Assembly (NCBI GenBank): GCA_004794655.1
Contig: SMMW01000617.1
Coordinates: forward strand, 14,321,501 to 14,385,500
Length of the DNA: 64,000 nt
Direction: 5' to 3'
Origin: Marisa cornuarietis
Lineage: Eukaryota; Mollusca; Gastropoda; Architaenioglossa; Ampullariidae
The translations under genes and the position numbers were made by a program. A model generated the notes under the pieces. It had not been told where the DNA came from. It searched no databases and saw only the letters and a program-made list of their open reading frames with translations. The stretch's first letter is position 1. Every line of letters starts with the position of its first letter. Of the stretch, positions 1 to 64,000 are shown piece after piece.

Positions 1-222
1 TGTTCTAAAGAAGCAAAATCTCTTCTTAGCCATTTTGATTCATTGCAGAAAAACATACAAAAAATTGTACTGACAGGACGGGAAGTCAGACTTTATCTTA
101 CTTAAAGCAGTTTTAGTTTTAACAGTTCTAAAATTAAGATGTGCACTTTAAACTAATTATCTAAAAAGAATTAAGACCTAAAAGTGTTTAAAATTAGAAA
201 TGTGTTGTGCAACTGGCCCCTG
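1..222 (+). mobile_element. hAT-like miniature element, copy 1 (5' end cut by window)
   Basis: It matches the bodies of the copies at 8,208 and 10,764 (shared AAGCAAAATCTCTTCT, ATTGTACTGACAGGACGG, TTAAAATTAGAAATGTGTTG) and ends with the same terminal inverted repeat, GTTGTGCAACTGGCCCCTG. There is no coding capacity. Confidence 0.8.
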
Positions 223-292
223 GTTGTTTAATTTAATGGAAAGTAGATAGAAACTTTTAAGCAGCATAGCTGTCTATCGTCAGATGGATACA

Positions 293-295
<3 letters not shown>

Positions 296-354
<59 letters not shown>
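296..354 (+). repeat. (CA)n microsatellite
   Basis: Nearly 30 uninterrupted CA units. A second tract of the same kind lies at 1,752-1,802. Confidence 0.95.
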
Positions 355-358
<4 letters not shown>

Positions 359-1749
359 AAGACAGTTTTCGGCATTTTGCAATATCGACGTGTCGTGAAA
401 CTTAAAATGACCTGAGTGAATGATGCACGTACTTCCGCTGCCTTGCGATTTGCTTAATAGTCTCCCTAACTCTCACTTGCCTTCTTATGAACAATGAACG
501 TGCATATGTATATGTGTGTGCTTGCATGTCTGTGTGAGAACGTGTGCGTGCGTGCACCCGTCTATCCGTCTGTGTCTGCAACGCTCTCTCCTACATAATC
601 ACGTTATTCATGATCAGTGATGTTCCAAAAAGAAAATCACAAGGCATACCTCTAGGTTCCTATTGATCATACTCGGCTTTGAAGGCTGCCATGTAAACAA
701 CCTGCTCTTCCCCACCCCAGCCACCGACCGACCCACCCACCTCTTAACACGCCGACCAAAAAAAAAAACTAAAACAAAGAAAACAAAATGCTATATATGC
801 AACAAAAAAAGGTAATCCTAAGCAGGTCTCCCTAGGGCACTTCCTAGTCTCACTTTGGTCCGCGAACATTTTAGCACGTGTTTATCCAGCACAATTTTAC
901 GAGCCAAAAAATCTGCCATTTTCGAACCGACATCTTATCACTGGAAGCTATTCTTGGTCTTTCTGTTAGTCTTTAAACCTCCCTCCCCACACCCGCCTTT
1001 TTTTAATTTTTGTTCTTCCTCTGTTCTTATTCCAAGTCTTCCTTTATCTCCGTAATCTCTTAAAATTAGACACATGGCTCAGCTATAACTGTCTCCTTTA
1101 GCTCTCTCTGTTCCCTTCTGAACAGTACTTAGGGCCCTCATCTACCGGACATACTTCATCCCGTGTTTGGCTATGATTGGCGAAGTTGTTGTATAGTCGT
1201 CAAACACGTAAAAGCTTTGCCAAACATAGCAAATTCTTCTACGACCTGTTGAGAAAAAACTTAACAGTGGGTTCAGGGGAAAGACAACGCCTACGCCACT
1301 TTTTATTGTGTTTGTTCTTCTTTCTTGTTTCCTTTCCCGCTAATGCCGCCGCTAGTAGTTTTTAAGAGCAAGTTATTTCCTAAAACTTTAATATTTCTCT
1401 CTATTATGTTTGTTCGTCCGATACCTCATTAAGGGTTTCAGAATCGCTGGGTCTCACCTGCTCCACGATTTAGATTCTGATGATGAATAAAGCACTTTCA
1501 AAAATGTTTGCATGCTGCATGGGAAAAATAAATTAAGCGATAATTATAAAGTAAAGACTCAAGTAATGAACCTGCAAAATTTAGTAAAGTGAAAACTACG
1601 TTCGACAAGGCAGAATATTCATTAAGTTGGACGTGGTATTTCGTGTACCTTCTCTACGAGCAGAATAGTCATGATGTCACGTATTGAGACGGAACGCCAT
1701 TCCCCACCCTCCACAAACACAGCGTCAGATATATAAAAAAACAATTCCA

Positions 1750-1804
<55 letters not shown>

Positions 1805-2343
1805 GAGAGAGAGGGGACGTAAAAATATTAACTCAGCAACGTCTCCTTAGACCTCTGTAGGTGTTGAACCTCCTCTAACATAACCTTCAGGTTTATTAAG
1901 TCTGTGCCACAGTGCTCCCTGATCTGTTGGGGTTTTCCTGACACACTATCGTGACTATTACGAACCAAGCACGGACAATTAAGGTAGTAGGTGTAGAAAC
2001 AATGGTAAGAGTTATTCTGTGTGTATTTTTGCGTGCGTGAGCGCGCGTTTGCTTGTTTGTGTGACAAAGAGAGAGAGAGAGAGAAAATAAGACCGTTTCA
2101 AGGCGTGATCAGATGGAAAAAAGATATTTACAAAAATGCAAAGGTAGAAAGGTTTTCCGGTCACCTTTTGGTCGTGGTGGGGGGAGGAGGTGGAAAGTGC
2201 CATCTTCATCCAGGCTGTATATATATATATATATTTGCGCGCGCGCCATGCCCGTTTCCTCGCTGACTTCCCCTTCCATAACCCTCTAAGTGGGGTGGGG
2301 TCAAATATCTATTCAACAGCTATGCATTTCTGTTTTCCTCTCC

Positions 2344-2545
2344 AGAATCGCCCTACGATGGACTCTAGACGGCCGAAGAAAACGAGGCCGACCAAAGGAA
2401 ACCTGGAGAAGAACAGTGGAAAGGGAGATGAAAGGAAAGGGCTGGACATGGGGTCGCCTGGTGCGACTTTCAGCCGATCGACATCAGTGGCGGGCTCTGG
2501 TTGAGGCCTTATGTGAGAATAGCACGAAGAGGATTGATTGATTAA
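2344..2545 (+). mobile_element. 3' fragment of a non-LTR retrotransposon
   Basis: Encodes LRWTLDGRRKRGRPKETWRR, then TWGRLVRLSADRHQWRALVE and a stop near 2,541. This is the conserved C-terminus of RTE-like endonuclease/reverse-transcriptase polyproteins. It is heavily 5'-truncated, as expected of abortive target-primed insertion. Clade assignment is tentative. Confidence 0.75.
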
Positions 2546-3079
2546 TTTCTGTTTTAAAACAATTTTTTTCTTCCCCAAAAGACAATATAGCCTGTCTACT
2601 ATGACAACCCCTTGCTTACCGGTTGGGGTAACTTTTGATATAAGCATTTAATAAACGAAATTCTTGCACAAGATGAAGAAACGCATCGGCTGACTTTATC
2701 CGGTAACAAAATGCATTTCTCGATCTTCTTAATGCCTGCTTGTGCAATTATTTTATCTTCTACAATTTTTTTAATCTTTCCATGATCCGCTAGGGGTTTT
2801 ACAAACTTTTTTCAAAGTAACTCTAATATTTTTTCGAGTATTTTCAACAGAATGAAGTTGGTAAAAGCTATTCCGTGTTTCGTAAAATTTTCGTGACAAG
2901 GTATGATTGGCAGCATCCCATCCAGGTAAAACTAACAATTTTTTTTAATTTTCAACAAAAGGAAGTTGGTAAAGAGTATTCCATCTATCGTAAGATTTTC
3001 GTGACAAGGCCGGATTGACTGCGTCTACATAATGTGCTTCACATAAAAATGAAGACAAGCAAGTGAAAGTTGGAGGACG

Positions 3080-3357
3080 ATGAAGGGAAATGATGGAGAA
3101 AGAAAGAGAGAAAAAAATATGAAGGGGAGTGCTGGAGAAAGAAAGAAAGGCAATAATGAATAAGAGAAACAACAAAAAGAAGAAAGATAAAGGAACATGA
3201 AGGAGGGAGAAAGAAAGAAAGATGAAGTAAATGATGGAGAAAGAAAGAAAGATGAAGGAAAATTATGAAGAAAGAAAGAAAGAAAGAAAGACAGACGGGA
3301 AATGATGGACAAAGAAAGAAGCAAAAAGAAAAAAAGAAAGATGAAGAGAAATGATGG

Positions 3358-3420
<63 letters not shown>

Positions 3421-3450
3421 AAAGGAAGAAAGAAAGAAAGAAGATCTAGA
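3080..3450 (+). repeat. purine-rich (GAAA)n tract
   Basis: About 370 bases almost wholly A and G on this strand, with a pure GAAA core at 3,358-3,423. Apparent ORFs of Lys/Glu/Arg or Phe/Leu/Ser here are artefacts of the repeat. Confidence 0.9.
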
Positions 3451-3907
3451 ACGAAAAAAAAAAACTTTAACTGAAACTGTTCATTAAGGCTATATCTGCT
3501 GCATCTGCTGCCTCCGTTTGCATATTACGGGTAACATGAAAATTACGTTAAAGAGTAGCCTCGACTATAAATATCTCAAACACTAATCCACCAGAAAGCT
3601 ACCAGAAGAAAATGACTGGGCCACGGCAAAACATTAGTCAAAAATAGGCAAAAGAGTTCGCAACTCTAGCCATCAGCACCTCCTTCGGCTGCTAATGAAT
3701 GAATTTTTCCCTCTTGAAGTGCGATGACGTAAATGCACAACCACGAAAATGTTTTTTTCTTAATTCGTTTCCCCTTTAGTGACTATTATCAAGGCTGTAA
3801 ATCATCTATCATCAAGCAAAGATGATCAAATGAATAAGAATTTTTAGTTTTAAAAGGCTAGTAAAGCTAATGTAGTTTTTTTTTTGGGGGGGGGTTTCTT
3901 TGTTTTC

Positions 3908-4000
3908 GAGGCGGTCGGGTGGCGCAATGGTTAGCGCCTGTCACCAATATTTTTTGAAGATTGGCTGCCCTGGATCCAGATTTCGTCTCAGGCACGCTTT
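3908..4000 (+). mobile_element. tRNA-derived SINE head
   Basis: GTGGCGCAATGGTTAGCGCC resembles a tRNA A box, and CCTGGATCCAGATTTCG about 50 bases on resembles a B box. No cloverleaf or CCA-compatible acceptor stem forms, so this is a SINE promoter rather than a functional tRNA. The body probably runs on into the pyrimidine-rich stretch to ~4,140. Confidence 0.5.
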
Positions 4001-4799
4001 TCTTTCTCTGCATGTGTAACCATCAATCAGCCCCTCCCCCTATTTTTCCCTTTCGTTCCCCCTTCCCTTTCGATCCCCTATTCCCCATTTTACCAGGACT
4101 TGAAAACGCAACAATCTCTGTAGGCTTTAGTACAGCAAGGTTATTCCCCCCGTTCCCACCGCTTTCTGTTATATCCATGTCTTATGGCTAATTGTAAAAT
4201 CCGTCTTCCGAGAACAGCAAACTGTTTCAGCAGCATGTGACAGTATCACGACTGTAAATCATTTATCATCGAGCGGGGATGATGGTGGATAACAGATGAT
4301 TGATGGTGGATGATAAGTGATGACGGATGGGTGGTGATAAATGGATTAATGATTGACGGACGGATGGATGATGAACGGATGGATAGGAATGGAGGATGAC
4401 AGATCATGAAAGAGGAGGATTTTTTAGAACCTTTCCTCACCATCAAGTTGGTCTCAAAGCGCTTTATAAAAAAAAAAGAATAATAGGTGCAAAAAGTCTT
4501 AACGAGAGAAGTTATTGTTGTTTTTTGTTTGTCTCCCTTCACCAAAGAAGCTGGAGAGGGGAGGGGGGCTCTCCACGTTTTTGTTTTCTGCTTGGATCTG
4601 TTGTGCTTTTAGTGCAGATTATACAAACCTGTACTTTTTATGACATTATCGCCATTGTGCTGGCCTTTTGTTTTTTTCTTCTGATATTAACTCTCCTATC
4701 ACAGTTAGTTTTCTCTGGCTACCGCCATCACAGTTTCCTCGTTTGCACAAGTCGTCCCTGCGGTAGACCACGGACGTGTATAGTATAATACTAGTCCGT

Positions 4800-5095
4800 G
4801 GACAGACTTTCTATCAGTGCCAAAGATTAACGTGCTTCAACATTTACTGCACTTTCTCTGGACATTCTACAGACGATTTGATCGACTATCTGATTAGTGG
4901 TCTTTTCTTTTCTAGTCATATGACTTTCCGATTTGTAGATCTGCCTCATCGGCATCTTGGTCTATGAATGTCATCCGGCAGAAGAACGACCTGGCATTCC
5001 CAATAACTTCATAGAGAGAGCCATAGGAATGTTGTTTGTGTTGTGTTTTTGTGTTTGTAATGCACAAAGAGTCTGGCTTTGGCTGGGATACCGCA
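4800..5095 (+). repeat. interspersed repeat D, copy 1
   Basis: About 300 bases recurring inverted at 19,050-19,355: shared TTTCTATCAGTGCCAAAG-like start, GAATGTCATCCGGCAGAAGA, TTTGTAATGC and CTTTGGCTGGGATACCGC. No ORF is convincing. It is probably a SINE or miniature element of unknown type. Confidence 0.65.
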
Positions 5096-5866
5096 GTCGG
5101 CTCCCTGTACACGCCCAGGTCCAAAATCTCAACACGTAGCGGAAAATGTTGCGACGAAGCAGAAGGCCCAGAAGATAAAAAAAAAAAGTGAAGATTGCAA
5201 GGTCAGTAGATCACAAACAATAAGCACCAAAATTTCTAGTCTTAAAAGTGTACTACTGCTAAGGAATATTTTCATATCTTTATCCTTTCGTTGTTTTTTT
5301 GTTAATAAGCTCTCCCCTTGGATGGCCTAAATTCTTATTTCTGACGTTAGTAGACGGCCGCAGCTTGGAACAATTTCTTATAAGGCATGAAGCCTTTAGA
5401 ATTAAAATAACATCTTATACAAGGGTCGTTTGGGCTGTCACATAGCAAAACGCTTTCGCAGTGATTAGATAATGCATTCCGATATTTTTCTACATTTTCG
5501 GCTGTTAAATTCGCTAACTACGTCGAATGTCTCCGTGCTTCCCTCTGCGTTCCTCGTCCCTCCGATTAAGCAACCAGCCCTTCAGAAGACAAAATGTCTG
5601 CCACTAACGTCTGCTCTACAGTTTCATTACAGTGTGAGGCGGAAGCTCGCCAAAACACGAGGTAAGTGAGATACCAGACGTTGCAACAACAACGGTATGC
5701 GCTTCTCGTTTTATCCACGTTTTAACGGGCTAGATCTAGCCCGGCACGCAAGCTGACAGTTAAATCGACTCACTTTCGGGTACGAAAGTTTCGTTTTATC
5801 GGCTTCCTCTCGAGACTTGGACGAGAGGGTTGTTTCGTGCATCAATTTCTAACGTCAAGGGACCAC

Positions 5867-6146
5867 ATTCATGCAACGAGGGTAAATCGTTGTGTCTGGG
5901 TGAATCAAGGAAAAGAGTCTGGTCTTTGTGAACACAGAAGTCTGTGCCTGTAAACCTGTGTTCATACTTCGCGGATGTTGCCTTACCCTTGGGCCGTAGT
6001 TCTAAAGCAGTGGCAACGATTTCCTAAGGTAAAGTGTAATACAACAATATCCGCGGGTATAGACAGTTTAACTACGAAGGCAAGAAGTGTGTAATGGATT
6101 CCCCCATTTTGCCTCTGGGTAACGACTTACCTTCGCTTCATGAATA
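5867..6146 (+). mobile_element. miniature inverted-repeat element, family B, copy 1
   Basis: About 280 bases bounded by ATTCATGCAACGAGGGTA at the left and TACCTTCGCTTCATGAAT at the right, which are inverted repeats of each other. The same termini bound 33,962-34,236. No coding capacity is seen. Confidence 0.7.
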
Positions 6147-6519
6147 CAGCCTAGGGTTGCATTCGTTTAATCTTTAATCTTTTTTATTGTTTCTTATCAC
6201 TGGATACAAAACTGAATTCGCTTATAAAGTTGTCTATAAATAATATGAAATATATTTTAAGTCGAATGTTACTAAATTCTACGATGCAGTCAAATTAAAA
6301 TCTCTGATATTAACAAAGAGCAGAAAACGCTTCTCCAGATAACTATTTATCAAATATAAAAAAATCATCATCATTGAGGGGAAGCAAAAGACAAGGAACA
6401 ATCTAAACTACGCAAATATATTTTGACTGCTGGATTTTCAGAATTACAATACAGATTGGTGGTAAGAAGGGAAAAACTAGACAGAATGAGATTACATGGA
6501 CTAGAACGAATGCGCGCGT

Positions 6520-6522
<3 letters not shown>

Positions 6523-6576
<54 letters not shown>
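6523..6576 (+). repeat. (CA)n microsatellite
   Basis: About 27 CA units; the surrounding ORFs on both strands are repeat artefacts. Confidence 0.95.
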
Positions 6577-6577
<1 letters not shown>

Positions 6578-8207
6578 AAACACATTCACGAAGAAAAAGA
6601 GAGCGTAAAAGAGAGAAAGAGAAAAGGAAAGAAACGCGATCAACATGCACCGTTGCAAACGCATACACGCGGACGAACAGCTCTGCGTTTTTGTCATGTA
6701 CATCTCTCCGCTCCTCCCTTCTGAAATGTTACTTCGTCACGGGAGATAATTCGCACACGTATTTGCTTGCTGGCGAGTACTGAGTGTCGTAATGAACCAA
6801 AGGGGTGAAAGGAATGTTGGGGGGGGGTGAGTAGAGGTGGGTGGGGAGGATAAACAGCGTCAAACACAGACGACTTAATGGTGCATATACAGAGCGGCGT
6901 ACCAACGTCGCTGTAAATAAGGCAACAGCAAACACTCGGATAATTCAAGGCAGATAATTCAAGACGGCACGTGGCACAGAGCTACAACGTAAACAGGAAC
7001 AACTAATGCTTAGTTACGTTAGCCACAAGATGAACGAGACAAACAGCAGTATATACATTGCTTGAACTATCACAGTTGGGCTTGATGGATTTCATAGCGG
7101 GAATTTTTTTTTTTTTTTTTGCTTCTGCAGATTGTGCAGTTTCACTTTAGGATTAGCTGTTGGGAATGCGGCTATAGATTAGCTGTAATCTGCTCACATA
7201 TTTCTGCTTCTTATTACGAACAGTCCATATTTATCTTCTTTTCTTTTAAACCTCTCTTATCCCGTTCTTTATTTTTTTCTTTAATTATTTCCTTCTTTCT
7301 TTCTCTCTTTCCCCGTTTTTCTTATCTCCGACCTATTTCAGTATATCTCTCTACCTGTCACTACGTGTGAATACCCTTTCTTCTCCCCTTTATAATGCAC
7401 GAACACAAGAATCCCCCCCCCCCGCGCCTAATGTTTTGTGCAGCAAACACGTAAAAAAGACGTAAAGAACAATGACGGATTTGGAAGCAGCGTAACCGAC
7501 GCTGGAAGACGTCACTAAAGAGCACACTGACCGAAAAAAAAGATGTTGCCACTAAGGATGGTGAAAACGACAACTGGTGCCTCGATGTCCTCACTTATCT
7601 CCGCGAATAAAAGGAAAAGTAACATGAAGGGACGGTGGGGGAATAACCCGCGACCCCTACTCGCGCTCACTCCCTCCAATCCTCACCTTCTACAGCTATC
7701 CGTGAGCCAATCGACAACGCACGTGTCATCATACATTAAACGTGCTGTGCTGAAACATTCAGTACTTGGAATTTTGCTTTTAACTGGAGGAATGTTATCA
7801 GCAGCTACGACGCTTCTGTGATTTGTTGGTGGTAGAGGGATTTTTTTAAATCACAGAATGCTTTTTCGACTTTATTATTTTATTTATTTATTTTTTTGCA
7901 GAAATGTTGAAAACTAGTGCAAAGAAATACTCACGACTAAAGGGAAAGGTTTTCAATACTTCATGGAGGAAAAAAAGGGGAAACTATAACAAAAAAATGA
8001 GACAATATTTTGTCTCCACTTTGAAAGCTTGTTGTATAATTCTCTTCTTTTTTCATTTATGATTCATCTTAAACATTATCAATTCGTTTGTTTTTCTAAG
8101 CAAGAAGTTTCTGATAGCTAACTTACGGGTCGACTGCACACGCGGTTCCACACGGTTCGACTGCATTGGAACAAAACCAATTGAAAACGACCGGAGGTCT
8201 TCTACTT

Positions 8208-8476
8208 CTGTAGCCAGTTGCACAACATGTTTCTAAACCTTAAAACTTTTCTAAAGAAGCAAAATCTCTTCTCTGCCATTTAGATGCATTGCACAAGAAC
8301 ATACAAAAAATTGTACTGACAAGACGGAAAGTCAGACTTAAACAACCTTATCTTACTTAAAGCAGTTTGTTTTTTAAAAAATGTAAATTGTGGTGAGCAC
8401 TTTAAACTGATTATCTAAAGAAATTTAAGGCCTAAAAGTGTTTAAAATTAGAAATGTGTTGTGCAACTGGCCCCTG
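8208..8476 (+). mobile_element. hAT-like miniature element, copy 2 (complete)
   Basis: 269 bases with 19-base terminal inverted repeats: CTGTAGCCAGTTGCACAAC at the left, and CAGGGGCCAGTTGCACAAC as the reverse complement of the right end. Flanking octamers TTCTACTT (8,200-8,207) and ATCTACTT (8,477-8,484) match at 7 of 8 positions, as for an 8-base target duplication. CAGGG-type ends and an 8-base duplication are hallmarks of the hAT superfamily. No ORF is present, so it is non-autonomous. Confidence 0.78.
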
Positions 8477-8524
8477 ATCTACTTCTATGTCAAAAACAGC
8501 AGACAGCAAAAAGGTCCTGTCTAG

Positions 8525-8600
8525 AGTCCCAACGAACAAACGAACGAATGAACAAACACATAAACGAACAAACGAACGAACGAACGAACAAACGAAAATG
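8525..8600 (+). repeat. (AACG/AACA)n microsatellite
   Basis: Tetranucleotide run of AACGAACA-type units immediately after hAT-like copy 2. Confidence 0.85.
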
Positions 8601-9353
8601 CCAAAGAAATTTCATATTTTCTATTAAGTTGGCTTGGTTCGAGCCCTGTACAGTCGTTTTGCCAATTTTGTTATTTGAATATCAAGTTATCAAATCATCA
8701 TTGTCATTGTCATCTGGGTACTTATTGAGCGCCGTACCTTAGCCAACGCCAGACTAACAAATGTAAATAAAAAAGGAGACAAATGTAAACAACAGGTAAA
8801 AATTAGGAATAATTATTAACTTACAATTCTAATCATAAATTGATATACACCAATCACTACCAGTAACATAAAACACACACACATATATATATATATATAT
8901 ATCCTAAGCAAACACATACATAAACATATGCCCGCACACACAGACACAGACACACACGCGCATACCCTGGCGGTAATGGGTGTATGCCTAAGAGGAAGAG
9001 AGAAGTCCCTACATGACAGCATGTGGAGTGCCGACACGTTGTCTGCAAATGCTTAGCGACGTCTCTTGTTCCGAACTCAAACAGTGTCTGGATAAGACAG
9101 ATAAACCTGACAGAATTCTTTCGACCGAAGTTGGATCAAAGCCATTGATGTCGATGACTAGACTTGTGCAGGGTCTGTATTCGCAAACTATAGACATAAC
9201 GTTTGCATGTTATTCTGCGTGTATGTGTTCCTGTTATTCTGTCTGTATACTTCATTATTATTTCTCTCGACTGCAAGTGGTGCAGTCAAGGCACTGTATT
9301 ACATTGTCATTTGTTTTTGTGTACAACAGATTTAGTCTGCTCTATAGTAGAGA

Positions 9354-9354
<1 letters not shown>

Positions 9355-9425
<71 letters not shown>

Positions 9426-9426
9426 A
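9355..9426 (+). repeat. (GAT)n microsatellite
   Basis: About 24 uninterrupted ATG/GAT units, producing a spurious poly-methionine reading frame. Confidence 0.95.
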
Positions 9427-10109
9427 TAAAGCCAGCGTTAAATTAAAAAACGAAATGCCGTTCTTATGATGTGAAAAATGCTCGTTGAAAGACTATCATT
9501 CGGCCTCGCCTCGTTATTTAAATCTCCCAGCTGTCAAAATATCAAGCCAGTGTTAGCAGACAAACGCTTGTTTTCAAACCCTCTTTAAATATAAAAAGGA
9601 CCATAAAATATTACAAGCTAACAATTTACTGTTTAAAAGATAAAATATAAAGCTAAGGTTCCTGGCAATACTCTTCTCTTGGCGCGCGCTTGACAAGTGA
9701 CACGACACCCAAGTGACGTCACTAGCCGACTTGCCAGAAACACAATCCCCAGAAACAGAGATGGAGGGGAAAAAACATTTTGAATTCAAGTTGGCACAGG
9801 TCCAAGGGTAGGGCAGAGCGGGGCGGGGTGGGTAGGTAGGTGGGTCACTTTTCCTCATTTTTTGTCTAACCTTTAATCTCTTTTCTCTTCTCTCTTTTTT
9901 TTTTTTTTGCCTCTCTAAACATGTGACGTTTGAAATGGTGAGTTCAGGATAAAGAAGGTTTCGCGTAAACGGTATGCAAATATGCACACATGTACTTGTT
10001 TCGTGCATGTGTGTGTGTGTGTGTGTGTGAGGACGCTTGTACTCTGAGCTGAATCCGCTGAAGCAGTCATCGAAGGCGCATGAAAAAAAGTCTCTTATAC
10101 CTATTCGGT

Positions 10110-10370
10110 AAGGGTCATAAGGTCCTAGGTTCGTATTTCCTCTCCGACCACACAGTTCCTCTCTCTGGATGTGCCACCCAACCCTTTGATCTCAGAGCTG
10201 CCCAGGCCTGGAGATTTTCTCCAGTCACTCCTCCCACTCACTGCTCTTCCCTTCCACGTGCGAAACTGTCGATTGGTGAAAACGATTTCCTAAAAAGAAA
10301 TCCACCAATCAGCCAACCGACCAACCAGTCGAAAGTGGCCACCCCTACCTCCATCTGACGTCTGTTCCTC
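10110..10370 (+). mobile_element. probable tRNA-derived SINE
   Basis: A B-box-like CCTAGGTTCGTATTTCC near 10,125 is followed by a GC-richer body and a tail with CCAACCGACCAACCAG-type simple sequence. The A box is unclear. Confidence 0.35.
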
Positions 10371-10763
10371 GTGACTTTTTTCCTCCACTTCCAACGCCAA
10401 TATTTCTGATCCGTCTTTTATTTATTTATTTATTTATTTATTTTTGCAGGCTGTCTTATGAGATCTTACCAGCATTGTTTTCTATTACAGTTCATTTTCA
10501 TACCTGCCCACTTGCCAAGGGAAATCTGGCTGGGTTCTCGCGGGAAACCTTTTTTATCTTCACAGGAAAACAGAAAGCGAGAAAAGTAATTACTGTAACT
10601 AAAAAAAGAGGAAAACTCAAAAAAGAAGCAAACAGCATCTACTTCTTCTGTTAAAACTTTCCTTTAAGCTTATCTTGTTTATAGCCAAGATTCTACAGCT
10701 TCCAAAGCCCAATGTTTCATGACTGAGAGGAAACTGCGCCAAACGGTAGGTGTCGCTAGCATA

Positions 10764-11032
10764 CAGGCGCTGGTTGCACAACATGTTTCGAAATCTTTAA
10801 ACTTTTCTAACGAAGCAAAATCTCTTCTTTGCCATTTAGATGCAGTGCACAAAAAATACAAATAATTGTACTGACAGGACGGAAAGTCAAACTTAAACAA
10901 CTTTATCTTACTTAAAGCAGTTTGAGTTTTAAAAAATCTAAAATTGTGGTGTGCACTTTGAATTGATTATCTTAATAGATTTAAGGCCTAAAAGTATTTA
11001 AAATTAGAAATGTGTTGTACAACTGGCCCCAG
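10764..11032 (+). mobile_element. hAT-like miniature element, copy 3
   Basis: Same length and body as copy 2, left end CAGGCGCTGGTTGCACAAC, right end GTTGTACAACTGGCCCCAG. A clear target duplication is not visible. It is in the same orientation as the other two copies. Confidence 0.78.
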
Positions 11033-13236
11033 AAGGATTATTTATCTCTCGCCAAGATATTTTTTAAGTTTCAATTGTTTTTAATCTTCTCGCGTAGTTC
11101 TTGACTTGCGTGTGTTTGTCCAATCACGTAAGTACCAGAAAGAAAACGGATACTGAAAACTGAAGAAAATGCACAAAAAATAATAAAAAAATTTCTTACG
11201 ATGTTGATCTAAGCGGACAGATTAAAATCTTTATTTGTATGTTTGTTTTCTTTGACTTTTAACTTTCCAAGATTAAAATCGTATAGTTTCGGTTGTGTTT
11301 TTTTTTTCATCGGCAAATCTGTACCATCTTTAAACTTGCAATGTTATCTATCACAACTCAGTATGTAGAACGAATGCGGATTGTCTTTATAACTTCCACT
11401 TGCGAACAAGAAGAATGAAAAATTCGTGATTCGTGGCGAAAAAATTTACAGAAAACTGAAAAATTTTTGCTTTTTGGTCTCTTTTTATACCCAGCTCTCT
11501 GGATCGACATGACACGCGTCCAAATTCCAGGATAACAAATTTTGGACCAACAAGCTAAAAAAAAAAGTCTTCTCAACGATGAATCATTTAAGAAAACATG
11601 CACACTTATTTCGTCACTATGCTTTCCTGTGCATTCAGTAACACAATAGCTTCCATAGCTGCGCATGGGCTTTCGAGATTCGGCATTTTCTGGGAAACTT
11701 GCACAGCCACGCTGTGGTCAGCCATGATTTCTCCGGTACCGAAGTCACACACGGCTTCGGGTCCAAATGGAGATTTGAACAGGCGAGGAAATCTTAATAA
11801 GGCATTAATAAGTGATATGAAAGGAATTGTTTGAGCGTGATATATGTCATCTGCCGGGTAGGTCTTTAACCAATGTGACGTAGCGGTGCAGGAAATAAGG
11901 ATCGAGCTCATAGTGACTATGTTTTAAAAATACAGCTAGTAATAAGTATATTTTACCTTAGTGTGCACATAAAACATTTCAAAAACCATAAAATACTACA
12001 AAATATCTTCAAAACAATAATGATTAGCCAAAAAAACTAGTTTCGAATGGCCTATCCGTTAAAGTCCATCTCTCTCAGACGTGCATTAATCGGCAACTGC
12101 TAGTAGGATGGGAGAGTTTTTGTTTGAGGGGGGGTAAGGCGGAGTGGGGGGAGGAATATAAAATAAATAAATATGTATAGCGACAAGGAAAATATGAAGA
12201 ACAAACAAACAACATACGAACAACGGAAGAATAAACAACAGCACTGACGACGAATAAAAGACAGATACAGAAAACGCAAAGAGGAACCAATAACAAGGAC
12301 TGAGAGTATCGTGATTTTGCAACAGAAGTCTAGCAGGGAAGTAGCAATAAGCGGGAAAGGGGAAAAGGGTCTGGAAAAGAACTAGCATTATGTGGACTGT
12401 TGTTAGGTGTAGTGTTTAAGGGAGAGGTGCGTTTTCAGTGCTCATTAAAAGGACTCAGTTGTGGGTACATATGTTGTTGCTGCCACCACCGCCGCCTCTA
12501 CTGCTATTACCACTGATACTACGTCAACTACAAATCCTAGTTGCAAGTCAGAAAACAGTCAAATGTGAAGAGAGGGCTAGAAATTGATATTTTGGTAGTG
12601 GTACTGAGCTGTAGTGACTGCATCTATGCTGTTGGCAGTCACCTTCTGTTTCACATGAGAACACAATGAACTATGTTTTACGACCATTATTATTATGTCT
12701 GTGTGTTTATATTTTTTTCTTTATAAAGCACTTTGATCTAGCCTTTGATAGTGAGGTAAAGCGCTATATAAATTCACTTTATTATTAATACATGAGGCAT
12801 ACAATATGAGATGGTGTAGGGATTCAAGTCTTCAGCGTGCAACCACCATTTCCTCCATCCATGCAAGTAAACAAATATAATGCATAAATGAATGTGTGTA
12901 TTTATGTGTTTTTGCATGTATATATAAATATACCTAAGCCTTGATAAATGTTTTGAGTAGAAAGGTGGAAGGGATGCCAGACGGAAGAGTTGGCACTTTT
13001 ACTGATTTAAAAAAAAATAGTTATTGCACTTCGATCAGTGAATTTAGAGGAAAAACATTAAAGAAAAAGGAAACAGAAAACACACAGCACACCAGTTCAA
13101 CATGTTTCATTAGTTGTGTCCTGAATGAAATAAAAGAAAATACAGTTATGAAACTTAAAGTAAAGAAAAAAACATTTCCCAGTCGATTAAAAAAACATGA
13201 AGGAAGTTCTAGAAAAATGGAAAAAGAAGAACTAAC
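11033..13236. other. non-coding stretch next to the last visible MON2 exon
   Basis: Contains one CR1-tail repeat and, at 12,725-12,790, another CTTTGATCTAGCC ... AAAGCGCTATATAAATTC ... TTATTATTAA tail like those of short retroposons. A 101-codon minus frame at 11,606-11,911 has no recognised similarity. No MON2 continuation is seen. Confidence 0.55.
12107..12400 (-). repeat. CR1 3'-tail-related short repeat, copy 1
   Basis: Shares AATAAACAACAGCACTGACG, GACGAATAAAAGACAG and GAGAGTATCGTGATTTTGC-like text with the repeats at 19,690, 32,850 and 39,340, all related to the reverse complement of the CR1 3' UTR at 49,700-49,930. Confidence 0.6.
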
Positions 13237-16200
13237 CCTGTTGGTGTATGCCAGCTCCATGGATTCTGTGGAGAGTTTGCACAAAGCATCCGTAAGGTGG
13301 TTTAGTGCAACATCCTCAATATACCTGTGAATGAAGAATACACAGGTGAGACTTTATGATGCTGTGCAATTGAGGACCTTATTTGCTACCATGATCCTTC
13401 TTGCATTTCCTTCACCCTTCTAGAAGGCCAGGAAGAGTTATCCTACTACTTTTTTTTCTAAAACTTTCTGCTCAAAACAAGTTGTTTTTCTTACTATCAT
13501 GCCGTTTTGTTAGCTACATTTTCGTTGTGCATAGAATAAATATACCTCATAAAGTGCATCATAATATATCTGTCACACAATGTTTGCTGGGCATGACATA
13601 CATGTAGTTTATTTTGGTCTAAACTCTTTTGGATAAGTTTTGTTCTCTGTCTTTCAGTCACTCTCTCTTTCTCCCTACCTTCCCAAACACTTCTATTTTT
13701 TCTGCTCATGATTGCATTTGCATGCATGTGTGTGTATGTGTGTGTGCGCATCTGAATGTCTGCAAGACTGCATCTGCATGCACATGCATGTCAATGCATT
13801 TGTGTGTGCGTGCGTGCGTGCATGCACATGTGTATAAACACACTACAAGGATTATCTCATAAACATTCCAGGAACTTCCAGCACTCTTATGACACCATTA
13901 CCATAGAGTGAAAGCAGATAGCCAAGTGGTTAGAGAAGCTCTGCCCACACCTGAAAGTGTGCACACTAGCCGGTTTAATACCCACTTGACCTTGCATACT
14001 TTTCCCAGTTGACCCCACTGAGAAGTGAGCACCTGTTTTCATTGAGGATTGGAGTAAATAAATCAGTGAAGGAGACAAGAGGGGCACCATAAAAGTGCTG
14101 ACCCCAAGATAAATCAGGGCTTCCACACCTCATTTCCTCCAACAACTGCAAGGTCGCAAAACAACCTCTAACTTTTTTTTTTTAGGTCAGCGTTTTGAAT
14201 ACTCACTGGGAACTCTCAAACAGACGTGACAGCATGGATGACAGGACTGGTAAGTCAGCCATGACGGCAGTTGTGATGACAGTGTTGGATGTATCACTGA
14301 TCTGCTGACCAGCTTTCAGACTTCCTCCGCTGGAAGGTTTCAGTCCCAAAATCCACACCAAATGCTAGAAATTAATTTCAAAATATGGCTTAGATTGCAT
14401 CCAAAAGTATTTTTAAAACTTTTTTCTTCCAAAGTTCGCACACTTTCCCACTTGTATACTATAGTGCAAATATTTAAAAAAGCTGACATTGAAGTGGTTG
14501 TTTCAAAACAATATTTTTTCCCTTTATCCTCCTTACCTGAAAATCTTTAAAAATTGATCAATAAGCAACAGGAAGAACACTAATGAAACACTGAGATGAT
14601 CAAAATAAAATCAAGGCTATATTTTAACAGATGGGCAACATGACAAAAGAAAGTAAATAAAATGAACAAAACTGAAATATATCAAACCATAGCCACGTTC
14701 CACTGAATCTCAAAAATTACAAAAAATGTGTAACCATTAAGAATAATGTAAACAATGATGATGATGTCCATTTATAATGCGCAGGCATCCATTCAGAAGA
14801 ATTCTCATTGCGCAGCAAAAACAGAAGAGAAGAAAAAGAGTAAAACAACAGGAAAGTAAAAAATAATAAAGACAGAAGTGTTGCTTGGTTGTTTAAGTCC
14901 GTCTTAAGTAAACAAATGAGTCATCAGTTTTTTTCTAAACGTGGCTGCTGAGCTGATGGTGGACAGTGACGATGGCAGAGCATTCCACAGCTTAGGTGCC
15001 ACGTTTTTGAAGGCCCTGGCTTCAGTGTCTTCTTGTTTGTGTCTTCCACTGCAGGGAAACAGAAGCGTGACTGGGAGCCAGAGCGCAGACCACGTGACGG
15101 CTGGTAAGGAGGAACTACCTCTTGTAAATAGTCAGGAGCAGTTTTGAACATGCAGGACTGAGCAATCGAAAGCACTTTGTGATCAATGAGCTTTTTCACT
15201 GAGAGCCAGCGAAGGCTCCGTAGTATAGGGATGATCTGCTCAGTGGACGACTTTGCACGGGTGACAGTCCTGGCGGCAGTGTTTTGAACTCTTTGGAGTC
15301 GATCTAACTGCGTAGCAGGTATATCCCACAATGCATTATTACAGTAGTCCAATCTGGATATGATGGTAGTCACAGTAAGTGAGTTGGCAGCAGCCTGAGT
15401 CAGCATGGGCCGTAGTCTACCTAAAGTCCTCAAAAAATAGTAGGATTTTGCCACAACAGAACTAACATGGTTGCACATGGAGAATTCTGCATCAATAAAG
15501 AGCCCTAGGTCCCGCACACAGTCAGCAAAGGCTATGGAGGCGTCACCGACCTGCACATCACTAATGCCGATCTGCTCCCGTCTGGCCTTGGGGCCGCACA
15601 GTCTATCTTGTCGTCGTTGAGTTTAAGACGATTCCTGGTCATCCAGGCCTTCACCGCAACACAACAAGATTCAAGTCGTTGAAGCGCAATCCTAGCCACT
15701 GCTGGGTCGGAGGGGGGGGGGACTGTTGAGTATCTGTGTGTTGTCAGCAAAGAACTGAAATATACGCTAAAATTGATACTGGACGATAGTTTTTACAGTC
15801 AGATGGATCCAGGTTTGCCTTCTTCAACAAGAGCTTCACAACGGCCTGTTTAAAACACCGTAGAACATAACCTGCTCTCAGACTGGCATTAATAATGTCC
15901 GAAATGATAGAAAGTAAAATGTCCAAAAACTGAAGAATAAATTTAGTTGGTATAGGATCCACAGCACATGAAGTTTTAGCTGATTTCGCTACAAGTTTCC
16001 TCAAGTAACTCTCGTCAATACACGTGAAAGAAATCAGCGGAGCACCAGCAAATGGCACAGAATAGTCTTCCTCACACTCTGGCAACTCGCAAGCTGCACT
16101 CTCAAGTCCATCACTAATTTCCTTTATCTTATTAACAAAGAAGGAACACAGCTGATCAGCAGCTGACTTGACATCCACCTCAGGAAGAACCAGACTAGTT

Positions 16201-19200
16201 CCGTTATTACCCAGCAAGAAATGTCAATGTCAAAAGTCTTTCTGGGATTTCCACTCGCAGCCTCTAGCTGCTCCTGTACAAATAACGACTTAGCCTTTTT
16301 TAACAGCACAAACATATTTATTTCTGGCTAACTTATACAGCTGTCTGTCGATCTCAAGTTTGGTCTTTGTCCACTTTTTCTCGGCCAACTGTCTCTGTTT
16401 CTTGGCTTCACTCACCCCCTCACAAAACCATGCACAATCTGGTCTATCTACAGCAATTTTACTAACTGCAGGCGCATGCTTATCAAGCAGCTCTAATAAA
16501 GTCTGATAGTATAATTCTGCTAACTCATCAACATCTGTGGGAGGACCTAATAACAGCTTAGACTGAAGCAGGTCTTCTCTGAAAAACGTTCAAGTCAATC
16601 TTCAGATTTCTACACAAAACAGATGTCTTTTTACGCCTTGGTCGAGAAACATCAGTCACCAAGGACTGCACAAAATGGTCCGAAATCAGAAAATCCTCTA
16701 CAACAGCTGACTTGACCAGAGACTCTGATGGCACATGAGTGATAACCCAGTCAAGAATGTGTCCAAGTCTATGAGTTGGTTTATCAATCTGCTGACGAAG
16801 ACCACGGCCATCTAAAGCCTCAATCAACCGCTTCACATCACTATCCTGAGGTCTATCAAAATGAAAATTTACATCCCCTAAAATAAGAAAGTAAACTGTC
16901 CAGCAGCATAGCAAACTCCTCGTGAAACAGAGAATCTGAAAGCTAATTCTTTTTAGATGGAGGAGGTCTATATAAACAAATGATCTCTAATGACTGCTTG
17001 GCTAATGTCAGTCTTGCTGTTATGTACTCAAAGGACCTGTACTGTGTTTGTCTCTTCAATACTGTAAACTTCAGGTGTAATTTAAACAAAACACCAACTC
17101 CTCCTCCACTCCTACCACTCCTGTGATTATGTGCAAACGTATAGCCCTGTGGTGTAAGGTCTTTGATTACTAATTCATCACCACTGTCCTTTAACCATGT
17201 CTCTGACAAGAAAAAGACATCAAAGTCATTTTCCAACACTAAATCATAAATGTCCATAGCCTTGTTGCAGACTGATTGCACATTTAAGTAACCAACTATA
17301 CTTGTCACATTGTTCTTTTCTACTGAAAATCCCCCTCTCTTGGGCAAAGGAAAAATTCTCATTAAAATTAAGGTCACATTTCTTTTTCCAACCATGTGTA
17401 TCTCATTTGGTGTTTAGGGAAACTAGGCAGTCTCCTAGTCTCCTGTTCTCATACAACTATGTTGATTTGGTCGGTCGTGTTTCCAGCTGGTGTTAAGGGT
17501 GATGACATTAACTGGTTCTCTCTGATTGCGCGGATGCTGATGTGTGGTGGAAACAAGATTCACCAGAGAGATGACAACACACAGCGAAGCTTTCACAATA
17601 CCGGAGTCAGTCTCAGAACCAGGTAAAGAGGGGTACGCGGCAGAGTAACGACAAGCGGCAGAGCAGGTGATGGATTTTTTCAAAAGACGCTGTTTACGAC
17701 GACCAGCACGGTAGCGACGGTTTCGAATCCGTTGTCTCGATGGGGTGTGAACATTAACAGAATCATGGTCAACTAAACAGGCTGGAAGTTTAAGAGTAGC
17801 AAGGGGATTCAACAATGCTAACGGAGATGTCGTGTAGACAAACTGTATTGTCATAATTCAACTTGTCGACTAAAGTGTTGGTGAAATAAAATCTGGATTA
17901 TTTTAAAATGAGAAGTATTATAAAAATAAAATTCATTACGATTTCAAAAAAATACAATAAGACAAAAACGATAACAGATATAAGAACTGATGAGTATTTA
18001 ACGTTAGACTAAGTTTCAGAGAAGAGAAAACAGAACGAGCAACAAGAAAACGAAATAAAGAATCAGATATAAAATCTATGTAATGACGGAGAATGTAACC
18101 GTTAAAAGTAAAATCCGCAACAAAAAACAGAAAGCAAGGCAATTACAGATAGTAAAACAATAACAAAGTAAAGCTTAAGAGAAACAAATACAACTTGTAA
18201 CTAAAAGAAACCTATGGGTATGAATAAACAAAGATATTGCACAAGAAAATGGAAAAATCGCAGGAGAACAAAGCAACTCAGCCTGTCAGGCGCAGCCTCG
18301 TTTCTATCTCAGTCTTACTTGAAGAGTAGTAAGCACCAGATGCCAGGCAGTATCTAGAATATCTCCGTGACAGTGTGCCAGGCTAAGTAGAGCTCTCATA
18401 CACTGAATGTTCTTGGCTGTCAACTAAAACAAACATCAACAAAACGAAATAGTTGTAAAGTGTACTGAGCCCACATCGTCAACATCAGCTATCAGGTTTC
18501 CTATTTATACAAGTAAACAAAATACATCCACTATCAGGTTACCTGTATATACAAGTAAGCAAAATACATGATTAAACGACCATTTATCCCTAAATCTTTA
18601 CCCACTCTCTCTCTCTCTTAAAAGTGTTTGGTTAGGTGTTTTGTTAGTAGGAAAACTATACCATAACAGGTCCTTGATGAGCCCCAGCAGGAAGCGATGC
18701 TGTTGGAAGTGCTGTTCCTACAGCAACCACTTGACTTCTCTCCACAGATTCTGTTGCTGCTTGCAAGTCCTGGCTAGGTGTGCGATTAAAAGCTGCCCCT
18801 TTACAAAAAGGTAATGTTTATGTTGTTACATATTCTCTGAATGTCATAGACACGATAGAAAGATGCCCTTTTATAGACACTTTTTTTTTAATGAATGCTG
18901 TATGCTGATCCAGCAACTGAGGCTATGTTATGACAAAGTTGCCAGCCTTGTCATATGCCGAGAAAGAACAGTATACCCAAGACATTACAAATATAATAAT
19001 ATGATATCATATAACCTTTTCATGCCCTAGACTTAATGGTGTGAGCTTTTATGGCGCGGTATCCCAGCCAAAGCCAGGCTCTCCGCGCATTACAAACATA
19101 AAAACACAAGACAGACAAAGTTTCTGTGGCTCTCTTTGTAAGTTAATAGGAATACCAGCTCGTTCTTCTGCCGGATGACATTCATAGATCAAGATGTCAA

Positions 19201-22200
19201 TGAGATAGATCTACAGTCATTGGACTGGAGCAGAATAGAGCTATATCGAAACACATCGATCAAATCGTCAGGAGAATATCCAGACGATCACAAATTTAGA
19301 AATTGCAGTACAGTGTTGAACCGCAATGTTTGGCACTGATGTAAAGTCTATCCCAGGGACAACGTGTAAGAATGAAGAAACTGTGATGGCGTCAGACTTG
19401 ATAGAAACTGCGAGGTCAGATCACTTAGTCTCAAGCTATATGATTTTCTTTAATGTGTATGCTTACATACATGAACACATATTTATGGTTGTGTGGTTGC
19501 ATCAACCAGATTCTTGTTCAGAAAATAAGATTATTGTATTGTACGTCAAGAAGAATAGTTTTTGTTATTTGTCTTACTACTATGGCTGTCTTAAGTATTG
19601 CACCCATTGCTGGTAAAAACTGCCCAAAACTTCATTCCTATAAAAGTTCTAGGTTTCTTCTATTGTATACAGCTGATTACCATGACCACTAACAAATAAT
19701 AATAATAATAATAAAAAACATGTGATTTATATAGTGCATGCCCACACTTATGGAGGAGCATGCTCTCAGCGCTTGAGACAAGGAGACATGGACAGCATAC
19801 AAAGGACAGAAGAATAAACAACAGCTCTGATAACTAATAAAAGACAAAGATGATGCACAAAGAACTTGGCTAACAAACAGTAAGGATTAAGGTTACCTTT
19901 AGGATTCTGGATGTTCTGCACGTTGAGAATGGTAAGCGTATAGTGTGGTGGCAAGGATGCTTTGCATAAAGCAGTAATGAAGGCATCTCGTGGCATTTTC
20001 AATCCAAGATGGCCACACAGCATGGCATAAGACTCCTGAGATTTTAGAATGGCCTCTGTGGCACTCTCATCAGTGCTGAGTCACCAAAAATAAAAAAGAA
20101 AACTTCTTTGTTATTGCTGCTGCAGTCTCACATGCTACTACAGGAGTTTTAATGGTTCTGTCCTTTGCTGTTGACAACAGCAAGATATCCACAAAAAACA
20201 AAGTATTGAAAAACTAGTTTTATCTTGTGTTAGTGTGTCCACATGCAAGCTTGTGCATGCATGCATATGTTTGTGTGTGTGTTTGCATGCATGCATGTGT
20301 GTATGTTCCCATGCACTTGCATGATTGTATGTGTGCAATAATCCATGAGTTACACACGAAAACATAGCAAGCATGCAAGAAAATAAAAATATTTATCTAG
20401 ATTTTCCCTTCTCTGAAGTGTTTTCTTTTGACGTGGTTTTTCCACTTAATTTAGATCAGAATGTTGCTGGTTTTGGCTTTCTCAAGGCAATGAATGGAAC
20501 GCCCTCTCTGAGTTTTCCATCCACAAACCAGGAGACGAGTAACTTAAGTATCAGGAAAAGAGAATGGTTTGTCCCCTTTAACTCTTGGTCTTTTCCTAGC
20601 CACAAGCTACTAAGTATCAAAAGAGAAGTAACTCTGAGTTGTCAAATGCACAAAAGGGGAAATTACAATCTCACCTGGCATCTAGCAGAAGTGAAAGAGC
20701 AGCCAACATGCCACACCAGGAAGAGTTGATTAGTTCCTCTTGAAGCTCTTTCTCACCTTCATATTAAAAATACAATGATCCATAACAACATTTTCCATGC
20801 AGATGTCCTATTTGTTTTCTTACTTTTTGTTAGTCATTACTTCTGTCATCAAGTCTAATGTTATCAATTCCCTGTTTATTCCACTTGCTAACTATACCTA
20901 CATCTTCATTATTTAATGCAATCTTTAAAACCCTATATGCTTTGATAACAACGTCAGCACAAACCTGCAGAAGCTTCAGATTTTTCTTCCTCTTTGTCAA
21001 CTGCGGCAGTTTTTGCTGACAACATTCTGGCTGCAGGTCTGTTTTGTCCACCAGTACTTTTGTCTTCTATTTCACCCAAAACCAGGATACGAACACTAGA
21101 TACCAGTTCCAGCAAACAGTGGAATGCAACTGTCACTCCGTAGCCTTCAGGGATGGTAGGTGCATCTATCTTGTCAAGCATTTCAAGGCTAAAAGAATTA
21201 AAAATAATTTTTCAAAGTTGATTGCTATTTCATTTCCTACCCAACAAATTAAGAATCAAACTACTGTTTAACAAGGAGAACATTCTTCGTTGAAAACAAT
21301 AATAATTAAAGTCAAAAACTAATAAATACAGAACTTTATAAGGAAAAATAATATAATACCACCTTTCTCACAAGAGCTGTAAATCTTTTTAAGCCTGAAG
21401 TCTAAAATACACAAGCGAAAAAATAAGGTGCATTATTGTTGGCTTTTTATTAAACACTGCTGAAAGCCTAGGAAATTTTAATGTTTGGGTCAAAAACTTT
21501 GTACCAACTCAAATACCACTTAATGGCTGCTATTTCCGTGTCTCTGCAGTATCAGATCTTACATCAGTGTCACAAACAGCATTACTGTACAGTACTTACT
21601 ACACAGCTCGAGTCTGTCCTTGAGGAATAGTCGTTACAAGAGGAATCCAAACCCCTCTATACAGGAATGCTGGTTGTGGGCTTACCCCACCTCCAACTGG
21701 CATTCCTGCAACTAGTGCTGGAGGAGTGCCCTGCGTATCAGGCATCTTAGAACCTAGAAGGAAAAAAAGTTTTGATTCCATATGCTTATTTAGTTATTCA
21801 ATTACTCTTTTTAAAATATACTTTTAATTTATAAAGTTCCAAAAGAAAATGAAATTTCTTCTTACTTTGAGAGGAGGTGAGAAGTAAGAAATTATGGATT
21901 TCCTGTATGTCTTGATTTTTATAACTGTTGAAATTCCCAAATATCACAGAAAACTGAACATAAATTCTTTCCAGAGGTGATGGTTTTTTTGTTTTTTTTT
22001 CAGACTGTTTATTTCTCTTTCATAAAATGACAGCAAGAAGTATGGCAAAGATTCTGGTACATATTGAAAATTTGGAAAGAACACAAAACAAAAAAAAAAC
22101 AAAAAAACAAAAAAAACAACAACATGCATACACAACCACACATATACACGCATTCTATATATTTGAGCACCGACTTTAACATGGTATAAGAGTACCTGAA

Positions 22201-25200
22201 CAAATTCACAATGCAGTAAGGCGGCCTGCTATGACTGTTGCTCACATTCCAATAGTTATTCTTATGTTGAGCCTTATCTACCTTGCTTGCGCTCAACCGA
22301 CTATTAGTTCAGCTGTTGCAGTCATTTGTGTCAGCCAATTCATCTAGTGTAAATGTTATTGTCCATCCATTGTAATTATTTTGTATACTTTTGCACATCC
22401 CACATTATTCAAGACAATAGTGGTACATTCATTACCCAGACATACAACAGTCTCATCAGCTAATAAGAATTAAAAACTCACTAAGTTCTCTGGAGCAGGC
22501 TGACTACATGTGCCTCAGGCTACAGATACCTTCTTACATCTCTATATTTGTGCACTCTTAAATAGTCTCTCTTCTTTTTAGATTTATGTTTCCCTTATAG
22601 TTATTTCGTATACTTTTACACCTCCCACCTTATTGAAGACAATAGTGGTTCATGCAATACCAAAACTTAAAATAGTCTCTTCAGCTAGTAAGATTTCAAG
22701 GCTAACTAAGTTCTCTGGAGCAAACTTCATTCGAAAAAATTTTAGGAGTAGTAGATACATTTGGCAAAGTATCAGGACTAAAAATTAACTATGATAAAGC
22801 AGAAGCAATTTGGCTAGGAAGCCTCAAAAATAGCTCAATAAAATTTATGCCTGAACTCAAAATTAAATGGAACCCCCCCCTCATTTAAAATATTAGGCAT
22901 ATGGCTAACTAACAACTTAAAAAACTTGCAAAAAATAAATTACGAAAATAAATTTGAAGAAATCATATACCTTATGAAAACATGGATGAAAAGAATTTTA
23001 ACACCTATAGGTAGAATTGCTATACTAAAATCTGTCATACTTTCAAAATTAACATACCTCTGGTTACTATTGCCAAACCCACCAGACTATCTTATTAATA
23101 AACTACAATCTCTAATTTATGTTTTTGTATGGAATAAAAAAACCAGATAAAATAAGTAGAAAAACTAGTACCAAATGCATTGCTAATGGAGGTCTGGGTA
23201 TTCCTGACATGTCATCCTCTATTTTGGCTTTAAAATTTTCATGGATTAGAAAACTGAAATTTAGTGAACATAGATGGAAAAATATAATCCAAACTGTACT
23301 ACCAGAAATTAATTACTTAGACCAGCTGGGCAGTGAGCTACCTTACAAAAGAGTCAACTTATTTTGGAAGGAAGTTCTACTTTCATATAGATCTTTCAAA
23401 AATAAAGTTAAAATAGAGACGGCTGACAAGCTCCTAGCAGAACCCCTTTTTTTATAATGCGGACATCAAGATTGATGGTAAGCCCTTTATTTATAAAGAT
23501 TGGCTGGCAAAAAATATATTTAGCATAAGAGATTTACTAGACGAAAAGGGCAGATTTCTTACATACGAATACTTTAAACAACTCTACCAGCTAAACACAA
23601 ATTTTCTGGAATTTCTGAGTTGCGTAGAAGCAGTGAAAAAGTATTTAAAGCATAAAAATGTACCCATAGAAGAAAACATAAAAACCGAATTACAATTCTC
23701 TGTAAAACTAATTCTTTCCCAAAGGAAAGGTTCAAAACCCTACTATAATATATTAAATGATAATGAGTATTAACCAAACTGTTGCCAAAAATGGACTAAA
23801 AAGCTGCAGAGCGAATTGGACTTTAAAAGGATTTTTTTGAAAATAAGTAAAATTCAAGAAATCAAATATAAATGGTTCCAGGTTAGACTTGTGCATAGGG
23901 TACTAGCTACAAATATTATCTTAAAAGAGATGAAAGTTTTAAATGACAACCTATGCACCTTTTGTAACCAAGAAAAAGAGACGATTGAACATTTATTTCT
24001 CAAATGTAACTTAGTTCAAGAAGTTTGGGAAGCGCTAGAAAAGAGAATCAATAATAACTGTAAACACGTAAATGATTTCAAATTCACTACTACACTTATC
24101 TTATTTGGCTATAGTGAAAATACCCAGACTGATAAAATAATGGACAGCATAATAATACTGGCAAAGTTCTACATATATAAATCAAGGTTTAGCACAAGAA
24201 TTCTAAATATATATAACTTCTTACAAGAATTACACAGACAAATGAAAGTGGAAAGACACATAGCACTTAGCAACATGGAATTAGCAACCTTTGATCAGCA
24301 ATGGGAACCATATAGAAATCTCTTCACACCTTGGTAAATGCACACCATGATAGAACTAATGGGAAACCTCAACCTAAAAAGACTATTTAAGAGTTCACAT
24401 GAAATTGAGGTGTAAGAAGGTACTTGCATCTGTGATGGTCCTTTTTTACCTGACTGGACAGTTGGGATGCCTGAAGTAGTCATGAACTGAGACTGAATAA
24501 AAGCCCCTAGTGCATTGACAATGTCACGGAAGATCTTGGTGGAATGTTGTTTCATATCATAACACTGACAGAAGCACCTGCAAGAAACATTTTGAAACTC
24601 AGTTACCTCCTATTTTGATGATGTTGTGTCACTGGATGCTTTATTATAATGTCGAACAAGTACACAAATATTATGCAAACTCTCTGCTATGAGGAAAATT
24701 GTCTTTGTTCAATGGTTGTGTTATCGAAGTACACTTGCAATATGGTTTAAGTTGATAGGTTGGTTCTGTTATACCTGATGATGATTCAACACTGACAGTC
24801 TGAGATTTCAATAATAATGTCTATGAAAGGTTACCAGACTTTAGCAGGGTATCCAAGTGAGAAAGAGTATGATAAACTGGAAACAAAAACAAAACAGTTT
24901 CACAACTAGTGATAAGTGTCATCACTGTGCCATTCTGCTTACTTGAGAAGTTCAGGTTGTACTGATAGTTTGTGGAGGACCTCAAGCGCCAAACATCGTT
25001 GCCATGTAGGCTTTTCTGGCTCCAAAAATTTCACCAACAACGACAGGAATATCTCACACTCTGTTATCTGTGTTAATAATAGCAACAGTTCTGTCAGGAT
25101 TCTGGCTGATTTAGCAAGAACTTAGTAACTTTAATAAATTACTTCAATTTAGCAATGTTTAGATCATTTGCAATATGTATCTTGTTGTCCCATGAGTATT

Positions 25201-28200
25201 TTTCTCGCAGTATATCTCTTCCCTTTTTAATAAAATCAATAAAATAGTTATGAGATACTAATATATTCACACAAGCATCTACACATTTGTCTGGGACCAG
25301 AGAAAAGAAAATCTGAGAGGCCATAATCTGCAGCTTTGCAAGTTTATGTGTGTGTAGGAATGCATGTGGGAAAACCTCTGTGCATATGTAAATTCTGAAA
25401 CAGACTCAGTAACAGCAAGAATAACATGACAAGAACACTCAGAGAGCAAACATTTCCAAACACTGTCCTGAAGAACACAAACTCACCAGCAAAGAATAAA
25501 AGTTTCTGATCAGAATGCCAACAATGCGGAGAAGACGCATGACAATAGGAAAGAAAGGTTTTTCAACAGGTGCAGGGGATGGTGGAGGGGGCAAGCCCTG
25601 GCGATACTTCAGGCTGGGTGAGAACAACTTGATTACCAGGGGACACACTTTCTCTTTCAGCAGGAAACTAAACTCTGGATGCTAAAAATAAAAAAATAAA
25701 AAATGAAGACAACTCTCACATAAGGAAGCATCAAGCTCATAATTTTTCTCAAGTTCATCAATAAATAATTAAATCATTAACACAATGCAAAAGCAGAGTC
25801 CTGAGAAGGCTTCTAACAAGACAGTTTTAATTCATAAATAGAAAGAGTTGTTACTGTTTGATGACAATAGCTTTAGCTTCATTACAGTTATGCATAGGCG
25901 AAATCTATATCACTAGAAATATAGAAGATTGTTTCCAAAGCAAACATCTGGCAAGTTATCTGCTAAAGAATATCCAGTAGGTTATATAGGTTCCAAAATT
26001 ATGATTTAGTCTCATCGTCTATAAATATACATGCATACTTGCATGTGTATGCCGACATCAAATCAGAAACAGAAAAAAAAGTGAAATAAGATTGAAAAAC
26101 CACATACAAGCTAAATCTAAGATAAGGTGTATTCTAGCATTTACCATGGAGAAAATGACTGGGTAAGATGTGAGAACAGACTCAAGCAACTCAAGACCGA
26201 ATGTGCGGGTCATTTCTGTCATTCCAGTCAGCCAAAATGGTTGGTCGGCATTGACCAGCTGGCATAAGTCCTGCATTGTTCAAACATCCAAAGTTATTAA
26301 CATAGCCACAAACTATGAATAAATAGTTACTACTTTTGTCTCTCTTTTCTTATTAACATCAGTTCCAAATGTAGAGTTTTCTGAACATAAGCCACTATAT
26401 TTCAAAGAGGATGAAAGAGTTACTGGGACACAGTGTCAAACATTAGCTGAATGAATTATGACGGCCCATCTGTTACGGAAAATGATACATCTGGGGACTG
26501 GGAAGACTGCACCCTTTAACAGTCAAGATGTGTGAGGAATCGTTTTTTCACTAACAGTTGGCAAGCCAGTCCAAGAAAAACATGGACTGAACTTAATTGA
26601 TGGAGCATATTGCAAGTAATATTATCACATGCTCATTCACATGTGAATGCTTATATCACTGCAAAGATGACCCCTCATCTTTGTAGGCGCTTAATACAAA
26701 TTCAAGGTCTCATGACCTACTGGCTATAAGGATAGTGAGTTTCAAGGGTTTCATGGCACAGCTTGTGGAAGGCAATGGGCAGCTTTCTCCTTCTACCTCC
26801 CCTGTTAATGCATGATGGGAAAGGTCTGGCTGAGACTTAAGCTGGCAACATTTTGCTTCTAATTCGAGCACACTAAATACTACGAAGTGTACCTCCACAC
26901 ACACAGTTTAAGCTAGGTGCTATGATAGATTCGCATTTACCAGCTTTCATAGTAACTGAAAAAATGTACATCATTTCAGAAAGTGTGGCGGGTGGGCATT
27001 ATTTGTTTGATCCTCCAAATTTGGTAAGTATATTCTTCTTATCTCCAGGAAGGCTGTAAGCTGTGTTTAGTTGGTGTATGTTGCTCACAGAGATAAAGAG
27101 GGAGTTAAAAACCAAGAGTGGAGTGGGGAGTCAACTTTTTCTCCTTCACTAGAAGTGGGCCATGGTGTCTCTTGCCTCCTCTTTTCCTTTGGCCTGACCT
27201 ACACAAATGCACTGTGCACTAATATCTACTAGAGAGTCGAGTCATCCAGTTGTTACTGCTATAAAGATAAATAATGCAGAACAAACCTGAAAAAGCAGGT
27301 AGGCATCTCCAGCACAAGGCTTCAGTGACTTGGGGGGACTTTTGCTGCCTGCTTTTAGCTCTTCAAAGTTCAATGGCTCAGAAGGCTCTGTAAAAACAGA
27401 TAAAACACACACTCTGCAGACTACAGTCATTAAAAAAATAAAACTCATCACTTCCTGTAGCTCATGTATATTTGCACAGAGGACACCATACCCTGTGAAG
27501 CACAAAAATCAGGGTATCTAAGAATTTGTGCTATACTTCCTTTCTGGATTGCTTCAAGACTGGCACAAATGACTATGAAAAGGTATTTCAAGAGTCAGTT
27601 TTTGTCGCTGTAGAGGTATGTAGGACTTGTATTGAAATTAATTTAAAAGATTTGTCATTAAAAAACACTTTTACTAAGGCACCATCTGAATCTCTCATAA
27701 TGTTTTATCAACTGTTAAAAATTTCAGCATTTATTTTCCAGTCATTATTTCCTTTTTCACAATAGGAAATGAATTAATCTGCATGTTTTAGACATTATCC
27801 AGGTTTCTGACCTGTGGTGGGAATTTTGTCTTCGGCAACAACTCGATCAAGGATTGCACTGACAAGCTGTTTAATTGTTGCAGCTGCAGTATTAATAGTC
27901 GTGCTGTCTTTGGTAAAATGCAGTCGGAAGCACAGCACAAGGGCCTGAAAAAAATAGAAACCATGTAACATCCAGATAAGTGAACTCTAGCAGATTCTAA
28001 AAATCATCTGTAACATAAAGTTGTTATATCTGATCAAAACATAAAGTTGTTATATCAGATCATAACAGATGCAAGTTCATCTAAAACATAAAGTTATTTT
28101 ATCAGGTCATAATAGATACATCTCTTCCTCATCATGTCTTATTCTTCTTTCCTACATTGCTATCTTTCTACTGTTGTGATGACTTTCACTTCAGCAGTCT

Positions 28201-31200
28201 CTTCTACCCACTCTTTCAATCTCTCTCTTTCTCTCTCTCTCTCTCCCCCCCCCCACTCTTTCAGACATCAGACATGCACACACACACACATACATACAAT
28301 ATCATTCTTATACCTTCTCGGTCTGTGTCTCTGTCCACTTTACATTCACTGTTCCAACACAAACATGCTTATGTACAGGGATACAGACAGCTTAGTGATT
28401 AGATTTGTAATGACCTAACTGGAAGGTGCACACTCTAACTAGTTTGATACCCACAGTTTTCCCCAGGTAAACCAGCTGTGAAATGGATCTCCTACTCCTT
28501 ACAGGATCTTAGAAGGTGAAGTGGCAAGGAGGAGATTAGCATTGCCCTCACCAAATGCTAGCCTCATGCTAAGTGGTGTCTCTAATACCTCACTATAAAA
28601 TGCTATCCCACAGTTAAGTGACATCTCTTACACATCACTTAATGCTGCTTCCATGTTCAGTGACATCTCTAACATCTCCCTAAATGCTAGCCCCACGTTA
28701 AGTAGCATCTCTACCCCTATCATTCCACAACAAGATATGGTCATGGGAGACTAGCTTTACCTTTTTAAACAAGCGCCTTTAGTAGCTGCACGTGCAAGGA
28801 CACGGCTCAAACCTGCTAAAACAACTATAAATGATAGACCTACCTTGGCCAGAGCATCATGCTGCACCACTGAGTTGGTGGTCAGCAGTAAGATTGCTGT
28901 TTGAAGCAGCTTCAGCTCTTCCAAGCCGCTCTCCATGAGTGACCAAAGCATGTTGATAATGCGTTCTGCTGCAGACTGCATGTTACAGACATAAATTCAA
29001 ACAGTGTTTCATTGCAGACAATAACATCATATCTAAAAATGCACCATGGCAAACATTCTACTCATTCTATTTAATGACAACATATTAAAATAATAACTTA
29101 AAGTATTAACAACTAATAAAATAAAATAATAATAAATAAAAATAATACATAGTGACAGCTAAGGAGAAAATATTTAAACTATCACTAATGGGTATGTAAA
29201 AGAAAAAGTTCAACTACCACTGAAGTCTATTTGCAGTCATAATCATGCATACATATAAGAGCTAATCTTGACACTGGCAAATGTATTCTCTAGAGATGAC
29301 ATAATAACACTATCATTGCTACTAATATATTCCTGTAGCCCTACCATGGGACTCTTCCTTTTTTCTTCATTTGCTACGTATAGAGCATATATGGCATGCA
29401 AAATACTACTCACACATGCTCGCAAGAAATCAAAATGTATTCTTTCAATGCCCAAAACCTTACTGTAGAAATTGCTTCATAGGAGACGAGTCTCTGGACA
29501 CAGGTGAGACAGACCTGGAGCAGCTTGGGATTTTTCGTCTCACATCCCAGCACAAATGGTTGAACTATCTCAGAACTGGCTGGCACTAAGCCTGCAATCA
29601 TTGTCATTTAACATTTAGCAAATCTGCATGGTAAAGATTAGACCAAAACTAAAACTCCAGGACAGAAAAATAAACCTTTTTTTTCAATAGCTTTATCAGT
29701 CACTGCAAGAAGTAATACCTTGCACATACATGTTTTGTATATATATATATGTGTGTGCTTGTGATACTCTGATAGTGAAGAGAATGTCCTTAATATTCAA
29801 GCCTCTTCTTTTTCTATTAGATTTAGACCCATATTTCAGATCATCAGTGTGATGTTCCATTGTTAATGCAGTACCAAAAATGTTAACAGTTAAATCTGTG
29901 ATGATAATTTTTAAGCCTTCAATATTTCTAGTTATTCTAATTAAACAAGAGAATACACAATGAAATAAATGTAAAATAATGTGAAATTAAAATGAACAGA
30001 ATTAAAGTGGCCTAGCGGAAAAGATTTATTTTACCATCATCAGATAAATTTGTACACATATTAAGTGTTCTCAGTCCGTACCTGCAATTACGTTCCCCTC
30101 ATGCTTAGCAGAAATAGTGCGCAATTTTAGCTGAATCATCTCTGCAGACTGCAGAAAGAAAATAAATACAAATTAGTTAATTTTGCAAAGACTGACTAAA
30201 TACAGAAATGTATAACGGTCAACAAAACTGACTAGTTAAATAAACAACAATTATAAAAATTAATAAAATCTGCATTTGTAAAGCACATTTCTCCATGTGG
30301 ATGTGAGCTCAAAAGACTACAAACAAACCGACAGTAGACTATACAAGAAACATAAAACCATCAGCAAACGGATAACACCAAGACAAACATGAACTAAGTG
30401 AATGGATGAAAATGAAGAACTGAGGAGTAAGTGGAGCTGTACCCTTCATTATGCAAAATATTTCTTAAAGATATGGGTTTTGAGGCTGAATTTTTGAAAC
30501 CTTTGAATCCAGACACAGCTTAAAGAAAAAGGGGCAGAGAATTCCAAATGGTGGGGTCTGAGGAGAAGAAGCATCTGCTGAATTTTTCCCGTCTCATTTG
30601 GTGTGTGGTACAGAGAGAAGAGCAACACAAGCACACCGGAAAGACCAGCTCAGGTTGTAAGGCATCAGTAGTTCAGGTATGTTGGCACAAGGCCATGAAG
30701 ACAATGGAAACACAGTGTGCCCAGCTTGCAATCGATGCATCCTTAAACTTGCCAGTGAAGCTCTCAGGAGAAGTAGTGTAACAAGGTCTGTTTTTTGTCA
30801 ACAGAAGATAATATAATTGAAATAATTTTTAGCTCTCTAAAGTTTGTGCAGCATGCAATTTGGGAAATTGACAAGTAGAGAGTTGTAGTTATCCAGCTGG
30901 AACCAGACACAAAACCATACATGATAGCAAGGGTCAGGTGTGACTGATCGTGCGAAGCACAAGGAAGATGGAATTACAGACTGCACTGACTTGAGATTCC
31001 AAGAAATAATGAAACAGCACATCTGCAAGCTATTATTAAGTAAAGATAAACACAAAACAGCATGAAGAAATATTGGTGATATCCCCAACGTATAATAACT
31101 GTTCTATGTAGGTATTATACAGTGGAATATTAAGAGGCAACCAAGGAGACCTTAAATGGTGGAGAAAAAGTATGTTGTTTAAGCATATGGTACTTATTCA

Positions 31201-31962
31201 GCATTATAGATAAACAATAAATTAATTAAATTAGTGAATTAATAACAATAACATTTTTCTAATACAAAACAACATGCATTCTTATCCTCACATTCAAACA
31301 TTATCCTCACATTCAAGCATGCATGTGCACACACACACACATCTATATTTATATGCATATACTCCTGCATGTTCTTGGTATGTGACACCTGTTCAAAAGG
31401 CTGGCAATCAAAGGTTATCTCCTGTTTCTTCCCCAAGCATTCTACCCTCATAGTGCGAAATTACTTCTAGGCGAAGCCCTTTCCAATCAAACCAACCAAC
31501 CAACCAATTAACTGCATGCATGTATATACCATTCACATACATGAAAATCCACATTTTTAAAAGAAACGATATTGCAGCTTTAGAAATTTTAGATCATTTA
31601 AGAGACATTTGACCCTGCATGAAATCTTGAAGAGCAAGCACACCCCTTTAATTTTAGTCAAATTATTGTGGCCAACTATACTTTCACTTAAACCTGCATA
31701 TGATTAAAGAGATAAGCTATGCAGACTTAATACGTTTTGTTAGTGCAATAACTACACTCTTTTCTAGGTTCTTCACTTGACATCTTCCAATAACACATCC
31801 ACCAATATTTTATATTCATTACTATCAACAACGTGCAACAACTACCTCTTTTACTTCGGGGTGTTTTCTCTTGCTCTCTGTGGACAACAATCGAAGATCA
31901 TTTTGCAGACTATCCAGAAGCTTCTTAGCTGCCTCCGGGCTAGCCTTTATTCCTGCTGCCAT
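13237..31962 (-). CDS. MON2: MON2 homologue, N-terminal 793 residues (3' half outside window)
   Basis: MON2 is a large scaffold related to the non-catalytic parts of Sec7-type Arf exchange factors; with DOP1 it acts in trans-Golgi/endosome traffic. Coding exons in transcript order: 31962-31846, 30148-30082, 29591-29464, 28975-28844, 27944-27812, 27387-27287, 26270-26145, 25681-25487, 25067-24943, 24577-24450, 21753-21600, 21188-20965, 20756-20675, 20075-19897, 18798-18662, 18423-18319, 14364-14207, 13324-13237. Phases agree at every junction and the sum is exactly 793 codons. Recognisable blocks include [20 protein letters not shown] (N-terminal DCB region), [101 protein letters not shown] and [14 protein letters not shown]. 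The start follows GACATGG. The last exon corresponds to about residue 790 of ~1,700 in vertebrate MON2. I found no later exon down to position 1. Introns hold retrotransposons but the exons look intact. Confidence 0.93.
13904..14150 (+). mobile_element. tRNA-derived SINE family S, copy 1
   Basis: AGCCAAGTGGTTAGAGAAGC (A-box-like) and GCCGGTTTAATACCCAC (B-box-like) precede CTTTTCCCAGTTGACCCCAC. The same order recurs at 28,384. It lies in the MON2 intron between exons 14,207-14,364 and 13,237-13,324. Confidence 0.5.
14757..17860 (-). mobile_element. CR1-like non-LTR retrotransposon, internally deleted, in a MON2 intron
   Basis: The minus strand gives, in order, an endonuclease segment ([37 protein letters not shown]), a linker, the start of reverse transcriptase (NYRPVSIL near 15,785), then directly FFADNTQ at ~15,745, the [12 protein letters not shown] motif and the C-terminal [31 protein letters not shown] and [15 protein letters not shown]. 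The jump from RPVSIL to FFAD removes much of the reverse-transcriptase palm. Several frameshifts are present. It fills most of the 3.9-kb intron between exons 18,319-18,423 and 14,207-14,364, in the same orientation as MON2. The 5' boundary is approximate. Confidence 0.85.
18478..18570 (+). repeat. 49-base tandem duplication in a MON2 intron
   Basis: CTATCAGGTTTCCTATTTAT followed by ACAAGTAAACAAAATACAT recurs as CTATCAGGTTACCTGTATAT followed by ACAAGTAAGCAAAATACAT. It lies ~55 bases upstream (in the transcript) of the exon 18,319-18,423 acceptor. Confidence 0.7.
19050..19355 (-). repeat. interspersed repeat D, copy 2
   Basis: Reverse complement of the 4,800-5,095 repeat: GCGGTATCCCAGCCAAAGCC, GCATTACAAACA, TCTTCTGCCGGATGACATTC and TTTGGCACTGATGTAAAGTC. 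It lies in the MON2 intron between exons 19,897-20,075 and 18,662-18,798. Confidence 0.65.
19690..19880 (-). repeat. CR1 3'-tail-related short repeat, copy 2
   Basis: Starts with (AAT)n and continues GGAGCATGCTCTCAGCGCTT, ACATGGACAGCATACAAAGG and GAATAAACAACAGCTCTGAT. It ends 17 bases before the MON2 exon 19,897-20,075 and so forms the intron flank at that donor. Confidence 0.65.
22365..22725 (+). repeat. ~230-base tandem duplication beside the L1/Tx1-like element
   Basis: TTTTGTATACTTTTGCACAT ... AAGACAATAGTGGTACATTC ... CACTAAGTTCTCTGGAGCA at 22,378-22,497 recurs as TTTCGTATACTTTTACACCT ... AAGACAATAGTGGTTCATGC ... AACTAAGTTCTCTGGAGCA at 22,604-22,722. Confidence 0.65.
22729..24337 (+). 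mobile_element. L1/Tx1-like retrotransposon 3' half in a MON2 intron
   Basis: The plus strand encodes [73 protein letters not shown] and a C-terminal zinc-knuckle [18 protein letters not shown] (C-x2-C-x8-H-x4-C), stopping at 24,335. This matches the post-palm part of L1/Tx1-type ORF2. Frameshifts near 22,880, 23,140 and 23,450 make it inactive. It is antisense to MON2, between exons 24,450-24,577 and 21,600-21,753. Confidence 0.85.
28000..28115 (+). repeat. ~35-48-base tandem repeat in MON2 intron 4
   Basis: Three units of ACATAAAGTTGTTATATCAG type followed by ATCATAACAGATGCAAG-like text. It lies within the intron between exons 28,844-28,975 and 27,812-27,944. Confidence 0.6.
28384..28545 (+). 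mobile_element. tRNA-derived SINE family S, copy 2
   Basis: AGCTTAGTGATTAGATTTG, GGTGCACACTCTAACTAGTT, TGATACCCAC and TTTTCCCCAGGTAAACCAGC match copy 1 in order. It is followed directly by a ~60-base tandem repeat (28,555-28,720). Confidence 0.5.
28555..28720 (+). repeat. ~60-base tandem repeat downstream of a SINE
   Basis: Three to four degenerate units on the plan AATGCTAGCCTCATGCTAAG followed by TGGTGTCTCTAATACC: compare AATGCTATCCCACAGTTAAG, AATGCTGCTTCCATGTTCAG and AATGCTAGCCCCACGTTAAG. Confidence 0.65.
30280..31050 (-). mobile_element. probable LINE 3' remnant in MON2 intron 1
   Basis: An ~770-base block whose plus-strand text (GGCAGAGAATTCCAAATGG, GTAGTTATCCAGCTGGAACC) parallels the antisense 3' region of CR1-type elements such as 14,757-17,860 (GGCAGAGCATTCCACAGC). 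No frame survives. The assignment rests on weak similarity and position. Confidence 0.35.
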
Positions 31963-32351
31963 GTCGTCTGCTCTAAGTATGGTCAGAAACACTATGCACA
32001 ATGTGTTGTCTGTACTTTCCTTCGTGTGTCAATGATGAATGTATATCTACTCAAGAACCACAGCTGTAACCAAACGGAAATGTTTCTATTATATCAAAGT
32101 CATTTTCTAACACAATGTTCCCTGTAACACGGCATTCAAACATTCACTCAAACAGACTTTTTATGACGACCACACTAAAAATAGCACTGTAGCCAGTGGC
32201 TTTAGTAATCCGAACAAACGATAGGTGAATTACATAATGAACTAATGAGTATTCGTGTATTTAAAGAAAACATACCAAAAATAAGTCTAGGACAACCGAG
32301 AAAATTACTGTTTCGCGAAATGATCTCGATCAGCAGCTACAGCCCATAGGA

Positions 32352-32364
32352 GGCCGCCATTTTG
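32352..32364 (-). promoter_or_regulatory. YY1-type core promoter motif of MON2
   Basis: On the minus strand, in the direction of MON2, this reads CAAAATGGCGGCC, close to the YY1 initiator motif AAnATGGCGGC typical of broadly expressed TATA-less genes. It lies about 390 bases upstream of the MON2 start codon. A GTATGT donor near 32,275 and an acceptor ending about 31,973, just before AGCAGACGACATGG, could define a short 5' UTR intron. The motif is seen; its use is inferred. Confidence 0.5.
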
Positions 32365-32849
32365 AGTACGACGACAAATCTTCAGAAGGGACATAACTCT
32401 ACGTTTGTTTTCATCAGGGGAGACGCCTGTATCCAACCAGGAACCTTAATTCAATACCTTTAGTAAATTGGTTTTTAAAAGCTTTCCCTTTTTTTAATAC
32501 TGGAGCACAAGGTACCCAGATAGTAGGCTACTTTGAATTTCAGAGCACCAAAAATTCACAACAGTCTATACTGATGACATGAACTTGAAAAAGAAAATAC
32601 TATAAAACGATCTAGGACTAATTATTACTCCCCCTATCACTTTTACAGTCGAGAAAAGCCTCGGTAGCGGAGCGGTTTAGCGCTGTGATAATAGATCCAT
32701 AACACGAAATCACTAGAAAGAACAGTTAACGTCAAAACCGTCTATATATGCATTTTATGTATTTTTACACACCACCTTTATATATATACTTTCGGTTTCA
32801 CATGCAGCTCCTGCTGCATCACAAAGAAGTATAACGAAACATACTTTAT

Positions 32850-33060
32850 AATAATAATAATAATAGTGAAGATTTGTATAGCTCATATTCACACTCACAG
32901 AGAGCATGCTCTTAGCGCTTTAAACGGGGAAGAGACGTGGACTAAGTAGATACAGAACAAAGGGGACGAAAGAAAACGACAGTACTGACGACGAAACAGA
33001 AAACAAAAGGCATCAAGTAACAGGAACAGAGAAATATAGTGATTCTGCCAAGAAAGATGG
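32850..33060 (-). repeat. extreme 3' fragment of the CR1-like family at 48,330
   Basis: From (AAT)n on, the sequence is nearly identical to the reverse complement of 49,725-49,930 (AGAGAGCATGCTCTTAGCGC, GAAAACGACAGTACTGACGA, GGCATCAAGTAACAGGAACA). It is therefore a ~200-base 5'-truncated copy of the same family. It lies ~490 bases upstream of the MON2 promoter motif and is followed by the (TG)n tract at 33,113. Confidence 0.8.
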
Positions 33061-33109
33061 GAATATGGAGGGGAATACGGCTAATTAATATATCGATCGC
33101 GCGTCCACT

Positions 33110-33112
<3 letters not shown>

Positions 33113-33194
<82 letters not shown>
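33113..33194 (+). repeat. (TG)n microsatellite
   Basis: About 40 TG units with one GA interruption, in the MON2-protease intergenic region next to the CR1 tail fragment. Confidence 0.95.
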
Positions 33195-33961
33195 ACCCAC
33201 GCTTTATTTTGTATTTTCGCTTGCTTTTTTATTCTTATGGTTTGGCTGGCTGGTTTTTTTTTCTTTAAAATGTAAAATGATCTGGACATCAATCACAAGA
33301 GAAGAAAAGTACTTAATTTAACAGCCTCTAAAAACAGCCCGCATTCCTGGATGGAGAAGTACGTGCTATAATTATACTTCTTTGCAATATGCAATAGTAA
33401 CCACTGGAAGCATTTACAAGTGTACAAGTCTCCGGATTATTATTTACATTATTATTTCCAGATGTATTTTTACACACTTTTAGAATTATTTTACTTGTAA
33501 TTATAGTAGTATGGGGTATGGCAGGCACAGACACAGGTACACACACGCATTGCACACACACACACAGGGATAGAAAGGTAGGTGACATACCTTGTGACCG
33601 AAAGAGAGTGGGAGGGGGTTGGGGAAAACCACTGGCCGAATGGCGACCCGGCCGAAGGAGAGCGGAAGGGGGTCGCCTAGTAACAAGGACAGGGCTTCTA
33701 GAAAAGTCGGGTATGAGGGGGATAAGAGCGTGAGAGAGGGAGAAGAGAAGGGAGTCGAACGGAGAGAAGAGAGGTGGTCGCATCGCCCCACCAAGTTGTT
33801 AGAGCTTTCGCCTAGTCAGACCTATCCTCTGACACAATAGTAAACCGGACTCAACCCACGACGGTGTTGTCTTAATCATTGTGGTGAGACTGAGCAAGTG
33901 AACCTCGTCCCACCCTGTTACATAATTATTGTTGTGATGCTTGGCATGCTGATCAGAGATC

Positions 33962-34236
33962 GTATTCATGAAGCGAGGGTAAGTCGATCGTTGACCTAGG
34001 TGTATAACAGGGAAAAAAAATCTTTCGTCCGTAATTAGGAAGTACTGGCCAGACCTCGTGGATGTTGTTTTATGTTACGTTACCCTAGGGGATCTTTGAC
34101 ACTGATTCATAAGTATGGTCCCAAGGGTAAAGCAAAATTCGTGGAGTCAGGGCGCTGCTTCAGAATTACGGAGACAATTAAAAAGTTTGATTTTGATTAC
34201 CCCTGTGCAAAGACCTATACCTTCGCTTCATGAATA
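33962..34236 (+). mobile_element. miniature inverted-repeat element, family B, copy 2
   Basis: 275 bases with ends GTATTCATGAAGCGAGGGT and ACCTTCGCTTCATGAATA, inverted repeats, flanked by direct AGATC at 33,957-33,961 and 34,237-34,241. The 5-base duplication supports transposition. It sits in the intergenic region between MON2 and the protease. Confidence 0.75.
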
Positions 34237-34241
34237 AGATC

Positions 34242-35040
34242 CCAGTACATTATCAGCTATCCTGACAACACTACAAGATCTGTGTTGTAGCTTTTTAAAA
34301 CCGTGGAACCATACTGGAAACTGGATGTTACTTATGAGCCAGTCAGTACGCACTAAATATTTCTGTACAAAGTCATATCAAAGCAAAACCAACTACAGAT
34401 AAAATTCGCGATGTTGTGATGATCAAACTGATGACCCCCGATATCCGGTGGCTCAGCCTTTTAATAGACCGTCAGACTTCGTGACCCTCTCCTGAGATCC
34501 CCACCAAAGGATGCTGACTGAACGACAGTTGGTGTGCCAACACCGGATGCAAGAGGCTGCTGTTCACGGAACATAATTACGACCTCTGACCTGGTCCAGA
34601 TGTTGTGTTAACCTTCTTGCTGTTACTCAAGCACGGGATGCTGTGTGAAGACGGCTAACTCTGAGCTCATTTTAATTTGACCCTTAGATAAGTAAAAATA
34701 TTCCAGTACAACTCCAAGCAATGTTCTGTTAACATCTAGTGCCAATGGAGTTGTTTTTTCCCTTAGGAGAAAATATAACGCTGAGAAGGTCAATAGTTAA
34801 TGCCATTGTCGCAGGAATTGTAAATGTGGAGGAACTGTATTGCTTGTGTTTGTATATTTCTTGAGTGCACGCCAGAAGTGCATCCATGAGTAAAGCATGA
34901 GTTTGTGCGGGTGTGAAGTGGGATGAGCGTGCATGCATGAGAGCGCGTGTAGATTATTGCAACACGTGTCGCTGAACCAGATAAGAAAGTTCACCCAACT
35001 TTAATGAGTCTTAATGATCTGCTTTCAATGTAGTAGCCCT
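34242..35040. other. intergenic region upstream of the protease
   Basis: No gene, repeat or clear regulatory element recognised apart from the TATA box just beyond its right end. Confidence 0.5.
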
Positions 35041-35045
35041 ATGTG

Positions 35046-35053
35046 TATAAAAT
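35046..35053 (+). promoter_or_regulatory. TATA box of the protease gene
   Basis: TATAAAAT lies 148 bases upstream of the chosen start codon at 35,194, so transcription would begin near 35,075 with a ~120-base leader. An in-frame ATG at 35,101 would add 31 residues ahead of the signal peptide; 35,194 (AACATGG) has the better context and is directly followed by the hydrophobic segment, so it was preferred. Confidence 0.45.
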
Positions 35054-35193
35054 CTGAAGTCCCACAGTGACAATAATATCCCCATTTTTCTCTACAACAG
35101 ATGCTTGAAAAGAGACCGGAAATATACATACTAAGGGGCTGTTCCGGCTTCAGCGGCATCCATTCTAAGGTTCTCTCGTTTCGCACGACAAAC

Positions 35194-38100
35194 ATGGAGG
35201 GTACAACCGCTCCATGCGTCAGCCAGAGGGCTTTGGTCCTTGTCAGTTTACTGTTGTGTGTTGGCGTGGATTTAGCCAACGTTCAGAGTGTGCCACCAAG
35301 TGAGTCTGTTTTGCAGTCTGTCCATTTCTTCATTGAAAACTTGCCCAATGCCTAAAAAAAACTATGAAGGCGATCCACGCTATAACTTTGTAACAGACAT
35401 GGAAATCTGAATCAGCTTATTAAAATGTTTCATGGGCAGTTAAGCTAACCTTTATTTACACTTGCCTTTGTGAGCCTACGCAACAAGACTCTTAAATTTT
35501 TTAAAGCTATCTGTAGACTGGTAAATTAGACAAAAAACAGCAAATGTTAATTATATTTGTTTGTTTTCTTTCTGGTAGCCATAATTAGGATATACTTGTA
35601 TGTAGCTATAATTATGATTCACTTTTATTTAACGACGATGTTGTCGTTGTCGTTTTCATCATCATCATCATCATCATTCTTTATTTTTTGTTCAACAAAG
35701 ATCAGTATATACTCCGTGACACTGTTACAAAATGAGTTGTCGCGTCACTTCCCATCACTCGAGCTGACGCGCACTCAACTTCTGTAACCCCCAACCACTC
35801 CACCCACCATTCACATCTGTGCCCCTCCACTCCCAACTGTTGTTCCACTCCAGCCAGTGCCATTTTGTACAGTGGTTACTACAGCAGCACCGTATGTTAG
35901 TGACAGCTTATTCCCAGTTGTTTACAAGTGAGTGGTTAGTATATGAGGAAAAATGAGGTTAAGGGGTCAAACTTATAGCTCCCCGCTCCACAGAAAAAAT
36001 CCCCAGAGTGAGGAGTCATTCGTCTACGTATGTCTTTAAAAGAAGAAGGAGAAAAAATCCACTGACCAGATCCCCTCTGTCCCCCCGCCCCACTCTCGTC
36101 AGTCTTGCTTATTCCTCAAAATAGTGATGTAAATTTACGGTTAGTTCGCCAAACATTCGAGTCTGGACGGTTGATCTGAATAGCAGAACGGACTAACGTC
36201 TCGCCAGTTTCGGGATGAGTGAATGAATGAAGTGTAGCCTGATGCAACACGATCAACATCTATCAGACAATATGTATATATAATATATGTATCTACACAT
36301 AACTACAATAGATACGTATCCAATCGCCATTTTTTGCAAATGTTTAAACTAAAATTGTCTAAAATTGTGCTTTCTGTCACAAATAAATTGCGTTTCGGAA
36401 AAAAAAGATTAGCCTAGATTTTTTTTATGTAATCATATAGTTATGGCATGGTGTTGCTAGGTAGCAACGCATAGCTACCACTGTGGTGATTCATCGTAGA
36501 GTTATACAGTGTAAAACTAATTTTACTTTTTAAAAAAAATCCAGCAGGAGACTGCGGGGGTTACCTCGTAGCTGGAAGTGGGTATTTTGACAGCCCAAAC
36601 TTTCCTGATCCGTACCCTGCTGAAGCAGATTGTCACTGGACCATTAGGAGCCGTACCCCAGGTTCCAGAGTGAACATCAGCTCGGAATTCTTCTACGTAG
36701 AACACCAAGAAAGTTGTCTGTGAGTACAGATGCAGCAGTTTAATTTATTCATCGCATTCTTTCTTTCTTTATATATCTTTTATATATTCGTTTTTTACTT
36801 CTTGCTTTCTTCCTTTTTTTCCATGTATGTCCGTCTGTTTGTCTTTAAATTCTTTTTCTGTTGTGGTTGTCATCGTCGGTTTGTTTGTTTGTTTTTTCTG
36901 TTTTACTTCTTTTTAATCAATCTAAAAGCAGTTTATGCTTCAGTTGTGAAGGTTTTTAACTGATTACACAAAAAAGAGTAGTATTACAATTGTCTCTGTT
37001 TTAATGATATTAATGGTATATCACTATACATATTTTTCGGGGAAGTTTTCGACTACTTAAGTCGCCGCCTTCATATTTTCACTCAACTTTAGGTGGGACC
37101 GTGTGGAAATTCAGGATGGCGACATCGTCCATACAGCTCTCCAAAAGTTTTGCGGTACCCAGCCTATCCACTTCCTTTCCGACAGCGATACCGTTTACAT
37201 TGCTTTCCATTCCGACATCTCCAACAATGATGTGGGTTTCAGAATACACTACACAGAAGTTCCATCAGGTAATAAGCATATTAAAAACTGTTTACTTTGT
37301 ATCTGAGCACTAATTATTCCTTTCCAGTCAGTAATTGATATTATAGTCTTTGTTGTTCCTCTTCTTATTCCTTTTCGTCCCCAGTGGAGCATAGGGCCGC
37401 AACTACACCATGCCAGCGAACCCGTTTTCTGGGCCTCCCTCCCCAGTTGGGCCCATGTCATTCCAGCTGCCTCCGCCTCGCCGTGGACCGATCTTCTCCA
37501 CGTCTGTCTGGGTCTCCCAACCCTGCGCCTCCCCTGTGGGTTCCAGTCCACAGCTTGTCGTGTTAGATTTTCGGCCGGGTTTCGCAGGGTGTGACCGACC
37601 CAGACCTACTTTCGCTTCTTGATGTCTTGGCTGGCAGGTTTTTGGTTGGCTCTCTCCCACAGGTTTGCATTGGAGATCTTCTCGGGCCATTTGATGTTGA
37701 GGATGTGGCACAGACATCTGTTGGTGATGGTGTTTGTCACACGCCATGTCTCAGACCCATATAGAAGGACAGATTTTACTTTCGTATGAAAGATGCGGAT
37801 CTTGGTGTGCTGAGATAATGCCTTGGAATTCCAGATGGATCGCAGGATGTGAAATGCATTCCTGGTTTTATTTATTCGGCTTCTTACATCTTCATCTGCA
37901 CCTCCATCCTTGGTGACTATGCTGCCTAGGTAGGTGAAGCGGTCAGTCTCTGTGATACATTCCCTGTGTAGTTGAAGTGGGGCTTCTTGCTTGTTGTTGA
38001 CCCGCATTACCTCTGTCTTCTTGATGTTGATTGTCAGGCCAGTTGTCGCTGCTTCTTCTGAGAGCCAAGTGAGCTTAGTCTGTGCATGTTGTTACTTGTG

Positions 38101-39624
38101 TGACAACAGGCTGATGTCGTCTGCAAAGTCGAGATCCTCAAGCTGCATGGCAAAGGTCCATTGAATGCCTGTGTTGCTGTTAGAGGTTGTTCTTTTCATG
38201 ATCCAGTCTATGACGATCAGGAAGATTGTCGGAGGGAGCATACAACCTTGCCTTACTCCAGTCATCACTGCGAATTAATTGCCTCCGCATTCTTTTCTCT
38301 AACCCGACGCGTACTCCTACTTTCAAGTGTGTATGTCTGTATGCGTGCGTCCGTGCATGTGTGTATTTGTATTTCTGTGTGTGGGCGCGCGCGCTTGCCT
38401 ATGCGTGAGTGTGTCTGCATGTGTATGTACTTCTGTTTGTACATGTTCGTGAATGTTTGTTCGTACATGTTTGTTCGTGGCTGCGTTAGATATACATATA
38501 TATATATATAAACATTCTTAACCTGAACATTACATTAAGCAAGTGTACTTCAGGTTATGGCTGTGATGAACTAGCTGAAAGTCTCTCCAAGCAAAGAGTA
38601 TACTTTATGCGCTCATTTAAGGTAAAGTCCTCTGTTTTCTGGTTTCTCAGACAGACCTGGATGTAACCTAACGGTGACCGACCTGGCTGGAGACATTTCT
38701 TCTCCCTTCTTTCCGGATCAATACCAACCTTCACTTACCTGCACTTACCTGCTTCAGGTAAACACCATTGTCATTGTCCATCCTTCTCCCTCTGTCCTCC
38801 TCCCATCCTCACCTTCCGCTTGCTCCTTCTCGCTTCCTTGTACGCACGAATGGTCTCTCCCTCTCTCTCGAGCTAGGCATCTTTACTCGGTGCAGTAGTG
38901 TAGCAAAAATTAAGCCCCACTCACTAATTTTATCTCATTTATTTACCTGCTTAATTGTTTCTTTTTCCTGGATTTGTTGGTGTTGTATTCTTACACGCCG
39001 CTGAGAGGCGCAAGTGTTTTTTTCTTCGTAGTCGTCGTCGTCGTCCTCCTCCTCCTCCTCCTCATCATCATCAAAATAATATCTTTAAAGAAGAGGCTGA
39101 GATTTTTTTCTAAAACTGTTTCAAATAAGAGTAAGGCAACAGGGTAAGAATAAGACTAACATGATTTTCAAGAAAGTCTGCAGCTGTCTCGTTCTTCTGA
39201 GTTTCTAGGCGCCGCCTGGGCACCGGGTGGAGGTAGAGTTCGACACATTTCACTTGGAATCTGCTCCCTGTGTCTACGACTACGTCGTTATATACGACGG
39301 ACAAGACACAAGTATGGCCGGTGCCTCTGCATCGAAATTAATAATAATAATAAATGAAACAAAAATGATTGGTAGAGCGCATACTCACACTCTTATGGAG
39401 CATGTTCTTAGCGCTTAAAACAAGAATGAGACATGGACAACATGGACAGCATACGAGGGACCGAGGAATGAACAGTACTGACGACGAATAGAAGACGCAC
39501 GATCTTGCATTAGCGGATAATTCTGACATTCAGAAAAACACCGAAGTCTTTGTGGAAGGAAGTGAAAGCGTTTCATCTCGTCATCATTCAGATCAGAACT
39601 ACTCAGTCTCTCTCTCTCTCTCTC

Positions 39625-39663
<39 letters not shown>

Positions 39664-42600
39664 GTAGGTTAATGTGCAAGCGCACAGCACATGAATTTGT
39701 CAATATTATTGTATGTTCATCTTCATACACTGTGACATGGCTAAGAAATGTTTAGTACGCTGTGATTGTAGGTTCCTATTGTTGTTTATCATTAGCAATG
39801 ATTGGAACAGCTTTCTTATAGGTGGTTTTGCGACGCCATAACAAAAATGGCTTACCTTCGAATCCTTCCTCCAATTATTCCGAGAAATAATATCCAGAAA
39901 TGAACAAAATTTTTCCTGAAGTCGCCTTCCCCATCTTCTTCGAATCCTTCCACCACTTTTTCCGAGAAATAATATCCAAAAATATACAGAATTTCTCCTT
40001 GTCACTTCTGCATCCATCCTAAACTTCTTTCTGCTATACTTTCCAGACTCTGCACCTCTCAACCTTTCCTTGAATTCCACAATTGCACCACAAATTTTCG
40101 CGAAATTTCCAAGCACACTCGCCATCTTCTCGAATTTCTATCGTCTGCTCACATCAAACCAAAACTTTTCCGCGCCAAATATCACATGACTAAAACCAGC
40201 CAATAATTTAACACAACTCCATGTCAATCACCATCACGTCACTCGACCAGTCCTCAACATTTGTCCTCTACAATAAAACCTAGCCCTAACCCTAACCCTA
40301 CCCATAACCCACACCCATAACCCTAACCCTAACTCAAACCCAAACCCCACTTCATAAATCACACACAACAACAACCAATGCCCAACCTCACACCCCTCTC
40401 AAATATCGATCCTACCCGGTCTACCCTCCCACAAAATAGCACAGCCCGCTGTGACCTAGTAAAACCACCTATCTGAAAGTTCTGCCCAATGATTACCCAA
40501 CCTTGGATTTAAAAGTTTGCAAAAAGAATCAGCACAGAAATTTTTTTATATGCCCTTATCGAAACCTGTGAAAAATTCTTGTATAAGAATTCTGTTCTTA
40601 CACTGTTTAACCTTACCTCTAATGATTTACAGCTATGATCGAATCAGCTCTGCAGTTATACAGTTTTGTTTTCCCTTCCCCTCACCTCAGATTCTTCCCA
40701 AATAGGAACCTACTGCGGTCGAGAAAAGCCTTCATCCATTTTATCCAGCAGCTCCTCCCTTTTAATAATCTTCGTGGCAGACGACGCAGTGGAAATGACA
40801 GGTTTCAGCGCCGCCTATCGGTTTATCGCCCCCTCCACAGTCCTGACTACTCACAAGACTACAGTGCCCAGTAGATCGTCCTACTTCGAAGGAAACCAAG
40901 GCAACAGAAAATGAATGAATGAATGAATGAAAAAACAGAAAGAAAGAAATATTTCATGGTTATGTTTTAACTGGGCAGAAGAGGGACGGATACAAAAGAG
41001 TGCAAATGAGTTTTGTGGGTGTGTGTGTGTATGTGTCCAAAAGGTAAAAAAGAAAAAAAATCGCAAGATACTAAAATCTGAAGCTGCCACAGAATTTCAG
41101 ACATCTGTAATCTGGTCATAATTTCTAAATTTCCTTATTGATATAGATTATTTACCTATCAGAAACTATTTTCATTTCTTTAATTTTTCGCTCCTCTAGC
41201 ATGCCTAAACAATCATATATTCGTGATTTTGTTTTCCTTTTTTTTCTATAACCAGTAATGTTACCTGTGTGTTTATGTCCCTTTTTCAAACGTATAACTC
41301 TATTGTAGTATTTTTGTTGTGAAGCTTCTTATGTTACAGTCCTTTGCATGCACCACATGCTGTTTGCGCTGTGCATGTTGCATTCGTAGTGTCCAATGTT
41401 ACAAGACAAATTCCTAAAATCATACAATTCCTATTCGTCTGCCCTTATTTAAGTGTATATGTTGTGACGAACAGAGTGTTACAAGGAACTGACGGCAAGG
41501 CAGGGTACAATCACCAGCCCTGGGTTTCCCGACTCGTACCCGAACAACATGCAGTGTGTCACCATTCTCCGTAGCAACACGCCCAGTTCTTTTCTCCTGG
41601 AGTTCTCCTTCTTTGATCTGGAAGAGGGAGAGAGCTGTCAATACGATTATCTCAAGATCTCTGCGAGTGAGTGAGTGAGTGAGTGAGTGAGTGAGTGAGT
41701 GAGTGAGTGAGTGAGTGAGTGAGTGAGTGAGTGAGTGAGTGTATAAAGAACGTTATTTAAAGCATACCCAATGAGCAAATGTGAAAATCAAAAATGCTTT
41801 TTACAGGCAACTAACCTAGCTATTCTCTTAATCATAAACCAAGCTATTCCCTTAACGAAAAAAACCATTAGAGTTTTTTGTTATAAATATAATCCTATTT
41901 GACGATGACTAAAACTTGATTTAACAATTTCTGTCCTTGTCATCTTAGTCCTGTCTTCTCCTCAACGAAATATTGAATCTTGTTTGCATTTTACCATTTG
42001 CATCTGGTTTGCCAGGCAGTGTACTAATGCCACGTGTCCGGATGTTTCGATATCTTTGAAGGCCCTAACAACGGTAGCGAATCGTCATCTGCAGACACTG
42101 AGGTTCTCTGCAATAAGGGGCCGAGTACAGGTGTCGTGACACTTCAGGGGTCAGAAGTCCGCCTGGAGTTCAAGTCGGACTTATCTGTCAATGCCGGTGG
42201 ATACCAAGGAACCTTTCTCATAGCACCAATAGATACAGGTGTACATTTCTTTTAGTACCAGTAGATATGAGTACACATTTCTCATAGTCTAAGTGACTAC
42301 AAGTACACATTTCTCATAGCCTTGCTGAGTACATCTACACATTTTTCATAGACCCATAGGTTCACATTTTTCTCACGGCACTAGTAAATATAGAATCACA
42401 CTTTTCGTAGTACAGGTGGATACACTTCCATTTTCTACATTTTATATTTTTACAGAAACGTGTCTTTTTGTATTTGTTTTTGTATTTTTTGAAAACAACA
42501 CCTAGTTTGTATTTCTTTTGAAGAAAATACCTAATTTGTATTTTTTAAGAAACGTACCTATTTTGTATTTGGAGAAGCATATGTATTTTATATTTTCTGA

Positions 42601-44499
42601 AGAAAAAGAATAATGCCTATTTTTGTCTTTCGTAAGAAACGTGTCTATTTCGACTGTGTCTCCAGAAGGAGGCTGCAGCGCACCTTGTGAAAATGGCGGC
42701 TCATGCGCAAGACAAGCTGTGGACGATATGCGATTCGTATGGAGGTAATATATGTGTGTTGCTTCGACACTTAGCAATGAGTTAGGACACCTGTAAACTT
42801 TCATGTAGAAGATATATGTCAGACACATAAAAATTTCCGAACCCACTGATTTGAAAACTGAAGTTTTGAACTTCTGTAGACAAGAACTTGTCTCACACCT
42901 CCAACAGGTGTTTGTGTCATGAGGGTTTCTCGGGGGAGCGATGTGAAAAGGAACACGAGACATGTGATCAAGTCACCTGCCTTCATGGCGTCTGTCGACC
43001 CGATCCCCATGATGAGGGGGTTTTCTGTGACTGTCAGCCTGGCTACGCTGGAGACCTGTGCCAGTTCCTTGTTCCGGTTAGTCAAATTAATATTTATTTG
43101 CCTTTATTTAAAGGCCGTATAGAAAACGGTTCGCACTTTTTATACAGATATTGGCAAAATATATCTTACCCACAGCTGTTTATGAAATATCCGTTTGCAA
43201 AGTAAACGTTTTGCACCTGTCATCAACACATGGGGAACAGAATCACACTTTTAATGGGGGTGGGTAGGTTGGTTGAGGGGGTGTTGTCAAAAAATGGTCA
43301 TTTCATTAGACATGTGACTCTACACTGCAGCTTCTCTGTGGTGTAGATGAGACTGTGTAACCCTCGTGCTGTGGACAATCACTAATGTTTAAAACAAAAT
43401 ATAAATAGTTTTATACTAAATACATAACAATTGTTATTTTCGATGATCGTTCATACTTCTTGGCTGGAACAGGTGGAGCCAGGAGATGGGCTGGTGTTCA
43501 CTAAAATTCCCGGAAACCTGTCGGTCAGTCTGGGAATCAGCATCCTTTTGGAGTGTGCGGTCAGCGACCCCTCGGCTGATGTGATGTGGTCAGTATATCA
43601 TTTCACCGACCAAGCAGATAAATACAGCCCGTAGCTTCAGCGATGGGTATAAGCAAAGTATACTTTGGAGTATTTCGAAAATGCTCATTCCATAGTATGG
43701 ATATTCCGAGGACAATAAGGTGAATAAGAGTTTAATAGATGAAAGGAGCCCAGTAACATTTCGGTCACTGGAGGCTGAGGTGTCAGAAGTCGAATTTATC
43801 TCAAGGCCAGTTTTTTGGCGAGGTTTTTCCTTACCTTCTCATCCTCTCCTCCCCTCCCGAGAAAGGTTCGGTTACCCACAGAACACCAGTGGTTGTGTTG
43901 TAGGCTCTACAGAGACCGCATACTGACCGAGTCGGATCGACGGTCGGGTGTGGAAGTCCACCCCGGGGGTGTGGCATACATTACTGAGGTACAAGAGCAT
44001 CATGAAGGACGCTACACGTGTATGGCTGTCACCCCTACAGATCTACTAGAACGTTCCATCTGGCTTTCCATCAAAGAACCATGCACTCTACGTAAGTTAG
44101 TTTTACAGAACTTTTGAACACTTTACTCTCAAGGTCTAACAACGGCTCAGTTCCTATAGACATTCAAATATTTCTTTCAAAGAACCATGCACTCTTTGTA
44201 AAGTTAATCCTGCAAGTCTTTTGAAACTCAATCTCAGGGTCCTTATCACTTTCACGGTCATTCAGTTATTTCTTTTTTCCTTTCTTTCACACGAGACATT
44301 TACAAGCAGGACGACATAAATTATGTAACTGACAACCAGTGATGACAGACCCCAATGCTTTTTCGTTTTTCATGCTATGAATGTTGCGCTATGCAAAGAA
44401 TAAAAAAAATAGACACAAATATTTGGAAAATATTAAAATAAAAACTTGGATATCCAATTTCATACGCATAATAACAGATGCACACGCGCACACATTTTA

Positions 44500-44562
<63 letters not shown>

Positions 44563-47500
44563 GATGTTTGTAAAGAGAGCGAGAAAGAGACTACGTGATG
44601 TACTGTTGTGAAAACTTTTTGATGACCACTTTACATTTCAGCTGTCGAGAGGGCGCCACAGAACATTACCGTTCGAGAAGGTGAGACAGCACTGTTCCAA
44701 TGTCTCGTGCGTTCCGCTGACGTCACCATGTGGCGAAAAGACGGTGACGTCATCGCTCAAGGCCCTCGCAAACGGGTGAGGGGAGATAATTATCTGTGTC
44801 AGTCACCACGTGTAGCATGACACGACACATGGAATGACTAGATCCCTACCGTAGACGTAGACTTCTTTACAATCACATACACGTATATTTATATATATTA
44901 CACTATACCAAATAAAAGTTTTAGAACATAAAACAGCGTGACAGAAAATTATACAAAGAAGATATGGACGAAATTTATTGTACAAATGCCAGACTTGACT
45001 GCTAATAGTTCCAGCTCGTGTTGGCTTTTTATTTGTTTGTTTTGCTAATTTAAAAAAAAATCACACAAACCTGTGAACGGAAATTCACCCGAATATCTAA
45101 TTTTAAAAAGTCGGTAACATAAATATTTAGTCAATTGGTGGACTGAGTGTTAAAATCTTTATAAAGAAACGTTATTCAGTAAAATATCAGTTCATTGATT
45201 TTTTAAAATATTATTTTCACCTGTCTGAAGATGTTGGTGAACAACTACCTAATGATTAACGAGGTGGTGGAGACAGATGCTGGCGAATATATCTGCTCTG
45301 CGCGGGACCACAGCGGATGCTTTGCCAAGGTGTCTGCCTACCTGACCGTGGAGACGGTTGGTCACGGAAGAGGTGAGAGCAAGCTTAGCAGGTAGAAGGT
45401 TATAAAAGACTACGGGTTACTCTATATTATAGATAATATATACATATTATTAAATATAATATTGAAGAATAATCCGCTGTCTAATATTACTCGCAAAAAG
45501 TAATCACGTGAGAGTGAGCTGTTGTCTATCTCGGGCCTCTCTCTTCTCCCCCACTGCTCAACCCTCCATGAATCGGGTGCCCATCCGCAGCTGGATCAAC
45601 TGGGAGCAATAATGATAATAAATAATAAAGTTGATATATATATATAGCGCTTTACCTTACCGCTAGGCTAAAGCCTTGCTCAAAGCGCTTTATAAAAAGT
45701 AATTGACGACGACGACGATGAATTGACGTACGACTTCCACTGTAACATCCTCTAAGTCAGTGAAGCTACGTGATTTCAGCAACCCGTACATTTCCGTAAA
45801 CCAAGACGTAGTGATATCAGGGTTTGATCTGTCTTTACCGATCGGCAGTAGGTCCGCAATGTCAGTGAACTAGGTGTAGTGATATCAGAGCTTCTAAAGC
45901 TCACCACCAGCTAGGTCTGCAGCGCCACTAACACCCTGCTACAATCCTCCCCCACCCTCCACCTTGTCTCCTTGGTAACACTTAGTATGTCAGCATCTCT
46001 CAGTGAAAGCAGCTCACGCTGAAGACGGCGCCTGTTGCAGAGTGTGGCCTCCCAAAGGTCAACGCCTTTGAAGGCCGCAGCTACCGTATCTCAAGTGGCC
46101 GAGAATCGCCGCAAGGATCTGCTCCATGGCATGTTATCATACGAGAAACAGTCAATGTAAGTACTTCTTGATCTGCTCCATGGCATGTTATCATACGAGA
46201 AACAATGTAAGTACTTCTTGATTTGCTCCATTGAATGTTATCATACAAGAAACAATGCATTTCTTGACCTGCTCCATGGCATGTTACATTACGAGAAACA
46301 GTCAATGTAAATACTTCTGGATCTGCTAGACACATTGTAGAAAAAAGAAAATTAAGGCCACTAACGAGATTGGATCATTTGGATGTCTCTCAAGCTTGTT
46401 GCCTCCGATTTCATACTCTGTTTCAGGAAGGGGAAGCCGAAGGGGTTAGGCTACCGAAGATGACGAACAATTGTCAAACGCTTTGGCGTAATCTAGGTAG
46501 ATGATATCGGTAGCATTATTTTCGTGAAAAATTGTGTAGTTTTTTTTTTAATCATTCGCTAGCATTGTTGAGCAGTTAAGTGATGCACTAACGCACGTTC
46601 CCGTGTGTGTCCTCTCCAAGGACTCGGCCTTCTGTGGCGGCTCCCTGTTGAACGAACGCTGGCTGGTGACTGCGGCTCATTGTGTGTACGAGTTCCAGGA
46701 AATCTACCGTTACCCATTCGATTCTAGACACATACAGCTCTCCCTAGCTACCAGAAACTGCCGAGGAGAAGGAGGAATACAGCGAAGAATCAAATCTTAC
46801 ATCTTACACCCGGATTTTGAGGTAAGCACCTGGACCTCGAAGTGAGGTAGCACACAGAAGGAACACTGAATATAAGAGTGTACCGACACATCCCTCCTTT
46901 GCTTGGTACTTTTGGCAGAGTACATTTTCGAACCACTATTTTTATGTGTTGTGCGCGTGCGTGAAAGATTAAGATGATATTACCCTTTATTTATTTATTT
47001 AAGCTCCTGAAAATAGTGGAGTCCGTGTGGAAGATAGGGGTAGGAAACCAGCAACTGAGACTACATCATGTCAATGCAGCTGGTTCTGGGTTGAGTCTGA
47101 ATTCATTTTTGAGTTGAAATACACAAAAATTTCTACTCCGAATTTTAACCAGTTTCTTTTTTCAATTAATGCAAAGAGAAGGTTAAGATTGCTTGATACT
47201 GAAGAAGAATAAGCGAGCTGGTTGGCTGCGCAAGATAAAGGCTGGGTAGAACACGTTATCAAAAAGTCATATCTGCCTTCCTAGGGTTCAATATTCAACA
47301 ACGACATAGCCCTGTTTGAGATGGACGAGCCAGTTTCGTTTTCCGATGATGTTCTACCCATCTGTTTGGAGCGGGCTGCGTTTGTCGAGGAGCTGCTGCG
47401 CGGAGGCAAACTGGGCATCGTCACCGGCTGCGGAAATCTGTATGAGGAAGGGCGTTCACCTCTTTACCTCAATGAGGTCAGTGACCTTATCAGCAACTGC

Positions 47501-48045
47501 TCAAATCAGTTAACTGTATTGTTTCAAGGGGAAATGACTAAAATGTCTTTTGCTTTGGGGTGACAAGAGTATACATACATTTTTATTTTTCAACCCACAA
47601 AATTAACCACAACTTTAGAAGATAAATCGAATACAAGTTTTTCTTTCTGTTTTTGAAAAAAACGTTGTTTAAAAGTCGCATTCACGTGCACAGGATTAAG
47701 TGACGATTACGTGATAGTTACGTGATGAAGCCGTTTTTACGTTGTCTGCAGGTCAAGCTGCCCTACGTGCCGCGGGAGGTATGTAGCCAGCGCGCGCACG
47801 CGGTCAACGCCAGCTTTACGGAAGGCATGATGTGCGCCGGCTACTCTCGTAGCATGCAAGGCGACGCATGCACGGGCGACAGTGGCGGCCCCTACGTCAT
47901 GGAGTACAACGGCCGCTTCGTGCTCGTCGGCATCGTCTCCTGGGGAGTCGGGTGCGACCGCGAAAACCAGTACGGGTACTACACCCACGTGTCCCGCTAT
48001 TACGACTGGATAACGGAGACGACTGGTGTCACCTCAAGAGGTTAA
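35194..48045 (+). CDS. secreted multidomain serine protease, CUB3-EGF2-Ig2-trypsin, 942 residues
   Basis: Exons: 35194-35299, 36548-36719, 37093-37268, 38651-38757, 39209-39311, 40706-40870, 41475-41666, 42062-42238, 42666-42744, 42908-43076, 43473-43588, 43904-44091, 44642-44775, 45231-45372, 46041-46156, 46621-46821, 47285-47476, 47752-48045. All phases agree; total 943 codons including TAA. Residues 1-~29 are a signal peptide (ALVLVSLLLCVGV). CUB domains lie near 37-151, 155-270 and 277-398, each with the Glu/Asp/Asp calcium-site pattern. EGF1 has Cys 403, 407, 413, 427, 429, 438; EGF2 has Cys 445, 450, 455, 466, 468, 477. Ig domains lie near 487-580 and 585-672. The protease follows cleavage Arg691|ISSG, with His734 (TAAHC), Asp788 (NNDIAL), Ser889 (GDSGGP) and Asp883 in the S1 pocket, predicting trypsin-like specificity. 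The plan resembles C1r/C1s/MASP with Ig in place of CCP domains. The architecture is read from sequence; an innate-immune role is inference. I recognise no named family with this order. Confidence 0.92.
37335..38268 (-). mobile_element. 5'-truncated RTE-like retrotransposon in protease intron 3
   Basis: The minus strand encodes reverse-transcriptase pieces: GVRQGCMLPPTIFLIVIDWI, the catalytic LDFADDISLLSH, FTYLGSIVTKDGGADEDV, RIFHTKVKSVLLYGSETWR and the terminal GRRRVGRPRQTWRRSV. Stops and frameshifts break it (one stop just after LLSHK), so it is dead. Only the C-terminal half remains. It is antisense to the protease and lies between exons 37,093-37,268 and 38,651-38,757. Confidence 0.85.
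39339..39500 (-). repeat. CR1 3'-tail-related repeat beside a splice donor
   Basis: (AAT)n then GGAGCATGTTCTTAGCGCTT, ACATGGACAGCATACGAGGG and GAACAGTACTGACGACGAAT. It begins 28 bases after the end of protease exon 5 (39,311). Confidence 0.7.
39628..39661 (+). repeat. (TC)n-(CA)n microsatellite
   Basis: A (TC)n run at 39,607-39,625 leads into (CA)n, in the intron between protease exons 5 and 6. Confidence 0.9.
39818..40472. mobile_element. inverted-repeat element carrying telomere-like repeats
   Basis: About 655 bases bounded by ATAGGTGGTTTT and its exact inverse AAAACCACCTAT. The interior has two ~90-base direct repeats (both containing CCGAGAAATAATATCCA, near 39,877 and 39,960) and a CCCTAA-rich block at 40,276-40,350. 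It has no credible ORF. It lies in the intron between protease exons 5 and 6. The class is unknown; a non-autonomous DNA transposon is likely. Confidence 0.6.
40276..40350 (+). repeat. interstitial telomere-like (CCCTAA)n block
   Basis: Degenerate CCCTAA/CCATAA hexamers, the metazoan telomere unit on the C-rich strand. It is embedded in the inverted-repeat element and flanked by single-copy protease exons, so it is not a chromosome end. Confidence 0.7.
41665..41741 (+). repeat. (GTGA)n microsatellite starting at the exon 7 splice donor
   Basis: About 19 uninterrupted GAGT units. The first GTGAGT is the exon 7 donor (41,667), so the whole array consists of repeated consensus 5' splice sites. 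Confidence 0.9.
42217..42432 (+). repeat. ~32-base minisatellite made from the end of exon 8 and its donor
   Basis: Six to seven degenerate units. The first is the last 22 bases of exon 8 (CTCATAGCACCAATAGATAC...) plus the first ten of the intron; later ones read CTCATAGTCTAAGTGACTAC and CTCATAGCCTTGCTGAGTAC, each ending ACACATTT. Confidence 0.8.
44071..44275 (+). repeat. 106-base tandem duplication spanning the exon 12 donor
   Basis: Unit 1 (44,071) begins TCAAAGAACCATGCACTCTA in the exon and runs over the donor GTAAGT; unit 2 (44,177) begins TCAAAGAACCATGCACTCTT and carries a decayed donor, TTTGTAAAG. Confidence 0.8.
44504..44559 (+). repeat. (CA)n microsatellite
   Basis: About 28 CA units in the protease intron between exons 12 and 13, ~80 bases before the exon 13 acceptor. 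Confidence 0.95.
46117..46329 (+). repeat. ~50-base tandem repeat (4 units) spanning the exon 15 donor
   Basis: Units start at about 46,117, 46,171, 46,221 and 46,267 with ATCTGCTCCATGGCATGTTA; the first lies in exon 15 and encodes part of the protease N-terminus. Unit 2 keeps a perfect copy of the donor, CAATGTAAGTACTTCTTG. Confidence 0.88.
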
Positions 48046-48329
48046 CTGCGACCGGGTTTCCACCCCGCGCCCTACTCAGAATCCCCCACCCTCTCCACCA
48101 TCACTATCACCAAAAAAAAAAAAAAAAAAATCATGCTTTAGGGATGTTTAGACTGACATCAGGACATAGCCCACTGTTTACATAAAGAACACTTTGTAAC
48201 AATTCAAACTGAGTATCCTTTAATTTTCTCAAGCAATTACTGTATGGATGTGGCATGTTTGCTGAGGTTAAAATAGGCCGCCATGACCCAGCCTCCGTTA
48301 CCGATTCAACAAAAAACATGATCACCAAC

Positions 48330-49932
48330 CAACCATCCGAAAGGCGACTATACTTTTCCTAAGATCATAGAGAAAATAGTTTTGACACAGCTCTGGGCAT
48401 ACTTACAAGAGCACCATCTTATCCCACAAGCTCAGTCGGCATATAGACCTTTCCACAGCACCGAGACCACTCTTATTAAAGTAACAACAGACATATTATC
48501 TGCTCTTGACAGTGGTGATGTCTCTCCATTAACCCTACTGGACCTGTCTGCTGCATTTGACACTATAGACCACTCTCTGCTTCTTCACAGACTCCACACC
48601 CTCTACGGGATTTCTGGACCTGTCCTCTCATGGTTCAACTCCTATCTCACTGATAGGACCTCAGACTGTGGTAGTTGATGGTCAGATATCTCGCCCTGCT
48701 TCACTTTTCTGTGGTGTTCCCCAAGGCTCAGTACTTGGCCCAGTTCTGTTCATCCTGTATACTAAGCCACTTTCATCATGCATCCGGTCTCACCAGGTTT
48801 CTCATCAGTCCTATGCTGATGACACGCAGCTTTACTGTTCCACTCCGCCGGCTGAGTCTCACTCTGCTATTAGCTCTCTAGAAGCTTGTATCAGCGATGT
48901 CAAGGGCTGGATGGTAAAAAACAAGCTTAAACTAAATGATGATAAAACGGAAGCCCTCTTGTGCCATAGAAGAAGACATCAACCTTCACTCGTCAGTCTG
49001 CCCAATCACATCAAGGTGGGCGACAGCAACATCACCTTCACGTCATCCGTTAGGAATCTGGGATTTATTGTCACTGATGACATGACACTCGATAGACATG
49101 TAGCAGCTGTCTGTCGGTCTGCCTATTATGAGCTCCGTAAGATCAGTGCCATCCGTCACTTTCTCTCTACACGCGCTACCAACACTCTTGTTTGTGTGTT
49201 TGTTCTTTCTCGACTTGACTACTGCAACTCCTTGCTGGCAGGCTGCCCTGACTACCTCATTCAGAAACTCCAGAGAGTACAGAACTCCGCAGCACGTCTG
49301 GTGCTTAGAGCAAGGAAACGGGACCATGTCACTCCTCTCCTTCGTTTTCTACACTGGCTACCCATCCGTTCTCGCATTCAGTACAAACTGTCTGTGCTGT
49401 GTTTTAATTTCTTTGCTGGCTCCTGTCCTGACTATTTCTCTGAACTTCTCATCCCTTACTCTCCATCCAGACAACTCCGCTCTTCGTCTGACGACCGTAC
49501 TCTGACTGTTCCTGTCACCAGAACAACAACATATGGTCACAGGACTTTTGGTTACTGTGCTGCAAAACAATGGAACTCTCTTCCTTTCCATATCCGCCAC
49601 CTTCCTACAACTGAATCTTTCAAATCTGCACTGAAAACGCACCTCTTCCTTGAGCATTACTCCTAACACAGTCCACACAATGCTCGTCCTTCTTACCCTC
49701 CCCCCTTCCCTCTTGCTACTTTACCCATCTTTCTCGCAGAATCACTATATTTCTCTGTTCCTGTTACTTGATGCCTTTTGTTTTCTGTTTCGTCAGTACT
49801 GTCGTTTTCTTTTGTCCCTTTGTTCTGTGTCTACTTAGTCCACGTCTCTTCCTCGTTTTAAGCGCTAAGAGCATGCTCTCTATGAGTGTGAATATGCGCT
49901 ATAAAAATCTTCACTATTATTATTATTACAAG
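48330..49932 (+). mobile_element. 5'-truncated CR1-like retrotransposon, nearly intact frame
   Basis: Two overlapping frames (48,382-48,678 and 48,668-49,666) form one reverse transcriptase with a single frameshift near 48,665: AQSAYRPFHSTETTLIK, LDLSAAFDTIDH, CGVPQGSVLGPVLFILYT, catalytic SYADDTQLY, NKLKLNDDKTEALL, SRLDYCNSLLAGCPDYL, LQRVQNSAARLVLR, LHWLPIRSRIQYKL and stop at 49,664. The endonuclease is missing. The 3' UTR ends in (ATT)n at 49,915-49,927. The intact YADD and single lesion suggest recent insertion. It begins under 300 bases after the protease stop codon and may be part of that gene's 3' UTR. Confidence 0.9.
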
Positions 49933-51350
49933 TTTCTGTCTTGTGCAGACCGTCTTTTGGTTTGTCCTTTTATCAAATTGCAGTACTTTAAATAAAGTAA
50001 CTGGCGACTAATTCAGTCGAACCTGCTGTAGTATAAGGTGTAAGCGGAATGGTTTCGAATGTGAAGGTTTTGATTTTATCGGATACTTATCCTTTTTATT
50101 TTATTACTTTTTCTTGTTATAGAGATAGTGTGTATGTGTGTGTGTAATTTTTTTAACTTTGTAACTCGACCATTAGCGTCCATTAGACACTAGTATTTAG
50201 ATTAGGGCTAGGGGGTAGGGTTGGGGTGGGTTGTTTTTTTTTTTGTCTAGCAGAATGATCGAGCATGGAAAGCGCTCTGTTAAGGTCGGTAGTCTGCAGC
50301 CAGATTGGGTTGTTCACGCAGGTGTAGAACAGGAGTGGAAACAGTCCTTGTGAGGGAAAATATAGTCACATCGGGAGGCAGTAGCCCCAAAGTACAGTGC
50401 TTGTTGTCAAGGACTCTACAGTGGGTTCACATCTCAATTCTCCTGGCCTAACATACATGGGACTGCCAAACGCCGGATGCTCTCTTTCCCAACTTCCCCT
50501 CTGCATAACGTTAAGAGATATTTTTTTACCGTGCCAGCAACAATAAATGGTACACAAAAAAAACAGCGTTTAGATTATGCCGATCCAAAATAAAATGTTT
50601 CCATCGATCAGTGATTCTTGCTTGTGTGTTGAACCTTGACATCTAAAAATGAATAACTGCAAACTCTCAATTTCAAGAAAAGTACAATTTTTCCTTTAGA
50701 TTCTTCAGGGACAGCAGAAAAGTAACAGGAAAAAATATACCGTGCATGATAATACTCAAACCAGCACTAACCAGTAAGCTACACTGTCTATATCAAAAAC
50801 TACTTTATGAAAATTGATGGACAGATTTAAGGATGTTCTGTTATACTTTGACTTTTTTTTTTATAGTAAAGTACCTAAATCACAAGCATCTTGCTCATCA
50901 AAAGGGTTTAGCTTGAATAATGAAATACAGAAATATAAAACAGGTCGATTGATGTTTGTTATAGGTCTTCCATCGGTTGACTGATCTACATCATGGTCTT
51001 GCTCCAAGACAAATATTAGCTGGTATAAAAAAAAACAGAAATATATCCCCGTATTTACAAGTAAATTTTATATTACTTATAATATTTTATATTATTTTAA
51101 TGACATTCATTGTAATATTTATACATGTTTTTACAAATAAAAATTTAATTTTTTTATTTTTATATACAAAAGCTATACCTCCTGCCAAAATCAAAATTGA
51201 GAGAGAGTTGATGGAAAGAGGCAGAGGTGAAAAAAAGCAACATTTAAATAACAATGGATGAAAACTGACAACTGCTGAAGGTGAAGACTACACTATAAAG
51301 AGTAATTTGGACATTTCAGCATAGAGCTGGCTAAAGTGAACTATGATTCA
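49933..51350. other. intergenic region between convergent protease and FBH1
   Basis: AT-rich, with a telomere-like G-rich tract near 50,200 and an AATAAA at ~49,990 that could end a protease transcript reading through the CR1 copy. No coding sequence recognised. Confidence 0.5.
50195..50235 (+). repeat. short TTAGGG-like tract
   Basis: Reads GATTAGGGCTAGGGGGTAGG and on, a degenerate G-strand telomere-like tract in the region between the protease/CR1 and FBH1. It is short and could be chance. Confidence 0.4.
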
Positions 51351-51356
51351 TTTATT
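51351..51356 (-). terminator. candidate polyadenylation signal of FBH1
   Basis: TTTATT on the plus strand is AATAAA on the minus strand, about 310 bases after the FBH1 stop. Other AATAAA-like hexamers occur near 51,140, so the exact 3' end is uncertain. Confidence 0.4.
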
Positions 51357-51664
51357 TTGTTGACCCATGACCTCCCCCCCCCCAAAAAAAAAATCCTGCT
51401 AATATACTATATTTTGAAACGAGCAAAATTTTTCATGCATAAATGTTTAAAATTTAATTGTGGAAGGTGTTTTATACACAATCTATTTTGCAAAAAAAAA
51501 AGATGCCCTGACCTACAATCATCACAACAATTTTCTACAAATGCATTCATATGTAACATCACAGCCCATCTTTCCTATCTCTGCACTGTCCTTGTGTGTT
51601 CCAGCCAGATAAGAAAGGTGCAGTTTTAAAAAATGTCAGTACACACATCATGGCGATATAATTT

Positions 51665-54600
51665 TCAGCAGCACTTATCAGACTGCTCTGGATTGCCTTC
51701 CACCAATAAGATATCTTTTCCTATCTTACAGCCCAGTAAGTGGACAAATTCACTTTCATTATCCAAGAGCCACTGAGGGGAGTATACTCCTTCAGTCAAC
51801 ACAGTTTTATTACCCTGTGAGAAGAACAAAAAAAACTGCAGTTACTTGAAAATAAACTACCCTCATTCCATAAACTTTATTTCTTAATAGCAAATAATAA
51901 TAATAATAATAAATTTATAGAAGTATAGTTTTAAATAAATTTAGCAGTAAGAAATACTGTGAATGTGCAATGAAAAAATAGACAAGAATATTCCAAGTAA
52001 ACTTATAATCTAAATTTTTTTGAAAAAGATCTTAGTTCCAGTGGTGCTTTTACAACATTAATATGAGCCTGTCAACAACTTTAATAAGATCGTATTTACC
52101 AGAACAATCAATCAATAAATAAAAAAGTGCTGCACTTCTGCACATATTCACCAAAGTAGATTTAGTCCTGTAAAGTGTCAGAGTTTTAGGTTCAAACCCT
52201 TCTCCTGTCTCCAAGCAAGTGAAACTTACACCAAGCTTCGTAAGTTTATCAGAAAGTATGGGCCATGCAAAGCCACCCTGTAAGTAAAAAAAAAAAAACC
52301 ACCTGTGTATAAGATCACTTTTATGTACATACATATGTGCATATAAACATTCACTGAGTCTCTCCAAGTCCCTTCTCCATTTTTTTTCTCCCAGCGAATT
52401 ATTTTCTTTGTTCAGATCTGTTTCACCTACTGCAAACACTTTCACACCTGTAGGTGCCCAAATGTTTATGTTAATGTTCAGGTTCTTATGTTCAAAGTCC
52501 AAAGAGGTGACAAATACAAGGCCTACCAACTCCTTAACTCACCAGAGAGTGCCTCTTCAGCACAGGTCTTTTCGCCCCTCTAGATGCATGAATTTTTATC
52601 ATTTAAAAAAAAATTGTAAAAAAATATAATGATGTAAGGTATAACTGTAATTTTTGTTTTTCTTCAAAGATAAATGTAAGTAAAATTCTAATTTTCACAA
52701 CTGAATTTGCTTAAACTTTTTTTCACAACTAGATATTCAGAAAGGTAAGTAAATGGGATAAAAAAAAACAATTCAGTCACTGAAGGCTCCAATGCCCACT
52801 TTCTCACAGAAGGCACTGCTGTATTCAACCAATGGACTGAATATTGCACAGACCTGTAAAGCTTCCAGCTAAAGACAGACACTAACATGCTTTAAAACAA
52901 CCCGACTACAATCATCAAACCTGCAGATCTGCTAGTCCTATGGGAAAAAGTTGAAAGAGTGGGATGCAGTCTGAAGGGACGAAAGTTACCTGACGTTGAC
53001 AACATTTCAGCTGAGTTAATCAAGTAGTAGCGCAAGGAAGAAATAACAAAGCCCTCAATGCTCTGTGCCAAAGAGTCTGGAAATGCAAAGAACGGCCAAA
53101 AGAATCGCTAGTCGTAACTCTTCCAAAGAAAGGTAACAGCAAACAGTACCAAAGCTGCAGAACAATAAGCCTAATCAGCAAACCAAGTAAAGTGAACTAG
53201 TGAACTAGTCTGGTTCAGTCGTGTAACTTGGCACGATACTTAGTTGAAGACTGTCCTCCAAGGAACCTTGGAAGGAGGTCGACGGTACAGTGGAAAGAGG
53301 GAGAAATGGCTCACAAATACGAAGAAGTGGACTGCAGGACCTGCTCACCATTGCTCAAGACAAGCCTGAGTTAAAGGCCTTGTCAGCCGACACATCTATC
53401 CAAGTGTGTAAAGGCTTGTCAGGCTTATTTGTTCTTTGCGATGTTCTTTGTGGATAGGACCTATTTTGCACTTCGTTGTCTAGTTTGTTTGATTTTACTC
53501 ATGATTATTTAATTGCATCACTAGCTGACATCACGTTCTTTGTGCTGGAAGTCTTTTGGTGTGCAGTAGTGTTGGGTTTTGACAAAACTATTGTGTTTCA
53601 CAAGTAAAAAAAAAAAATAAAGGAAATTTTCTTCATGTTAAAAAAACATCTTGGCTGCACGTTGTACTTCTGAGTGCGCCATGCTGTGCATGCCGCCACA
53701 TTAAGCTTCCCTTAACAAATGGTACCAGTCAAGGAATGAATGAATAAATGAATGAATGAATGGTGTATCAAGACTAAAATGTCTCAAAGCAAAAAGTAAT
53801 AAAAGTGAGTAACAGTTATGAAGTGAGAATAAATGGAAATAAAACTTACCCCACAATAGGTGAAAAGAGTATAGAGCAAATTTGACAAAATCAGTGCATG
53901 CTTTGCCCGAGTCACAGCCACGTACAGCAAGTTTACTTCCTCAATAGGCAGTCTCAGGGATGGACTTCTTGTCCCTGTAAACAATCAGCAAATATTGTCA
54001 TTTTTACAAATAGCATTTTCTTTAAAAACCATTTCTTCTCCTTCTTTTTGTGCTATTTGATCCAAAATATATGCATTGTGGGTTTTTTTAAAACCCTGTT
54101 GTTTAATCAAAACAGTATGAGAAACAAGGGACAGTAACAGCACCAACAGCCAGCGTTCTGATTATAGCAGGTCACATCACCTATTAAGTGTGGTCAAAGC
54201 ATTTAAGATATCGTCAGTCTGCATATATACGCTCTCTCTCTCTTGATGTCTGACCCTCCTGCACGTTCTAGTATTCTAGCACTCAGTAAGAATTTCCAAC
54301 TATCTTCTCTATGCTTTTATGGTTTAAAATCAGGAATATGCAATGGATACAGTTGTAGTTCCGTATTTATCCCACACTTTAGCAATCTGAATCAGGCACC
54401 TTAGCAATCTGAATCATAAGGAACCCTAAAATTTGTGTGCTAACATCATCAACTTAGAAAGACTCATACAATGCAAATCTCAGCTAGCAGAGAGAAAACT
54501 GATTATGCTGACATATAAATTTGTGTGCTGACTTACACTCTATGTCGGCCCTTGATTCAATGAAGTCATCAGTAATTTTCACAGTTGAAAACTCTAGTCC

Positions 54601-57600
54601 TTTAGCCTTGTGAACTGTGCTCAGCACTACATCTGCAATCAGAAATAAATGTTTTCTTGTACAAACTGTTACTGACAAAGGCAAAACAGTACATTCATGC
54701 ACTTCTGTGAATACATGCACTACACACAAAAAAAATCTAATTATGAGTTCAACAATGGCAATCTGGATCGTTGGAGACACATGCTTGGAATGAAGTAAAT
54801 ACGTTTCTAAAAACATGTAAATGTGAATCTGACATAAGACATTCATGAATTTAATAAAATAAAATAAAAAGGCACACTTATTTATATGTTTCTACATACC
54901 TCATATATATATAAATGCACATACATTTGCACCGACACAAACATGCCTGTGGATTCACGCACACATGCATAGACAGTTGTGCTGGACTGCTCAATCTGGA
55001 GAAGAACTTTAAATGTTATTGGCATCAAATCACCAGAACATTCAAAAGAAGAAAATAAAAGTGAATTTGCAATTGTGTACCTGCTTGTGTGAGGTCTCTG
55101 AGAGTCTTCTCCCTTATTTTTGACATGCAAGTGGGCAAAATTTGGTCATAAGTTTTAACAATCCGGATCTTGCCAAGCAGCTCATTATCGGTGGTCTTCT
55201 GGGCATATTTCTCAAGCTCGGCCATATTCTGGAAACGAACTATGAACTTGCTTTTTATGTCTCTCTGTCCTGCAAACAATTGCAAATGAGAGAAAGAAAC
55301 CATTGCTGAACTGCAAATATGTGTCACAAGCATATAAGGCAGTTTGCCAAGAAGAATGTTTTACATTATCCACTTAAAAAAAAAAATTCAACATTCTTTA
55401 TGTGTGTTTACTTTAAAAGTTAACAATGTTCTTTCTCTACTTGTCGACTTTTTTAACTGTGGACAAACTTCAAAGGGCTCAGATTTACGCCACTCATACT
55501 GTCTTCCATATGTGCAAAGCGGACCATGCTTCAATCCTCCTCTGTGAGCTTCCCTGGCTGACCGTCCAAGACTGCACTGATTACAAGGTCACCACACTTG
55601 TACCGTTATCTTCACGGCTTTATCCCAGCATAACTGTCTGAGCTACCGACACCTTACCACAAAAGTCTGTCTTTTCAGTCTGCTTGTGTTGCCCTCCTCT
55701 CTGTTTCACACATCACGCAATAGAAATTCGCCAGTAACTTCTTCTCCTTCTCTGGTCTCACCATTAGGAATTCTGAACTTTACTGTGTATGAATGAATGT
55801 AGCTCCTATGTAAGCCTGAAGCATGAATGTATGTGAGTCAATCTGGTGCAGTGGATATGAATATGTTGTGATATTGTTTTGCTTTCACATAGAGCTGCTA
55901 TTAATCACCCTCTGAGATAAAAGTCTTTAAAATTAAAGACTCCCTCTTTAATAAATCTTTCAAAACCAAGCAGGCTCCTCAGCTTTATCCATCTGCTTCA
56001 TTTATGTCTGCCACGGTGTCGTCTGTTGCAACTTGCGTTTCGTTATTTTATCTTTTACTGTCCATTCATTTGTAGTCTTTCAGGCACAATGCCTTGAGCT
56101 CACTTCCACATGGGTAAAAACATCTTCTACAAAGTCAGTTATTATTACAATACATCATTCACTGACACAGACACACAGTGCTGATAAATATTGCTACCTT
56201 CAGGCTGATGCAGCAGGTTGTAGATGTCTTTCAGCATAGGGAAGTCAAGCCCTTCCAAACCCTACAAACAATGAAGGAATAATATGACCGTTCACCTCTT
56301 GTTCTCTATCACATTTTTAATGGGTGACCAGCAAACAGGATCAATGTATAAATTCGACTTCCGTACAGTAACTGCTTAAGACAGTGTAAAGTGATTGTAA
56401 GGGAGCATTGTATTGTAATGTGCCTATCATTGTGTCATTGGCATATATATTGTAAGGGAGAGTGATGTCCCTTCGCCTTACAGGCTAGAGGGGAACAGAT
56501 CTCCATTTCGTTTCGTCTACTGTGAAATCTGTGCTTCTGCTAAGCCTTTTGCTATCTTCTGGATTATTCTTCTATGCCTGCATCATGTAACTTCTTTTTT
56601 ATGGACTACTTCAAATGGTTGCCTATTGGTCTCAACTGCCACATCTGCGCCAGCTTGCCACTTTTGTACCTATGTGTCAGCATCATAATTTAACTCTCTG
56701 ATAACTTTTCTGCTATTACATCATGAATTTTTACCACTCTTGATGCAACTGTTATGCCACTTATCATTGTGAAAGTCTGAATCAACAGCTATGTTCTGTG
56801 CAGCCTCATGTCTCTGTCACCATTGAAACATGTGTTACCACTTGTAGTCTTGGGAGATGTACCGATCTCTGGTGTCGAGATTGTGCATGCTATGACTGGT
56901 CCATATTTTCTGCTGGGTTTCTCAAGTCAGATATCTGAACAGACCTCTTCTCAAGTTCATCTTTTCCCGCTCGCAGTCTATCATTCCTTTCCTATGTCGA
57001 ACCCTGGCATGCTTCATGCACAGATTTTTCTTTTATGTCTGTTGTTGTCTCTAGCTGGTTTCTTGCTGATATGTTTTGGTCTGTGTATTCAATAGGTGTG
57101 TTATATACATTTTGTATCAGTTGAATGTGTGCTTTCTGTGTTTGTATTCAGAAAATGTTTGTAAAGCTAATTGAGTGTACAGTACAGTAGAGGAATGCGC
57201 TATATAAATCTACAGCATTATTATTATTAATGCAGGCATAATCGTTACCAAAGACACAGCTGACAATCTGCACTCATGTCTGATAGGTGACAGTTCATCT
57301 TCACAAACACGACTTACTGACAATGATGACAACACTGGTACATAGATACGCTCTACTGCATTTGCAAATTATGGGAATATTACACAGGGATGTTGTAAGA
57401 TTTTCTAAGTTACAGATGTGCACCGTGCAACAACCTCTTCAGGAATTTGTATTGAGAAAATGGGCCAAAGAAAGCTATGATCTGGCAACAAAAGTTCTAT
57501 CTTGGAGTACTTATCTGGGGCTGTAGTTATGAAGTGAGATTAAATTGTTACCCTAGGGCAAGTCGGGGAACTTAAAGAGAAGCCTCTTATTTCCGCCCAG

Positions 57601-60559
57601 GACTGAGCTACTGAAACGGAGAAGGGTGGGCGAAACATGCTGTGCATGACATGATAAGCCACCTACACACCACCTGGTCCCTCTAGTCTAGTGATGAAGC
57701 AAACCAGCAACTACTCGGTGAGTGAAGTATTTCTGGCTGTCTACCCTTACATTTAATCTTATCAAAAGACAGTCGTTTCAAACAGAAAGAGGAGTCAACT
57801 CCCGGCACGGTTCATCCCTCACCACTTCCTTCCATCTGTCCTCAGATGTGGCAAACACCACATGGCAAATCATAGAGCATGGCAGGCAGTAGTGAAAGAG
57901 AGGAAAGTTGGCAGGTCTCTCGAGACTTTGCTGCACCACAAGGAGTGTAAGGATACATATCGCCACAAAAACAGTACATGGCAAGTTAGGTAGCATAAAC
58001 ACGCCCTACGCAGTCGAAACTAAGCAAACACACTAGCCAGCCAGAGCAGGATGAGGCATGAGTTGGAAAACTGTGTTCTCCATGTTCATTGGTCAACTGT
58101 GACCAATCAGGAGCGATCACCTGGAATTAGGTAGCTAATAGAGTAATCTCCATATAATCATGTCATCTGATGCAGTATGAAAAAGAAACACTTACACCAA
58201 CAAATGCCACCCGACATGGTGCAGAAGAGAAGAAACACAGAACAACTGCTTCACTGAAGACTGTGAAGTTTGTCCGACACAGGATTGCTAACTGGCCAAC
58301 TCGCTCTCCGTTTACACTCCCTGAAGAACAATTACCATTTCAACTCGTCAATGATGATTACAACAGTATAACATTTACATATTCAGAGTAAGCATTTGTG
58401 TCTATAACTTTCACATAAAATTCCTGATGTGTAAAATCAAGCAAAACTTATATCCAAAGGTATAACATCATTGATATTTAAAACAGTTCTCAATTAAATA
58501 CTTTTCAATTAAACTTAAAACAGAAAAACGAAAAGAAAAAAAAGCTCTCATGATGGTTTCATAGGATCCACCTACCTTGCTTTCCATGCCCTACAATGGT
58601 CTTTTTCTCATCCTTCATTGTTTCCAGAATAATGCCTGCCATTCGGGAAATCTCAGGACCAAACCGAAAAGACTAAGATCAAACAAATATTTTTAAAAAG
58701 TTGTGGGTGAAATGATCTCAAAACTGGATAAATTTTGCCTCACCTTTTATATGTTACGATCACTTTTTGTTTAGAGGAATACAATCTGTAGACTTTGTAA
58801 AATGCTTTGCAAATTTTAAATCTCACTCACATACACACAAACACACACACACAGACAACCAAACTCATGAGTCAATCCAGCAAAACAGGGATAAAACTAT
58901 ACATGTAATAATACTTGCAAACCAAAGACGACACCTATTCTTGGAGAATCTAGATTTAAAATAAAACAAAATTATTAAAATTTTATTTTTTCCATACTCA
59001 CTGCAAACTCCCAACAAAATATTTCTGAACCCCAGTTGGTACAGAGTGCAAACCCCTGCCCCTTCTAACCTTAACACTGACCCAGATCTAACCCTATCGC
59101 TATACTAAACCAACCTCATTCCAAACCCCAGCCCCCCCACCCCAAAAAAATAGAAATAAATAAATAAATAAAAGTGGCCATTGGTCAAACTCTGTCCTCA
59201 GTTTTATGGCATGCACACACTCACAAATAGTTCTTCTCTCTCTCTCTCTCTAATAGCTTAACAACACTACTGTGATTCTGAAAAGTACCTGTGTGAGATA
59301 AAAGATATGTGAGTGTTGAACTTGCTGCATGGCATTGACAGCACCACGGAAGGAGTAGATCTGCTGGTGTGGGTCACCAACGAATATCTTTGGTTGATGT
59401 TGGCGATGCAGTATATCAATAAGGGCTGCCACACAAAATAATAAGAACAACATGAATCAGTGAAAATAACTACATATTAATTCTGCATTATGGATCTGAT
59501 GTAACCTGTCAAATGTTAGCATATGAAAATGGCTTTAAGAATGGTTTCACACAATGGGCCTGGATTACAACTGTATTTATCAGGTGACCATTAACAGCAT
59601 AGCAATAAGTAGCCCAGGTTCAGCAAGTTAAAATCAATGACTGGATCTAAAACTGTAAAATAAAAACATTTAAATTCTCTTACACAGAGAGACTCTTGCT
59701 GCCATAAGACTGAAAACAAAAAAATGAAAACATCTGTCAAATCGAAACTCATTATTTACCAGGGGTCAAGTCTTGAGCCTCGTCCACAAGAATGACATCA
59801 TATCCAGAAAGTTTCGGTCTACTCAACTGATACAGCTTCATATATCCATCATGTGTCATCCGCACTCTGGTGTCCTGTAGATCCTTCATCCGATTCCAGT
59901 AGTACTCTGCATCTCTGGCATATTGCTAAGCAAAAGTTTGGGAAAACATGTTGAGCTTTAGCTGCGATCTTACTGACTGCACAGAACCTATACACGTCAT
60001 CACAAACACACACTATTGCACATCATCTGAAGATTTACCAATCCTGATTGGGTTACAAACTTCATCAATTTTCAAAACTTTTTTAATAAAGTTTATGTGT
60101 GACTATGAAATATTCTTTGAGTCAGATCATCAGATCGATACAAGTGTATGGTGTTCAGGTGTAACGAGTTTGTGTATAATGTGTGTCTATGTTGGGTGGT
60201 GGTGGTGCTGGATAGGTGGGGACAGTGAAACTGCCACGAGGTTCCCCGTGAAGGGCATCACGAATACCCACAAATATTGTTGTTAATAATTATTATTATA
60301 AGGCCGTGTGCTTACCTGCCTAGCTTGAAAAGGGACAGGTTCAAAGAGGCCAGAACTTTCACATATCTGTGTTTCTGGAGTATGGTATACACTGATTTCC
60401 TCATCAGATGAAGCAAAAAAATTATTAATAGTTCTCAGCACCATTTTTCCACGAACAAAATAGTTTCCTTTCTGATCCTTTTCAGTTTGTTCTGGAAGTG
60501 ACATGGCAACATAGAACACCCTTAGACTTCCCATATTCAGTTTTTTTGCTGCTTGATAC

Positions 60560-60615
<56 letters not shown>

Positions 60616-63600
60616 TTTTAGTCAAAATAGTAGGCTGACACATATGATACTGTGATGAATGATGAAACCAAATACTGTTCTGTATACTGTCCTTTTCTGT
60701 GCCATGCAAAAGCAAGGAACCCAAACACAGACAAAATTAGTAAGCAAACAGCACTTAGGAAACTACATTTATTTTAAATTACAAAAGAATACATCCAGGA
60801 TTTACTGAAAACAGTGAAAGAGGGTGAGGCACATACTCATTTTCCACTCTTGCATGAACTTAGTGAGGCCTAGAATATGACTGTCAATGATCTTCCCTAA
60901 GCAGGTGTCATGCATCAAAAGTATCACCCCACTTTGGTCCCCACCCATCGTTCAAACAGTTCTGTCCTACTCTCTCTCCAAATTCAAACACACAAGAGAA
61001 AAATCACATTTGCTTACACCAGGCAGCAGCATGAGTACTGTGATTTTATACAACTGTTTACAGTATTTTGATGGCAGCTGTATCCTCATTTCAATGTTTT
61101 AAGTCCCAGCTTTCATTGTGAAAAGCATCTTACCTTTTGCCAAAGACAGCATATGCCAGACTGTGTGCTGTCTTGCAGGTAACATTAGGAGGAAAATGCT
61201 TCTTGGCATGCTCACAGACAGACCTGTAATACAGCATGTCTATACATTCACAATCTGTTCACCCAGATGCTTAAACATAATTACAGGTATCACAATATGC
61301 TCACAGACATACACAAAATTCTCTATGCTGTCATGCCCAAACTTGATTATGTGCATTATGTGGTTATCTACATAGACATATACTTGCATATATGTAATTG
61401 TACACATGTGGGCACATACACACACACACGTGCGAAATAAAAATAAAAAGAAAGCTACAGGAACCAAGAAAAAGAAAACCTACATTATCTTGTCTTTCAA
61501 AAAAAAAAAAAAACTAAACTGATACATATTGTATGTATTTAGCTGGCTTGTCATACATTTTGCGTCACAAACCATTAAACACAGAGCAATCCATCATATA
61601 ATGATGTCTATTCAGTCTCTAATATCATTAGTGGATTCTGCAGGCTAGAATAAAAATATATTTCTCAATCCAGTTGTCAAGACTGTCACAGTTGTACACT
61701 ACGGGCATTTCAGCATTATAACCTCATGAACCAACATGGATAATTTATTTTTATATTTCTGTTCTGTACCCACTTGTTGAAAACAATAAGCAGAAATCGA
61801 AGGTTTGGCCTCATCTGAGTGTATCGAACCAAAGTTGTAGTCTTGCCTGTACCTGAAAATAAATTTGAACAAACACTGACAAAAAAGGACAGGCTGGTTT
61901 TAAAGTTTTATTGTGAGCGAATTCAAACAGCTTCACTTTACACAATAAATTTGGTAAGGGAATGCCATATGTACTCATTTGTTGTCTATTCCACCATCAC
62001 TAGGTCTGTTGTATAGTCACCTGGCGTTGGGTTTTTGGTATTTTACCGGCCCATTGCATAGCTAAGAATCTTGAGACCCAGCCTGCAAAAAGAAAATGTT
62101 GCCCACCCTTGTGATAGATATTACTGACCTTACACCCATTCACGAAAGTAACAGTCAGTCTGGAAGCCTATAAAACATCTACATTAAACTCTAACACTTT
62201 AAATACCTTTCTGCTTGGTGCTTCAAATCTGGTTCCACCTTTTTTGTCGGTATAGTTTTTATATATTAACTGTCATGATGCTCCGACCACATTACACAAG
62301 CACTACAATGATTATAAAGCATGTACTAATCAATCTTACCGACCTGCAAAAGCAATGATCTTCACAATGTCTCCAGGTTCAGGAGTGAACCTTATTATGC
62401 GCACTTGTTCATGAGTGAGACGCACTTCTGTTTCACCATGACTGTACACAGCCACAGGTTTTCATAAAGACAGAGATATAATAAACCCATTGACACTGGT
62501 CAAAGAACCAAAGGACAATCATCCTAAGGAACTTGGTCATAAATGTGTACATTATTTCCTGTAAAGCTAGACGTTAACATACTTTATCCACACACACAGT
62601 GCAATAAGCACACACATACACATAGTTAATATAAAAAAATACAAGTTCTGCATTTACAAATAATCAGTGGACCACCCAAGCATTTTGTTTTCCATTGTCA
62701 AGTTTTTCTGCCTTTTAATTTATTGTGACTTCTGTACACTTGAAATTTCCACTGTTTCTTCTCTTCATCATTACCATCACTGTCATCAATGTTGTCGCTA
62801 CCATCATCTTCACCACCAAATTCATTCATTCACAGAGAATCTATGCAACATGAAAATTCATATCAAATTCCTGTGCTGGACTGTTTAAAAATCAAAATAC
62901 TCTGAATTGTGAAAATTAGAATATCTAAAAATATCAAAGATAAGGTATAGCTTACCTGTACCGTACAATGCTCTGCTGTCCGGAGGAGCCGTTCATTGCA
63001 GACTGAAGCATGGAATGGTTGGACATCGACAAGTTCTCAAACAGGTAAAGTGCATAAAACAGGTGATAATGCATGGCACTCACTGCTGACCAGTTCTTCA
63101 GTTTACTCATCTGAATGTATGTGATGCTGAAAAGCCAATAATTATTATGTAGGACCGTGGAACCAAACTTTCTTTTTTCTAACATACAGATTGTCCCAGC
63201 ATCAACCAGGGATTTGGAAAAGCATAGCAGATTATATTGCTAGTAGAGCGCATAGACAAAAACAAATCTGTACATGCATAAGGCGCAGATGATAAAACAT
63301 TAATGGTAACAGAACTATGACAAATAAAACCATGTTTTCCCAATTGCATTACAGTATCTGAGTTACCCTGGTTTTTTTTTTTCACTATTTTGTGCTTTAC
63401 TGATCTGTATTTTGCAAATTACAGGAACGAAAACCCAGACTAAAACTACAATACTATGCATTGCTGTGCCAAAGAACTGCAAAAAATGTCATAGCAATAA
63501 TTTTGTACTTTCGTTAGTAATTTTGTACAATCATAATAGATTTAAACAACGAATGTAAAGAAAAACAGAGATCTGAAATAAGAAGAGATAATTTTAAGAC

Positions 63601-63882
63601 ATTAAGACAATTTAAGGCAACTATGTTCAGTTTCATTCACCACTAAGAAATGAGTTTCTACACAACGAACCCTTGTTCAGTGTTGACGCTTGCACCACAG
63701 TTGTGACTTGAACACTTCTGAAATGCCAAAAGAAATGTGGCAATGCAGTAGAAACACTCTATTATGTCTGTACATCGCACACATGCCCTTGGAGATGTTG
63801 AAAGCTGCAGCACAAGCGTAGTTTCTCTGACGGAAGTGGCTACCATGGCAAGTGCTGTGATCAGGCTCCAGGGGTTGGGCTC
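51665..63882 (-). CDS. FBH1: FBH1 (F-box DNA helicase 1) homologue, helicase half; 5' end outside window
   Basis: FBH1 is a 3'-5' UvrD-type helicase and SCF ubiquitin-ligase subunit that restrains RAD51 at stressed forks. Exons in transcript order: 63882-63716, 63126-62956, 62441-62344, 61852-61774, 61223-61134, 60559-60316, 59925-59760, 59425-59289, 58672-58576, 58320-58196, 56261-56198, 55269-55081, 54632-54537, 53974-53850, 52277-52152, 51814-51665. All phases agree; 707 residues plus TGA. Motif I AFAGTGKTTT is split by the 62344/61852 intron; then [35 protein letters not shown], motif II LVDEAQD, motif [21 protein letters not shown], motif [15 protein letters not shown], motif [10 protein letters not shown] and motif [16 protein letters not shown]. 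The first visible exon continues a frame from beyond 64,000, so the F-box is not covered. As I remember it, vertebrate FBH1 ends in paired cysteines; the C-terminal ~90 residues here do not show them clearly. Introns carry retrotransposon fragments. Confidence 0.93.
52915..53425 (+). mobile_element. internally deleted RTE-like retrotransposon in an FBH1 intron
   Basis: It opens with an N-terminal reverse-transcriptase segment ([36 protein letters not shown]) and after about 53,190 jumps to the C-terminal tail ([13 protein letters not shown], then AQDKPE-like, PLSADTSI-like in shifted frames). The catalytic palm is absent and stops interrupt the frame. It lies in the intron between FBH1 exons 53,850-53,974 and 52,152-52,277, antisense to the gene. 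Confidence 0.7.
55455..55690 (+). mobile_element. decayed CR1-like reverse-transcriptase fragment
   Basis: Reads [20 protein letters not shown], then [20 protein letters not shown] and [12 protein letters not shown], aligning by eye with the LQRVQNSAARL...LHWLPIRSRIQYK region of the 48,330 copy. It lies in the FBH1 intron between exons 56,198-56,261 and 55,081-55,269. Confidence 0.6.
56470..57235 (+). repeat. possible decayed retroposon in an FBH1 intron
   Basis: The block ends GAATGCGCTATATAAATCTA followed by (ATT)n, the same tail style as the CR1 and SINE tails in this window, suggesting a degenerate element ending at ~57,230. The body has no recognisable frame. Confidence 0.35.
60562..60613 (+). 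repeat. (CA)n microsatellite abutting an FBH1 splice acceptor
   Basis: On the transcript strand this is ~25 TG units ending GTGCAG, the acceptor of the exon 60,559-60,316. The sequence TTTTGACTAAAATAG just upstream of the run in transcript order fits a branch point. Confidence 0.93.
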
Positions 63883-64000
63883 CTGTAAGTAGTCAGTTTA
63901 GCATTCAGCCTCAAAGGTAGACAATTTTATGTTATATAATGTATTGCTGTTTCTTCATTATTATATCAAAAATATCATGACCATGATATCTTTACTTGCA

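What the first reader, a model, noticed from the sequence alone, without database searches (positions are those of the whole stretch)
35194..48045. Complement-protease-like gene with CUB-CUB-CUB-EGF-EGF-Ig-Ig-trypsin order
Eighteen exons join with no phase conflict into 942 residues plus stop. The plan is that of C1r/C1s/MASP (binding CUB/EGF modules, two spacer modules, CGLP-type linker, serine protease), but the spacers are Ig and not CCP domains, and CUB and EGF modules are grouped rather than alternating. I know of no named family with this order. It could be an independently assembled humoral recognition protease of molluscs.
Basis: partly seen in the sequence, partly recalled or inferred. 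Interest (0 to 1): 0.88.

Follow-up and report, generated by a model that had tools for sequence, protein, structure and literature searches.

The report
Snail immune-type cousin of thrombin
This snail gene encodes a multi-part protein-cutting enzyme, predicted to be secreted and likely switched on where it binds microbes or wounds; its kind is already reported from molluscs and arthropods as "MASP-like", but its cutting domain groups with the clotting enzyme thrombin rather than with the complement enzymes it was named after, which suggests that thrombin-type enzymes are likely older than vertebrates.

Summary
The gene is real. Eighteen exons (35194-48045) join into 958 residues, not 942: exon 6 runs to a GC donor at 40901. 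The order CUB-CUB-CUB-EGF-EGF-Ig-Ig-trypsin holds. The Pomacea canaliculata orthologue is identical at 892 of 959 aligned positions. Gastropods and, with a reduced first EGF, clams share the order; spider and mite relatives have CUB x3-Ig x2-protease without EGFs. The kind is in print: MASP-like proteases with two Ig domains in place of two CCPs (PMC11312191). It is a new member of a known kind, not private to molluscs.

Less expected: the protease domain groups with human thrombin in three trees (98/93, 98/93, 100/98); profile scores agree (thrombin 261 bits, MASP1 200, C1s 161). AU tests against a MASP origin are mixed (p 0.003 to 0.32). Molluscs share an extra cysteine pair (26 of 27 rows).

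Most likely it is a secreted zymogen: calcium-binding CUBs dock it, cleavage at Arg707 activates it, and it cuts C3 or another haemolymph substrate. Secretion, docking, activation and substrate are inferred.

The parts
35194..35299 (+). exon 1: start codon, predicted signal peptide (residues 1-~31)
   Evidence: GT donor; signal peptide judged by eye; the model of the orthologue has a low-confidence helix at 9-23 there
36545..36719 (+). exon 2: first half of CUB1; CAGCAG tandem acceptor
37093..37268 (+). exon 3: second half of CUB1, with two calcium-site Asp residues
38651..38757 (+). exon 4: start of CUB2
39209..39311 (+). exon 5: middle of CUB2
40691..40900 (+). exon 6: end of CUB2 and Thr-rich linker; non-canonical GC donor at 40901
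   Evidence: the reading SRSSYFEGNQE matches FEGNQE of P0001
41475..41666 (+). exon 7: first half of CUB3; donor lies at a (GAGT)n array
42062..42238 (+). exon 8: second half of CUB3
42666..42744 (+). exon 9: first part of EGF1
42908..43076 (+). exon 10: end of EGF1 and all of EGF2
43473..43588 (+). exon 11: first half of Ig1
43904..44091 (+). exon 12: second half of Ig1
44642..44775 (+). exon 13: first half of Ig2
45231..45372 (+). exon 14: second half of Ig2
46041..46156 (+). exon 15: CGLP linker (Cys693), predicted activation site Arg707|Ile708, start of the protease
46621..46821 (+). exon 16: His750 and the extra cysteine Cys777 (70-80 loop by alignment)
47285..47476 (+). exon 17: Asp804, Cys824 (partner of the linker cysteine by homology), extra cysteine Cys846
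47752..48045 (+). exon 18: Ser905 (codon AGT), CDR..Y loop as in thrombin, stop codon

Best explanation
The gene encodes a three-CUB, two-EGF, two-Ig trypsin-like protease of the protostome 'MASP-like' kind whose protease domain groups with thrombin, and it is predicted to be a secreted zymogen that likely docks through calcium-binding CUB domains and would cut complement C3 or another haemolymph substrate once cleaved after Arg707. Shown here: the gene structure, the domain order, an intact catalytic triad, a trypsin-type specificity Asp, the calcium-site residues in the CUBs, and the grouping of the protease domain with thrombin. Inferred: secretion; that the CUBs bind a lysine-bearing recognition partner (a lectin) or a surface; that the EGF and Ig pairs act as a spacer and exosite arm, as CCPs do in C1s and MASPs; that an upstream protease or self-cleavage cuts Arg707|Ile708, with a Cys693-Cys824 bond holding the chains together; and that C3 is the substrate. 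The molluscan extra cysteine pair (Cys777-Cys846) would, if bonded, pin the 70-80 loop to the start of the autolysis loop, next to what is exosite I in thrombin (placement recalled).
For: Gene and orthologues. Domains. The catalytic Ser motif and the specificity Asp stand in 23 of 23 rows, the His motif in 22 of 23, and a basic residue before Ile/Val at the activation site in 22 of 22 rows where the pattern was found; Mactra was missed by the pattern. The CUB1 calcium trio is kept in gastropods (E and first D 16/16; second D 15/16, one gap), in bivalves 3/4 (one row lacks CUB1) and in chelicerates 3/3; CUB3 in 16/16, 4/4 and 3/3 except one Gln for Glu in a chelicerate row; CUB2 in 16/16 and 3/3 but lost in bivalves, 0/4. 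Thrombin grouping: 98/93, 98/93 and 100/98; thrombin first with a profile of 22 family domains; the 60 PDB chains listed of 555 are all thrombin/prothrombin, FIX or FXa. Segment GCDRENQYGYYTHV here against GCDRDGKYGFYTHV in thrombin. Automatic database names such as 'coagulation factor X-like' and 'Vitamin K-dependent protein C' occur among the relatives. C3 as substrate: later papers report that oyster CgMASPL-1 is bound by CgCLec-CCP and promotes CgC3 cleavage (passages of PMC9316650, PMC12645952 and PMC12842671). P. canaliculata has a C3 (PMC13365339, passages).
Confidence: 0.55

Rival explanations
1. It is a true MASP/C1r/C1s orthologue in which protostomes exchanged two CCP domains for two Ig domains and rearranged CUB and EGF, keeping the lectin-pathway role.
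For: PMC11312191 groups MASP-like proteases of Arthropoda, Mollusca and Annelida near vertebrate C1s in its tree (abstract and passages). The protease shares Tyr225 with the MASPs. AU p for family + all MASP/C1r/C1s was 0.0975 and 0.189, so not rejected there.
Against: Three trees put the family with thrombin at 98/93 or more; the cleaned set rejects family + all MASPs (p 0.034, post hoc); family + MASP1 was rejected once (p 0.0034) but not twice (0.322; 0.059). MASP/C1 profile scores are 61-100 bits lower than thrombin's with the 22-row profile.
Confidence: 0.27
2. It belongs to the thrombin-like lineage but works in haemolymph clotting, wound sealing or matrix processing, not in complement.
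For: Nearest protease relatives are thrombin and the vitamin K-dependent clotting enzymes. Databases already call a clam and a mite relative 'coagulation factor X-like' (P0027, P0026).
Against: The reported oyster MASP-like protease acts on C3 (passages), though its orthology was not tested. CUB modules of this calcium type are typical of lectin-complex proteases (recalled).
Confidence: 0.2
3. Two neighbouring genes (a CUB/EGF/Ig protein and a protease) were joined on paper.
For: None found beyond the absence of RNA from this species.
Against: Full-length orthologues in many gastropods and coding regions of 901-1026 aa on contigs of 3.2-3.5 kb, most likely spliced transcripts (P0003, P0011, P0017, P0019).
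Confidence: 0.02

Closest known systems
Protostome MASP-like proteases (MASPL; MASP-related molecules, MReM), as in PMC11312191 and in Gorbushin 2018/2019 (the latter two cited by papers I read, not seen)
   Same: CUB domains, two Ig domains where C1r/C1s/MASP have two CCPs, C-terminal trypsin-like protease; reported from molluscs, arthropods and annelids
   Different: The printed order I could read (arthropod C1s-like) is CUB-EGF-CUB-IG2-protease; here CUB x3 then EGF x2, and the spider and mite relatives I saw have three CUBs and no EGF. The name implies MASP kinship, which the protease trees do not support
Thrombin and the vitamin K-dependent clotting proteases (FX, FIX, FVII, protein C)
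   Same: Protease domain groups with thrombin at 98/93 to 100/98; Tyr225, Asp189; the molluscan CDR..Y loop as in thrombin; a long 60-loop (by eye; MASP-1 has one too)
   Different: No Gla and no kringle domain; CUB, EGF and Ig modules instead; molluscs add a cysteine pair; any link to a clotting substrate is untested
C1r, C1s, MASP-1/2/3
   Same: CUB and EGF modules followed by two spacer modules, a CG-P linker and a protease; calcium-site residues in CUBs; Tyr225
   Different: Ig instead of CCP; CUBs and EGFs grouped, not alternating; EGFs without the calcium motif; the histidine-loop cysteines are kept, as in MASP-1 but not in C1r, C1s, MASP-2 or MASP-3; protease domain not with theirs in the trees
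Ovochymases and matriptase (CUB plus protease); TMPRSS6 and enteropeptidase by fold
   Same: CUB domains joined to a trypsin-like protease; Foldseek's first and third rows are TMPRSS6 and 'Inactive-EP', taken to be enteropeptidase
   Different: The ovochymase, matriptase and TMPRSS9 rows lie on a separate branch (99/93) and mostly lack Tyr225; no Ig pair. TMPRSS6 and enteropeptidase were not in the trees

Membership tests
Protostome MASP-like protease (MASPL/MReM) | CUB domain(s) plus two Ig domains in place of two CCPs plus one trypsin-like protease in one chain | tested here: met
   Pfam; gene model; alignment of 23 relatives
Protostome MASP-like protease (MASPL/MReM) | Orthology to the published MASPLs (e.g. 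Littorina littorea QBA18416.1, oyster MASPL-1) | not tested
   Those sequences were not among the listed hits. A Littorina saxatilis protein named MASP1-like is 68% identical over 95% of the query
MASP / C1r / C1s | CUB-EGF-CUB-CCP-CCP-protease order | tested here: not met
   three CUB, two EGF, two Ig; no Sushi/CCP among the 15 families with E up to 0.1
MASP / C1r / C1s | Calcium-binding EGF between the CUBs | tested here: not met
   EGFs follow CUB3 and lack the D-x-D-E type motif (motif recalled; sequence read by eye)
MASP / C1r / C1s | Calcium-site Glu/Asp/Asp in CUB domains | tested here: met
   CUB1 and CUB3 from gastropods to chelicerates; CUB2 lost in 4 of 4 bivalve rows
MASP / C1r / C1s | Protease domain inside the MASP/C1r/C1s clade | tested here: inconclusive
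   Outside it in three trees. AU for family + all MASPs p 0.0975, 0.189 (51), 0.034 (66); for family + MASP1 p 0.0034, 0.322, 0.059. Only human MASPs were available
MASP / C1r / C1s | Binds collagen-bearing lectins and cleaves C4/C2 or C3 | not testable with these tools
   needs protein
Thrombin / vitamin K-dependent clotting proteases | Protease domain groups with thrombin | tested here: met
   98/93, 98/93, 100/98; one human thrombin row only
Thrombin / vitamin K-dependent clotting proteases | Gla domain (and kringles in prothrombin) | tested here: not met
   neither among the families listed up to E 0.1
Thrombin / vitamin K-dependent clotting proteases | Sodium-loop residues Asp221 and Tyr225 | tested here: met
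   This protein has both. Across rows: Asp221 in 25 of 27 molluscan, 0 of 9 chelicerate, 2 of 43 reference rows; Tyr or Phe at 225 in 25 of 27, 7 of 9 and 17 of 43 (rows without the segment count as not having it). Sodium activation itself untested

The most novel reading that the evidence does not exclude
The protostome 'MASP-like' Ig proteases are not MASPs but the protostome branch of the thrombin lineage. A thrombin-type catalytic domain existed before protostomes and deuterostomes split, sat behind CUB and Ig modules and served humoral defence by cutting C3; vertebrates re-used that domain with Gla and kringle modules for clotting, and molluscs bolted its exosite with a private disulphide.
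Probability: 0.38. Interest if true: 0.78.

Novelty: new member of a known kind. Interest (0 to 1): 0.5.

Why it matters
The gene itself is one orthologue in a conserved family. It matters because the family carries the name MASP and is read as the protostome counterpart of the lectin-pathway proteases (PMC11312191, passages), while its protease domain points to thrombin. If that holds, the account that the prothrombin precursor diverged from C1r/C1s/MASP already present in deuterostomes (so stated in PMC9368803, passages) needs revision, and molluscs and spiders offer a living test of what a thrombin-type enzyme did before fibrin clotting. It also gives a concrete candidate for a C3-cutting protease in Pomacea, where C3 has been characterised and the paper that did so does not mention MASP (PMC13365339, term search of its text).

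Tried and rejected

Rows dropped before counts: for ten long or redundant rows were removed from the 59 and six added; for twelve more were dropped after seeing (all five bivalves, two long rows, five near-duplicate or aberrant rows), so its p values are post hoc. The trees hold 12 of the 19 gastropod proteins found (plus the window counted among the 12), because near-duplicates and broken models were not entered; the mite P0046 fell out because its domain was split.
Full report
What is there. One boundary needed correction. With a GT donor, exon 6 gives a 948-residue protein; the P. canaliculata orthologue P0001 reads FEGNQE at that place, and the window encodes the same residues followed by CAAG|GCAACA, a GC-AG intron. 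The corrected protein has 958 residues, the same as P0001, with 892 of 959 aligned positions identical. The window is therefore from an ampullariid or close relative (inference). CUB1, CUB2, CUB3, Ig2 and the start of the protease are flanked by phase-1 introns, the pattern expected of shuffled modules (the rule is recalled).

Domains. Pfam finds CUB three times, EGF twice, Ig twice and Trypsin once, above the gathering scores, and neither Sushi, Gla nor Kringle among the 15 families up to E 0.1 (run on the 948-aa version). The AlphaFold model of P0001 with 23 family sequences has mean pLDDT 78.2; most ten-residue blocks of the protease lie between 73 and 95, the activation loop 703-709 is under 50, and pTM of 0.45 means that the arrangement of modules is not determined.

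Distribution. The first protein search returned 65 proteins at E up to 0.001. Fifteen are gastropod or gastropod-like relatives, some partial, at 44-92% identity (P0001-P0015, two of them unnamed); four further gastropods appeared. Mercenaria, Ruditapes and Mactra have the same order with a reduced first EGF (by eye). Uloborus (spider), Leptotrombidium and Blomia (mites) and unnamed records that group with them have CUBs, two Ig and a protease without EGFs: three CUBs in the three rows aligned, and by eye in the others. In a tree of the Ig domains of ten proteins all Ig1 stand apart from all Ig2 at 95/95, so the Ig-Ig-protease block was likely inherited from a common protostome ancestor. The CUB tree is not resolved. 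Annelid, brachiopod and oyster members were not among the hits listed; the printed record reports annelid and oyster ones.

Known kind. [quoted passage not shown] littorea and oyster members, and argues that they still cleave C3 in molluscs. PMC9835746 (passages) names MASP-related molecules, from its reference 41, as suggested C3-cleaving proteases of other spiralians and did not find them in a nemertean. I did not see the Gorbushin papers or the oyster paper itself (not held); the oyster result is taken from passages of three later papers.

Protease kinship. The family's protease domain was compared with references in several ways. (1) Database ranking: the 60 PDB chains listed, of 555 matched, are thrombin/prothrombin, FIX or FXa. 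(2) Profiles: a profile of 22 family domains scores thrombin 261, two vitamin K-type domains 250 each, FIX 234, MASP1 200, MASP3 194, MASP2 185, C1r 182, C1s 161 bits; the gastropod-only profile also puts thrombin first (204.7 against 200.8), the chelicerate-only profile ties thrombin and a vitamin K-type domain (259.7, 259.2), and the bivalve-only profile gives FX 170.6 and thrombin 169.1. (3) Mean identity to 22 family rows: thrombin 40.6%, two vitamin K-type domains 38.4% and 35.9%, then C1r 35.7%, of 37 references. (4) Trees: family + thrombin has 98/93 in a 59-row tree, 98/93 in a 55-row tree with added FIX, protein C, plasminogen, hepsin, HGFA and FXI, and 100/98 in a cleaned 43-row tree. 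In one search the group of family, thrombin, vitamin K-dependent and MASP/C1 rows stands apart from all other proteases at 99/93.

Residues. Gastropod members share with thrombin the segment GCDR....YG.Y; Asp221 occurs in 25 of 27 molluscan rows, 0 of 9 chelicerate rows and 2 of 43 reference rows (thrombin and one fish domain). An extra cysteine in the 70-80 loop together with one at position 141, where others have Trp, Phe or Tyr, is found in 26 of 27 molluscan rows (the exception is the second fragment of the broken Batillaria model), 0 of 9 chelicerate and 0 of 43 reference rows; broken models count as two rows and uncovered positions as lacking. A disulphide is inferred, not shown. The serine codons are AGT for Ser195 and TCC for Ser214.

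How it likely works. Secretion as a zymogen; calcium-dependent docking through CUB1 and CUB3, whose Glu/Asp/Asp sites are kept from gastropods to chelicerates; the EGF and Ig pairs as arm and spacer; cleavage at Arg707|Ile708 with the chains held by Cys693-Cys824; trypsin-like cutting directed by Asp at the specificity site. C3 is the most likely substrate because of the oyster report and because Pomacea has a C3 (PMC13365339, passages; that text does not contain the word MASP, and the trypsin-type sites that it discusses are Factor I-type processing sites). Every step after the sequence features is inference.

Verdict. The bolder point is that the name MASP-like may be wrong and that thrombin is the nearer relative.

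Noticed in passing
window 41665-41741: A perfect GAGT array of 19.2 copies begins at the donor of exon 7. Each unit is a potential GTGAGT donor; the first keeps the frame and the 7 later copies tested reach a stop after 358-359 residues, so repeat slippage would be a splicing hazard.
   Followed up: partly
window 42214-42351 and 46116-46327: The 3' ends of exons 8 and 15 together with their splice donors are tandemly duplicated into the following introns (32-bp and 50-bp units), which may give spare donors.
   Followed up: no
window 48322-49666 (+): Two overlapping ORFs of a non-LTR retroelement begin about 280 bases after the stop codon in the same orientation; the second (48569-49666) matches RVT_1 at E 6.1e-16. 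Other likely retroelement pieces: 37606-38091 (-) in intron 3 (Pfam DUF6451), 16943-17413 (-) (Exo_endo_phos) and 23774-24337 (+) (zf-RVT).
   Followed up: partly
window 53784-59456 (-): Pieces of a UvrD-type helicase on the minus strand (three ORF pieces match UvrD models, two of them above the curated cut-off); by motif wording it looks like F-box DNA helicase 1 (recalled).
   Followed up: no
P0027 and P0174 (clam relatives): Two clam paralogues have Ser in place of the catalytic His.
   Followed up: no
P0016 (Uloborus spider): One predicted protein holds two Ig-Ig-protease units in a row (two protease motifs, Ig by eye), either neighbouring genes fused by annotation or a real double protease.
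   Followed up: no
family activation site: Where the pattern matched, the new N-terminus is I-S/A-x-G in gastropods and bivalves instead of the usual I-V/I-G-G; the chelicerate rows keep IIGG/IVGG, with Lys before it in all but one row.
   Followed up: partly
bivalve CUB2: All four clam sequences aligned have lost all three calcium-site residues of CUB2 while keeping those of CUB3 (and of CUB1 in the three rows that have it).
   Followed up: partly
window 40277-40347: A short telomere-like CCCTAA repeat lies in intron 5.
   Followed up: no
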